Below are positions 1-64,000 of a DNA stretch of 64,000 bases, piece by piece. The position numbers and the translations under genes were made by a program. The stretch covers positions 22,850 to 86,849 of the forward strand of contig SKCR01026735.1 in assembly GCA_019454045.1 (NCBI GenBank), written 5' to 3'. The notes under the pieces were generated by a model. It did no database searches and had not been told where the DNA came from. It worked only from the letters and a program-made list of their open reading frames with translations. Position 1 is the stretch's first letter. Each line of letters opens with the position of its first letter. Source of the stretch: Zanthoxylum bungeanum (Eukaryota > Streptophyta > Magnoliopsida > Sapindales > Rutaceae).

Positions 1-837
1 CTGAACAATTACATAGACCACGAGATCATGGCCGCCAGACAAAGGGCAAGGAATCGAGAGGTGAACGTCATCGCGGGAGGGGCAACTCTCTGGCCGGGGA
101 CTCTAACCGGTCGAGGAAAAATTATAGCCGAGCACGGGGACAGAGGTGCTGAAAACAGAAAAAATCCCAAACACCCGAGGAAGTCGGTCGACACCCATCA
201 TGTTCACCGATGAAGACGCTCAGGGGGTAAGTTTCCCCCATGACGACGCATTAATAATCAAAGCAACAATCAGCGGACAGAAGTGGACAGAATCCTGGTA
301 GATCCCGGGAGCGCGGTAGACATAATTTCCAAGGATACCTTGGAGAGCCTGGGAGTAGAATACACAACTCTAACCGAGGACATCACCCCTCTGTACGGTT
401 TCGGAGGTTCAACGGTCGTCCCACTGGGAAGAATTCAACTAGCAATGACGATCGGAGCTGCCCCCAAAACCCGAACGATCATGGTAAACTTCACAGTAGT
501 AGACTGCATGAGCAGTTATCAAGTCATTGTCGGCCGCCCCTTCATGATGAAAACCAAAGCCGCGATGTCCTGCTATTACTTGAAATTAAAGTTCCCCACA
601 CAGGAAGGGATCGGGATCATATGCGGAAGCCAGAAGATAGCCCGCAGCTGTTTTGCCACTTACTCACGGGAGACCCTCTGCGTGGAAAGAGGCACCAAGA
701 AGAGACAGAGAGACGAGGACGACCAATTGATAGCGAAAGTCATCCGGTCGGATGCGTGGAATGCTGAGATACAGAGAGGACATATAAGAAGAGTCTTACT
801 TGTAGTAACCCTTGTAGAGTTGCAAGAAAGATAACGG
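1..837 (+). pseudogene. gag-protease relic of Tat-type gypsy element
   Basis: From 283 an open stretch of about 183 codons gives a retropepsin-like aspartic protease: DPGSAVDII is the active-site region (usual form D-T/S/D-G-S), VIVGRPF is the second conserved block, and LKFPTQEGIG is the typical Tat tail. Just upstream another frame reads PIMFTDEDAQGVSFPHDDA, which normally runs straight into the protease. Here it is one frame off (one base missing near 280), and a second shift separates it from the reading frame at 28-213 (REVNVIAGG, the end of gag). The chain ends at 834 with no reverse transcriptase after it. A decayed polyprotein, not a working gene. DPG in place of the usual DTG/DSG may also weaken catalysis. 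Confidence 0.75.
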
Positions 838-934
838 ATCCAAAAATGTGAGTAAAACTTCTTCTGTCTTAGGCTGACATTTATTTATGCTTGTTTGTGG
901 TGGCCCACACAATGATTTTAAATATTTATTTTAC

Positions 935-2400
935 GGCTCGATCTGCTCTTGTACCACCGAGTCCGTTTTGTTGATATATGTTTTTAACGGCTCGGGTCTG
1001 CCCTCGTACCGCCGAGATCGATGTTTATCCGGCTCAGGGCTGGATTTCGTACCGCCGAGGCCACTGAGATAAATAGCTCGGGGTCGGGCAGTGTCCCACC
1101 GAGCCTGTCTTTGGACTGGGGACGTAACATTCCCCCAGTGCCAAGTGACACTTACAGCTCGGGGACGTAACATTCCCCCGGAGCCTGTCTTTGGACTGGG
1201 GACGTAACATTCCCCCAGTGCCAAGTGACACTTACAGCTCGGGGACGTAACATTCCCCCGGAGCCTGTCTTTGGACTGGGGACGTAACATTCCCCCAGTG
1301 CCAAGTGATTCTTTCAGCTCGGGGACGTAACATTCCCCCGAGCATGTCTTTGGACTGGGGACGTAACATTCCCCCAGTGCCAAATGATTCTAACAGCTCG
1401 GGGACGTAACATTCCCCCGGAGTCTGTCTTTGGGCTGGGGACGTAACATTCCCCCAGTGCCAAGGATTCTAACAGCTCGGGGTCGGGCAATGTCCCACCG
1501 GTCTGTCTTTGGACTGGGGACGTAACATTCCCCCAGTGCCAAGATTCTAACAGCTCGGGGACGTAACATTCCCCCGGAGTCTGTCTTTGGGCTGGGGACG
1601 TAACATTCCCCCAGTGCCAAATGATTCTAACAGCTCGGGGTCGGGCAATGTCCCACCGAGTCTGTCTTTGGACTGGGGACGTAACATTCCCCCAGTGCCA
1701 AATGATTCTAACAGCTCGGGGACGTAACATTCCCCCGGAGTCTGTCTTTGGGCTGGGGACGTAACATTCCCCCAGTGCCAATGATTCTAACAGCTCGGGG
1801 TCGGGCAATGTCCCACCGAGTCTGTCTTGGACTGGGGACGTAACATTCCCCCAGTGCCAAGTGATTCTTTCAGCTCGGGGACGTAACATTCCCCCGGAGC
1901 ATGTCTTTGGACTGGGGACGTAACATTCCCCAGGGCCAAGTAATTCAAACAGCTCGGGGTCGGGCGAGGTCCCACCGAGTCGGCCGCTTCGGTCTGGGGA
2001 GGTAACATTCCCCCAGAATCCAAGTATCTCGCTCAGCTCGGGGTCGGGTTACGTCCCACCGAGTCAACCGCTTCGGTCTGGGGAGGTAACATTCCCCCAG
2101 GACCAAGTGATTTACTCAGCTCGGGTTCGGGTTACGTCCCACCGAGTCAAACTCTTTCGGTTTGGGGAGGTAATATGCCCCCAGAACCCAAGTCATTTAC
2201 TCAGCTCGGGTTCGGGTTACGTCCCACCGAGTCAAACTCTTTCGGTTTGGGGAGGTAATATGCCCCCAGAACCCAAGTCATTCACTCAGCTCGGGGTCGG
2301 GTTACGTCCCACCGATTCAAACTCCTTTGATTTGGGGAGGAAAACATCCCCCCCTCAAATCAAGGACCATTACCCAGCTCGGGGTCAGGTTAGACCCCTC
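935..2400. repeat. ~80-bp tandem array in T1 3' untranslated region
   Basis: CAGCTCGGG marks about sixteen successive units (starts near 1155, 1235, 1315, 1394, 1473, 1551, 1631, 1712, 1791, 1871, 1950, 2034, 2117, 2202, 2287, 2375), so the period is 78-88 bp. Each unit in the first two thirds is two ~40-bp half units that both begin GGGGACGTAACATTCCCC, a near-palindrome. Alternate half units carry GGTCGGGCAATGTCCCACC instead. Units after about 1950 have diverged, and shorter related units reach back to about 935. Tandem repeats at this position are a known hallmark of Tat elements and a known source of satellites. The open frames here on both strands come from the repeat period. Confidence 0.9.
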
Positions 2401-2649
2401 CGGTTCATGATGACCTCTGAAGGGTCTCGTATTGTTCGGACAACAACAAAAACAAAGGAGGGAAGAAATAAGTAAAGGCATAAATATACATGTGTATATG
2501 AAAATATAGTGTTACTACACACAAAAAGTTGAAGTGTACATAGGGCCCCGGTAGGGTTACCCTTTTCATTCAGCCCGCACAGGGGCAGGAATTTTCTTCC
2601 TCTGCTGGTCCAGGTGGCGGAAGAAGCGGCTCGGCATCAGGAGGAGGGG
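2401..2649. other. spacer between tandem array and antisense ORF
   Basis: Noncoding T1 sequence. It holds short GGAGGAGGG/CATCAG repeats at about 2635-2700 that belong to the low-complexity tail of the antisense ORF. Nothing else recognised. Confidence 0.5.
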
Positions 2650-5062
2650 CTACAACTTCAGCATCAGGAGGAGGGCAACAACTTCGGCATCAGGAGGAGG
2701 GATCTCAATGCAGTCTTCACCGGCGGCCGGAGCCTCAGGACGTTCTTCGCAAGAAGCCTCGGAAGCTGGAACAACCGAAATAGGGGCGGGATCCATCACC
2801 TCCTCAAGAGGAAGGGAGCCACTTCCTAAACTCCTCCTCGGAGATATCCCCCTTGCAATAACTGATGGCCGCACGGATGGGGTCCATGTTCAGATTTGGC
2901 AGCACCATCGGAATCAGCTCAGCACAGTCACCAACCCCCTCTAGGCGGATAGCCTCCTTCTCGGCCTCAAGCTCACCCTCCCTCTTCTCGAGCTCGATCT
3001 CCTTCTCCTCGAGGTCAACCTCCCTATCCTCAAGCTCGGTCTTCTTCCTCTCAAGGCTATCTCGGGCTCGAGCAACCTCTTCGTCTTTATTCTTCAACTT
3101 GGCCTCAGCACTTGACACCCTCCCCTTCAAAACGCCAATCTCAGATTGGGCGGCTTTCAAGTCCTCCGGGCATTATCAGCAAGTTTTCGCTCCAGTGAGG
3201 CCGCAGCCTTAAGAGCCTTATTCGTTTTAAAATTCTCAACGGCGGCCAACTGAAGGTTCTCTATCGTCCCCTCCCGGTCAGCCAGCTTTGCCTCCACTTC
3301 GGAGAGACGATTTTGAAGCCTCTAGGCCTGACCGCCCTCGGACAGCAAAGTCAGGAGAAGACCCTTATTCTTGGCCATGAGATAGTTGGCCTGCACACAA
3401 AAAGGGAGAAAGGAGTCAACACACAAAATAAAAAGAACCAAGACCCAAAAAACCGAGAAGGGGAGTAAAAGTACCTTCGCCATCTGAGAACTCATCTCAG
3501 CCACAACACCTTCAGGAGATACGTCCTCATACCTCGAGACCTCTTCAGGAGGAATCACCTCGGCCAATTCATTGAAAGCCGGTACTAGATGGGAAGTGGC
3601 CTCCCGGATGTTCTCCCCCAAGTCATCCACCCCGAGGACCACAGGGCCCTTCCGTTTTTTAGAGGAGCTTTCAGAGGACTTCCTCCCCCTACGGACTTCC
3701 TTCCTCTTAACCAGAGCAGTTTCTTCTCCTCCTCTTGGACCAGCTCGGTCTCCTCGGCCCCGAATGGACGCCTCCTCTTCCTAAGAGGCTTTGGCGGCTG
3801 ATAAGATGAGCGGACCCCGATGATTGTGCACCAGGAGAAGAGAGACCCCGAGCAGCAGGCTGGACATCTCCTTGAGACACCCGCTCAGCCCCAACAGCGG
3901 CAGGGTGTGCCCGGGAAGTTCCAACATCAGCACGGCCGACTTCTTCATGGTACCGGCCAATTTCTCAGAAAATTAGGCCTCTTCGACATGCCTGCAAAGA
4001 AAGAAGGAAATCAGGGACCGAGCACATAACAAAGATATCAAACATAATGAAACAGACTGAAAAGATCATCAAAACAGCCATCAGACACCTACCTACCCGA
4101 CCTGAGACTTCTGAAGGGACGTTTCGAGTAAGACCTGATCCAACAAAGGCCGCGTCATTACCAAATCCCTCCAGTGGGCAGCATACCGGCGAGCCCAGCC
4201 TACCCGGACCCCCGCAACCGATGGGAAACCTTTGGAGCATCCCTCCAACAAGCTGGGAGGAACCAGAAAAGTTAGAAACCTAAAGGGACTAAAGAACAGG
4301 AACAGAGAAAATAAAGGGACATTAGACTCCTAACCTCCCCCTGAAAATATCCGGCACCAAGGTCTCCCCTTCATCTGAAAACAGGGACCGTCCCCAATCC
4401 CCGGTGGCCCAAAACCAGAAATCCTTGAAGTTCTTATTGGAATCTGGGAGCTTCTGGACGATGTTCACAGAGCTGTTATAAGCAGAAAGATAATACCAAC
4501 CATGATGAGCTTTTGGGTTGGCCTTCAGACGATACACCCTCTTCACCTCTTCAAAAGAGGGCTCCCCGAGCCCTGCTCGATGCCAAGCCACATACAACCC
4601 GGCCAGAATTCTCCAACTGTTTAAACTCAGCTGGCAGGGGGCGATCTCCATCCCGGCCAACATCCAAGCGAAGTAAGGCTGGATCGGCAAACGCAGCCCA
4701 CACTCGAAAAAGATAGGAAGGAGTGCTACCGAGCCTTCGTCAGGTTGGCTGGCACGATCCATAGGGCCGGGAACTTCAAGGGCGATGTCTATCGGAATAT
4801 TATACCGCTGACGAAGAAGGGCGAGATCATCCTCGGTTATCTTGGAGGGACGGTTCATATCCAGAGCCGACGACCCAAGTTCACCAGGCTCTGGGTCCTC
4901 CCGAGGAACCCTCTGATGATAAGAGTCATTTTCGACCTCAGAAGGGTGGGGGTAGTATCGAGATCTTCTACGCTGGGCTGCCCCTGAGCCCGAGGAGAGC
5001 TCTTCAGCAGGGGAAGTTGAGATTTTGACAGGCCTTTCGGAGGAAGAATTACTGTCAGACAT
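2650..5062 (-). pseudogene. antisense spliced ORF (putative gypsy-type transposon protein), Tat aORF
   Basis: Runs opposite to T1. Exon 1 is open from ATG 5062 (MSDSNSSSERP) to 4322. It has an acidic/serine-rich head, then the plant domain called 'putative gypsy type transposon' (Pfam Transposase_28), recognised by DLALLRQRYNIP, ECGLRLPIQPYF, LSLNSWRILAG and HHGWYYLSA. 4321-3643 is intron-like, but the next exon around 4000 is broken by stops. A clean GT-AG intron, 3474 to 3391, follows MSSQMAK and rejoins at ANYLMAKNKGLLL. 3160-2804 is a charged coiled coil (ELEDREVDLEEKEIELEKRE), then a P/A/E-rich tail in a shifted frame to about 2650. Function is unknown for this family. This copy is broken. 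Confidence 0.7.
3391..3474 (-). other. intron in antisense ORF
   Basis: On the minus strand the donor GTACTT begins at 3474 and the acceptor TTTGTGTGCAG ends at 3391 after a pyrimidine-rich run. Splicing joins MSSQMAK to ANYLMAKNKG, as expected for this protein class. Confidence 0.6.
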
Positions 5063-5064
5063 CC

Positions 5065-5269
5065 CTGACACCACGAAAAAACAGCGAAGGAAAGAGGATC
5101 AGTCAACGAGGGGTCACCCACGATGTCCGTGCTATAACTAGATTTGGAGTCTCTAAAGAAGTGCCCTAAAGCAAGACCCAGCAAAACCACAAGTCTCTCC
5201 CTAAGCAAAATAAACAAACAAAAACACTGCATGAAGAAAAAGAGAAGAAAGGTCGCTCAGAAAACTTAC
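5065..5269 (-). other. candidate 5' leader intron of antisense ORF
   Basis: On the minus strand GTAAGT starts at 5269 and an acceptor GGTGTCAG ends at 5065, three bases before the ATG at 5062. It would remove upstream sequence between the antisense TATA box and the start codon. Inferred from splice consensus only. Confidence 0.4.
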
Positions 5270-5451
5270 TTGTTCTTCTCAAAGGCAGGAGGTTGTACGG
5301 TGCGGTGATGCTCGTTCCTTAGTTACACGGCAACAAAGAGAAAAGATGAAGGCCGCGGATGAGTTTCGAGAACACGGAGTTGAATGGATCGCAAAGAAAT
5401 TACAGAAGAGAAGCAGATGATTGCCAAAAAAAGATGGAACAGGGGAAGCCT

Positions 5452-5463
5452 CCCCTTTTTATA
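5452..5463 (-). promoter_or_regulatory. TATA box of antisense ORF
   Basis: TATAAAAAGGGG on the minus strand, about 390 bp upstream of the antisense ATG and inside the T1 internal region rather than the LTR. It suggests that the antisense ORF has its own promoter. Confidence 0.5.
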
Positions 5464-5857
5464 TCCGTGACCAGGATGCTCGTGACCATTGGATCTAAAG
5501 GAAGAGCCCGGACGAACGCCAAGTGTCACCTACGAGAGGTGTCTCCCAAAACCAAACAAACGGCTGAGATCAGCCCACAGTGGAGAGTACCTATACACGG
5601 TCGATTCGTCCTCTCTTCTGGCGGGAACCCAGGGATGTGTGACAAGTGTCGAGCATTGGAAGAAACCCTAAAGTTGATTTGATAGGCATTTAAAGAGACA
5701 TGATGGTTGCGCGTCTCAAGGAAAGATGATGGGAACGGCAAGAAAATTCCTTCTTACATCTTGGGACGACTACCAGCATAGACAATCAGCACACCCTCTT
5801 CATATAGTTCCCGGCACCAACTCACGTACTCGTTGGAACCGAGAACTAGGGGACAGA
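5464..5857 (+). other. T1 3' untranslated region and polypurine tract
   Basis: No gene seen. It ends in ACTAGGGGACAGA (5845-5857), the likely polypurine tract that primes plus-strand synthesis, directly before the LTR. Confidence 0.5.
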
Positions 5858-6611
5858 TGTTGATGGTGTTTTCAGGCGCTACAGCATTTAAGACAGTACG
5901 ACAAGGACAAAAGGGTAAATTCGCTGTCTGGTTGAGATCATGTAGCCGACCCGACCACAACATATGAAAACCGACCACTTTAGTTCATCAGACCGAGCAC
6001 TATAGAGATCGGCAGGAACACTCTCGGCATAAAAGATTGTCATGACCGACCACATTAAGACCGACCAGACAACGGGCCGCGCTCAAGACAAACAACACCC
6101 CATTCCTGTGGATAAGATAAGGAGGATATCCTACTCTCACAAAGGAAAAAGAAGTCAGAATCCAAAAGGGAATACGGAAGAAGAAGGCAATACCGGATCA
6201 GGAAACCCTACAAGAAGAGAAGATTGAGTCCAAATAGGATTTCTTATACAAATAGGAGTCTGATTTCTGTATTATTATAAATAGAAGGGTAGAGCATGTG
6301 TAAAAGGGCATCTGAAAATCATCACAAGAGTAAGAGATTAGAATCATAGAGTTCTGATTTGTAAAAGCAAAGAAGAGATCTGAGGAGTGAATTTGAGTAA
6401 TAAAAAGTACCATCCTGTTCTTCCCCGTGGACGTAGGTCGGATCCAAATCCACCGAACCACGTTAAATCTCCTTGTTGATTGGTGTATTTATCTGTTTTT
6501 CTGCTAAGTTTGCCTTTGGTCCCCCATAACCAAACAAATTCACTATTGAAGGAGGATTTCCTCGGGAGTGATATTCCAATATTACCCTGAGACCAAAATC
6601 CGCCGTCAACA
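5858..6611 (+). mobile_element. 3' LTR of T1
   Basis: Begins TGTTGA after the purine tract and ends TCAACA, a perfect 6-bp inverted pair. A TATA box, TATAAATAG, lies at 6276-6284, placing transcription start near 6310. The right boundary is firm because family-A sequence resumes at 6612. The left boundary rests on the terminal inverted repeat and the tract, as the 5' LTR is not in the window. Confidence 0.7.
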
Positions 6612-7648
6612 TACGTCATTGGTGAATCTTCGGGAAGCGACCCAAGAGATCTCCGGATATATTGGCAGTAAATACGGTCGTCGGATTATCCGAACACGTA
6701 CGTACCTCGTACTACGTTTTTACCGATTCACAAGTCAAGGTTGGCTTCTAGCAAAGCGCCATGCCTACCCAATTCTCCAGAAATATTCTTATAGGAATAT
6801 AAGATCTATATCAAGCGTAGTATACCATAGTATTGCGTATATCGAACCAGTATCGGATGATCACATGTTAGGCCTGGGGCTGGAAATGTGTCTGCCCCGT
6901 ACGAAACATATATCGGACATCAAGCAACTAGTCTCTTTAAATCGGACAATCCTGACCTGGTCATATTGTCCCGACAGTTGCAACCTGTTATAGAGTACTA
7001 GTTCTGTGTCCTGCGTGATCATCACCTCCATATGTCTGAAGTGATACTTCCATCTCGACATCACATCCAGTACACTACGATTCTCGATAAACCCAGAAGA
7101 GGTGTACTCAGAACCGGTTAAGGTCCCCAACCACCAAAACCAAAGTTTACCGATTGTCGCAAGTACTAGCGATGTAAGTCTCAGGTTAAGACCATATACA
7201 CCTACCCTGATGCGGCCTCCCATAGACACGCAGACATACTACCAATGGGATTCCGCGGGGTCTGTCCAGAGCGAAGCTGTTTTCCGTACCATCGGTAAAA
7301 CACAACCTCCTATCGCACTTGCATAAGTATCCAATACTTAAATATATGAGAACTATGCCGTTGTGCCCTCACAACGTGCACAAGCGCAATACTAGTCTAT
7401 TCCGCATTATCGATGTCCGATCTCGATAATACTCCGACTAGGGATATTTAATGATTAAACCTTTATGGATTGATACTGTCTCATATCATCTCAATCCGGT
7501 ATTAATCATATGAACTTTCGCCATTTATATATCAAAGTAAATAATATTACAAAACGGCAAAAGGCAATTTCATTATCACATAGTTAATTTTGTACAATAA
7601 TACAATATCATTTACAAACAGTGACGCTATGGGACATAATGTCTAACA
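6612..7648 (-). mobile_element. family-A LTR A1 (reverse), cut by T1
   Basis: Reverse complement of the first half of the ~2.1-kb family-A LTR. It starts at 7648 with TGTTAGAC and matches the A LTR copies through the GATGACGTATG region, where T1 is inserted. It is more diverged at its start than the other A copies, so it looks like an older or separate subfamily. It is head-to-head with A2 and interrupts A2's internal region just before GGGCCACCGA. The rest, and whether it is solo or full length, is left of the window. Confidence 0.75.
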
Positions 7649-9874
7649 AAAGGGCCACCGATCTATTAGCCCTATTCATGGTGAAGTTAGTGGGCCCATA
7701 TCTAGCTAGGCTAGATGTGAACATGAATATTTTTCGACCTTAACGGATGTGGCATCACGTTAATGTGTTTCTTTTGAAGAACACAAATTAGAAACTTTTA
7801 GAGTTTCGACACGAAATAGACAAACAGATCGGCTATAGTATTATACCGTCACGGTAAGACCGTAATGGAAAATACTTAAGCAATAAGTTTCTTATCTACT
7901 TGAAAGAGTATAGTATTCTTTCAAATGAGGACTCCTCCCGGAACACGTCAAAGTGACGGTGTGTCCGAACGGATTAACCGAATCATGTTAAACATGATAA
8001 GGCTAATCATGAGTCGCTCTGAGCTACCATTTCCTTCAACGGATAAGTTTTAACAGTGCAAGAACTTATTTAGAATAAGGTTCCATAATAATCTGTTTGA
8101 CAGATTACATATTAGATATGAACGGGAAAGAAACCGGGTTTCTCATTCCTGATAATTTGGGTATGCCAGGCATAACGTTTGGATGATACCAAACTAAGGA
8201 CCCAAATTGGATAAGTGCCAATATAGGTTATCCTAAGGGAAACCATAAGTATAGTACTTATAAATCTCACATCAGAACAATGTGATTGTTGCTCACCATG
8301 CGGTTTTTCCTGAGAGGAATACCGATATGCAGTGGTCAGTGGGAGGATAGTGATACTCGATGAAAATCGGAGTAATACTGTTCAAGGCACAAGGTCCGTA
8401 ATGGAACACAAATAGTTCATCAATGATGAATCTGTACCATTAATCTTCGAATACACAAGAACTGCATAGATCGGATAGAGTCAGAAAACAACCTGGGGTA
8501 TGGGTTTCTGATCTCACCTCATAAAGATGTTAATCTTATGAAGGTATACCAACCGACTACGTTTTGAGGAAGTGATACAAGGTATCGACTCCCTATTATG
8601 GCAAAGTGCCATGAGTCCGGAATGGATTCCATGTTTAACAACTATTTTGGATACTAGTTGTTGTACCAGAAGGCATTGTGCCTATGGTACATTAAACGTC
8701 TTCAAGGAAGACATACATGGAAGGCAACATACCAACGTACAAAGTTGGGCTTTTGACGGAAATGTATCGTTATCAACATTGTGTTAATAACGGTTCAACA
8801 TTTTACCTGTTGGCATGGTAAATCCATTTTGAAGATGCTTGTTGATAACTGCGTATTTCATTTATGAAATGTGTCAGTTATAGATCAAAATCGCTTTCCT
8901 GAAAAGGAAACCTTTTGGAGAATGTTTATAACATTCTGATGATTTTGTATAACCAACAAACGAGGTTTGAGGGTTATTCGATCCATGTTTGGATTAATGC
9001 AAGCATAAGGTTCTTGGAACTGTCGTTTTGAAATAATCATAATGGTTTATGATTTGACTGAAAACGAAATAATTCTTGTGTATATAAGGAGGTTAGTGGG
9101 AGAGCGCACTGACAGTGAAATTCCCATATAGCAATTGATGAAAGCTTGGCTTTCAATAGAAATTCTCCATAGAATTCTGGGGAGTAACAACCTTTATTCG
9201 AGGAATAAAGATCTACTGGGATAGATTTGGAGTTGGTTAACACTCTCTGGAAATTGTACATTTAAAATGTACTTGATTTGGTGTCTCATACGCTTCGAGC
9301 ATATGGAGTCACAATCGGGTCAATCCAAGTGATAGTCACATGATTGAAGATTAAGAACATCTGTTAGTATCTGAGAGAACTAAAGATGTTGTCTTAAACT
9401 TTGGAGATGGAGAACTTGAAGGGACTGGGATCACTGCTGCAAGTTTCCAAACAATTAAATATTGTGGTACTATAAAGTTTGAACACTGGGACAGTGAGCT
9501 GGAAATCTTCCGAGCAAGATAACTGTTGCCGAATAAACAACAAATGCGGATTATTGTTGCAGCTGAGGCAGCAATAGAAGCCATTTGGATCGAAAATAAA
9601 TCTAATTAGATTAGATATAGTTCTTTTAGCAGTTGAGCTAGGCGTCAGCACAGGCTAAAGAATTAATGGTCTCATCGACGATCCAGATATATACTTCTAT
9701 ATTCATCTGATTCGTTCGGATCATACATCGTGGCGATGTAATGATCGTGTAAATCGCGTCAGACGATAATTAAGCAAATCCGCTGACGAAAATCTTTTCT
9801 CAGCAATTTGAGCGAACCGTACATAGTTCGGGTGTTAGACACTCGAGTGACTGGCTATGTGCCAAGTGGGAGAT
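7649..9874 (+). pseudogene. family-A copia pol relic, copy A2
   Basis: Decayed 3' half of Ty1/copia pol, recognisable in patches. Near 8972 the translation VIRSMFGLMQA-stop-GSWNCRF matches the RT block RSIYGLKQASRSWN. Near 9120-9240 is the GIKIYRDR region, and near 9500-9600 ELEIFRARitVAE-stop-TTNA then AAEAAIEA matches WKSSKQxTVADSTTEAEY of RNase H. At about 9780 comes LTK..SQQFER..VHSSGVR. Many stops and shifts. The TAA at 9534-9536 is shared with three other copies. Ends in the tract AAGTGGGAGAT before the LTR. The region also contains many short perfect hairpins, described in the findings. Confidence 0.75.
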
Positions 9875-11968
9875 TGTTGGATAATATGACCCATAGCGTC
9901 ACTATTTGTACATATCACGGTGTTGTTGTACAAATTAACTATGTGACAAGGAAATTGCACTCTCATCATTTGTGATTAGATCACCATAGATGTATAAATG
10001 AAGAGAGGTCCATATGATTAGTTCCTGGATTGAGATGATATGAGACAGTATCAGTCCACGAAGGATTAATCATTAAATATCCCTAGCCGGAGTATTATCG
10101 AGACAGGACATCGATAATGCGGAATAGGCTAGTATTGCATTTGTGCGCGTTGTGAGGGCACGACGGCATAGTTCTCATATATTTAAGTATTGGATACTTA
10201 TGCAAGTGCGATAGGAGGTTGTGTTTCACACCGATGGTACGGGAAACAGCTTCGCTCTGGATAGACCCCTCGGAATCCCATTGGTATTATGACTATGTGT
10301 CTATGGGAGTCCGACATCAGGGTAGGTGTATTTGGTCTTAACCTGAGACTTGCACCGCTAATACTTACGATAATCGGTAGACTTTGGTCTTGGTGGTACA
10401 GGGCTTTAACCGATTCTGCATACACCACTTCTGGGTTTATCAGAGAGTCGTAGTGTATTGGGTGTGATGTCAAGACGGAAGTATCACTTCAGTCATAGTG
10501 GAGATGATGTCACGCAGGATACGGTACTAGTGCTCTTGAGTGATGCGCATCCAATCATGATATTATGACCAGGTCATGAATATCTGATTATAGAGACTAG
10601 TTACCAGACATCCGACATGTGCTTCAGACGGGGCAGACACTTATCCAGCCCCAGCCCTAGCACGTGACTATCCGATACTGGGCCGATATACACAATACTA
10701 CGGTATACTACGCTTGATACAGATCTATATATATTCCTGTAAGAATATTTCTGGAGAATTGGGTAGGCATGGCGCTTTGCTAGAAGCCAACCTTGTCTTG
10801 TAATTCGGTATAAACGTAGTACGAGGTACTTACGTGTTCGGATAGTCCGACGACCGTATTTACTGCCAACATATCCGGAGATCTCATGGGTCGCTTCCTG
10901 AAGATTCACCGATGACGTATGACTCGCACTTTAATTAATCTGGGATTAATTGGAAGAGAGAGAAAATTAATCTGGGATTAATTATGGAGATATTTTATCT
11001 CGGATAAAATATCGTTAAAGAGAGAGAACGATTAATTTGGAATTAATCGATAAATTAATATATTTGATATATTAAACGAAATTGGATTTCGACGCGGAAT
11101 TAAAATTAGATTTTAATTCGGGCGAACGAATTAATTTAGAATTAATTCGTTAGCGACGTGAATAGTGATTTCGCTAGGCGTAATCATTTAATTACGACGC
11201 AACGGAAAATTCGTTAATTTGGAATTAGCGAACCCGAGCCCGGGATTATTTGCGAGGGCATTCGCATTTCGAATTCGAGTGCGGCACGCAAATCAAATCG
11301 AGCGTCAAATCGCTAGTCACATCAAGCGTCAATCAAATGTCACTTTGAGTGATGTGACATGTTGTCACTTGATTTGAGTGATTGATGTAGAAGTTGAAAA
11401 AGAAACTTTTGCTTTTTGCTTTTTGACTTTAGCATTTAAGGAAAAGTAAAATATATGGTAAATGGTTTTAATTTTGGAAAAATATAAAAACCTATTACAT
11501 TTTATTTTCCTTTTACTTTTTTCTCTCTTTTTACGCATCTTTTCCTCTCCCTCTCTTTTCTCTCCTTCTTCCACTTTCGGCTTGGAGCCGATTTCTTCTC
11601 CAAAATTTCTGGTTTGACCGAAATTTTGAGAAGCAAATGAAGAAGAGTAGTGCTAGCACACACATGGGTTATATTATGGTGATAGGGAAACGAATTTGTG
11701 AGCTTGGAAACATTGAAGCTTGTTGAGCTTCAATGGAGTCTTTCATGGCCAATTTTTGGAGCATCAAAACAGCCCCCACCGTGTAGTCCACTGCAGTTCA
11801 AGAAGGCCCAAAACCGAGCTTTATGGAGGCAGAAACATGAAGTACGAATTTGGTCCATCTTTGTTGCATCTCTACCGATCCATGTGAGTTTTTCCGCACC
11901 TCATTTGGTTGTATTCTACTCGTTTTTATGCATGATTTATGATCTTGGGACTTGATTGAAACTCAACA
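9875..11968 (+). mobile_element. family-A 3' LTR, copy A2
   Basis: TGTTGG...CAACA, 2094 bp, directly after the copia tract AAGTGGGAGAT. It contains the hairpin ladder (about 10930-11230), a TATA box TATAAAAA at 11483-11490, a pyrimidine-rich start region (CTCTCTC) and the U5 end CTTGATTGAAACTCAACA. Flank on the right is CAAAT. The left flank is outside the window. Confidence 0.85.
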
Positions 11969-12324
11969 CAAATTTCATTCTAGTATTATATATCCTAACG
12001 ACATTATCTTTATTAAAGTAATAACGAATGTTTGTGAAGTAATATGTTTACTTAAGTCTTCTTTTCTCCGTGTAAGCAGTGGGAGTAGTCTCTGATATAT
12101 TTGATATAAAGTTTTATATATGATATAAAACTAGAGACTTGTGAGATACTTTCATTGTCGTGTATTAGATATGATCTAATAAAGGACACAGTAAGACTAT
12201 CTGTATGACAGTTAGTATAACTGTTTGACAGTTAACATGTCTTTTATATATATGGTATTCATCTTTCGTAAATGATGATTCTTTTGTCGAAAGAGAGATT
12301 GATAAGAATGTCTAATCAATCTTA
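11969..12324. other. old sequence between A2 and A3, probably copia E interior
   Basis: AT-rich, no open frame. It joins 14354 onward when solo LTR A3 is removed. Its position upstream of the E 3' LTR suggests decayed E internal sequence. I recognise no domain. Confidence 0.35.
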
Positions 12325-14353
12325 TGTTGGACAATTATGACCCATAGCATCACTATTTGTACAGATCATGGTGTTATTGTACAAATTAACTATGTGACAA
12401 AGGAAATTGCTCTTTTATCATTTGTAATTAGATTACCAAGATGTATAAATGATAGAAGGTCCTCATAATTAGTTCTGGATTGAGATGATATGAGACAGTA
12501 TCAATCCATGAAGGTTTAATCATTAAATATCCATAGTCGGAGTATTATCGAGATTGGACATCGATAATGCGTGAAAGACTAGTATTACACTTGTGCGCTT
12601 TGTGGGAGCATAACGACATAGTTCTCATGTATTTGGGTATAGGATACTCATGCAAGTGTAATTGGAGGTTGTGTTTATCGATGGTACGGTAACAGCTTTG
12701 CTTTGGATAGACCCCTCAGAGTTCCATTGGTAGTATGACTATGTGTCTTTGGATGTCCGAATCAGGGTAGGTGTATTTGGTCTTAACCTGAGACTTGCAC
12801 CGCTAATACTTACGACAATCAATATACTTTGGTTTTGGTCGTCCAAGGCTTTAACAGGTTCTGTGTACGCCTCTTCTGGGTATATTGAGAATCGTAGTGT
12901 ATTGGGTGTGATGTCAAGACGGAAGTATCACTCAAGTCATAGTGGAGATGATGATCACGTAGGATACGGAACTGGTGCTCTTATATGCTGCAGCTATCGG
13001 GAAATTATGACTAGGTCATGTTTATTCGATTATAGAGACTAGTTACCAGAGATCCGATATGTGCTTCGTACGGGGCAGACATAATTCCAGCCCCAGGCCT
13101 AGCATGTGACATTCGATAATGGATCGAAATACGCAATACTAGGTATACTACGCCTGATTAGATCACATATTCCAGTAAGAATATTTCTGGAGAATTGAGT
13201 AGGCACGGTGCTTTAATAGAGGCCAACCATGTCTTGTAAATCGGTAAAAGCGTAGTACTATGTACGTACGTGTTCGGATAGTCCGACGACCAGATTTACT
13301 ACCAACATATCCGGGGATCTCATGGGTCGCTCCCCAAAGATTCACCGAAGACGTATGACTCGCACTTTATTAATTTGGGACTAATTATAAAAGAGAGAGA
13401 AATTAATATGGGATTAATTACGGAGATATTTTATCTGGGATAAAATATTAATTAAAGAGAGAGAACGATTAATTTGGAATTAATCGATAAAATAATATAT
13501 TCGATATATTATACGAAATTAGATTTCGACGCGGAATTAAAATTAGATTTTAATTCTGGCGAACGAGTTTATTTAGAATTAATTCGTTAGCGATGTGAAT
13601 AGTAATTTTGGTAGGCATAATTATTTAATTACATCGCAATGGAAAATTCGTTAATTTGGAATTATCGAACCAGAGCCCGGGAGTGTTTGCGGGCCCACTT
13701 GCATTTCGAATTCAAGTGCGGCCCACAAGTCACATCACGCGTCACATCACTCGTCATTCAAGTGATGGATGTCTTGTCACTTTGAGTGATTGACAACCAG
13801 TCACTATTCATTGATTGATGGAGGTGGTTGAAGATTTTAAGTCTTGTACCTTTTTTGGATAATTGGTAATTGTTTTTTGGTATTTGATTTTTGGAAAATT
13901 AAAACCATATACACAACACAATTCCTCTCTCTCTCTTCATCACTCACACGGTTTTGGGAACCATTTTCCCTCCTCTCCCTCTCTCGGCTTTTAAAGCCAT
14001 TTCTCTTCTCATTTATTGCTTGGCCGAGACATAGAAGAAGAACAAGGAAAGATTGTGGCAATTTTTCCAATGCTATCACATGAAGGCTCATCCTAAGGTG
14101 ATAGGGAAACCAACTTGTGAGCATGGAATCACCATTTGCAAAGCTTGGAGCTTGAAGCATCAATGGAGCACATGACCGAAAATGAAGGAGCACAATTTTG
14201 GGCCATTGCCGAGAGCTCAAGGAGCCAAGAAGTTTTGTTGTTCCTCGCATCGCATAACCGTTCAATATAAGTATGATTCCGCCATACTTCTTGTTGTATT
14301 CGCACATGTTTCATTGCTTGAATGACCCTTGGGACTAATCTTGAAACCCAACA
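12325..14353 (+). mobile_element. solo LTR A3 of family A
   Basis: A lone 2029-bp LTR, TGTTGG...CAACA, flanked on both sides by TCTTA (12320-12324 and 14354-14358), the 5-bp target duplication. No internal sequence or second LTR lies between the duplications, so it formed by recombination between the two LTRs of an insertion. It carries the family hairpin ladder (about 13370-13680) and is more diverged than the A5 LTRs. Confidence 0.9.
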
Positions 14354-15046
14354 TCTTATGCATTATAGGATGATGGTATAATGAATACTATATTATGTAC
14401 GATTAAAGGATATCAATTTAATTGTAATTTGTTGCGAGTTATTTTGATATGTTGTAGACCATAGGATGTGTCTTGAAACATGTTTTTTTATTATCTTTGA
14501 GATATTAAAAACAAGTTTCTTATTCATGGAGAATATAATCCGCAACCATTAGGGTCAGATTAGTTTTGAGTCTAATTATGACGTTAGACCGTCTATGTCA
14601 TATAGAGTCAGAAAAGATGTTGTGGGAGTGTCACAGATGATTCTACTATATTAGTGGAATTAGTTGTAACTTATGAAGTATTGACTTATGAAGTTGCATA
14701 ATGACCTTATAGATTAGAAGTTTTGATATTAGTATTGTATTTGTGGTTGTCTACATAGTATTTTGGATTTGATCTCTAAATACATAGACAACTTAATAGC
14801 TATAACACAATATTGATATAACATCTTGGTCATATTGATGTAGAACTTGGGTTCTACAAAATATGAATGATGATGATTAAGAGAAACGATTGGGTTTGTT
14901 GGACAAATTAAATTTTTTATAGCGGGCTTACTTGTTGTTGCCTATCTTTTGAGTTCTAGGTGAGCTCTTGAGGGCCGCGAGTATGTGATACACATTTAGA
15001 TGTGTTTAGGATACCGTGGATTGGCACTAGAGCAAGTGAGAGAAAT
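14354..15046 (+). other. decayed internal 3' region of copia E
   Basis: Noncoding, no recognised domain. It ends GCACTAGAGCAAGTGAGAGAAAT just before a TGTTAGG start, which matches the usual copia layout of purine tract then 3' LTR. Confidence 0.45.
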
Positions 15047-15579
15047 TGTTAGGGTTGGTGCTCAGAGTGCCAATCCGGATCGTATTTATGTCTGATTCAT
15101 GAATACAAACAATTCATTTTTCCATAATATTACTTTTTTAATGGTATCACCTCTTGTATTTTATATAGATATTCGATATAATTACGATTAGATTGAAACT
15201 AAATCTGATTTAGTGATATGTGTATATTAGACAAAGACCCTGGGATTTACAATATAGTGCGCAGTTACAACGTAGTTTGTAATTGACATTGGGAAGCGTC
15301 ACTATAAGTTGTATATCCTTAAGTAAAGTTCCTTGTCAATATTTACTAACACAGGTCGGTTAGTAAAATTCGCTGAGACCAGTACATGTCGTATATTGTC
15401 ACTTGATCCGATGGTTTATCCTAACGAACCATGAGTCTCGAGAGACTCATATAGACACGTAGGTGTTTATTTGATAAACACTGAATGACTCACTAAAGAT
15501 TTCCTAATAGATGGTACACCAATGTCAATAAGAATCTTCTCGAGTTGAGCAAGCATAATGGTCCTTCGACTTGAGATAC
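15047..15579 (+). mobile_element. copia E 3' LTR, left part (cut by B)
   Basis: Begins TGTTAGGGTTGGTGCTCAG after the tract AGCAAGTGAGAGAAAT, a common plant copia LTR start. It is interrupted at 15579 by element B and resumes at 51093 after the duplicated GATAC. The far end could not be fixed. Confidence 0.55.
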
Positions 15580-17535
15580 TGACCGTTGTAATCACACGCG
15601 TATAACGCAAGTGCATGTATCGTTCAAGGAGTATAAAAAGTATCGATCCAACGAGGAATTAAAACCTTTTGTTATCAATTTATGAAGTTAAATGTTTACA
15701 AGTATCTAATGAATTGATTGTTTGATTGGGTGGTGACTTTTAAACTTAAAACAAGTAAATAAAATTGCTTGAAAGTAGATTGAAGAAAATTCAAATTTAT
15801 AAAACTATCCAGGGTTGTGAATCCTTCCAATATCTTTTTAAAAGATGAAGTGGTTATTTTACGTTTGTGTAATATATTGGTTTATTAACCTGGAACACGA
15901 AATTATGTAAAAGCCTCTTCCGATGGTCAAATACAAATACCCAGTATAACCTAATTAATCATATTCCTATGTCAACCAAGTTATCTGAATTCATTAGGAT
16001 TAATTTCCAATTATGGCTACCCCCGCCCGACATGAATATTCATATCATGTAAGGAAATCTATTAAATGGTTATCTATCCTCAATGAAGATCGTGGGCTAT
16101 TGAGTCTAGGGTTTAAACCTAAAATCCCTTTCCCAAGTTCATTTCAAGTTTACCGAATCAATCTTATTAATGGCCAGTTAACAAGTCGCATTAAGACTAA
16201 GGCTCAATAAAAAAACTTTTATATTACCCAAACCATAAAATAACCCCTTATTAACCGGTGATATTGGAATTCATCACAACCCCAGATAACAGACTTAGTT
16301 ACGACACATATTTACGGGCAGTAAAAGCTTAAATAAAATAAAATACATAAAGTAAATTGTTGGAAATTAAATTACTGGAAAGTAAATGCTGGAAATTAAA
16401 TTACTTGAAAGTAAATTATTGGAAAGTAAATAAAGTAAAAGTACAATAAAGAAAATGCTGAGGTAAAATGATCCACTTTTATTACTACTATTTTAGATTT
16501 CTCCCTTAATATAATATATTAAATTTCCGTGATAATTACCAACCAGCCATATAGGCGGTATCCTGATTAAGTCAAATTAATAATTAATTACCAACCGACC
16601 AATATGGCGGTATCCTCGTTAAGTCAAATTTTAAATATTTATTGTATTATAATTAGGGGAGATTAATCTAAATAGCAATAATAAAAGCTTTACCTTTTAC
16701 CCCTGCAAGGGGGAGTTACCTCCTCATTGCTTGAAAAGTCAAAACTGAAAAAGTAAAGAAAAGAAAGTACTGTGCGTAAAAGTAAATTGCGGAAAGTAAA
16801 AACTGAAAAGTAAATAAAAAAAAATGGAAATTAATTACTGAAAGCTGTAAATAAACAAACAAGATACAATCTTCTTAGTTATTCTTAAGAAATTTCAAAG
16901 AAAAATGTATGAATTTACAAATGAAATGGCTTGGTCTTTATAGGAAAATTTTTGCCTCCATCAAATCATCCACCAAATCCATTTTTAATTGCTCCAAAAA
17001 TTACTCCACCAAATCCATTATTAATTACTATCATATTTGGTGGGAGTTTGGCCATTTTTATTTTGTATTTATTTATTTAATTTTTTTGCTTTGAAAATGA
17101 CTTTAATAATTATGCATAACACACTTGTGGATGTTTCATCAATTTCGGTCATGAAATCTTCCAAATTCGAAATTATTTTGTCGTTCAAAGTTGTAGATCT
17201 TTGCGTCTTCTTGAATCTGGAACCTGAATTAGCTCAATCCGACATTGGAATAAAAAGTGATGCCCAAAATACGACAGCTGCGCAAAACTATAATTTCTGA
17301 AACTGTACTTCGTTAGAACGCCCTTTCAAGTTTCCAACCTCCAAAATTAATATGTCAAGTCCAATTTTTTACCCTTATTTGACCCAAATTTCATCCTAAA
17401 TGATTTCATTGAGTCCCAATATTATTTTATCTACAAAATAAACTAAAACACATCAAAACGTTCATCAAATCCGAGAAACTAAACAAAATATTAAGTAAAA
17501 GGGGCGGTAAATATTGATATATTTTCCGCTCATCA
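15580..17535 (-). mobile_element. 3' LTR of element B
   Basis: 1956 bp. On the plus strand it starts TGACCGTTG and ends CGCTCATCA. On the minus strand CCTATAAAG at 16936-16944 is the likely TATA box. It includes two tandem copies of a ~75-bp unit with CCAACC...GGCGGTATCCT near 16535-16625. It is close to its partner at 49122-51087 but with scattered changes. Confidence 0.88.
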
Positions 17536-18205
17536 CACCCCCAAACCTAACATTTTACTAGTCCTCGAGCAAAATAATAAAATAAAATACAAGAAATAAT
17601 TAAAATTAAACTAATCCACGTTTGTAGGGATCACAGTTGCATTTAGCGTATCCAACAAGCCTTTAAACCCCTAGGTGTCCCAAGTGGAGGAGTTGTAGTC
17701 TCGTGAGGGCTTACAGCAACGATACCCACAAATGTTTTACAAAAGTAAAAAGATAATAAAACTAATGCACACAAAAGCAAAAAGACAAGAGAAAAGAGAA
17801 TAAAGAAGTTAGTGACTAAACATATGAAACTTCTAATCCAAGTTAATAGTTGTTTTACTTCTTTCTAAATTACCGAATAAGTGAATTTTCCTATTATTTA
17901 TTTACCATTCTTCATATACATAGCCAACAAAATATTAATCAACTCATTTTTGCCCACAATAGTCACAAGTGCAGTTGAGAATAAAGTAATATTTTTGTCA
18001 TAAAGTTTTATCAGAATTCACAGCTTTTTTAGGAATGGAATATTTTTCTAAATTTTTTTTTATTTTTGATTTAATTATTTATTTTTTTATTTATATACAA
18101 TATCTTCTCTCTATGTAGCGTGCTTTAGGCCAATGACTCCCAAACCAGTTGGTTTTAGGGCACTGGGTGTTAAGATACCCCTACGGACTTAATTACTCAG
18201 ACTTC

Positions 18206-18298
<93 letters not shown>

Positions 18299-18926
18299 CA
18301 ACATCTTTGATCCATATAGCGAGCTTTGGGCCAGTGACTCCTAAACCAGTTGGTTTTAGGGCACTAGGTGTTAAAACACCCTTACAGACTTATTAACTCG
18401 GATATCAGACGTATTTTTTTTTACTCCATCGTTTTTTATAGATGCTTCCTCCAATTAAAGTAGAGCACCGAATATTACAAACTTTTCAATTACAGCTCAT
18501 GTCTGTATGTTACCATGTATGCTGATAATACCTGTCAACTGAGCATATGAAGATTCATTTTAGTCAGTATTATGGAGAATTCACAAATTAAATAATTTAA
18601 AATGAAATAAACAAAAATTAACTTGTTCCGAAATAGGTTGAGATACGTCTCAGGAATGGAAATTCTTTACACAGCTATCTCACACCAATTTCACCTGATT
18701 AATCAAATTAACACAAAAATACAAAATATTTTTTTGGTTTTTGTTAAAATTTTCAATTTATTTTCGAAAACTTTTGACTAAAAATAAAACAATAAAAACA
18801 AGATACAATTTAACTATTCTCCTCCCCCAAACCTAAATGAGATATTGTCCTCAATGTCTTAAACAGTAGAAGAAGAGTTTAGAAAATCGTACATGGTTAG
18901 CTGAAATTATACATCTAAATGAAACG
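17536..18926 (-). other. B 3' untranslated region with duplicated block, AT microsatellite and polypurine tract
   Basis: Noncoding. Next to the LTR the minus strand reads GGTTTGGGGGTG, the likely polypurine tract (about 17536-17547). At about 18113-18205 and 18310-18410 lie two copies of a block containing CCAAACCAGTTGGTTTTAGG and GGTGTTAA..ACACCC, each of which can fold on itself. An AT microsatellite separates them. Element C has the same two blocks. Confidence 0.7.
18208..18295. repeat. (AT)44 microsatellite
   Basis: 88 bp of pure alternating A and T between the two duplicated blocks of B's 3' region. The matching place in C (38960-38970) has only a few repeats, so it expanded in B after the families split. 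Confidence 0.97.
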
Positions 18927-19352
18927 TTAAAGGTTAAGATCCAGATTTATCCGACGCTTCTTACCACGATCATTATCGAACCAGTTTATCTTGGAAAGAA
19001 TGGCGTCAATTTAAGGTTCAAAGGCTAAGATTTGGTCAATTAAATCTTGGGCAATTCGGGCAGAAAAGATGAGTTCTTTTACAGGCTTTGACACGAACCC
19101 ATTTCTCCGGGCATCATCAAGAAACACACAAAGAAAATTATAAAATCCATCATCTTTGAAAAATCCAATTGGTTTATGGTGTATGTTCAAGTTCGTCCAA
19201 GATAGTACTGTAAAAATTTCTAAGTGCATATTCCTTACAGCAATGACTCAACCCAATTCATGTGCTGCTGTTACGTATTCTGGTTTAACATCAACACTGG
19301 TACCGCAAAACACACAGATGTTTTCAACCCGTCTTCTTGAAGTAGCTTCCAT
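18927..19352 (-). pseudogene. LOG-like cytokinin riboside monophosphate phosphoribohydrolase, broken copy in B
   Basis: The ATG at 19352 starts MEATSRRRVENICVFCGTS, the N-terminal LOG signature, with no introns. A stop follows HELG. About 75 codons holding the YGxGxxGLMG loop, the substrate arginine and the PGGxGTxxE motif are deleted, and the frame resumes at EIFTVLSWTNLNIHHKPIG. A second stop (CAA to TAA) follows LAFEP, yet the same frame still reads SKINW and a C-terminal GKKRRINLDLNL. Compared with the fuller copy in C (39607-40259) this one cannot be active. LOG enzymes release free cytokinin from its riboside monophosphate in the cytosol and nucleus. Confidence 0.85.
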
Positions 19353-19390
19353 TTTTATCTGGATGCCTTCAAATGTGCAATGATGAGTTG

Positions 19391-19398
19391 AATTTATA
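19391..19398 (-). promoter_or_regulatory. TATAAATT upstream of LOG relic in B
   Basis: On the minus strand CCCTTTTCAG then GTTCTATAAATT precedes the ATG by about 40 bp. The same arrangement is at 40326-40340 in C. It could be a core promoter that came with the gene, or the CAG could be a splice acceptor bringing the frame to a spliced LTR transcript. Both are inferences. Confidence 0.4.
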
Positions 19399-19691
19399 GA
19401 ACCTGAAAAGGGTGAGTAATAATAGCATAAGTATCTTCCAAAGGATGATTAGTAGCAAAATAGTAAATCGTGAATGGTCAAAAAGTAGCCTGGATCATGT
19501 CGGAGAAAATAACAAAACAAATCAAAATTATTAAGAAAAGACAAAGAGATATAATATTTATAATAATGTAACGGCTTGAATGACGTCTATGTGTCAGGGA
19601 CAAGCTTCCCATCCAATTTTCTTATAAATTGGCAAACATGGTCTTTTATTGTCAGATTCCCGAGACTTAACTATTGTCTTTCTTTACAGAA
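19399..19691 (-). other. spacer between unknown ORF and LOG relic in B
   Basis: No gene seen. It is matched in part by 40338-40530 in C, so it belongs to the shared cassette. Confidence 0.4.
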
Positions 19692-20093
19692 TTATGCATA
19701 TAACATGCGAATTTCGTGATACACATATCCACTGGGTTGCGTCTCAAGAGTTTTTGATATGTCATCCAAAGACTCCTTACTCAAGCCATCCCTAATGAAA
19801 TTAATCTTATCTTTGCGATTATCAGAAACCATTCCTAAATATCGACAACGAGTATCACAAAACATACGAGCACATTTATAATAAACACAGATTCTTTTGA
19901 CTCTTCTTTTTTTAGCATATGTGCTTCTTCCTAAACTAGGCATATGTAAAATAAAAGAGTCATAGGACTCACCTGACAAGTGGACCTGCGCTTCAATAAT
20001 CCAACGAATGTCAGTAGGCATACCTTTGATCATCAGTAGTCTCATTCTTTCCATGCGAGCTTTTAAACTTTCATCAGAGATTTGCAAGAGCAT
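19692..20093 (-). CDS. unknown 133-residue ORF in element B
   Basis: Open from MLLQISDESLKARMERM to EIRMLYA. Basic, no membrane segment. It has a cysteine cluster CVYYKCARMFCDTRC followed by DNRKDKINFIRDGLSKESL. It lies in sense with B between the integrase tail and the LOG relic. In C the same spot (about 40540-40640) keeps only fragments resembling the INFIRDGLS part. I do not recognise the family. It could be a second captured host sequence, a relic of an envelope-like region, or noncoding. An ATG and a full open frame in an otherwise broken element make it worth noting. Confidence 0.5.
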   Translation of the reverse strand: MLLQISDESLKARMERMRLLMIKGMPTDIRWIIEAQVHLSGESYDSFILHMPSLGRSTYAKKRRVKRICVYYKCARMFCDTRCRYLGMVSDNRKDKINFIRDGLSKESLDDISKTLETQPSGYVYHEIRMLYA

Positions 20094-20221
20094 CTTCCAT
20101 CTTAAAATGACTTAACCTGCAAAAACTAAACACACAAAAATTAAAAGACACCAAATCACAATATATACACAAATTGCATAGGTTGCCTCCCAGCTAGCGC
20201 TAAGTTTAAAGTCGTCAGCTA
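20094..20221 (-). other. spacer with Athila post-pol signature
   Basis: On the minus strand AGCGCTAGCTGGGAGGCAACC (about 20180-20203), a short stretch typical just after pol in Athila-like elements. The same is found at about 40728-40749 in C. Confidence 0.5.
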
Positions 20222-20598
20222 GACATGACTGCCCAAACGTTAGGCTGGATCTGAAAGTGTTACACTTTCTTTTAATCGCTTAATTGATTCTCCCCAATAG
20301 TGCTTGACACGCTTGTTTTTAACCTTGAATGTTTTGTTGGAGTCGGGATCATGTAACTCAACTACTCTATCTGGTAAAACCTTGGTGATTAAGAATGGTC
20401 ATGACCACCGAGATTTTGGCTTCCATGGGAAGAGTTTCAAACTTGATTTTTTTAATAGTACCCTATGCACTGGTTCCAATTTCTATGCGCACTAACTTCT
20501 CATCATGTCTCTTCTTGGCCTTTTCTTTGTACAATTTGCCATTCTCAAAAGGTTGTATGTGAAATTCCTCCAATTCGTTGAGTTGGTGGAACTGTTCA
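20222..20598 (-). pseudogene. integrase C-terminal tail of element B
   Basis: On the minus strand the translation gives LNELEEF, ENGKLYKEKAKKRHDEKLV, then LFPWKPKSRWS (usual LFPGKLKSRWSGPF), ITKVLPD, VELHDPDSNKTFKV and RVKHYWGESI, the closing part of Athila integrase. It has stops and shifts. It follows the end of the protease directly (a TAA separates ALQAT from DEQFHQLN), so RT, RNase H and the integrase core have been removed cleanly. That makes B dependent on enzymes from elsewhere. Confidence 0.75.
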
Positions 20599-20600
20599 TC

Positions 20601-21214
20601 TTATGTTGCTTGTAGTGCAAGAATAGGCTTCTTCAGTGCACAATATGCTTTATCTTCCGGCTCCACAGGTAATTGACATGCTTTAAGTTTGTCAGTAGAA
20701 CTTTGCATTGCATTTGAGTTCTGGATGGTACTATTTATCACATCAAGTCTGAAACATTCCTCATTCTTTTCATCATCTGGGAAATTCATGGCCTTGAAAT
20801 CATTTATTGTTACTTCTTGGTCATGTACCCTCATGGTTTGTTCTCCTTTTTGTACATCAATAATGGTTTGACCAGTAGCCAAGAATGGTCTCCCGAGGAT
20901 GATTGGCACATCTTCGTCTTCCTCTATATCAAGCATAATAAAATATGCTGAGAAAATAAATTTGTCAACCTTGACCAGCACATCTTCAACTACACCTCTC
21001 GGAAATACGAGCGTTATATCAGCAAGTTGTAGAGAGACTGATGTAGGCATTGTTTCTCCAATCTGTAGTTTCCTGTAAATAGAAAAAAGGAATTAAGTTA
21101 ACACTTGCACCTAAGTCACATAAAACATTACCGAAGTCATGTTCTCCTATGGTGCAAGGAATATTGAAACTGCCAGGATCATTCAACTTTGAAGGAAGCT
21201 TCATCTGGATGATA
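20601..21214 (-). pseudogene. Athila protease region of B, up to the A5 insertion
   Basis: The minus strand reads KLPSKLNDPGSFNIPCTIGE, then LCDLGASVNLIP (D-x-G-A form of the aspartic protease active site), a short frame break near 21060, then SLQLADITLVFPRGVVEDVL, VPIILGRPFLATG and DVQKGEQTMRV, down to LKKPILALQAT at 20601. The upstream part continues at 31166 once A5 is removed: EEYSAI joins IQMKLPSKLND. The order is standard for Athila gag-protease. The frame break makes it inactive. Confidence 0.8.
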
Positions 21215-23299
21215 TGTTGGACAATTATGACCCATAGCGTCACTATTTGTACAGATCATAGTGTTGTTGTATAAATTAACTGTGTGACAAAGGAGATTGC
21301 ACTCTTATCATTTGTGATTAGATCACCTAGATATATAAATGATGAGAGGTCCATATGATTTGTTCCTGGACAGAGAATGATATGAGACAATATCAGTCCA
21401 CGAAGGATAAATCATAAAATATCCCTAGTCAGAGTATTATCGAGATTGGACATCGATAAATACGTAAAAGACTAGTATTGCACTTGTGCGTGTTGTGATG
21501 GCACAACGACATAGTTCTCGTATATTTGGCTATAGGATACTCATGCAAGTGTAATAGGAGGTTGTGTTTCACCGATGGTACGGGAAACAGCTTCGCTCCT
21601 TATAGACCCCTTCGGAATTCCATTGGTAGTATGACTATGTGTCTATGGAAGTCCGAAATCGGGGTAGGTGTATTTGGTCTTAACCTGAGACTTGCACCGC
21701 TAATACTTGCGACAATCAATATACTTTGGTTGAGGTCGTCCAGGGCTTTAACCGGTTCTGTGTACGCCTATACTGGGTATATTGAGAATCATAGTGTGTT
21801 GGGTGTGATGTTAAGACGGAAGTGTCACTCCAGTCATATGGAGATGATGGTCACGTAGGATACGGTACTGGTTCTCTTTAGTACTGCAGTCATCGGGATA
21901 AAATGACTAGGTCTTGTTTATCCGATATAGAGACTAGTTACCAGAGAGATACGACATGTGCTTCGTACGGGGCAGACACGACTCCATCCTCAGGCCTAGC
22001 ACGTGATCATCTGATACTGGATCAAAATACGCAATACCACGAATACTACGCCTGATATAGATCGCTTATTCTTGTAAGCATGTTTCTGGAGAATTGGGTA
22101 GGCATGGCGCTTTGCTAGAGGCCAACCTTGTCTTGTGAATCGGTGTAAACGTAGTACGAGGTACTCACGTGTTCGGATAGTCCGACGACCCGATTTACTA
22201 CCAACATATCCGGGGATCTCATGGGTCGCTTCCCAAAGATTCACCGATGACGTATGACTCGCACTTTAATTAATCTGGGATTAATTTAATGAGAGAGAAA
22301 ATTAATCTAGGATTAATTACAGAGATATTTTTTCTGGGATAAAATATCAATTAAAGAGAGAAAACGATTAATTTGGAATTAATCGGTAAAATAATATATT
22401 TGATATATTATACGAAATTTGATTTCGACGCGGAATTAAAATTTGATTTTAATTCGGGCAAACGAATTAATTTAGAATTAATTCGTTAGCGACGTGAATA
22501 GTGATTTCACTATGCGTAATCATTTAATTACGATGCAACGGAAAATTCGTTAATTTGGAATTAGCGAACCCGAGCCAGGGATTGTTTGCGAGCGCATTCG
22601 CATTTCGAATTCGAGTGCGGCACGCAAGTCAAATCAATTGTCAAATCACAAGTCACATCAAGCGTCAAATCACATGTCACTTTGAGTGATGTGACATTTG
22701 AGTGATTGATATGAGTTGATTTGTGGTGATTGACAAGCATTTAATGTTTGCCTTTTTTTGGAAATTAAAGAAATGGTAAATGATTTTAATAATTTTGGAA
22801 ATTATAAAAACCCTTTTACAATTTTTTTATTTCCCACTCATTCTCTCTCTCTTTTATGGTTTAGGGCATTTTGGAGCCAAAAATTGCTCTTCATCTCTCT
22901 CGGCAGAACTCCCATATTTCTTCTTCTGGTTTCAGTTTCACCGTGAAACACAAGGAGGAAAATGATTATTTGTGGCAAATCATCAAGTGCTAGCACACTC
23001 TAGGAGGCATACAAAGGTGTTAGGGAAGTGATTTCGTGAGCAAGGAATCACATTGTGAAGCTTGGAGCTTGGAGCTTCCATGGAGGATCACCCATGGCCG
23101 ACTCTTGGAGGAGGAAGCAGCCCCCACGCCGAGCAGTCCACCATTTGCGCAGCCCACTGCCGAGCAAGGGAGTGCAGTGCGTTTTTCATCTTTGTTGCAT
23201 CTCTACCGATCAATGTGAGTTTTTCCGCACCTCTTTTGGTTGTATTCATACTCGTTTATGCTTTATAAATGATCCTTGGGACTTGATTGAAACCCAACA
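21215..23299 (+). mobile_element. 5' LTR of A5
   Basis: TGTTGG...CCCAACA. U3 holds the ladder of perfect hairpins (22268-22570). TATA box TATAAAAA at 22803-22810, followed by CT-rich sequence where transcription should start. Confidence 0.92.
22268..22570. repeat. hairpin ladder in A5 5' LTR
   Basis: Consecutive perfect inverted repeats with three-base loops: 8-bp arms at 22268-22286 (loop TGG), a second with loop TAG near 22300, 9-bp arms around TGG near 22367, and 12-bp arms AACGAATTAATT around TAG at 22461-22487, among others. The same row is in every A LTR seen here. Confidence 0.85.
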
Positions 23300-23300
23300 A

Positions 23301-23314
23301 TGGTATCTTGAGCC
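23301..23314 (+). promoter_or_regulatory. primer binding site of A5 (initiator tRNA-Met type)
   Basis: TGGTATCTTGAGCC, one base after the LTR. It resembles the usual TGGTATCAGAGCC complement of initiator tRNA-Met with a small change in the middle. The same is found at 55171 in A7. Confidence 0.8.
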
Positions 23315-24860
23315 ATTTGTGCATAAAACGAAATTAGGGTTCTTAGCTCAAATTTGGGGCTTTTTGATTTAAGCATGATTTTGACAAATTGTTTGTTTAA
23401 GTATGCTTGTATATGGATAACTTAGAGTTATATGTAATCAATTTGTTGAAAAATTAATTGGATTGATTTTCCCCAATTTGTTCATTGTGGCCGAAAATGG
23501 TAAGCTCCCTAATGTCTTGGATTTTGATTTTTGTTCATTGGATGACTTGGAAATCATTTGGGGATGTTGATTTTATGTTTGATTGGGTTCAATTGGATTG
23601 AATTGATTTGGGCATAATTTCCCTCTTTGGCCGAGACACTTGAAGCATGAAATTGGGTTTGATTTTGATCAAATTATGTTGGACATGATTCATTGATGAT
23701 AAGCATGATTAATTGGACAAATTTGATGTTTTGGAAACTTTGATTTGGGTAATTAATAATGTTATGCACTTTAGGTTAATTGAATTGTAAAATTGGATTT
23801 TTATAATTAATTATTGGGCTTAAAATTGGATTTGGGCTTTTAAAGTTGTTATTGGGCTTGTTGGGCTTTGTTGTACAAAGTTGGGTTTAGGCGAAATTGG
23901 CTGGATCTAATTAGGCCCAAAACCGCATCCAAAAAGCCCAAATGTGACTAATGAACCTTTAAAGTTTAATTGGGCCTAATGGGCCTAAATTAATTTCTAG
24001 GCTTATGGGGTAACTCCCAGATTGGATTTTGGTTATTCGGTTTGACACGAGTTGACCAAAAGTCCACGCCTTGAAGAAATTAATTAAAAGCCCATTGGAC
24101 TTTAATTAAATTAATATTGGATATCAATCGGGCTTTGAGACCCGTAACGATTAAATTCAGAATTTAAGTCGTAAAGGTTTATTTTATAAAGTGTAATATT
24201 TAATTTGGAATTAAATAATGAATTAGAATTAAATGAGTATTAAATTGGATTTAATTATGTAATTTAATTTTATTTGAGAATTCGTACTTTGAGTACGTGT
24301 TCGCAAAACGAATTTGACTCGAACAAAATCAAATCGTTGTTTGAACATTGGATGATCACTAATTATCAGATTAATTAATTTGATTAGATTGATTGATAAC
24401 ATGCTTGTATGAATACATGGTTGTGATGCATGAATAATGTATATCGGATGGATATTAGTCGGGTGGGGCGATTTTGGAAATTGTAATAAATTTGATTTAT
24501 TAATTGGACCTGCGAGTCCAGCCTTATCTCCTATTTCTTTGTATTCTCTTCTCACTTATTCCCCTCAATGTAAATGAGGTTTCTTTAGAAGTGTAGTGTA
24601 ACGGGTAGAAGTAAATACATGGCTAGCTGGAGAGAGAAAAAGAGAGATTTGATCTAGGATCAATGTAAAGTATCCATCCGCATATCATTATTATTTATTT
24701 CATATGCGCTTTATTATGTGTTTAGAATGCATGTTTAAGGGTGTATGATGATGAGACCTTAACAAAGATAATAAATTGGTTGCCAATTTGCACGCGAAAA
24801 ACCCTCGCTAAATATTAAGCGTCTTTCCTTCCATTGAGTGATTCTCACTCAAATCCGAGA
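23315..24860 (+). other. A5 leader / gag position, no coding seen
   Basis: About 1.5 kb of AT-rich sequence where gag should be. No open frame resembles gag on the plus strand. It is matched by 55185-56880 in A7. It contains further short hairpins (for example TATTTAATT around TGG, and TTGATC around TAG near 24650). An 80-codon open frame on the minus strand (24808-25050) is not conserved as a frame in A7. Confidence 0.6.
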
Positions 24861-25258
24861 CGGCATTGGTTTGTTGGCCAAAGTCAAGGCCTTTGTCTGT
24901 CGAAGATGTGTTTGAATCATGAAGGCTTTGTTCCATATCAGTGTCTTGTCCAAGTTGTGGTTTGTTGGCCAAAGTCAAGACCACTTCTTGTCCATCGACA
25001 TTGATTACGAAGCTTTCCATGGTCAATGGGTCGCGCTTGACTGGGATCACTAAGTTTGTTGTGCCAAAGCCAAGGCTTAGTTGATTCAGAGGAAACAGGT
25101 TAGGTAATACATTTGATGTATTGGCATATATAAGATATATGTTTCGGACTTGGATGTCCCCCTACCGGATCTAGGAATTGGATTGGATCCAATCGATCTT
25201 AGAGATCTACCTAGTTAATTATCATACAATTTGTTGGCCAAAGTCAAGATTGTGTGAT
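24861..25258. repeat. hairpins with conserved 18-base loop, A5
   Basis: TTGTTGGCCAAAGTCAAG occurs at 24871-24888, 24962-24979 and 25231-25248, each time between different inverted arms: GTGGT/ACCAC for the second, and a 10-bp stem (one G-T pair) ATCATACAAT/ATTGTGTGAT for the third. The first has only about 3 pairs. A related loop with GTGCCAAAGCCAAGG at 25055-25075 sits between ACTAAG and CTTAGT. The same set is in A7 at 56891-57278. Confidence 0.8.
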
Positions 25259-25481
25259 ATTTAACGGGATCCTAGCCCACTAGGAAACACAGTTTCCCGA
25301 GTACTCGACAGAGGGTTAGAGGCTTGCTGAAAAATAGTGGGAGGCAAGAATTGAATTTGCAATATTCGTTCAATTACTCGCCATACACGCTCAATCACAA
25401 ATATTTCGTCATATCAATTAAATGTTAGTTGGACTAATATTTAAATTGTTGTTTTTTATAATTAGTTGGACTGTATTATAG

Positions 25482-25687
25482 TTGATTATATAATTGGATT
25501 ATAGTAATCAATATATTTGAATTAATTAATTTCGATTTACAGTTGATTTTATAATTGGATTATAGTAATCAATGTAATTGAGGTTAATTAATTTAAAATA
25601 TATTTGATTGTATAGTTGGACTATAATAATCAATATAATACATAGTACCACAAATCGTTGATTAAATAGTTGGACTATTAGAATCAA
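25482..25687. repeat. array of four 30-base hairpins, A5
   Basis: Starts at 25482, 25543, 25604 and 25658. Each has an outer stem TTGATT/AATCAA, a one-base bulge, an inner 6-bp stem and loop TGG. The inner arms are TATAAT in the first two, TATAGT in the third and AATAGT in the fourth, and the other side changes to match each time. Related arrays are at 34343-34572 and 57498-57700. Confidence 0.85.
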
Positions 25688-26880
25688 GATAAAATGAAAG
25701 ATTAGCATTTAAAACATAATCCTAGGGAAAATGTATTTAAATGACTTAATTTTTCTAATTGGGAATAATATTTCAGGATGGTCCTGGAAATATAATAAGT
25801 TAGTTTATTTGATAAAATAACAAATTAGGCCTAAGCCTAGAGTTAAGCAAATAAGTAGAGCATAATCTTTGGAAGATTTATGTAAAGATAACTTAAGTGC
25901 TTAATCCATCATACTTGTCATATAGACTCCTTAATTTCTTTATCAGAACTAAGGATTAGATTCTTAAAGTATGATAATGAAATTGAAGGATCTTCATGGG
26001 ATTATTATTAGATCTTAGAAGTAAATATATTGCAATAATAAACTCTTGGAGAGTTAATGACTATTCTCAAGGAGATAAAGTCAAAGTTTGCAATTACGCA
26101 AGTAGCGCAAGGCGCACCTTACTTCGATATTCTAGAAACCCGAGGCTTGGCCAAAGGCTTCTGAAATATTGAAAAAGGGCGAAGGCTAAATCATTATAGT
26201 TTTCTGGGAAGATAAAAGGACATATCACAAGAAGGAATTGAAGAAGAGCAAGACTCTGACTTCAAATATGTTTGTCATAAATATATTCATTAATAGTATT
26301 TAAAATTGGATTTTGATACTTAGTGTGTTATATAAATATATGTATTGATGTTCAGAATCTATTTTGAACAGGATACTGACTTTCAATATAGATTTATCTG
26401 CGAATTGGAAACAGGACGAAAGTCGCTGTTTTCACCGTAGATACCTAAGTTTAGGAACTACCCTTTGGGTATGTACGTAAATTAGGAAACTGTTATAATG
26501 TAACTAGTTTGACTAGGAACATTATCTTTATATCAGTGTTTAATCCGTTGCGGATTGAACCTTTATATTTTAGAACACTAAAGTGTTTTATTACATAAAG
26601 ATGATATTGAGATAAACACATTAGATGTGAACAACAGAATTTATATTTAGAATATAAATAAATCTCACACGTATATAATGATAAACAAATAGCTCAAACT
26701 GATTTGATCAGTTGAAACTTAAAGTGGCAATGTTGTCTCGGACACATTAAACAAGAATCGTATATCCGCACTTTTGAAGAGCGGGTACCATGACTGATTT
26801 GCTTCCAATCAAATAAAGTCTACGAATCTAGTTTATTGGGCAAAGTGCCTAAAACACTATTTACTTGGTAAAAGTGCAAA
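25688..26880 (+). other. A5 middle interior, no coding seen
   Basis: AT-rich, no open frame or recognised domain. Matched by 34573-35410 in A4 and 57701-58780 in A7. Confidence 0.5.
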
Positions 26881-29090
26881 TGCCACCGACCTGTTAGCCC
26901 TTGTTCATAGTGAAGCAAGTGGGCCCATGTCTAGCTAGGCTAGATGTGGATATGAATATTTCGTGACCAATACGGATGTGCCATCGCGTAATGGTTATGT
27001 GTTTCTTTTGAAGAACACAAATCAGAAACTTTTAAAGTTTCGACACGAAATAGACAAACAGATCGGCTATAGTATTAAACCGTTACGGTAAGACCGTAAT
27101 GGAAATTACTTAAGCAATAAGTTTCTAAAATACTTGAAAGAGTAAAGTATTCTTTCAAAAGAGGACTCCTCCCGGAACACGTCAATTTGACGGTGTGTCC
27201 GAACCGAGTAACCGAATTTTGTTAGACATGATAAAGGTTAATCATGAGTCGCTCTGAGCTACCATTTCCTTCAACGGATATGCATAAACAGTGCATAACT
27301 TATTTAGAATAAGGTTCCATTAAAATCTGTTTGACAGATTTCATATTAGATATGAACGGGAAAGAAATCGGGTTTCAAATTCATGTTAAATTTGGGAATG
27401 CTAGGCATATGTTTGGATGATACCAAACTAAAAACCCAAATTGGATAAGTGCCAATTATAGGTCATCTAAGGGATACCATAAGTATTGTACTTATACATC
27501 TCAAATAAAAACAATTAGATTGTTGCTCACCATGCGGTTTTTCCTAAGAAGAATACCGATATGCAGTGGTAAGTGGGAGGATAGTATAACTCGATGAAAA
27601 TCGGAGTTATACCATTCAAGGCACATAATCTTAATGGAACATAAATAGTTCATCAATGATGAAACTATTATCATTAATCTTCGAATACACAAGAACCGCG
27701 TGAGTCGGAGAGAGTCAGAAAACAACCTGGGGTATGGGTTTCTGATCTCACCTTGTAAAGATGTCGATCTTTTGAGGTATACCAACTGACTACGTATGAG
27801 GAAGTGATACAAGGTATCGACTCCCAATTATGACAAAATTTCATGAGTCCGAAATGGATTCCATGTATATCAACTATGTTTGGACACTAGTTGACGTGCC
27901 GCAAGGCATTGTGCCTACTGGTACTTTATAAGTCTTTAAGGAAGACGTAAATGGATGGCAACGTACCAACGTGTAAAGCTAGGCTTTCAGCGGAAAGGTA
28001 TCGTTATCAACATTGTGTTGATTACGATTCAACCTTTTAAATATTGCCATGGTAAATCCATTTGGATAATGCTTGCTAAAGCTGCATGTTTCATTTATGA
28101 AATATGACAGCTGGATGGAAAATCGCTTTCTTGAAAAGGAAACCTTTTAGAGGATGTTTGCAACATCCTGACGATTTTGTCTTACCAAAACTAGCAAACA
28201 AGATTTGCGGGTTATTCGATCCATGTATGGATTAAAACAAGCATTGGTTCTAGGAATTATCGTTTTTGATGTAATCATAATGGTTTATGATTTAATTCAA
28301 AACGAAAAGGATTCTTGTGTATATAAGAGGGTTAGTGGGAGCGCACTGACAGTGGTTGTCCTATATAAATAATGATGACATGTCATTTCTTGGAAATGAT
28401 ATTCCCATAAATAACAATCGGTGAAATCTTGGCTTTCGAGAAAACTCTCCGAGAAATCGTACATTGAAAAATGTACGCGACCTAGTGTCTCATACGCTTT
28501 GAGCTTATGATTCACAAACAGGCCAATCCAAGTGATAGTCACTGGATTGATATTAAGAACATCCGTTAGTATCTTAGAGATCTAAGGATGTTGTCTTAAA
28601 ACTTGGAGAAGGAGAACTTGAAGTGACTGGGATCACTACTGCAAGTTTCCTAAACTGATAAAGACGATTGAAAGTCGTAAACGGTACTATACAGTTTGAA
28701 TAACGGTACAGTGAGTTGGAAATCTTCCAAGCAAGATACTGTTACCGAATAAACAACAAATGCGGGTTATTGCTGTAGCTGAGGCAGCAATAGAAGCCTT
28801 ATGGGGTCGATAAATATCTAACTAGATTAGATATAGTTCTTTTAGCAGCTGAGCTAGGCTACAGCACATGCTAAAGAATTAATGGTCTCATCAACGATCC
28901 AGATAAATACTTCGATATTCATCTGATACGTTCGGATCATACATCGTGGCGATGTGATGATCGAATAAATCGCATCAGATGATAATCATGAAAATCCGCT
29001 GATGAAAACCTTTTCTCAGCAATTTGAGCGGACCGTACATAGTTCGGGTGGTAGACACTCGAGTGACTGGCTATAGGCCAAGTGGGAGAT
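26881..29090 (+). pseudogene. family-A copia pol relic, copy A5
   Basis: Same relic as at 7649-9874. Clear patches are VIRSMYGLKQA near 28210, and VSWKSSKQDTVTE-stop-TTNA at about 28725-28770 followed, one frame over, by VAEAAIEA. The TAA at 28750-28752 and the shift after it are shared with A2, A4 and A7. Ends with CCAAGTGGGAGAT (29078-29090), the copia polypurine tract. Confidence 0.78.
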
Positions 29091-31165
29091 TGTTGGACAA
29101 TTATGACCCATAGCGTCACTATTTTTACAGATCATAGTGTTGTTGTACAAATTAACTGTGTGACAAAGGAGATTGCACTCTTATCATTTGTGATTAGATC
29201 ACCTAGATATATAAATGATGAGAGGTCCCTATGATTTATTCCTGGACAGAGAATGATATGAGACAGTATCAGTCCACGAAGGATAAATCATAACATATCC
29301 CTAGTCAGAGTATTATCGAGATTGGACATCGATAAATACGTAAAAGACTAGTATTGCACTTGTGCGTGTTGTGAGAGCACAACGACATAGTTCTCGTATA
29401 TTTGGGTATAGGATACTCATGCAAGTGTAATAGGAGGTTGTGTTTCACCGATGGTACGGGAAACAGCTTCGCTCGGGATAGACCCCTTCGGAATTCCATT
29501 GGTAGTATGACTATGTGTCTATGGAAGTCCGAAATCAGGGTAGGTGTATTTGGTCTTAACCTGAGACTTGCACCACTAATACTTGCGACAATCAATATAC
29601 TTTGGTTGAGGTCGTCCAGGGCTTTAACCGGTTCTGTGTACGCCAATAATGGGTATATTGAGAATCGTAGTGTGTTGGGTGTGATGTTAAGACGGAAGTG
29701 TCACTCCAGTCATATGGAGATATAATGGTCACGTAGGATACGGTACTGGTTCTCTTTAGTACTGCAGTCATCGGGATAAACATGACAAGGTCATGTTTAT
29801 CCGATATAGAGACTAGCTACCAGAGATCCGACATGTGCTTCGTACGGGGCAGACACGACTCCAGCCCCAGGCCTAGCACGTGATCATCTGATACTGGATC
29901 AAAATACGCAATACCACGTATACTACGCCTGATATAGATTGCTTATTCCTGTAAGCATGTTTCCGGAGAATTGGGTAGGCATGGCGCTTTGCTAGAGGCC
30001 AACCTTGTCTTGTGAATCGGTGTAAACGTAGTACGAGGTACTCACGTGTTCGGATAGTCCGACGACCCGATTTACTGCCAATATATCCGGGGATCTCATG
30101 GGTCGCTTCCCAAAGATTCACCGATGACGTATGACTCGCACTTTAATTAATCTGGGATTAATTTAATGAGAGAGAAAATTAATCTAGGATTAATTACGGA
30201 GATATTTTATCTGGGATAAAATATCAATTAAAGAGAGAAAACGATTAATTTGGAATTAATCGGTAAAATAATATATTTGATATATTATACGAAATTGGAT
30301 TTCGACGCGAAATTAAAATTGGATTTTAATTCGGGCGAACGAATTAATTTATAATTAATTCGTTAGCGACGTGAATAGTGATTTCGCTAGGCGTAATCGT
30401 TTAATTACGACGCAACGGAAAATTCGTTAATTTGGAATTAGCGAACCCGAGCCCGTGATTGTTTGCGAGCGCATTCACATTTCGAATTCGAGTGCGGCAC
30501 GCAAGTCAAATCAAGCGTCAAATCGCAAGACACATCAAGCGTCAAATCACATGTCACTTTGAGTGATGTGACATTTGAGTGATTGATATGAGTTGATTTG
30601 TGGTGATTGACAAGCATTTAATGTTTGCCTTTTTGGAAATTAAAGAAATGGTAAATGGTTTTAATAATTTTGGAAATTATAAAAACCCTTTTACAATTTT
30701 TTATTTCCCACTCATTCTCTCTCTCTTTTACGGTTTAGGGCATTTTGGAGCCAAAAATTGCACTTCATCTCTCTCGGCAGAACTGCCACATTTCTTCTTC
30801 TGGTTTCAGTTTCACCGTGAAACACAAGGAGGAAAATGATTATTTGTGGCAAATCATCAAGTGCTAGCACACTCTAGGAGGCATACAAAGGTGTTAGGGA
30901 AGTGATTTCGTGAGCAAGGAATCACCTTGTAAAGCTTGGAGCTTCCATGGAGGATCACTCATGGCCGATTCTTGGAGGAGGAAGCAGCCCCCACGCCGAG
31001 CAGTCCACCATTTGCGCAGCCCACTGCCGAGCAAGGGAGTGCAATGCGTTTTTCATCTTTGTTGCACTCTACCGATCAATGTGAGTTTTTCCGCACCTCC
31101 TTTGGTTGTATTCATACTCGTTTATGCTTTATAAATGATCTTTGGGACTTGATTGAAACCCAACA
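29091..31165 (+). mobile_element. 3' LTR of A5
   Basis: 2075 bp, TGTTGG...CCCAACA. Close to the 5' LTR, so the insertion is fairly young. TATA box at 30678-30685. The hairpin ladder is at 30145-30440, including 11-bp perfect arms GATATTTTATC around TGG at 30201-30225. Confidence 0.92.
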
Positions 31166-31839
31166 TGATAGCGCTGTATTCTTCTGATAATGCTATTATC
31201 TCATAATCTCCCAATATCTGTTTTCGTGAAAGAATGTCTTTCATAAATTTGACATAGCTGGCCATTTGTTCCAAAGCTTCTACAAATGGAATGTTGATAT
31301 GCAGCTTTTTGAAGATCTCCAGGAATCCAGAAAACTGCTTGTCTAGTTTATTCTTCTGAAGACACTGTGGAAAATATGGAGGTTGAGTGAATTTTTCTTG
31401 ATCGTTTCCTTTGCTGCTTTTTCCTCCGTGGAACTGCATCTTTAAATGAACCTCTTAAATTTTTCCTTGATTCCACATCTTTGTTGATTTCATACCGCTT
31501 TTCAAAGTAATGGCTTGGGAATTGCTCATTCCCTCGGTTCCCTTGGATTTGTTTGTTTTGCTAGGAAATTCCCCTGGCGGTTTGTAACTCTGGCATTGGC
31601 CAGTTGTCCAATTTGATTCTCTAGTGCTGATGGAGCAAATTGCTTGAAGGAAAAAATTGGCATAACATCATATCTGCTTGTTACTTTTTGAACATCTCTA
31701 CACACATTCTTTCATTTCTGTTTCTTTTTCAAACTCATGTCCCTTGTTTTGTTGTTGGAATCCAGGTGGTGGATTTTTCTTTTGCCCTGAATTCTTGCTC
31801 CATGAAAAATTGGGATGATTCCTCCACCATGGATTGTAG
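31166..31839 (-). pseudogene. gag to protease linker of B between A5 and A4
   Basis: The minus strand reads WWRNHPNFSWSKNSGQKKN near 31820, then FTQPPYFPQCLQKNKLDKQF, FKKLHINIPFVEALEQM and YVKFMKDILSRK, ending EEYSAI at the A5 junction. This is the standard Athila order from the end of gag to the protease. It has frame breaks around 31440-31700. On the right it joins NNPYSNT at 47983 when A4 is removed. Confidence 0.8.
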
Positions 31840-33927
31840 TGTTGGACAAAATGACCCATAGCATCACTATTTGCACAGAACATTGTGTTGTTGTAGCAAA
31901 TTAACTATGTGACAAAGAAATTGCACTCTCATCATTTGTAATTAGATCACCATAGATGTATAAATGAAGAGAGGTCCATATGATTAGTTCCTGGATTGAG
32001 AATGATATGAGACAATATCAGTCCACGACGGATTAATCATTAAATATCCCTAGCCGGAGTATTATCGAGACTGGACATCGATAATGCGGAATAGGCTAGT
32101 ATTTGCACTTGTGCGCGTTGTGAGGGCACAACGGCATAGTTTCATATATATAAGTATTGGATACTTATGCAAGTGCGATAGGAGGTGTGTTTCCCGATGG
32201 TACGGGGAACAGCTTCGCTCTGGATAGACCCCTCGGAATCCCATTGGTATTATGACTATGTCTATGGGAGGCCGACATCAGGGTAGGTGTATTTGGTCTT
32301 AACCTGAGACTTGCACCGCTAATGCTTACGACAATCAATATACTTTGATTGAGGTCGTCAGGGACTTTAAACCGTTCGGTACGCCGATTTTGGGTATATT
32401 GAGAATCGTAGAGTATTGGGTGTGATGTCAAGACGGAAGATCACTCCAGTCATAGTGGAGATGATGTCACGCAGGATACGGTATTAGTGCTCTTAAGTGT
32501 TGGCGCAACCATCGGGATATTATGACTAGGTCATGCATATCCGATTATAGAGACTAGTTACCAGACATCTGATATGTGCTTCGGACGGGGTGACACACTT
32601 ATCCAGCCCCAGCCCTAGCACGTGACTATCTGATACTGGGCCGATATACACAATACTTAGTAGACTATACGCCTGATATAGATCTTAAATATTCTTATAA
32701 GAATATGTCCGGAGAATTGGGAAGACTTGGTGCTTTGCTAGGAGTCGACCTTGTCTCGTAAATCGGTAGAACGTAGTACTGGTACGTACGTGATTCGGAT
32801 ACTCCGAGACCGTATTTACAGCGCCAACTTATCCGGGGATCTCATGGGTCGCTTCCCGATAATCCACACGATGACGCATAACTCGCACTCTTGAATAATC
32901 TGGGATTATATAGAAGAGAGAAAAATTAATCTAGGATTAATTATGGAGATATTTTATCTAGGATAAAAATCGTCTAGAGAGAGATAACGATTAATTTGGA
33001 ATTAATCGGTAAATTAATAAATTCGATATATTAAACGAAATTAGATTTCGACGCGGAATTAAAATTAGATTTTAATTCGGGCGAACGAATTAATTTAGAA
33101 TTAATTCGTTAGGGACGGAATAGTGAATTCGCTAGGCGTAATCATTTAATTACGACGCGACGGAAAAATCGTTTTAATTTGGAATTAGCGAACCCGAGCC
33201 CCAGTGTGATTGCGAGCGCATTCGTATTTCGAATTCGAGTGTGGCGTCGCAAGTCACATCAAGCGTCAAATCATTAGTCGCATCAAGCTCAAATCACTTG
33301 TCACTTTGAGTGATGTGACATGACAACATGTCACTTTATTAAAGTAGATGTGACTTGATGGACTTGTGATGGACTTTTGACTTTGGAGTGTGGAACACTC
33401 AAGGTCATTACAATTGATTTAATAATTTTGTTTTTTGAAAACAATTAATTGGTAAAAACATTTATTATTTTTTGGAAAATATATAAACAAATGTTATACC
33501 ACTTTTGTAATAACTTAACAACATTTCTCTCTCTCATTCTCTCATTCAAGCTCACGCCCAAGGGGCATTTTCACTCACTGGTTTTTGAAGCCAAAAACGT
33601 GAGCAAATGGAAGCCAAGAGTTGGGTTTTTTGTGACAAAAACTGCAAGTGCTAGCACACTACGAGACTTGCGAAGGTGGTAGGGAGGTTCGCCCATGAGC
33701 CGGATCCCGTTAGACGAGGCTTGGAGCTCCGTTTCGCAGCTCAAAAACAGAAGACAGTGGACAGTGGACTGCTGGCATTTCACGCCTAAAACAGTGAGCA
33801 TTTTGGCCTTGATTCGTCTCCAAATTGACTCAACCAATCGATGTGAGTATTCCGCTACCTCCGTTGATGTATTCACACATTGTTTTCATGTCTTGTTTGA
33901 TCTTGGGACCTAGATAATAACCAACAT
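31840..33927 (+). mobile_element. 5' LTR of A4
   Basis: 2088 bp, TGTTGG...CCAACA, with the hairpin ladder at about 32895-33200. It is followed by TGTAGGACAG instead of a TGGTATC primer site. TGTAG equals the element's own target duplication, which is odd. Confidence 0.85.
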
Positions 33928-36119
33928 GTAGGACAGTTAGGGTATATATCGATATAAGGCATATATTAGATATATGTTTGGGACTTGGATGTCCCCACCT
34001 ACTGGATCTAGGAGTTGGATGAGATCCAATTGATCTTCGAGATCTACCTAGTTAATTATCATACAATTGTTGGCCAAAGTCCAAGATTGTGTGACATTTA
34101 ACGGGATCCTAGCCCACTAGGAAACACGGTTTCCCCCGAGAGTACTCGACAGAGGGTTAGAGGCTCGACGAAAAATAGTGGGAGGCAAGTATTGAATTTG
34201 CAATATTCGTTCGAATACTCGCTAAACGCGCTCATCTATATTTTACTCGTCATATTAATCAAAAGTATTAGTTGGACTAATATTTTATGTTGTTTTATAT
34301 ATATATATAGTTGGACTATATACAAACTCATTCGATATATAGTTGATTTTATAATTGGATTATAGTAATCAATATAATTGAATTAAAATGATAGTTGATT
34401 TTATAATTGGATTATAGTAATCAATATAATTGAATTAAAATGATAGTTGATTTTATAATTAGATTATAGTAATCAATATTAAAATTATAGTTGATTAAAT
34501 AATTGGATTATTGTAATCATTATAAATAGTACCTTATTAAAATTGATTAAATAGTTGGATTATTAAAATCAAGAAAGTATTAAGTTGCAATTAATAATCT
34601 TGGAGAATTAATTGACTATTCTAGAGGTGAAAAGTCAAAGTTTGCAATTGCAAGTTGCACAAGGTGCACATCATTTCGATATTCTAAAACCCAAGGCTTG
34701 GCCAAAGGTTTGTGAAATATTGAAAGATAATTGACATATCCCAAAGTGACTACCATTGGATATGGAAGACACGAAGGAATTAAAGAAAGGGTGAGGCTCT
34801 AACTTTAAAAATATTTGTCAAAGTTATGTTCACTACTAGTATTGAAATTGGATTTAAATAGTTAGTGTGGTACATAAAAATATGTATTGATGTTCAGAAT
34901 CCGCTATGAGCTGGATACTGACTTCAAGCCGAGATTTCTCTGCGAATCGGAAACGGGACGAAAGTCGCTGTTTCGACCGTAGATACCTAAGTTTAGGAAC
35001 TACCCTTTGGGTATGTACTTAATTGGGAACTGTTATAATGTAACTAGTTTGACTAGAGACATTATCTCTATATCAGTGTTTAATCCATTCTGGATAAAAC
35101 CTTTATATTATAGAACACTAAGTGTTTTATTATATAAAGATGATACTGAGATAAATACATTAGATGTAAATAACAAAATTTATATTTTGAAAATAAATAA
35201 AATCTCAAACATATAAAATGACAAATAAATAGCTCTCAAATGGATTTGATCAATAGAGACTTATTTGTGGCATTGTGTATATGACACAATTAAACAAGAC
35301 TCGTATATCCACACTTTTGAAGAATGGGTACTAGGACTGATTTGACTATTCAAATAAGGTCTGCGAATCTAGTTTATTAGGTAAAATACCTAAAATACTA
35401 TTTACTTGGTAATAGTAAAAGGGCCACCGATCTGTTAGCCCTATTCATGGTGAAGTAAGTGGGCCCATATCTAGCTAGGCTAGATGTGAACATGAATATT
35501 TCGTGACCTTAACGGATGTGGCATCACGTTATGGTTATGTGTTTCTTTTGAAGAACACAGATCGAAAACTATGAGATTTTCGACACAAAGTAGATAAACA
35601 GATCGACTATAGTATTATGCCGTCACGGTTAGACCGTAATGGAAAATACTTAAGCAGTAAGTTTCAAATATACATGAAAGAGTATAGTATTCTTTCAGAT
35701 GAGGACTCCTCCCGAGACACGTCAGTTATACGGTGTGTCCGAACGAAACCGAATTTTGTTAGACATGATAAGGTTTATCACGAGTCGCTCTGAGCTATCA
35801 TTTCCTTCAACAGGATATGTATTAACAGTGCAAAACTTATTTAGAATAAGGTTCCATGATAAATCTGTTTGACAGATTTCATATAGGATATGAACAGGAA
35901 AGAAACAGGGTTTCTCATTCCTAATAATTTGGGTATGCCGGGCATAACGTTTGGATGATACCAAACTAAGGACCCAAATTGGATAAGTGCCATATATAGG
36001 TTATCCTAAGGGAAACCATAAGTATAGTACTTATATATATCTCACATGAGAACAATATGATTGTTACTCACCATGCGGTTTTCCTAAGGGGAACACCGAT
36101 ATGTAGTGGTCAGTGGAGG
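33928..36119 (+). pseudogene. A4 interior, left part
   Basis: Starts at a deletion joint. Carries one conserved-loop hairpin (about 34059-34095), five TTGATT hairpins (34343-34572), AT-rich middle sequence, then the start of the pol relic from about 35420 (GGGCCACCGATC). It stops at GTGGTCAGTGGAGG, where C enters. No intact frame. Confidence 0.7.
34343..34572. repeat. array of five TTGATT hairpins, A4
   Basis: Same design as 25482-25687. Inner arms TATAAT (first three, one with a loop change to TAG), AATAAT pairing ATTATT (34491-34519), and AATAGT facing ATTATT with a G-T pair (34543-34572), an intermediate between paired states. Confidence 0.75.
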
Positions 36120-38294
36120 TGACCGGCGTAAACACACACGTGTAACGCAAGCGCACGTATCGTTCAAGTAGTATAAAAATATCGATCTCACGAGGACTTA
36201 ATCCTACTGTTGTTATTAATTGTTGAATCTATTTATTTACAAATATCTAATTAAATGGAGAAGAGAATGATTGTTTGATTGGTTGAAAGTGGTTTTACAA
36301 AATAAATAAATAAATAAAGACAAAAGAAAATACTAAGGAAAATAACAAAAGACACAAAGATCTAGGGTCGTGAATCATTCTAATATCATTTAAAAGATGA
36401 AGTGGTTATTTTATGTGTGTGTAATAAATCAGTTTACTAACCTGGAACACTAAATTATGCAAAAGCCTCTGTCGATGGTCAGACGCAAATACCCAGTTTA
36501 ACCTAATTGAATCATATGTCTATGTTAACCAAATTATCTGGATTCATTAAGTTTAAGTTCCAATTATGGCTACCCCAGCCCGACAGTTATATTCCCATCC
36601 TGTAAGGAAATCTATTAAAGGGTTATCTATCCTCAAGGAAGATCGTGGGCTATTAAGTCTAAGGCTGAAACCTAAAATCCTATGTCTAGTTCATTTTAGA
36701 TTTACCACATCAATCTTATTGGTGATCAGACAACAAGAAGTATTAAGTTTAAGACTTAATAAGTAAACCTTTAAATTACCCAAACTATAAAATAAACCAT
36801 TATAAACCGGTGATATTAGAATTCATCACAACCCCAGATAACTAACACATAACTAGGGCTAGTAACAACTTAAAAGTAAAAGACATAAAGTAAAAATACT
36901 GAAAAGTAAAGGACATAAAGTAAAACTGAAAAGTAAAATAAAATAAAATGCTAAGGTGAAAGGAATTACTTTTACTACTACTAATTTAGATATCTCCCAT
37001 AAAATAATATATAAACTTGTGATAATAATACCAACCGACCATATAGGCGGTATCCTGATTAAGTCAAATTAAGTCCAACCAGCTATAAAGGCGGAACCAA
37101 AATTAATTGTCAACCGACCAATCTGGCAGTATCCTTTATTAGTCAGGTTTAAACCAGATTAAAATGAATTACCAACCGACCAATCTGGCGGTATCCTTTT
37201 TAAGTCAATATTTTAAATAGTGAATATATTATTTTTAAGGGAGATTAATCTAAATAGTAACAGTAAAAGAATTACCTTTCACCCTAGCTGGAGAAGTTAC
37301 CTCCTCATGGTAAATAGTAAAAACTGTAAAAGTAAAAAGTAAAAATTAAATTACTATTATTACAAAAAGTAATTAAAATTATTTACAAAACTAAAAACTA
37401 AAATAAAAAAACTAAAAAAACTAAAGAATCTAGAGAGAGAAACTCTCTCTTTAGAAGGAATTGAAGAGAGAGGAAGGTGCACTGAATTATGAAATTTCGC
37501 GCTGAATTTATAGAAAAATTTGGTTCCAGCGTCGCGACGCCAGGTCCTCAGCGTCGCGACGCCGGATTTGTCGACGTGGCACGCTCTGGTTCGCTGGTTT
37601 GAAGATTCTGGATAAGATGATAAGGTGACACGTGGCAGAGTGGTTGGGCTTCAATTATTGTGACACGTGGCGGCTTCTGATTGGTCGCTGAGAATTCTTA
37701 TCCGCCACATGTCAGATAAGGATAGGATACTCAATTATTGATGCTGACGTGGCGGTGACGTGGCGACACGTGGGAAAGACTGTCGGCACCATAGAATTGC
37801 GACACGTGTCACGCTGTGATTGGCTGATGCTGACGTGGCAAGTTGACTTGGTTGACCTTGTGACGTGGCAGATGACACATGGCGAAGTTGACTTTTTGAC
37901 CGATGACATGGCTGATGACGAGGCGACACGTGTCAACTCTGAGTGTCGGCAGTATATGATGATGACACGTGGCACAGCGCACGTTAGCAGGTCGGCTGTG
38001 ATGGTGACACGTGGCACGGCGCATTTTAGCAAAGTCAAACTTTTCTCAGATTCTGATTTGTGGACCCGGCACGTTAGCCTGTTCGGCGTATTTTAGACGT
38101 CGCGACACGCAGAAGACCAAAATATCCCTGTTGACGCATTTTTGTCTGTTTTTGACCCAAATTGCCTCCATGCTTTCCAACTTTATTTATCTACAAAATA
38201 ACACAAACATATCAAAACGTTCACAAAACTCAAGAAACTATACATAATATTAGGTTAAATGAGTGGGAAATAGTGATATAAATACCACTCATCA
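36120..38294 (-). mobile_element. 3' LTR of C
   Basis: Plus-strand ends TGACCGG...CTCATCA. TATA box CTATAAATTC on the minus strand at 37504-37513. G-box/ABRE array at 37574-38015. Four tandem ~60-bp units with CCAACC...GGCGG near 37029-37205. Holds two copies of GCGTCGCGACGCC near 37535-37563 where the 5' LTR has one. Confidence 0.92.
37574..38015. promoter_or_regulatory. ACGTG (ABRE/G-box) array in C 3' LTR
   Basis: Repeated GACACGTGGC, GACGTGGC and GACACGTGTC, the same array as 43620-44062. Reads of this promoter go to the left, out of the element. Confidence 0.8.
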
Positions 38295-39606
38295 CACCCC
38301 CAACCTAACATTTTGCTAGTCCTCGAGCAAAACATAAAATAAAATAACATAAATAAATTAACTAAACCACTTTCGTAGGATCACGATTCATTTAGCGTAT
38401 GCAACAAGCCTTTAAACCCCTAGGTGTCCCTAGTGGACGAGTTGTAGTCTCGTGAGGGCTTACAGCAATGATACCCACAAATATTTTACAAAAGTAAAAA
38501 GTTAGTTAAACTAATGCACACAAAAGCAAAAAGACACGAAAAGAAAATAAAGATGTTAGTGACTAATCAGGTGAACTTCTATTCCAAGTTACTAGTTGTT
38601 TTGTTTATTCTAAATTACCGAATAAGTAAATTCTCCGATTATTTTTACCATTCTTCATATACACAGCCAACAAAATATTAATCAACTCATTTTTGCCCAC
38701 AACAGTCATAAGTGCAGTTGATAAGAGAGTAATATTTTTGTCCTAAAGTTCTATCAGATTTCACACCTTTTTGCAGCAATGGAATAATTTTTCTCATTTT
38801 TCTGATTTTTTCTTTGATTTTTCTCTATTTTGACTTTTTATTTATATACAATACCTTTCGTCTATGTAGCGAGCTTTGGGTCGGTGGCTCCCAAACCAGT
38901 TGGCTTTAGGGCACCAGGTGTTAAGACACCCCTACGGACTTAATTACCCAGACTTCAGATATATATATTTTTTGCAGCATCTTTGATCCATGTAACGAGC
39001 TTTGGGCCAGTGACTCCCAAACCAGTTGGTTTTAGGGCACTAGGTGTTAAAACACCCTTACAGACTTAATAACCCGGATCTCAGACGTTTTTTTTTTTTT
39101 TTTTTTACTCCACTGTTTTTTGAGATGTTTCCTCCAATTAAACTAGAGCACTGAATATTACAAACTTTTCAATTTTAGCTCATGTCTGTATGTTACTATA
39201 TATGTTGATAATATTTGTCAACTGAGCATATGAAGATTCCTTTTAGTCCGTTTTAAGGATATTTCACAAATTAAATAATTCAAAAGGAAATAAACAAAAA
39301 TTAACTTGTTTCGAAATAGGGTTGAGATACGTATCAGGAGTGGAAACTCCTTACTCGGCTATCTCTTACCAATTTCACCTTTTTAGTCAAAACAAAAACA
39401 CAAATATTTTTGTAATTTTTGAAAAATTTTCAATTTTTTTGTATTTTCCGAAAAAATTTGGACTAAAAATAAAAACAACATTCAAACTAGGTACTAATCA
39501 ACTAATTCCCTCCCCCAAACCTAAATGAGACATTGTCCCCAATGTCTTAAAAAGTAGAAGAAGAGTTTAGAAGATAATACCTGGTTAGCAGAAATTCTAC
39601 AGGAAA
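38295..39606 (-). other. C 3' untranslated region
   Basis: Noncoding. Polypurine tract GGTTGGGGGTG on the minus strand next to the LTR (about 38295-38306). Two copies of the block with CCAAACCAGTTGG (about 38868-38960 and 38991-39090), as in B. A run of about 18 T follows at 39089. No gene seen. Confidence 0.7.
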
Positions 39607-40259
39607 TTAAAGGTTAAGATCCAGATTAACCCGACGCCTCTTACCACGATCGTCCCCAGACCAATTTATCTTTGAAATGATAGGGTCAACTTGTGGTTCA
39701 TAGGCTATGAGTTGGTCTATTAGATCCGGAGCAGTTCTGGCAGTGAAGATGAGTTCTTTCATAGGTTTTGACACGAACCCATTTCTCGAGCATCATCAAG
39801 AAACACACAAAGAAAATCATAAAATCCATCAACGTTAAGCAGTCCAAGCGGTTTCTGGTGTATGTTCAGGTTCGCCCAAGATAGAACTATAAAAATTTCC
39901 TCCAATGTGCCCAAGCCATCTGGTAAAGCGATAAAAGCATCAGCACGGTTAATCATTTCTACCAGTCGTTCAGACATACCTGGCACGATCAATTCCTCTC
40001 CATTTGATGAACCAATAAGATTTGCCTCTGCCAAAGGTTTTGGGATGATTCCCAAAACGTGACTGCCTCCTTCCTGTGCGGCTTTTGAAACGATCCCCAT
40101 AAGTCCAAGATTGCCTCTGCCATATATTAAGTGCACATTCCTTGCTGTTAAGACTCGACCCAATTCATGTGCTGCCTCTACGTATTGTGGCTTAGTACCA
40201 ACACTAGTACCGCAAAACACACAGATGTTTTCAACTCGTCTTCTTGAAGTGGATTCCAT
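39607..40259 (-). pseudogene. LOG-like cytokinin riboside 5'-monophosphate phosphoribohydrolase in element C
   Basis: The ATG at 40259 begins MESTSRRRVENICVFCGTS. The frame is open for 166 codons, to 39759. LOG features in order: nucleotide-binding loop LIYGRGNLGLMG (usual YGGGxxGLMG), HVLGIIPK, GMSERLVEM (usual GMHxRKAxM; arginine kept, lysine lost), ADAFIALPDGLGTLEE (usual PGGxGTxEE; catalytic Glu kept, one Gly changed to Asp), and KPLGLLNVDGFYD. A one-base loss near DDAR shifts the frame. The other frame continues GFVSKPMKELIF to SKINW and ends KRRRVNLDLNL at 39607, so the source protein was about 217 residues, normal for LOG. No introns, although plant LOG genes have several, which points to capture from mRNA. 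In sense with C. Activity is doubtful. Confidence 0.85.
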
Positions 40260-40325
40260 ATATATATTTTTTTTTGTATTTCTTTTTCAACTCTGGATGC
40301 CTTCAAAAGTGCAATGGCGGGATCA

Positions 40326-40333
40326 ATTTATAG
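40326..40333 (-). promoter_or_regulatory. TATAAATT / splice acceptor upstream of LOG in C
   Basis: Minus strand: ACTCACCCTTTTTCAG ends at 40337, then GTACTATAAATT, about 70 bp before the ATG. Conserved with B at 19391-19398. Either a core promoter or the end of an intron from the LTR transcript. Confidence 0.4.
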
Positions 40334-40337
40334 TACC

Positions 40338-40789
40338 TGAAAAAGGGTGAGTAATAATAGCACTAATATCTTCCAAAGGACGATTGTTAGCTAACAAGAA
40401 AAGAGATCGTGAAAGGTCAAAAAGTCTGGATCCTGTCTACGAAAATAAAGATAATTACAATAGAAAAGCGAATCAAAGCAATAATTAAGGCAACGAAATT
40501 GTGTACGCAATACGCCACTCGCTTAGTATAAATTCATTAGGATGTGTCTCAAGTCAATTTCATTCCTTATTCAGCCATCGCTAATGAATTGTTTTCTCAT
40601 CATTTGTGATGCAAGACACAATTCCTTCTGTCTTAAAATGCTTCATTTGTGCCTTTCCCTACAAAAATAACACAAAAAATTAAAAAGTTCACACAAAATA
40701 TGAAAACAAATTACAACAAATTGCATGGGTTGCCTCCCTGCTAGCGCTAAATTTTTCGTCTTCAGCCAGACGTGACTGAAATTCATCTG
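40338..40789 (-). other. C spacer upstream of LOG
   Basis: Contains fragments of the unknown B ORF (about 40540-40640, with INFIRDGL-like remains) and the Athila post-pol stretch AGCGCTAGCAGGGAGGCAACC (about 40728-40749). No open gene. Confidence 0.5.
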
Positions 40790-41307
40790 TTAAGGAGGTT
40801 TCAATGTCGTTTTGGATGTCTGATTAAAGACAATCCCGTGAGCGTTGCTTTTGAAGGGTCTCTTCCAACGGTAAAGTGGCAAAAAAAGTTTTGTCTCATT
40901 CAGTGCTCGTGCCACCTTTTTGCTCATTGTTGTTCCAGTGATTCCTGAAAAGAAAGAAAGAAAATTAGGAGGTCTCGTATGGTGCTTGACTTGGAATGGA
41001 AGTTCCATTCTGTCAAGCTTCTGGGTGATATCTTTGATTTGTACTCCCCAAAACAGCGATGTTTCTCCTGAATGCTCTGGATCTTTTTAAGGTCAGACAT
41101 TTGCTCCTCCATTTGCTCTATTTCTTGTTCCACCTTTTCTTCACAGATGTATTGTAAAATTTTTGTATTCAGGTCTTCATCTGTCATCTGTGAAATACAT
41201 GCTTCAAAATTGTCAACCTGAGGATATAAAGAAATGTCAGATTTTAGGTCTTCATCCTCTGATATGACTGGAATGGATGGTTCAGTTAGATCTTCATGAA
41301 ACATCAA
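40790..41307 (-). pseudogene. small acidic ORF of C downstream of gag
   Basis: 41307-40924 is open for 127 codons: acidic start (ISEDEDLKSDISLYPQ), a coiled stretch EEKVEQEIEQMEEQMSDLKK, then FGEYKSKISPRSLTEWNF. An overlapping frame, 41008-40790, continues with MELPFQVKHHTRPPNF and RWKRPFKS. TTTCTTTCTTTTCAG at about 40950 looks like a splice acceptor. I do not recognise the product. It lies where protease and pol should be. Confidence 0.4.
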
Positions 41308-41435
41308 AGTAAAGCATGCTCCAAGATCTTCATTTTGATAATTGAATGTTTGATCCTCCGTTGTTGGTGCAGTTGGTACAAATAGATCAGCTTCATCCTC
41401 GTCAGAATCTGAATAATAAAAGTCAAATTGAGACT

Positions 41436-42044
41436 TTACCGGTTCGGGCTCCTGAACTGATACCTCTGGTTGTTGATACTGCTCAGTCTTCTCCTCTGTT
41501 GAAGTGTCTTTGTGGATTTTTGGTACTTGAAGGCTTCATCAGTGTCATCTGAAACTGGTTTTTGAGGTATGTAGTTCTGGTTTTCTGTTAATTGTCTCAT
41601 TTGATCTGTCATTCTCTGAATGAATTCTGATTGTCTCTGAATACTTTCAAGTTGCTTCAGGCTTGTTTCAAGTATTTCATCCAACTTTTGTTTCTCGAAC
41701 ATATCTTTGAGCATGTTTAACAACTGATCTTCCTCTGATGGTTCTGGTTGTTGATAAAAATCGCATATGGATGGTGGATAAGATGGAAAATGTGATGGTT
41801 TTTCATACTTTGAATGATTCTGAAAATTCTGCCACTCTGAACGGTATATACATTGATCGCTCGGGTGGTTACTATCACATATTACACATCTTCCCATTTC
41901 GTTCTGTTGAGCAAATGTGGAATTGTTTGGTTCTGGCATCCAGTGATAATTGTTGGGCTGGACAACAGGCCTCAGAAAATCGGACTGTTGCTCCCAGATG
42001 TGGGGTGTATCTTCTTGTAAAGCTCGTAATCTCTCAATCTCCAA
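41436..42044 (-). CDS. C-terminal part of Athila-type Gag in C
   Basis: 202 codons from MEIERLRALQEDTPHIWEQQ. A zinc knuckle CVICDSNHPSDQC (C-x2-C-x3-H-x4-C, as in Athila) at about residues 53-65, then a Q/E-rich coiled region with LKQLESIQRQSEFIQRMTDQ. The matrix/capsid-like retrotrans_gag domain seen in B at 48399-48626 is missing. The fragment begins about 110 bp after the primer site. It could bind RNA but not form a full Gag shell, so C would need Gag in trans. Confidence 0.65.
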   Translation of the reverse strand: MEIERLRALQEDTPHIWEQQSDFLRPVVQPNNYHWMPEPNNSTFAQQNEMGRCVICDSNHPSDQCIYRSEWQNFQNHSKYEKPSHFPSYPPSICDFYQQPEPSEEDQLLNMLKDMFEKQKLDEILETSLKQLESIQRQSEFIQRMTDQMRQLTENQNYIPQKPVSDDTDEAFKYQKSTKTLQQRRRLSSINNQRYQFRSPNR

Positions 42045-42151
42045 TAAAGTTCCATTTTTTCAATCACCTGAAAACAGAAGAAAGAAATAAAAATTACAGA
42101 TAAAAATAAAGAAAATTAGATAGCTTCAAAATAACAACTCAAGAAATATAA

Positions 42152-42170
42152 GTCCTCGGCAACGGCGCCA
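42152..42170 (-). promoter_or_regulatory. primer binding site of C (tRNA-Asp type)
   Basis: The minus strand reads TGGCGCCGTTGCCGAGGAC, almost the standard Athila site TGGCGCCGTTGCCGGGGA, 6 bp from the LTR end. Confidence 0.85.
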
Positions 42171-42176
42171 AAAACT

Positions 42177-44368
42177 TGACCGGCGTAAACATACACGTGT
42201 AACGCAAGCGCACGTATCGTTCAAGTAGTATAAAAATATCGATCCCACGAGGACTTAATTCCTACTGTTGTTATTAATTGTTGAATCTATTTATTTACAA
42301 ATATCTAATTAAATGGAGAAGAGAATGATTGTTTGATTGGTTGAAAGTGGTTTTACAAAATAAATAAATAAATAAAAGACAAAAGTAAATACTAAGGAAA
42401 ATAACAAAAGACACAAAGATCTAGGGTCGTGAATCATTCTAATATCATTTAAAAGATGAAGTGGTTATTTTATGTTTGTGTAATAAATCAGTTTACTAAC
42501 ATGGAACACTAAATTATGCAAAAGCCTCTGTCGATGGTCAGACGCAAATACCCAGTTTAACCAATTGAATCATATGTCTATGTTAACCAAATTATATGGA
42601 TTCATTAAGTTTAAGTTCCAATTATGGCTACCCCCGCCCGACAGGTATATTCCTATCTTGTAAGGAAATCTATTAAAGGGTTATCTATCCTCAAGGAAGA
42701 TCGTGGGCTATTAAGTCTAAGGCTGAAACCTAAAATCCCTATGTCTAGTTCATTTTAGATTTACCACATCAATCTTATTGGTGATCAGACAACAAGAAGC
42801 ATTATGCTTAAGACTTAATAAGTAAACCTTTAAATTACCCAAACTATAAAATAACCCCTTATAAACCGGTGATATTAGAATTCATCACAACCCCAGATAA
42901 CTAACACATAACTAGGGCTAGTAACAACTTAAAAGTAAAAGACATAAAGTAAAAATACTGAAAAGTAAAAGACATAAAGTAAAACTGAAAAGTAAAATAA
43001 AATAAAATGCTAAGGTGAAAGGAATTACTTTTACTACTACTAATTTAGATATCTCCCATAAAATAAAATATAAACTTGTGATAATAATACCAACCGACCA
43101 TATAGGCGGTATCCTGATTAAGTCAAATTAAGTCCAACCAGCCATAAAGGCGGAACCAAAATTAAATTGCCAACCGACCAATCTGGCGGTATCCTTTATT
43201 AGTCAGGTTTAAACTAGATTAAAATGTATTACCAACCGACCAATCTGGCGGTATCCTTTTTAAGTCAATATTTTAAATAGTGAATATATTATTTTTAAGG
43301 GAGATTAATCTAAATAGTAACAGTAAAAGAATTACCTTTCACCATAGCTGGAGAAGTTATCTCCTCATGGTAAATAGTAAAAACTGTAAAAAGTAAAAAG
43401 TAAAAAGTAAAAATTAAATTACTATTATTACAAAAAGTAATTAAAATTATTACAAAACTAAAAACTAAAAATAAAAAAACTAAAAAAAACTAAAGAATCT
43501 AGAGAGAGAACTCTCTCTTTAGAAGGAATTGAAGAGAGAGTAAGGTGCACTGAATTATGAAATTTCGCGCTGAATTTATAGAAAAATTTGGTTCCAGCGT
43601 CGCGACGCCGGATTTGTCGACGTGGCACGCTCTGGTTCGCTGGTTTGAAGATTCTGGATAAGATGATAAGGTGACACGTGGCAGAGTGGTTGGGCTTCAA
43701 TTATTGTGACACATGGCGGCTTCTGATTGGTCGCTGAGATTCTTATCCGCCACGTGTCAGATAAGGATAGGATACTCAATTATTGATGCTGACGTGGCGG
43801 TGACGTGGCGACACGTGGGAAAGAGACTGTCGGCACCATAGAATTGCGACACGTGTCACGCTGTGATTGGCTGATGCTGACGTGGCAAGTTGACTTGGTT
43901 GACCTTGTGACGTGGCGGATGACACATGGCGAAGTTGACTTTTTGACCGATGACATGGCTGATGACGAGGCGACACGTGTCAACTCTGAGTGTCTGCAGC
44001 ATATGATGATGACACGTGGCACATCGCACGTTAGCAGGTCGGCTGTGATGGTGACACGTGGCACGTCGCATTTTAGCAAAGTCAAACTTTTCTCAGATTC
44101 TGATTTGTGGACCCGGCGCACGTTAGCACTGTTCGGCGTATTTTAGACGTCGCGACGCGGAAGTCTGGGCTTCGCGACGCGCAGAAGACCAAAATATCCC
44201 TGTTGACGCATTTTTGTCTGTTTTTGCCCCAAATTGCCTCCAATGCTTCCAAACTTTATTTTATCTACAAAATAACACAAAACATATCAAAACGTTCACA
44301 AAACTCAAGAAACTATACAAAATATTAGGTTAAATGAGTGGGAATAGTGATATAAATACCACTCATCA
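42177..44368 (-). mobile_element. 5' LTR of C
   Basis: 2192 bp. U3 is the right part, U5 the left part. TATA box CTATAAATTC at 43572-43581, with ACGTG array just upstream (43620-44062). Tandem ~60-bp GGCGGTATCC units at about 43089-43265. Differs from the 3' LTR by a few indels between short direct repeats. Confidence 0.92.
43572..44062 (-). promoter_or_regulatory. TATA box plus ACGTG (ABRE/G-box) array of the C LTR promoter
   Basis: About twelve ACGTG cores between 43620 and 44062: CACGTG at about 43675, 43751, 43811, 43851, 43975, 44013 and 44055, and GACGTGGC or close forms at about 43619, 43791, 43802, 43878 and 43909. Less than one core is expected by chance in this length at even base composition. 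Also several TTGAC (W-box) words near 43888-43945. The array sits 40-490 bp upstream of the TATA box on the transcribed strand. ACGTGGC is the binding core of bZIP factors acting in abscisic acid, stress and light responses. The response itself is inferred. Confidence 0.75.
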
Positions 44369-45897
44369 GGAGGATAGTGATACTCGATGAAAAATCGGAG
44401 TAATACTGTTCAAGGCACGAAGTCCGTAATGGAACATAAATAGTTCATCAAGGATGAAACTAAACCATTAATCTTCAAATACACAAGAACCACGTAGATC
44501 GGAGAGAATCAGAAAACAACCTGTGGTATGGGTTTCTGATCTCACCTCATAAAGATGTCAATCTTATGGAGGTATATCAGCCGACTACGTACGAGGAAGT
44601 GATACAAGGTATCAACTCCCTTTTATGGCAAAGTGCCATGAGTCTGAAATGGATTCCATGTATAACAACTATTTTGGATACTAGTTGTTGTACCACAAGG
44701 CATTGTGCATATTGGTACATTAAACGTCTTCAAGGAAGACGTACATGGATGGCAACATACCAACATACAAAGCTAGGCTTGTGACGAAAAGGTATCGTTA
44801 TCAACATTGTGTTGATTACGGTTCAACCTTTTACCTGTTGCCATGGTAAATCCATTTGGATAATGCTTGCTGAGATACTGCATATTTCATTTATGAAATG
44901 TGTCAGTTAAATATCAAAATCGCTTTCCTGAAAAGGAAACCGTTTGGAGGATGCTTACAACATCCTGACGATTTTGTATAACCGACAAACAAGGTTTGCG
45001 GGTTATTCGATCCATGTTTGGATTGGAGCAAGCATAAGGTTCTTGGAATTGTCGTTTTGAAATAATCATAATGGTTTATGATTTGACTTAAAACGAAATG
45101 ATTCTTGTGTATATAAGGAGGTTAGTGGGAGCGTACTGACAAGGAAATTCCCATAAAGCAATTGGTGAAAGCTTGGCTTTCATAGATATTCTCCGTAGAA
45201 TTCTGGGGAGTAACAGCCTTTATTCAAGGAATAAAGATCTACTGGGATAGATTTGGAGTTGTTAACACTCTCTGGGAAATTGTACATTTGAAATGTACTT
45301 GATATGGTGTCTCATACGCTTTGAGCATATGGAGTCACAATCAGGACAATCCAAGTGATAGTCACTGGATTGAAGTTAAGGACATCTATTAGTATCTTAG
45401 AGAACTAAAGATGCTATCTTAAACTATGGCGAATGAGAACTTGAAGTGACTTGGATCACTGCTGCAAGTTTCCAAACAGTTAAATACTGCGGTACTATAA
45501 AGTTTGAATAACGGGACAGTGAGCTGGAAATCTTCCGAGCAAGATACTGTTGCCGAATAAACAACAAATGCGGATTATTGCTGCAGTTGAGGCAGCAATA
45601 GAAGCCATTTGGATCGAAAATAAATCTAATTAGATTAGATATTGTTCTGTTAGCGGCTGAGCTAGGCGTCAGCACAGGCTAAGGAATTAAAGGTCTCATC
45701 TACGATCCAGATATATACTTAGATATTCATCTGATTCGTTCGGATCATACATCATGGCGATGTGATGATCGTGTAAATCGCGTCAGACGATAATCGCTCA
45801 AATTGCTGACGAAAACTTTTCCTCAGCAATTTGAGCAAACCGTACATAGTTCGGGTGTAAGACACTTGAGTGACTGGCTATGTGCCAAGTGGGAGAT
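44369..45897 (+). pseudogene. A4 pol relic, right part
   Basis: Continues the A4 interior after C (GGAGGATAGTGATACTCG). Patches: VIRSMFGLEQA-stop-GSWNCRF near 45000, KAWLS...AFIQGIKIYWDR near 45170-45250, and VSYALSIWSHNQ near 45310. The shared TAA is at 45558-45560. Ends with the tract CCAAGTGGGAGAT before the LTR. Not coding. Confidence 0.78.
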
Positions 45898-47977
45898 TGT
45901 TGGACAAAATGACCCATAGCGTCACTATTTGCACAGACATTGTGTTGTTGTAGCAAATTAACTATGTGACAAGAAATTGCACTCTCATCATTTGTGATTA
46001 GATCACCATAGATGTATAAATGAAGAGAGGTCCATATGATTAGTTCCTGGATTGAGAATGATATGAGACAGTATCAGTCCACGAAGGATTAATCATTAAA
46101 TATCCCTAGCCGAGTAGTATTATCGAGACTGGACATCGATAATGCGGAATAAGCTAGTATTGCACTTGTGCGCGTTGTGAGGGCACAACGACATAGTTCT
46201 CATATATATAAGTATTGGATACTTATGCAAGTGCGATAGGAGGTCGTGTTTCACGATGGTACGGGGAACAGCTTCGCTCTGGATAGACCCCTCGGAATCC
46301 CATTGGTATTATGACTATGTGTCTATGGGAGGCCGACATCAGGGTAGGTGTATTTGGTCTTAACCTGAGACTTGCACCGCTAATGCTTACGACAATCAAT
46401 ATACTTTGATTGAGGTCGTCAGGACTTTAACCGGTTCTGGTACGCCGATTTTGGGTATATTGAGAATCGTAGAGTATTGGGTGTGATGTCAAGCCGGAAG
46501 TATCGCTCCAGTCATAGTGGAGATGATGTCACGCAGGATACGGTATTAGTGCTCTTAAGTGTTGCTCAACCATTGGGATATTATGACTAGGTCATGCATA
46601 TCCGATTATAGAGACTAGTTACCAGACATCCGATATGTGCTTCGAAAGGGGTAGACACTTATCCAGCCCCAGCCCTAGCACGTGACTATCCGATACTGGG
46701 CCGATATACACAATACTTATTAGACTACGCCTGATATAGATCTTAAATATTCTTATAAGAATATGTCCGGAGAATTGGGAAGACTTGTTGCTTAGCTAGG
46801 AGTCGACCTTGTCTCGTAAATCGGTAGAACGTAGTACTTGGTACGTACGTGATTCGAATACTCCGACGACCGTATTTACAGCCAACTTATCCGGGGATCT
46901 CATGGGTCGCTTCCTGATAATCCACCGATGACGCATAACTCGCACTCTTGAATAATCTGGGATTATATAGAAGAGAGAGAAAATTAATCTAGGATTAATT
47001 ACGGAGATATTTTATCTAGGATAAATTATCGTCTAGAGAGAGATAACGATTAATTTGGAATTAATCGGTAAATTAATATATTCGATATATTAAACGAAAT
47101 TAGATTTCGACGCGGAATTAAAATTAGATTTTAATTCGGGTGAACGAATTAATTTAGAATTAATTCGTTAGCTACATGAATAGTGAATTCGCTAGGCGTA
47201 ATCATTTAATTACGACGCGACGGAAAAATCATTAATTTGGAATTAGCGAACCCGAGCCCGAGTGTGATTGCGAGCGCATTCGTATTTCGAATTCGAGTGC
47301 GGCGTCGCAAGTCACATCAAGCGTCAAATCATTAGTCGCATCAAGCGTCAAATCACTTGTCACTTTGAGTGATGTGACATGACAACATGTCACTTTATTA
47401 AAGTAGATGTGACTTGATGGACTTGTGATGGACTTTTGACTTTGGAGTGTGGAACACTCAAGGTCATTACAATTGATTTAATTTGTTTTTTGAAAACAAA
47501 TTAATTGGTAAAAACATTTATTATTTTTTGGAAAATATATAAACAAATGTTATACCACTTTTGTAATAACTTAAAAACATTTCTCTCTCTCATTCTCTCC
47601 TTCAAGGTCACGCCCAAGGGGCATTTTTCACTGGTTTTTGAAGCCAAAAACGTGAGCAAAGGGAAGCCAAGAGTTGGGTTTTTGTGGCAAAAACTGCAAG
47701 TGCTAGCACACTACGAGACTTCCGAAGGTGGTAGGGAGGTTCGCCCATGAGCCGGGATCCGTTAGACGAGGCTTAGAGCTCCATTTCGCAGCTCAAAAAT
47801 AGAAGACAGTGGACAGTGGACTGCTGCAGTTTACGCCTAAAACACTGAGCATTTTGGCATTGATTCGTCTCCAAATTGACTCAACCAATCGATGTGAGTA
47901 TTCCGCTACCTCCGTTGATGTATTCACACATTGTTTTCATGTCTTGTTTGATCTTGGGACCTAGATAATAACCAACA
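45898..47977 (+). mobile_element. 3' LTR of A4
   Basis: 2080 bp, TGTTGG...CCAACA, followed by TGTAG. Very similar to 31840-33927. Hairpin ladder at about 46955-47260. Confidence 0.9.
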
Positions 47978-47982
47978 TGTAG

Positions 47983-48720
47983 GTGTTGGAATATGGATTA
48001 TTCCCTTATCTGTTGAAATTGTTGACATAGTTCACCGTTTCTTAATATTGTTTTGGCTCTAGTACTCCTCCATATGGTGAACTTGTGGCTCTGGTGATGT
48101 TTACAACTTTTTTGCTAAGTGTTTTTAGGCTTTTGAACATTTGCTCCAACTTAGTATTCACTGCTGAGTTAGCTCCAACTTCATAAATTCCTGCAATCCG
48201 TTGAATCATGCTCCTTTCTATTGGCCACAAGGAATTGTTGTTAGCCATTTCTTCGATTAAGTCCCAGGCTTGTTCTTCTCATTTTTCCATCAAAGCTCCT
48301 CCAGCAGCAGCATCATTTGTGGTTCTCATTATTCCAGAAAGTCCATTATAGAAAGTTTGGACTTGAAGCCACTTTGGAATCTCATGGTGAGGACATTTTC
48401 AGAGAAAATCTTTGAATCTTTCCCAAGCTTCACAGAGGGATTCTGAATCTTGCTGCACAAAGGATGTAATGTCATTCCTCAACTTTGCTGTTCTGGCTGG
48501 TGGAAAGTACTTTGTAAGGAATTTGGTGGCTAGAGTGTGCCAAGTTGTTATGGAACCTGTTGGTAGTGAATGTAGCCAAGCTTTTGCTATGTCTTTCAAA
48601 GAATATGGAAAAACTCGCAGTCTCATTGCTTCTTTAGCTGCTCGATTGTAATTGAAAGTACCGCAAATTTCCAGGAAGTTGCTGCTATGGGCATTAGGAT
48701 CTTCAGTTGCATTCCCCCCG
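47983..48720 (-). pseudogene. Athila-type Gag of element B
   Basis: The minus strand gives the retrotrans_gag domain at 48626-48399: RVFPYSLKDIAKAWLHSLP, SITTWHTLATKFLTKYFPP and ESLCEAWERFKDFL. After a frame break comes KCPHHEIPKWLQVQTFYNG and EEQAWDLIEEMANNNSLWP (48250 region), IYEVGANSAVNTKLEQ, and NNPYSNT at the A4 junction. The reading continues in 31839-31166. Several stops. Gag normally forms the particle that packages the RNA. Confidence 0.82.
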
Positions 48721-49121
48721 AACTAAATTGACCGCTGAATCATCTGAATGCATGTTTTGATTTCACACACATTTGCTAGTAAGGGAGGAAGTAAAATACA
48801 TGAAATGAAGCCGTCAACCATCGGAATGGTTATGTCTCGAATGGGAATTGGTGGTGCAACTTCCAACGGTTCGGGTTCCAGATTAACGATTGCTTCATAG
48901 CCTTCTCGCCTTTCCTTTCTTAATTGTCTGATGGTTCTTTCAATTTCTGGGTCAAGCGGTTGGAGTTCAAAGCTTCTGGTTCATCTCATGTACTGTCTGA
49001 GAACCAGAAACAAGTGAAAACAAAAACATAAGTAAAAAGAAAATTAGATACAAGTAAATGTATCTAACCTCAAAACTAATAGTGAAAGATAAATAAGTCT
49101 CCGGCAACTGCGCCAAAAACT
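48721..49121 (-). other. B leader with primer binding site
   Basis: Primer site on the minus strand at about 49098-49115, TGGCGCAGTTGCCGGAGAC, one change from C's version in the core. Remaining sequence is the 5' leader and start of gag, with no clear start codon. Confidence 0.65.
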
Positions 49122-51087
49122 TGACCGGCGTAATCACACACGTATAACGCAAGCTCACGTATCGTTCAAGTAGTATAAAAAGTAACGGTCCCACGAGAAC
49201 TTAAAACCTTTTGTTATCAATTTATGAAGTTAAATGTTTACAAGTATCTAATGGATTGATTGTTTGATTGGGTGGTGACTTTAAAACTTAAAAAAAGTAA
49301 ATAAAATTTCTTGAAAGTAGATTGAAGAAAATTCAAATTTATAAAACTATCCAGGGTTGTGAATCCTTCCAATATCTTTTTAAAAGATGAAATGATTATT
49401 TTACGTTTGTGTAATATATTGGTTTATTAACCTGGAACACGAAATTATGTAAAAGCCTCTTCCGATGGTCAAATATAAATAACCAGTATAACCTAATTAA
49501 TCATATTCATATGTCAACCAAGTTATTTGAATTCATTAAGATTAAGTTCCAATTATGGCTACCCCCGCCCGATAGGTATATTCTTATCCTGTAAGGAAAT
49601 CTATTAAAGGGTTATCTATCCTCAATGAAGATCGTGGGCTATTGAGTCTAGGGTTTAAACCTAAAATCCATTTCCCAAGTTCATTTCAAGTTTACCGAAT
49701 CAATCTCATTAATGGCCAGTTAACAAGAAGCATTAAGACTAAGGCTCAATAAATAAACCTCTATATTACCCAAACCATAAAATAACCCCTTATTAACCGG
49801 TGATATTGGAATTCATCAAAACCCCAGATAACTGACTTAGTTACAACACATATTTACGGGCAGTAAAATCTTAAATAAAATAAAATACATAAAGTAAATT
49901 GTTGGAAATTAAATTACTAGAAAGTAAATGCTGGAAATTAAATTACTTGAAAGTAAATTACTATAAAGTAAATGCTGAAAGTAAATAAAGTGAAAGTACA
50001 ATAAAGAAAATGTTGAGGTAAAAGGATCCACTTTTATTACTACTATTTTAGATATCTCCCTTAATATAATATATTAACTTTATATGATAATTACCAACCA
50101 GCCATATAGCCGGTATCCTGATTAAGTCAAATTAATAATTAATCACCAATCGACCAATATGGTGGTATCCTCGTTAGATCAGATTTTAAATAGTTATTAT
50201 ATTATAATTAGGGGAGATTAATCTAAATAGCAATAATAAAAGCTTTACCTTTTACCCCAGCAAGGGGGAGTTACCTCCTCATTGCTTGAAAAGTAAAAAC
50301 TGAAAAAGTAAAGAAAAGAAAGTATTATGCGTAAAAGTAAATTGCGGAAAGTAAAAATTGAAAAGTAAAGAAAAGAAAGTGCGAAAGCGGAAATTAATTA
50401 CTGAAAGCTGTAAATAAACAAACAAGATACAATCTTCTTAGTTATTCTTAAGGAATTTCAAAGAAGAAAGTATGAATTTACAAATGAAATGGCTTGGTAT
50501 TTATAGGCAAAATTTTGTCTCCATCAAATCATCCACCAAATCCATTATTAATTGCTCCACTAATTGCTCCACCAAATCCATTATTAATTTCTATAATGTT
50601 TGGTGGGAGTTTGACTATTTTTATTTATTTATTTATTTGCTTTGAAAATGACTTTAATAATTACGCATAACACACTTCTGGATGTTTCATCCATTTAGGT
50701 CATGAAATCTTCAGAATTCGAAATTATTTTGTTCTTCCCAGTTGTAGATCTTTGAGTCTTCTTTAATTGGAAACTTGAATCAGCTCAATCCGATATCGGA
50801 ATAAAAATTTATACCCAAAATACAACAGTTGTGCAAAACCGGAATTTCTGAATCTGCATTTCGTTAGAACGCCCTTTCAAGTTTCCAATCTCCAAAATTA
50901 ATATGTCAAGTCCAATTTTTTGCCCTTATTTGACCCACATTTCGTCCTAAATTATTTCATTGAGTCCCAATATTATTTTATCTACAAAATAAACTAAAAT
51001 ACATCAAAATGTTCATCAAACTCGAGAAACTAAACAAAAATATTAAGTGAAAGGGGCGGTAAATATTGATATATTTTCCGCTCATCA
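49122..51087 (-). mobile_element. 5' LTR of element B
   Basis: 1966 bp. TATA box CCTATAAATA on the minus strand at 50499-50508. Lacks the ACGTG array of C although the two LTR families are alike over much of their left half. Flank GATAC on the right. Confidence 0.9.
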
Positions 51088-52393
51088 GATACCATAGTGA
51101 ATATATGAGTTATCCTCCACACTTTGATGGCAGTCACGTCACCGATCTATTTAGATCAGACCTCCGCATGTTCGTTGGGTGTGGACTGATGCTCATGATA
51201 TCCAGTGCGTATCAAGATAGAATCCGTCAGTCCTGTGTACATGGCATAGATTTCCTACACGTGTTTGTGATCTAGTAAATCCATGGCCGTGGTATAACTT
51301 CAAAAGCGAGTTCTGAGTGTTATTTAGAGATCGTAAATTTTAAAGTCGACTATATTATACCATAAGGATTTGACGTTCTTATCTATATCCCAGGTATAAT
51401 ATGGATAGCCTCTGACGGAGGGATTAGACGTATGCAATGACCTAGACTTGCATAGTTTAGCGAGATTATCTGTGGTCTGATGATAATTCATGACTGTGTG
51501 AATTATGGACACGAATTTGATTCCGTGACAGATAAACCTAAACTTAGAGAGACCCACAATATGAAGTGTACTTGTTGAGCACTTGGGCAACGCGTTATGA
51601 ATAATACAGATTATTCATATTATTTTATTGGATTAAATGAGTTAATTCGAATTGTTTAATCAGTAAATGAATTTACATATGCCAAGGGTAATTTTGGTTG
51701 TTCTAATATATATTTGTATTTGATACATAATTAGATTAGATATATATTATTTGGTAAATTATTTGATGACACATGTAAATTAAATAATAATTGTTTGACT
51801 TTTATTATTTGATTTAAATGTGTAAAAGTTACACTATTATTTAAAGTATATTAAAAGTAATATTTGATCAATACTGTGCCAAGTGTCATGGCCATTCACC
51901 AAGTCTTTTTTTTTAATTTAAATTGTTTTAATTATTGACTTTTTAAAAGCCAACATCCACGCCACTTTTGGGTTTTAGGAGCAGAAAATTGTTTTCTTTC
52001 ATTTGGTGGGTGGTTAACTTAAAAATCCCTAACTTCTTCATCCTTCAAAAATACCTAATGAAGAAAGAAAGAATAATCTCACACACAACAATAAAGTTTG
52101 ATGAAATTAGAAGATTAAAGGTAATCCTTGAGTTTCTTTAACTTAGAAAATTATTTCTTTGTTGTTCTTGTGATTTTTCAATGGCTTGAGAGATTAGTTT
52201 CTACTTTGATTTTGGGAATTTTTGGATTGGATGATGGATTGAGAAGCTAGATGCATATGTAAGTAAACTTTGAACTAAATTAATGTAATTTGGGTTCAAT
52301 TTTTTGTTGGACAACTTAGTTGTCATTCTAGAGTTATAGAGCCACTCTAAAATAACCTAGAATTGTTCTAGAGATATTTAATAAGGGTGGGAC
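51088..52393 (+). mobile_element. copia E LTR, continued to the A6 insertion
   Basis: Continues from 15579 after the duplicated GATAC. No open frame. AT-rich, with a pyrimidine run and TTTTAAAAG near 51940 as a weak promoter candidate. The LTR end is not recognised. Some of the last ~150 bp may already be E interior or other old sequence. Confidence 0.45.
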
Positions 52394-53211
52394 TGTTGGA
52401 CAATTATGAACCATAGCGTCACTATTTTCACATATCATGGTGTTGTTGTACAAATTAACTATGTGACAAAGGAGATTTCTCTCTTATCATTTGTGATTAG
52501 ATCACCAAGATATAAATGATAGAAGGTATCTATGATTGGTACCTGGATTGAGAATGATATGAGACAGTATCAGTCCACGAAGGATAAATCATTAAATATC
52601 ACTAGTCAGAGCATTGTCGAGATTGGACATTGATAAATGTGTAAAAGACTAGTATTACACTTGTACGCGTTGTGAGGGCAAACGACATAGTTTCTATATT
52701 TGGGTATAGGATACTCATGCAAGTTGGAATAGGAGGTTGTGTTTTACCTATGGTACGGGAACAGCTTCGCCCTGGATAGACCCCCTCGAATTCCATTGGT
52801 AGTATGACTGTGTCTATGGATGTCCGAAATCAGGGTAGGTGTTTGGTCTTAACCTGAGACTTGCACCGCAAATACTTACGACAATCAATATACTTTGGTT
52901 TTGGTCGTCCAGGGCTTTAACCGGTTTCTGTGTACGCCTCTTCTGGGTATATCGAGAATCGTAGTGTGTTGGGTGTGATGTCAAGATGGAAGTATCACTC
53001 AAGTCATAGTGGAGATGATGGTCACGTAGGATACGAGCTAGTTCTCTTAAATGCTGCATTATCGGGAAAAAATGACAAGGTCAGGTTATCCGATTATAGA
53101 GACTGTTACCAGACATCCGACATGTGCCTTCGTACGAGGCAGACAAAATCCAGCCCCAGGCCTAGCACGTGATCATCCGATACTTGGATCGACATACACA
53201 ATACTATTAAA
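52394..53211 (+). mobile_element. family-A LTR A6, left part
   Basis: Starts TGTTGGACAATTATGAACC. Matches the first ~800 bp of other A LTRs, then is interrupted by A7 at CAATACTATTAAA. Resumes at 63077. Confidence 0.82.
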
Positions 53212-55170
53212 TGTTGGACAAAATGCCCTATGATTAGTTCCTGGATTGAGAATGATATGAGACAGTATCAATCCCCGAAGGATTAATCATTAAATATCCC
53301 TAGCCGGGAGTATTATCGAGACTGGACATCGATAATGCGGAATAGGCTAGTATTGCACTTGTGTGCGTTGTGAGGGCACAACGGTAAAGTTCTCATATAT
53401 ATAAGTTGGATACTTATGCAAGTGCGATAGGAGGTTGTGTTTCACCGATGGTACGGGAAACAGCTTCGCTCTGGATAGACCCATCGGAATCCCATTGGTA
53501 TTATGACTATGTGTCTATGGGAGGCCGAAATCAGGGTAGGTGTGTGTATGGTCTTAACCTGAGACTTACATCGCTAATACTTGCGACAATCGGTAGACTT
53601 TGGTCTTGGTGGTACAGGGCTTAACCGGTTCTGCGTACACCACTTCTGGGTTTATCAGAGAGTCATAGTGTATTGGGTGTGATGTCAAGACGGAAGTATC
53701 ACTTCAGTTATAGTGGAGATATGATGTCACGCAGGATACGGTATTAGTGCTCTTAAGTGTTGCGCAACCATCGGGATATTATGACTAGGTCATCCATATC
53801 CGATTATAGAGACTATGTACCAGACATCCGACATGTGCTTCGGACTGGGCAGACACTTATCCAGCCCCAGCCCTAGCACGTGACTATCCGATACTGGGCC
53901 GATATACACAATACAATTTGTATACTACGCCTGATACAGATCTATATATTCCTGTAAGAATATTTCTGGAGAATTGGGTAGGCATGGCGCTTTGCTAGAA
54001 GCCAACCTTGTCTTGTAAATCGGTATAAACGTAGTACGCGATACTTACGTGTTCGGATAGTCCGACGACCGTATTTTTACTGCCAACATATCCGGAGATC
54101 TCATGGGTCGGTTCCTGAAGATTCACCGATGACGTATGACTCGCACTTTAATTAATCTGGGATTAATTCGATGAGAGAGAAAATTAATCTGGGATTAATT
54201 ACGGAGATATTTATCTCGGATAAAATATCGTTAAAGAGAGAGAACGATTAATTTGGAATTAATCGATAAATTAATATATTCGATATATTATAACGAAATT
54301 AGATTTCGACGCGAAATTGAAATTAGATTTTAATTCGAGCGAACGAATTAATTTAAAATTAATTCGTTAGCGACGTGAATAGTGAATTCGCTAGGCGTAA
54401 TCATTTAATTACGACGCAACGGAAAATTCGTCAATTTGGAATTAGCGAACCCGAGCCCGGGATTGTTTGCGAGCGCATTCGCATTTTGAATTCGAGTGCG
54501 GCACGCAAGTCAAATCAAGCGTCAAATCGCAAATCACATCAAGCGTCAAATCACATGTCACTTTGAGTGATGTGACATTTGAGTGATTGATGTGAGTTGA
54601 TTTGTGTTGATTGACAAGCATTTAATGCTTTGCTTTTGGAAAAAGATTTTGGTATATATGTTTTATTTATTTTCGGAAAATAAATCAATAAAACCTATTA
54701 CTTTTTCTTTTCCCTCCTCTCTCTCCTCTGTACACGTTTTTGCTCATTTGGAGCCAAAACTCATCTTCTTCTCTCTCGGTCTTGGACCGATTTCTTCATC
54801 TCTTTCTCTGGTTTGACGAAGAAAAAGAAGAAGAAAATTGGAGAAGCAATGATTGTTACAAGATCTATGTGCTAGCACACTCTTGGAGGCATCCTAAGGT
54901 GATAGGGAAGTGAGTTCGTGAGCTTGGAAGCTTGAAGCTTGGAGCTTCAATGGTGTCCATCAATGGCCGAACCTTGGAGAAGCCGAACCAGTCACCACCG
55001 TGCAGCCCCTAACCACGCGCAGCTCACTACCGAGCAAGGGAGAGCAGTTCGTGGTCCATCTTCGTTGCATCTCTACCGATCTATGTGAGTTTTTTCCGCA
55101 CCTCATTTGGTTGTATTCAACTCTTTTTTATGCTTATAAATGATCCTTGGGACTTGATTGTAACTCAACA
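53212..55170 (+). mobile_element. 5' LTR of A7
   Basis: 1959 bp with a deletion between TGTTGGACAAAATGCCC and ATGATTAGTTCC compared with the 3' LTR. Hairpin ladder at about 54155-54440, including 9-bp arms around TGG. Confidence 0.85.
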
Positions 55171-55184
55171 TGGTATCTTGAGCC
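55171..55184 (+). promoter_or_regulatory. primer binding site of A7
   Basis: TGGTATCTTGAGCC directly after CAACA. Identical to the A5 site. Confidence 0.8.
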
Positions 55185-56880
55185 ATTTGTGCATAAAAGA
55201 ATTTAGGGTTCTTACTTAGCAAAATTTGGGGCTTTTTGATTTAAGCATGATTTTGACAAATTGTTTGTTTAAGAATGCTTGTATATGAATAACTTAGAGT
55301 TAAATGTAATCAATTTGAAAAAATTAATTGGATTGATTTTCCCCAATTTGCTTATTGTTGGCCAAACTTTAATTTGGGTAAACTTGATTTTGAGCATGTT
55401 TAATGAAATTGGATGATTTAGAATGCTTAAAGTATGTTTAATTGAGGATTGATTGGATCAATTTGTTGAAAAGTGTTTGGAACAATTTCCCCAAATTGCT
55501 AATGTTGGCCGAATTTAGTAAGTGCCCTAATGTCTTGGATTTTTTTATTTTTTGTTCATTGGATGACTTGGAAATCATTTGAGGATGTTGAATTTATGTT
55601 TAATTTGGTTCAAATTGGATTGAATTTGATTTGGGCATAATTTTCCCTCTTTGGCCGAGACCACTTGAAGCATGAAATTGGGTTTGATTTTGATCAAATT
55701 ATGTTGGATATGATTAATTGATGATAAGCATGATTAATTGGACAAATTTGATGTTTTGGAAACTTGATTTGGGTAATTAATAATGTTATACACTTTAGGT
55801 ATTTAATTGGGAAATTTGGAATTTTTGGAATTAAATTATTGGGCCTTAAAATTGGATTTGGGCTTTTAAGTTGTTATTGGTTTATTGGACTTTGTTGTAC
55901 AAAGTTGGTTTAGGCCAAAATTGGTTGGATCCAATTAGGCCAAAACCGCTTCCCAAAGGCCCAAATGCGACTAATGAACCTTTAAAGTTTATTGGGCCTA
56001 ATGGCCAAGATTAATTTATAGGCTTATGGGGTAACTCCCGGATGGACTTTGGTTGCGGGTTTGACCGAGTTGACCAAAGACCACGCCTTAAGAATTAATT
56101 AAAAGCCAATTAGACTTTAATTAAATTAATATTGGATATTAATCGGGCTTTGAGACCATTAGCGATTAAATTTGGAATTTAATTCGAAAGGGTTTATTAT
56201 TAAAGTGTGTTATTTAATTTGGAATTAAATAGTGGATTAGAATTAAATACCAATTGAATTGGATCTAATTGTGTAGTTTAATTTAATTCGGGATTCGTAC
56301 TTTAAGTACTTGTCGCAATACGAGTTTGACTCGAACAAAATCAAATCTTTGTTTGAACATTGGATGATCACTAATTATCAGATTAATTAATTTGATTAGA
56401 TTGATTGATAACATGCTTGGTATGAATACAGTGGTTGTGATGTTTGAATAATGTATATCGGATGGATATTAGCCGGGTGGGGCGATTTTGGAAATTGTTG
56501 TAATATAAATTGATTTATTAATTGGACCTGCGAGCTCCAGCCTTATCTCCTATTTCTTTGTATTCTCTTCTCACCTATTCCCCTCAATGTAAATGAGGTT
56601 TCTTTAGAAGCGTAGTGTAACGGGTAGAGAAATATTTGTGCTAGCGGGAGAGAGAAAGTGAGAGATTTGATCTAGGATCAATGTGTAAAATATCCATCCG
56701 CATATCATTATTATTTTTTTATCATATGCGCTTTATTAGTGTTTAGAATGCATTTTTAAGGGTGTATGATGATGAGACCTTACAAAGATAATTAAAATTG
56801 GTAGCCAATTTGCACACGAAAAACCCTCATCAAATATCATGCGTTTTTCCTTCCATTGAGTGATTCTTGCTCAAGATCCT
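55185..56880 (+). other. A7 leader / gag position, no coding seen
   Basis: Matches 23315-24860 of A5 with an extra ~150 bp near 55340-55500. No gag-like frame. Confidence 0.6.
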
Positions 56881-56890
56881 AGATTGGCAT

Positions 56891-57278
56891 GGGTTGTTGG
56901 CCAAAGTCAAGCCCTTGTCCGTCGAAGATGTGTTTTGAATCACGAGGCTTTGTTCCATATTGGTGTCTTGTCCAAGTTGTGGTTTGTTGGCCAAAGTCAA
57001 GACCACTTCTTGTCAAACGACATTGATTACGAAGCTTCCATGGTCAATGGGTCCACCGCTTGACTGGGATCACTAGGTTTTTTGTGCCAAAGCCAAGGCC
57101 TAGTTGATTCAGAGGAAATAGGTTAGGGTATATATTGGATAATAGGCATATATAATGATATATGTTTAGGACTGGATGTCCACTAATGGATCTAGGAATT
57201 GGATTGGATCCAATGATCTTAGAGATCTACCTAGTTAATTATCATACAATTTGTTGGCCAAAGTCAAGATTGTTGTGA
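56891..57278. repeat. hairpins with conserved 18-base loop, A7
   Basis: TTGTTGGCCAAAGTCAAG at 56894-56911 (arms GGG/CCC), 56984-57001 (GTGGT/ACCAC) and 57251-57268 (ACAAT/ATTGT). The variant loop at 57078-57098 sits between ACTAGG and CCTAGT, where A5 has ACTAAG and CTTAGT. Confidence 0.78.
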
Positions 57279-57497
57279 TATTTAACGGGATCCTAGCCCA
57301 CTAGGAAACACGGTTTCCCGAGTACTCACAGAGGGTTAGAGACTCGCCGAAAAATAGTGGGAGGCAAGAATTGAATTTGCATATTCGTTCAATTACTCGC
57401 CATAAGCGCTCATTCAAATTATTTCGTCGTAATATTAAATGTTAGTTGGACTAATATTTAAATTGTTGTTTTAATAAACAGTTGGACTGTATTATAT

Positions 57498-57700
57498 TTG
57501 ATTATATATAATTGGATTATATTAATCAATATATTTGAATTATTAAATTTCAGTTTACAGTTGATTTTATAATTGGATTATAGTATCATGTAATTGAGGT
57601 TAATTAATTTAGATTATATTTGATTATATAGTTGGACTATTATAATCATTATAATAAATAGTACCACAAATCGTGATTAAATTTGGACTATTAGAATCAA
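57498..57700. repeat. TTGATT hairpin array, A7
   Basis: Four hairpins matching 25482-25687, with small losses in some outer arms. Inner stems are still paired in most. Confidence 0.65.
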
Positions 57701-58780
57701 GATATAAATGAAGATTAATGTTTAAGACATAATCCTGGGTGAAAATTGAATTTAAACGACTTTAATTTTCCAAATTGGGAATAAATAATAGGTTACTTTA
57801 TTTGATAAAATACCTTATTATACCTTAAGCCCAAATTAAGCAAAATAAGTAGAGCATAAAATCTTTGAGAATTATGTGATGATGACTTTAATGCTTAATT
57901 TAATATACTTGTCATAAATCTAATTTTAGATTTAAGAAGTATTAAATTACAATTTATAATTCTTGGAGAATTAATTGACTATTCTAGAGGAGATAAAGTC
58001 AAAGTTTGCAATTGGGCATATAGCACGAGGTGCACATCGTTTCGATATTCTAAAAACCCAAGGCTTGGCCTAAGGTTCCTAAAATATTGAAAAGATAATT
58101 GACATATACCAAAGTGACTACCATTTGGATATGGCAGACACGAAGGAATTAAAGAAAGGCGAGGCTCTAACTTTAAAATATTTTTCAAAGTTATGTTCAC
58201 TACTAGTATTGAAATTGGATTTTAATACTTAGTGTGGTAAATAAAATATATGTATTGATGTTCAAATCCGCTATGAGCTGGATACTGACTTCAAGCCGAG
58301 ATTTCTCTGCGAATCGGAAACTGGACGAAAGTCGCTGTTTCGACCGTAGATACCTAAGTTTAGGAACTACCATTTGGGTGTGTACTTAAATTAGGAACTG
58401 TTATAATGTAACTAGTTGACTAGAGACATTATCTCTATATCAGTGTTTAATCTGTTACAGATAAAACCTTTATATTATAGAACACTAAGTGTTTTATTAT
58501 ATAAAGATGATACGGAGATAAATACATTAGATGTAAATAACAGAATTTATATTTTGAATATAAACAAAATCTCAAACATATAAATGACAAATAAATAGCT
58601 CAAATTGATTTGATCATTAGAGACTTATTTATGGCATTGTTGTCTATGACACAATTAAACTAGACTCGTATATCCACACTTTTGAAGAGTGGGTACTAGG
58701 ATTGATTTGACTATTCAAATAAGGTCCGCAAATCTAGTTTATTAGGTAAAGTACCTAAAATACTATTTACTTGGTAATAG
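57701..58780 (+). other. A7 middle interior, no coding seen
   Basis: AT-rich, matches 25688-26880 of A5. No gene. Confidence 0.5.
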
Positions 58781-61015
58781 TATAAGGGCCACCGACCTGT
58801 TAGCCCTATTCATGGTGAAGTAATTGGGCCCATATCTAGCTAGGCTAGATGTGAACATGAATATTTCGTGACCTTAAACGGATGTGGCATCACGTTATGG
58901 TTATGTGTTTCTTTTGAAGAACACAAATGGGAAACTTTTAGAGTTTCGACACGAAATAGACAAACAGATCGACTATAGTATTATACCGTCACGGTAAGAC
59001 CGTAATGGAAAAAATACTTAAGCAATAAGTTTCTTATATACTTGAAAGAGTATAGTATTCTTTCAAATGGGGACTCCTCTCGGAACACGTCAAAGTGACG
59101 GTGTGTCCGAACGGATTAACCGAATCATGTAGACATGATAAGGCTAATCATGAGTCGCTCTGAGCTACCATTTCCTTCAACGGATAAGTTTTAACAGTGC
59201 AATAACTTATTTAGAATAAGGTTCCATATAAATATGTTTGACAGATGTCATATAGGATATGAACAGGGAAGAAACGAGGTTTCTCATTCCTGATAATTTG
59301 GGTATGCCAGGCATAACGTTTGGATGATACCAAACTAAGGACCCAAATTGGATAAGTGCCAATATAGGTTATCCTAAGGGAAACCATAAGTATAGTACTT
59401 ATAAATCTCACATGAGAACAATGTGATTGTTGCTCACCATGAGGTTTTTCCTGAGAGGAATACCGATATGCAGTGGTCAGTGGGAGGATATGATACTCGA
59501 TGAAAATCGAGTAATACTGTTCAAGGCACAAGGTCCGTAATGGAACACAAATAGTTCATCAATGATGAATCTTACCATTAATCTTCGAATACACAAGAAC
59601 TGAGTAGATCGGATAGAGTCAGAAAATGACCTAGGGTATGGGTTTCTGATCTAACCTCATAAAGATGTCAATCTTATGAAGGTATATCCACCGACTACGT
59701 TTTGAGGAAGTGATACGATCTCTTCCTATTATGGCAAATTGCCATGAATCCGAAATGGATTCCATATATAACAACTATTTTGGATACTAGTTGTTGTACC
59801 ACAAGACATTGTGCCTAATGGTACATTAACGTCTTCAAGGAAGACATACATGGAAGGCACATACCAACGTACAAAGCTGGGCTTTTGACGGAAAGGTATC
59901 GTTATCAACATTGTGTTAATACGGTTCAACCTTTTACCTACTGCTGCCATGGTAAATCCATTTTGAAGATGCTTGTTTGATAACTGCATATTTCATTTAT
60001 GAAATGTGTCAGTTGCAGATCAAAATCGCTTTCCGAAAGGAAACACCTTTTGGAGGATGCTTACAACATCCTGACGATTTTGTATAACCGACAAACAAGG
60101 TTTGCGGGTTATTCGATCCATGTTTGGATTGAAACAAGCATAAAGTTCTTGGAACTGACGTTTTGAAATAATCATAATGGTTTATGATTTGACTCAAAAC
60201 GAAATAATTCTTGTGTATATAAGGAGGTTAGTGGGAGGGCACTGACAATGAAATTCCCATAAAACAATTGGTGAAAGCTTGGCTTTCATAGATATTCTTT
60301 CTAGAAATTCTCCGTAGAATTCTGGGGAGTAACACCTTTATTCAAGGAATAAAGATCTACAGGGATAGATTTGGAGTTGTTAACACACTCTCTGGAAATT
60401 GTACATTTAAAATGTACTTGTATTGGTGTCTCATACGCTTCGAGCATATGGAGTCACAATCGGGTCAATCCAAGTGATAGTCATTGGATTGAAGTTAAGG
60501 ACATCTATTAGTATCTTAGAGAACTAAAGATGCTGCCTTAAATAATGAAGTAGGAGAACTTGAAGTGACTAGGATCACTGCTGCAAGTTTCCAAACCGTA
60601 AATACTGGCGGTACTATAAAGTTTGAATAACGGGACAGTGAGCTGGAAATCTTCCAAGCAAGATAACTGTTGCCGAATAAACAACAAATGCGGATTATTG
60701 ATGCAGCTGAGGCAACAATAGAAGCCATTTGGATCGAAAATAAATCTAATTAGATTAGATATAGTTCTTTTAGCAGCTGAGCTAGGCGTCAGCACAGCTA
60801 AGGAATTAAGGTCTCATCGACGATCCAGATATATACTTCTATATCATCTGATTCGTTCGGATCATACTCGTGGCGATGTGATGATCGTGTAAATCGCTTC
60901 AGACGATAATTAAGCAAATCCACTGACGAAAACCTTTCCTCAGCAATTTGAGCGAACCGTACATAGTTCGGGTGTGGGACACTTGAGTGACTGGCTATGT
61001 GCCAAAGTGGGAGAT
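58781..61015 (+). pseudogene. family-A copia pol relic, copy A7
   Basis: Same relic as in A2, A4 and A5. RSMFGLKQA-stop near 60110-60150, and the shared TAA at 60678-60680. An extra A before it (AGATAACTGT) is shared with A2 only, so A2 and A7 are closer kin. Ends with the tract AAGTGGGAGAT. Confidence 0.78.
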
Positions 61016-63076
61016 TGTTGGACAAAATGACCCATAGCGTCACTATTTGCACAGATCATTGTGTTGTTGTAGCAAATTTAACTATGTGACAAGGAATTGC
61101 ACTCTCATCATTTGTGATTAGATCACCATAGATATATAAATGAAGAGAGGTTCCCATGATTAGTTCCTGGATTGAGAAGATATGAGACAGTATCAATCCC
61201 CGAAGGATTAATCATTAAATATCCCTAGCCGGAGTATTATCGAGACTGGACATCGATAATGCGGAATAGGCTAGTAATTGCACTTGTGTGCGTTGTGAGG
61301 GCACAACGGCATAGTTTCTCATATATATAAGTATTGGATACTTATGGCAAGTGCGATAGGAGGTTGTGTTTTACCGATGGTACGGGAAACAGCTTCGCTC
61401 TGGATAGACCCCTCAGAATCCCATTGGTATTATGACTATGTGTCTATGGAGGCCGAAATCAGGGTAGGTGTGTATGGTCTTAACCTGAGACTTACATCGC
61501 TAATACTTGCGACAATCGGTAGACTTTGGTCTTTGTGGTACAGGGCTTTAACCGGTTCTGCGTACACCACTTCTGGGTTATCAGAGAGTCGTAGTGTATT
61601 GGGTGTGATGTCAAGACGGAAGTATCACTTCAGTCATAGTGGAGATGATGTCACGCAGGATACGGTATTAGTGCTCTTAGTGTTTTGCAACTATCGGGAT
61701 ATTATGACTAGGTCATGCATATCCGAATATAGAGACTATGTTACCAGACATCTGACATGTACTTCGGACGGGGCAGACACTTATCCAGCCCCAGCCCTAG
61801 CACGTGACTATCCGATACTGGGCCGATATACCAATACAATTTGTATACTACGCCTGATACAGATCTATATATTCCTGTAAGAATATTTCTGGAGAATTGG
61901 GTAGGCATGGCGCTTTGCAAGAAGCCAACCTTGTCTTGTAAACGGTATAAACGTAGTACGCGATACTTACGTGTTCGGATAGTCCGACGACCGTATTTTA
62001 CTGCCAACATATCCGGAGATCTCATGGGTCGGTTCCTGAAGATTCACCGATGACGTATGACTCGCACTTTATTAATCTGGGATTAATTCGAGAGAGAGAA
62101 AATTAATCTGGGATTAATTACAGAGATTTTTTATCTCGGTAAAATATCGTTAAAGAGAGAGAACGATTATTTGGAATTAATCGATAAATTAATATATTCG
62201 ATATATTATAACGAAATTAGATTTCGACGCGGAATTGAAATTAGATTTTAATTGGGCGAACGAATTAATTCAGAATTAATTCGTTAGCGACGTGAATAGC
62301 GAATTCGCTAGGCGTAATCATTTAATTACGACGCAACGGAAAATTCGTTAATTGGAATTAGTGAACCCGAGCCCGAGATTGTTTGCGAGCGCATTCTCAT
62401 TTCGAATTCGAGTGCGGCACGCAAGTCAAATCAAACGTCAAATCGCAATCACATCAAGCGTCAAATCACATGTCCTTTGAGTGATGTGACATTTGAGTGA
62501 TTGATTTGTGTTGATTGACAAGCATTTAATGCTTTGCTTTTGGAAAAAGATTTTGGTATATATGTTTTATTTATTTTTGGAAAATAAATCAATAAAACCT
62601 ATTACTTTTTCTTTTCCCTCCTATCTCTCCTCTGTACACGTTTTTGCTCATTTTGAGCCAAAAACTTCATCTTCTTCTCTCTCTCTCGGTCTTGGACCGA
62701 TTCTCATCTCTTATCTCTTTCGTTTGGTTTGACCGAAAGAAATTGGAGAAGCAATGATCTTGTTACAAGATCTATGTGCTAGCACACTCTTGGAGGCATC
62801 CTAAAGGTGATAGGGAAGTGAGTTCGTGAGCTTGGAAGCTTGAAGCTTGGAGCTTCAATGGTGTCCATCAATGGCCGACCTTGGAGAAGCTGAACCAGTC
62901 ACCACCGTGGCAGCCCCTACCACGCGCAGCTCACTGCCGAGCAAGGGAGAGCAGTTCGTGGTCCATCTTCGTTGCATCTCTACCGATCTATGTGAGTTTT
63001 TCCGCACCTCATTTGGTTGTATTCAACTCGTTTTTATGCTTATAAATGATCCTTGGGACTTGATTGTAACTCAACA
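61016..63076 (+). mobile_element. 3' LTR of A7
   Basis: 2061 bp, TGTTGG...CTCAACA. Hairpin ladder at about 62070-62370. Confidence 0.88.
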
Positions 63077-64000
63077 GTATACTACACCTGATATAGATCG
63101 CTTATTCCTGTAAGCATGTTTCTGGAGAATTGGGTAGGCATGGCGCTTTGCTAGAAGCCAACATTGTCTTGTAAATCGGTATAAACGTAGTACTAGGTAC
63201 TTATGTGTTCGGATAGTCCAACGCCCGATTTTATTGCCAACATATCTGGCGATCTCATGTGTCGCTTCCCGAAGATTCACCGATGATGTGACTCACACTT
63301 TTAATTAATCTGGGATTAATTGCGGAGATATTTTATCAGGATTAAATATCAATTAGAAGATAATGTTAATTTGGAATTAATCGATAAATTAATATATTCG
63401 ATATATTAAACGAAATTGGATTTCGACGCAGAATTGAAATTAGATATAATTCGGGCGAACGAATTAATTAGAATTAATTTGTTAGCGACATGAATAGTGA
63501 TTTCGCTAGGCAAATCATTTAATTAATGTCGCAACGGAAAAATCGTTAATTTGGAATAGCGAACCCGAGCCTGGGATTGTTTACGAGCGCATTCGCATTT
63601 CGAATTCGAGTGCGGCACGTAAGTCAAATCAAGCGTCAAATCAATCGTCAAATCATTAGTCACATCAAGCGTCAATCAAATGTTACTTTGAGTGATGTGA
63701 CAAGTTGTCACTTGATGAGTGATGTGAGTTTATGTGAATATTGAATGAAGTGGTTGGCAATTAAAGGCTTGACTTTTTGTATTTGTTAAATCATTTATTT
63801 AGTTTTTTTGAAATGGAATATTTGTATTAGATACAACAAAATGATAAAACAAATACATAACTTTCCATCTCTTCTTTCTTAACGGTTTGGAGCCAAAACA
63901 TTCTTCTCTCTCACGCTATTTCCTTCTCTGTTTCTGCTGCTAAAACCCTTGAGTTCAAGGGAAAACATGATGATTTGTGGCAAATCATCAAGGGCTAGCA
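63077..64000 (+). mobile_element. family-A LTR A6, right part, runs off the window
   Basis: Continues the A LTR from GTATACTACACC through the hairpin ladder (about 63300-63560) to GGGCTAGCA at the window end. Whether A6 is solo or a full element cannot be seen. Confidence 0.82.

What the first reader, a model, noticed from the sequence alone, without database searches (positions are those of the whole stretch)
39607..40259. LTR retrotransposon carrying a captured LOG (cytokinin-activating) gene
Seen: an intronless frame with LOG motifs (ICVFCGTS, YGRGNLGLMG, PDGLGTLEE, KPLGLLNVDGFYD), in sense inside element C, whose ends are fixed by matching LTRs and a GGAGG duplication. Known: LOG enzymes turn cytokinin riboside monophosphates into active hormone, and plant LOG genes have introns. 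Inferred: capture of a processed mRNA, so that each new copy spreads a hormone gene. I know of no description of this, but could not search. The single-base loss in this copy may be private to it, so intact sister copies may exist.
Basis: partly seen in the sequence, partly recalled or inferred. Interest (0 to 1): 0.88.

Follow-up and report, generated by a model that had tools for sequence, protein, structure and literature searches.

The report
Plant retrotransposon with captured hormone gene
A jumping DNA element in a plant genome carries a broken copy of a plant hormone-activating gene; elements of this kind were already known, but an older relative around it also carries a gene resembling one from plant RNA viruses, which I did not find described in the papers searched.

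Summary
Element C (36120-44368, minus strand) is one LTR retrotransposon insertion: TG..CA LTRs, a GGAGG duplication, and paralogous sites with a single GGAGG. It contains an intronless LOG-like gene (40259-39607). This copy is dead: the frame breaks near codon 160 and the PGG loop reads PDG. Intact 217-residue relatives exist (up to 88% identical). The novelty claim fails for LOG: PMC9289625 reports LOG/YgdH domains in LTR retrotransposons of Citrus and Populus, citing Steinbauerova 2011. Beyond that: (1) C lies inside an older relative, element D (15580-51087), which has its own decayed LOG and, between pol and LOG, an ORF matching Viral_NABP/Carla_C4, families named from carlavirus proteins. 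Its relatives occur in Populus, Xanthoceras, Acer, Rhamnella and Citrus, and one Citrus gene model joins this ORF to a LOG C-terminus. (2) LOG differences between C and D give dN/dS about 0.3, though non-coding flanks are little more diverged than dN. (3) 64 of 83 full-length LOG relatives end in L-x-L-x-L. A two-gene 3' cassette, viral-like protein plus LOG, is the best reading; its function is inferred. The host genome could not be searched.

The parts
36115..36119 (.). target site duplication GGAGG, left of element C
   Evidence: paralogous sites with one GGAGG at 8342-8346 and 27576-27580
36120..38294 (-). 3' LTR of element C
   Evidence: LTR pair K2P 0.022; TG..CA ends
38295..38305 (-). 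polypurine tract of element C
   Evidence: read directly output
39607..40259 (-). LOG-like gene of element C, intronless, frame broken near codon 160, PGG reads PDG, tail ends NLDLNL
40337..40337 (-). splice-acceptor-like CAG|GT, 77 nt before the LOG start in C (consensus only)
40924..42059 (-). two frames with a C-x2-C-x3-H-x4-C knuckle (CVICDSNHPSDQC), probable gag remnant of element C
   Evidence: translation; no Pfam match above cut-off; gag reading is by motif only
42151..42169 (-). primer binding site TGGCGCCGTTGCCGAGGAC of element C (tRNA-Asp type by recall)
42177..44368 (-). 5' LTR of element C
44369..44373 (.). target site duplication GGAGG, right of element C
15580..17535 (-). 3' LTR of the older related element D; TSD GATAC at 15575-15579
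   Evidence: LTR pair K2P 0.070
18927..19352 (-). LOG remnant of element D, about 76 codons lost inside and two early stops
19403..19403 (-). splice-acceptor-like CAG|GT, 50 nt before the LOG start in D, same sequence context as in C
19587..20100 (-). decayed Viral_NABP/Carla_C4-like gene of element D; longest open stretch 19692-20111
   Evidence: PF05515 1.7e-05 above the curated cut-off, PF01623 0.0035 below it; limits read against the 182-aa relatives
20240..20600 (-). probable end of integrase/pol of element D (assignment by recalled Athila-like motifs)
   Evidence: translations
20601..21255 (-). probable protease region of element D (assignment by recalled motif; 20601-21092 has no Pfam match)
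48399..48722 (-). gag of element D
   Evidence: PF03732 Retrotrans_gag 5.9e-18
49122..51087 (-). 5' LTR of element D; TSD GATAC at 51088-51092

Best explanation
Elements C and D belong to one family of plant Ty3/gypsy (most likely Athila-type) retrotransposons. Its complete members carry two extra genes between pol and the 3' LTR: a viral-like zinc-finger nucleic-acid-binding protein (NABP), then a LOG-like phosphoribohydrolase. The LOG came from a host mRNA long before C inserted, and it has mostly been kept under protein-level selection within the element lineage. C is a more recent insertion, apparently a shortened form without the NABP, and its LOG has since decayed. Shown: the LOG fold and family, both elements' limits, the order NABP-LOG-LTR in D, intact relatives of each protein, and dN/dS below 1 between C and D. 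Inferred: the pol end before the NABP (recalled motifs), that complete members with both genes exist, that they are expressed from spliced messages using the acceptor-like sites before each extra gene, and that the two proteins act in the host nucleus to make cells permissive for the element (LOG by raising active cytokinin and so cell division or meristem identity, NABP by binding nucleic acid or countering silencing).
For: LOG. The model of relative P0002 has pLDDT 84.8 and matches the Arabidopsis LOG structures at TM 0.91-0.94 by target. 33 of 33 members of A4 (33 of the 120 listed) match PF03641. PGGxGTxEE is kept in 73 of 83 full-length relatives. Selection: 138 shared codons between C and D give dN 0.12, dS 0.40, ratio 0.31; spectrum-matched simulations gave as few amino-acid changes in 0.1-0.5% of runs. 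NABP in D; among 36 relatives (36 of the 89) 31 match Carla_C4 and 29 match Viral_NABP at E 0.01, best about 1e-8; 0 of 10 shuffled controls match. Linkage outside the window: Citrus predicted protein P0205 is NABP followed by a LOG C-terminus (residues 172-227, E 1.7e-11). Clusters with many member sequences: up to 325 for LOG and 566 for NABP; how many of these are separate copies in one genome is not known.
Against: Non-coding flanks of the LOG differ between C and D by only 0.13-0.22, close to dN, so against that yardstick the constraint is weak; dS and the LTR distance (0.39) are the yardsticks that favour it. The protein database holds predicted open frames, so intact relatives are over-represented. 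The NABP matches are moderate, its model is poor (pLDDT 52) and it found no viral structural match at E 0.001 or below. No intact complete element with both genes was seen. Part of C (about 40779-42140) has no nucleotide match in D. Nothing here shows expression or enzyme activity. Nine relatives of one cluster lack the L-x-L-x-L end.
Confidence: 0.66

Rival explanations
1. The LOG is a passenger: captured once, carried by copying, with no use to the element. The low dN/dS reflects chance or an unsuitable yardstick.
For: Flank divergence is as low as dN. Both window copies are broken. [quoted passage not shown] Intact relatives are over-represented in a database of predicted frames.
Against: The gene sits at the same place in C and D, whose LTRs differ by 0.39. 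Relatives about 50-60% identical mostly keep the 217-aa frame, the PGG loop and a basic tail. A passenger would not be expected to keep these.
Confidence: 0.2
2. Element LOG tails (basic residues plus L-x-L-x-L) turn the enzyme into a nuclear, TOPLESS-recruiting regulator, so its main use is gene repression and not hormone activation.
For: 64 of 83 full-length relatives end exactly in L-x-L-x-L (chance about 0.002 per protein by leucine content, rows being related) and 79 of 83 have a basic pair in the last 14 residues. 10 of 13 clusters at 70% identity hold at least one such tail. The tail is predicted disordered (residues 201-217). That L-x-L-x-L is the EAR motif which binds TOPLESS is recalled.
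Against: The catalytic loop is kept in 73 of 83, which argues for enzyme activity. Nine relatives in one cluster lack the motif. Tails of host LOGs in the same plants were not seen.
Confidence: 0.15
3. The NABP-like ORF is not of viral kin but a plant or gag-derived zinc-finger protein that resembles carlavirus proteins by convergence (basic stretch followed by four cysteines).
For: Matches cover mainly the basic and cysteine part (residues 38-121 of P0124). No structural match. No virus named as source among the 120 listed relatives.
Against: Two separate Pfam families match, 31 and 29 of 36 members at E 0.01; shuffles do not match.
Confidence: 0.3

Closest known systems
LOG/YgdH-bearing Ty3/gypsy elements of Citrus and Populus (Steinbauerova et al. 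2011, cited in PMC9289625; section 12 of the latter read)
   Same: Gypsy-type element with an added LOG-family domain. By recall of the 2011 abstract, two Athila-like elements with an extra ORF similar to LOGL4.
   Different: PMC9289625 section 12 names no viral-like NABP beside it. The 2011 paper was not held, so this could not be checked there.
Athila-type env-like or extra 3' ORFs (PMC7264820 and PMC6317226, passages only)
   Same: Extra sense ORF between pol and the 3' LTR; tRNA-Asp-type PBS (recalled).
   Different: Here the 3' ORFs have recognisable enzyme and viral-protein kin.
AlkB/2-ODD-bearing Gypsy elements of Phalaenopsis (PMC9289625, abstract and section 12)
   Same: Captured cellular enzyme kept in a gypsy lineage, with a proposed role against host control.
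   Different: A different enzyme; there the activity was shown in vitro, here nothing is tested.
Carlavirus-type cysteine-rich nucleic-acid-binding proteins (Pfam PF01623, PF05515)
   Same: Basic stretch followed by a four-cysteine cluster; profile matches.
   Different: Here in plant DNA beside retrotransposon genes in D and, by one gene model, in Citrus; relatives mostly about 182 aa.
Arabidopsis LOG3 (At2g37210) and LOG8 (At5g11950)
   Same: Same fold and active-site loops.
   Different: 41-46% identical over the core. The element genes C and D are intronless and most relatives end in a basic L-x-L-x-L tail. The names LOG3 and LOG8, and that plant LOG genes have introns, are recalled.

Membership tests
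LTR retrotransposon | paired LTRs with TG..CA, target duplication, PBS, polypurine tract | tested here: met
LTR retrotransposon | gag domain | tested here: met
   PF03732 5.9e-18 in D; in C only a knuckle motif, no Pfam match above cut-off
Ty3/gypsy, Athila lineage | reverse transcriptase phylogeny | not tested
   no reverse transcriptase among the 13 window ORFs given to Pfam of 46 listed; the lineage is inferred from the PBS and recalled motifs
LOG cytokinin riboside monophosphate phosphoribohydrolase | profile and fold of the family | tested here: met
   (TIGR00730 above cut-off). The NF058542 equivalog model scores 105 against a cut-off of 300, so equivalence to that model is not met
LOG cytokinin riboside monophosphate phosphoribohydrolase | intact PGGxGTxxE loop in the window copy | tested here: not met
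   C reads PDGLGTLEE; 73 of 83 full-length relatives have PGGxGTxEE
LOG cytokinin riboside monophosphate phosphoribohydrolase | enzyme activity | not testable with these tools
   needs protein assay
LOG-bearing gypsy elements of Citrus and Populus | common descent of the LOG genes | tested here: inconclusive
   Populus-named relatives fall on the same side as C, away from Arabidopsis LOGs, but these rows were not tied to elements and the sample was picked by similarity
Viral_NABP / Carla_C4 proteins | profile match above curated cut-off | tested here: met
   PF05515 25.3 bits against 23 for D; P0124 above both cut-offs; PF01623 for D itself is below cut-off
Viral_NABP / Carla_C4 proteins | same fold as viral proteins | tested here: inconclusive
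   model too poor (pLDDT 52), no match
EAR-motif repressors | L-x-L-x-L motif | tested here: met
   64 of 83 relatives at the very C-terminus; function untested

The most novel reading that the evidence does not exclude
A long-lived family of rosid LTR retrotransposons has assembled its own accessory module from two sources, a plant-virus-type nucleic-acid-binding protein and a nuclear, EAR-tailed cytokinin-activating LOG. It uses them, through spliced messages, to counter silencing and push cells toward division or meristem fate, so that new insertions reach the germ line: a plant retroelement that manipulates its host with hormone.
Probability: 0.2. Interest if true: 0.88.

Novelty: new variant of a known kind. 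Interest (0 to 1): 0.55.

Why it matters
LOG-bearing gypsy elements appear as one of many extra domains in the survey I could read. A paired viral-like protein and hormone enzyme, if kept intact in element families across rosid trees, would be a plant counterpart to accessory genes of animal retroviruses. It would give a concrete, testable case of a retroelement acting on host development and silencing. It would also suggest genes passing between RNA viruses and retroelements in plants.

Tried and rejected
Host genome search: the genome search 'own' with the LOG fragment was sent 15 times and each time the machine was busy. So sister elements, host LOG genes and dN/dS among copies could not be studied there.

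Viral contigs: two scans, with LOG alignment A1 and NABP alignment A3. 49 and 45 stretches matched a pattern; none was confirmed. The tool says that records near the window's own genome may be left out.

NABP structure: model pLDDT 52, Foldseek on viral models without a match at E 0.001 or below, so structure neither helps nor harms. NABP in solved structures: nothing below E 0.6. PHROGs: nothing for 2 of 2.

Considered and rejected: a chance open frame (profile E-values rule it out); a host gene hit by the element (the gene sits inside the LTR pair and recurs at the same place in D); a bacterial contaminant LOG (nearest kin are plant-type).

Contig-length coincidence: LOG P0062 and NABP P0215 both list a longest contig of 8723 bases. 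This may be one contig but could not be opened, so it is not counted as evidence.

Papers: searches. Seen: PMC9289625 outline with abstract, passages and section 12; PMC7264820, PMC6317226 and PMC11963269 passages only; the rest as search listings. Steinbauerova 2011 was not held under two identifiers; its abstract is recalled.

Full report
What is there. Element C occupies 36120-44368 on the minus strand. It has two LTRs of about 2.2 kb with TG..CA ends and K2P 0.022, a GGAGG duplication at 36115-36119 and 44369-44373, a primer binding site TGGCGCCGTTGCCGAGGAC and a polypurine tract. It sits in a copy of another repeat. Other copies of that repeat in the window run through the same point with a single GGAGG (8342-8346, 27576-27580, and one at 59483; they carry one more G just before it than C's left flank). 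So C came in as one unit.

The LOG gene. The open part 40259-39759 gives PF03641 at 4.7e-30, TIGR00730 at 9.3e-42 and Arabidopsis At2g37210 at 2.2e-50. The whole gene, 40259-39607, matches the 217-residue relatives in length and order without introns. In this copy the frame shifts near codon 160 and the PGG loop reads PDG; the YGG loop reads YGR, as in relative P0001. The copy is therefore not expected to work. Of 1289 relatives found, 120 were listed, and 83 of those have at least 205 residues. Among the 83, 73 keep PGGxGTxEE, 64 end exactly in L-x-L-x-L, and 79 have a basic pair within the last 14 residues. Three of the 83 also read PDG (P0050, P0072, P0114). Single-linkage clustering of the 83 at 70% gave 13 clusters, 10 of them with at least one L-x-L-x-L end. 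The 19 without the exact end include all nine rows of one cluster (six of them named Xanthoceras), several one-letter departures, and truncated or odd ends. The model of P0002 is confident except for both ends, the tail above all, and matches LOG structures.

A second, older element. C lies, with other repeats, between the halves of element D. D has LTRs 15580-17535 and 49122-51087, duplication GATAC on both sides and K2P 0.070. D has gag (PF03732); probable protease and integrase ends lying next to each other, by recalled motifs, so most of pol appears to be missing; then an ORF at 20100-19587; then a LOG remnant at 19352-18927 that has lost about 76 codons and gained two early stops. The LOG lies at the same relative place in C and D.

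Selection. Over 138 shared codons (4 left out), dN is 0.12 and dS 0.40. Simulations with the observed transition share, three CpG weights and either copy as start gave as few amino-acid changes in 0.1-0.5% of 4000 runs each. Against this, non-coding flanks differ by only 0.13-0.22, so the size of the constraint is unsure. LTRs differ by 0.39.

The viral-like ORF. The D ORF matches PF05515 (Viral_NABP) at 1.7e-05, above cut-off, and PF01623 (Carla_C4) weakly, below cut-off. Cluster sizes reach 566 member sequences, which need not be copies in one genome. Of 36 relatives scanned (36 of 89), 31 match Carla_C4 and 29 Viral_NABP at E 0.01; 0 of 10 shuffles match anything. Of 127 relatives of at least 160 aa (of 169 listed), 100 carry C-x2-C-x4/5-C-x3-C. 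No virus was named as source among the 120 listed; the other 683 were not seen. The structure model was too poor to use. One Citrus predicted protein, P0205, is this ORF followed by a LOG C-terminus (E 1.7e-11), so the order NABP then LOG is not peculiar to the window. In C no NABP match is found: tblastn with it finds only D.

How it may be expressed. CAG|GT with 16 of 20 pyrimidines lies 50 nt (D) and 77 nt (C) before the LOG start, in the same sequence context. A similar site with 14 of 20 lies 16 nt before the NABP start in D. Other YAG sites lie in the same 150-nt stretches, a few as pyrimidine-rich but without the following G. YAG|G sites with at least 16 of 20 occur about 0.012 times per 100 nt of either strand in the window. 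C and D are related, so this is one observation. Splicing is inferred.

Origin. A tree of 83 relatives, the window copy, two Arabidopsis LOGs and two bacterial LOGs places the 84 on one side of the Arabidopsis pair (SH-aLRT 94). The rows were chosen by similarity to C and are not all proven to lie in elements, and no host LOG of the same plants was at hand, so a single capture is likely but not shown.

What is known. PMC9289625 section 12 reports the LOG/YgdH domain in LTR-retrotransposon consensuses of two Citrus species and Populus, in line with Steinbauerova et al. 2011. From recall, that abstract speaks of two Athila-like elements similar to LOGL4. So LOG capture is not new. I found no paper on a carlavirus-type protein in a retrotransposon in the searches (15 of 64 papers listed); that library lacks most subscription papers.

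Verdict. Observation confirmed, interpretation partly right, novelty claim wrong for LOG. The pairing with a viral-like protein and the conserved LOG tail make it a new variant worth a genome-wide look.

Noticed in passing
window 19587-20100 (-): Viral_NABP/Carla_C4-like gene inside the older element D, with hundreds of relatives in the protein database, the named ones from plants; treated as part of the main finding.
   Followed up: yes
window 1072-2392: Tandem array of units of about 79 bases.
   Followed up: no
window 9872-11385, 12321-13795, 21213-22721, 29090-30598, 31840-33322, 45897-47381, 52391-54602, 61015-62518: A repeated unit of about 1.5 kb, probably LTRs or fragments of another retroelement family, occurs at least eight times; the window is a pile of nested elements and C sits in one of them.
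   Followed up: partly
window 4322-5098 (-): Frame with a sub-threshold match to Transposase_28, a domain known from gypsy elements (Pfam 0.0003, below cut-off).
   Followed up: no
window 40779-42140: The 5' part of C has no nucleotide match in D, so C may be a chimera of two related elements and not a simple deletion form.
   Followed up: partly
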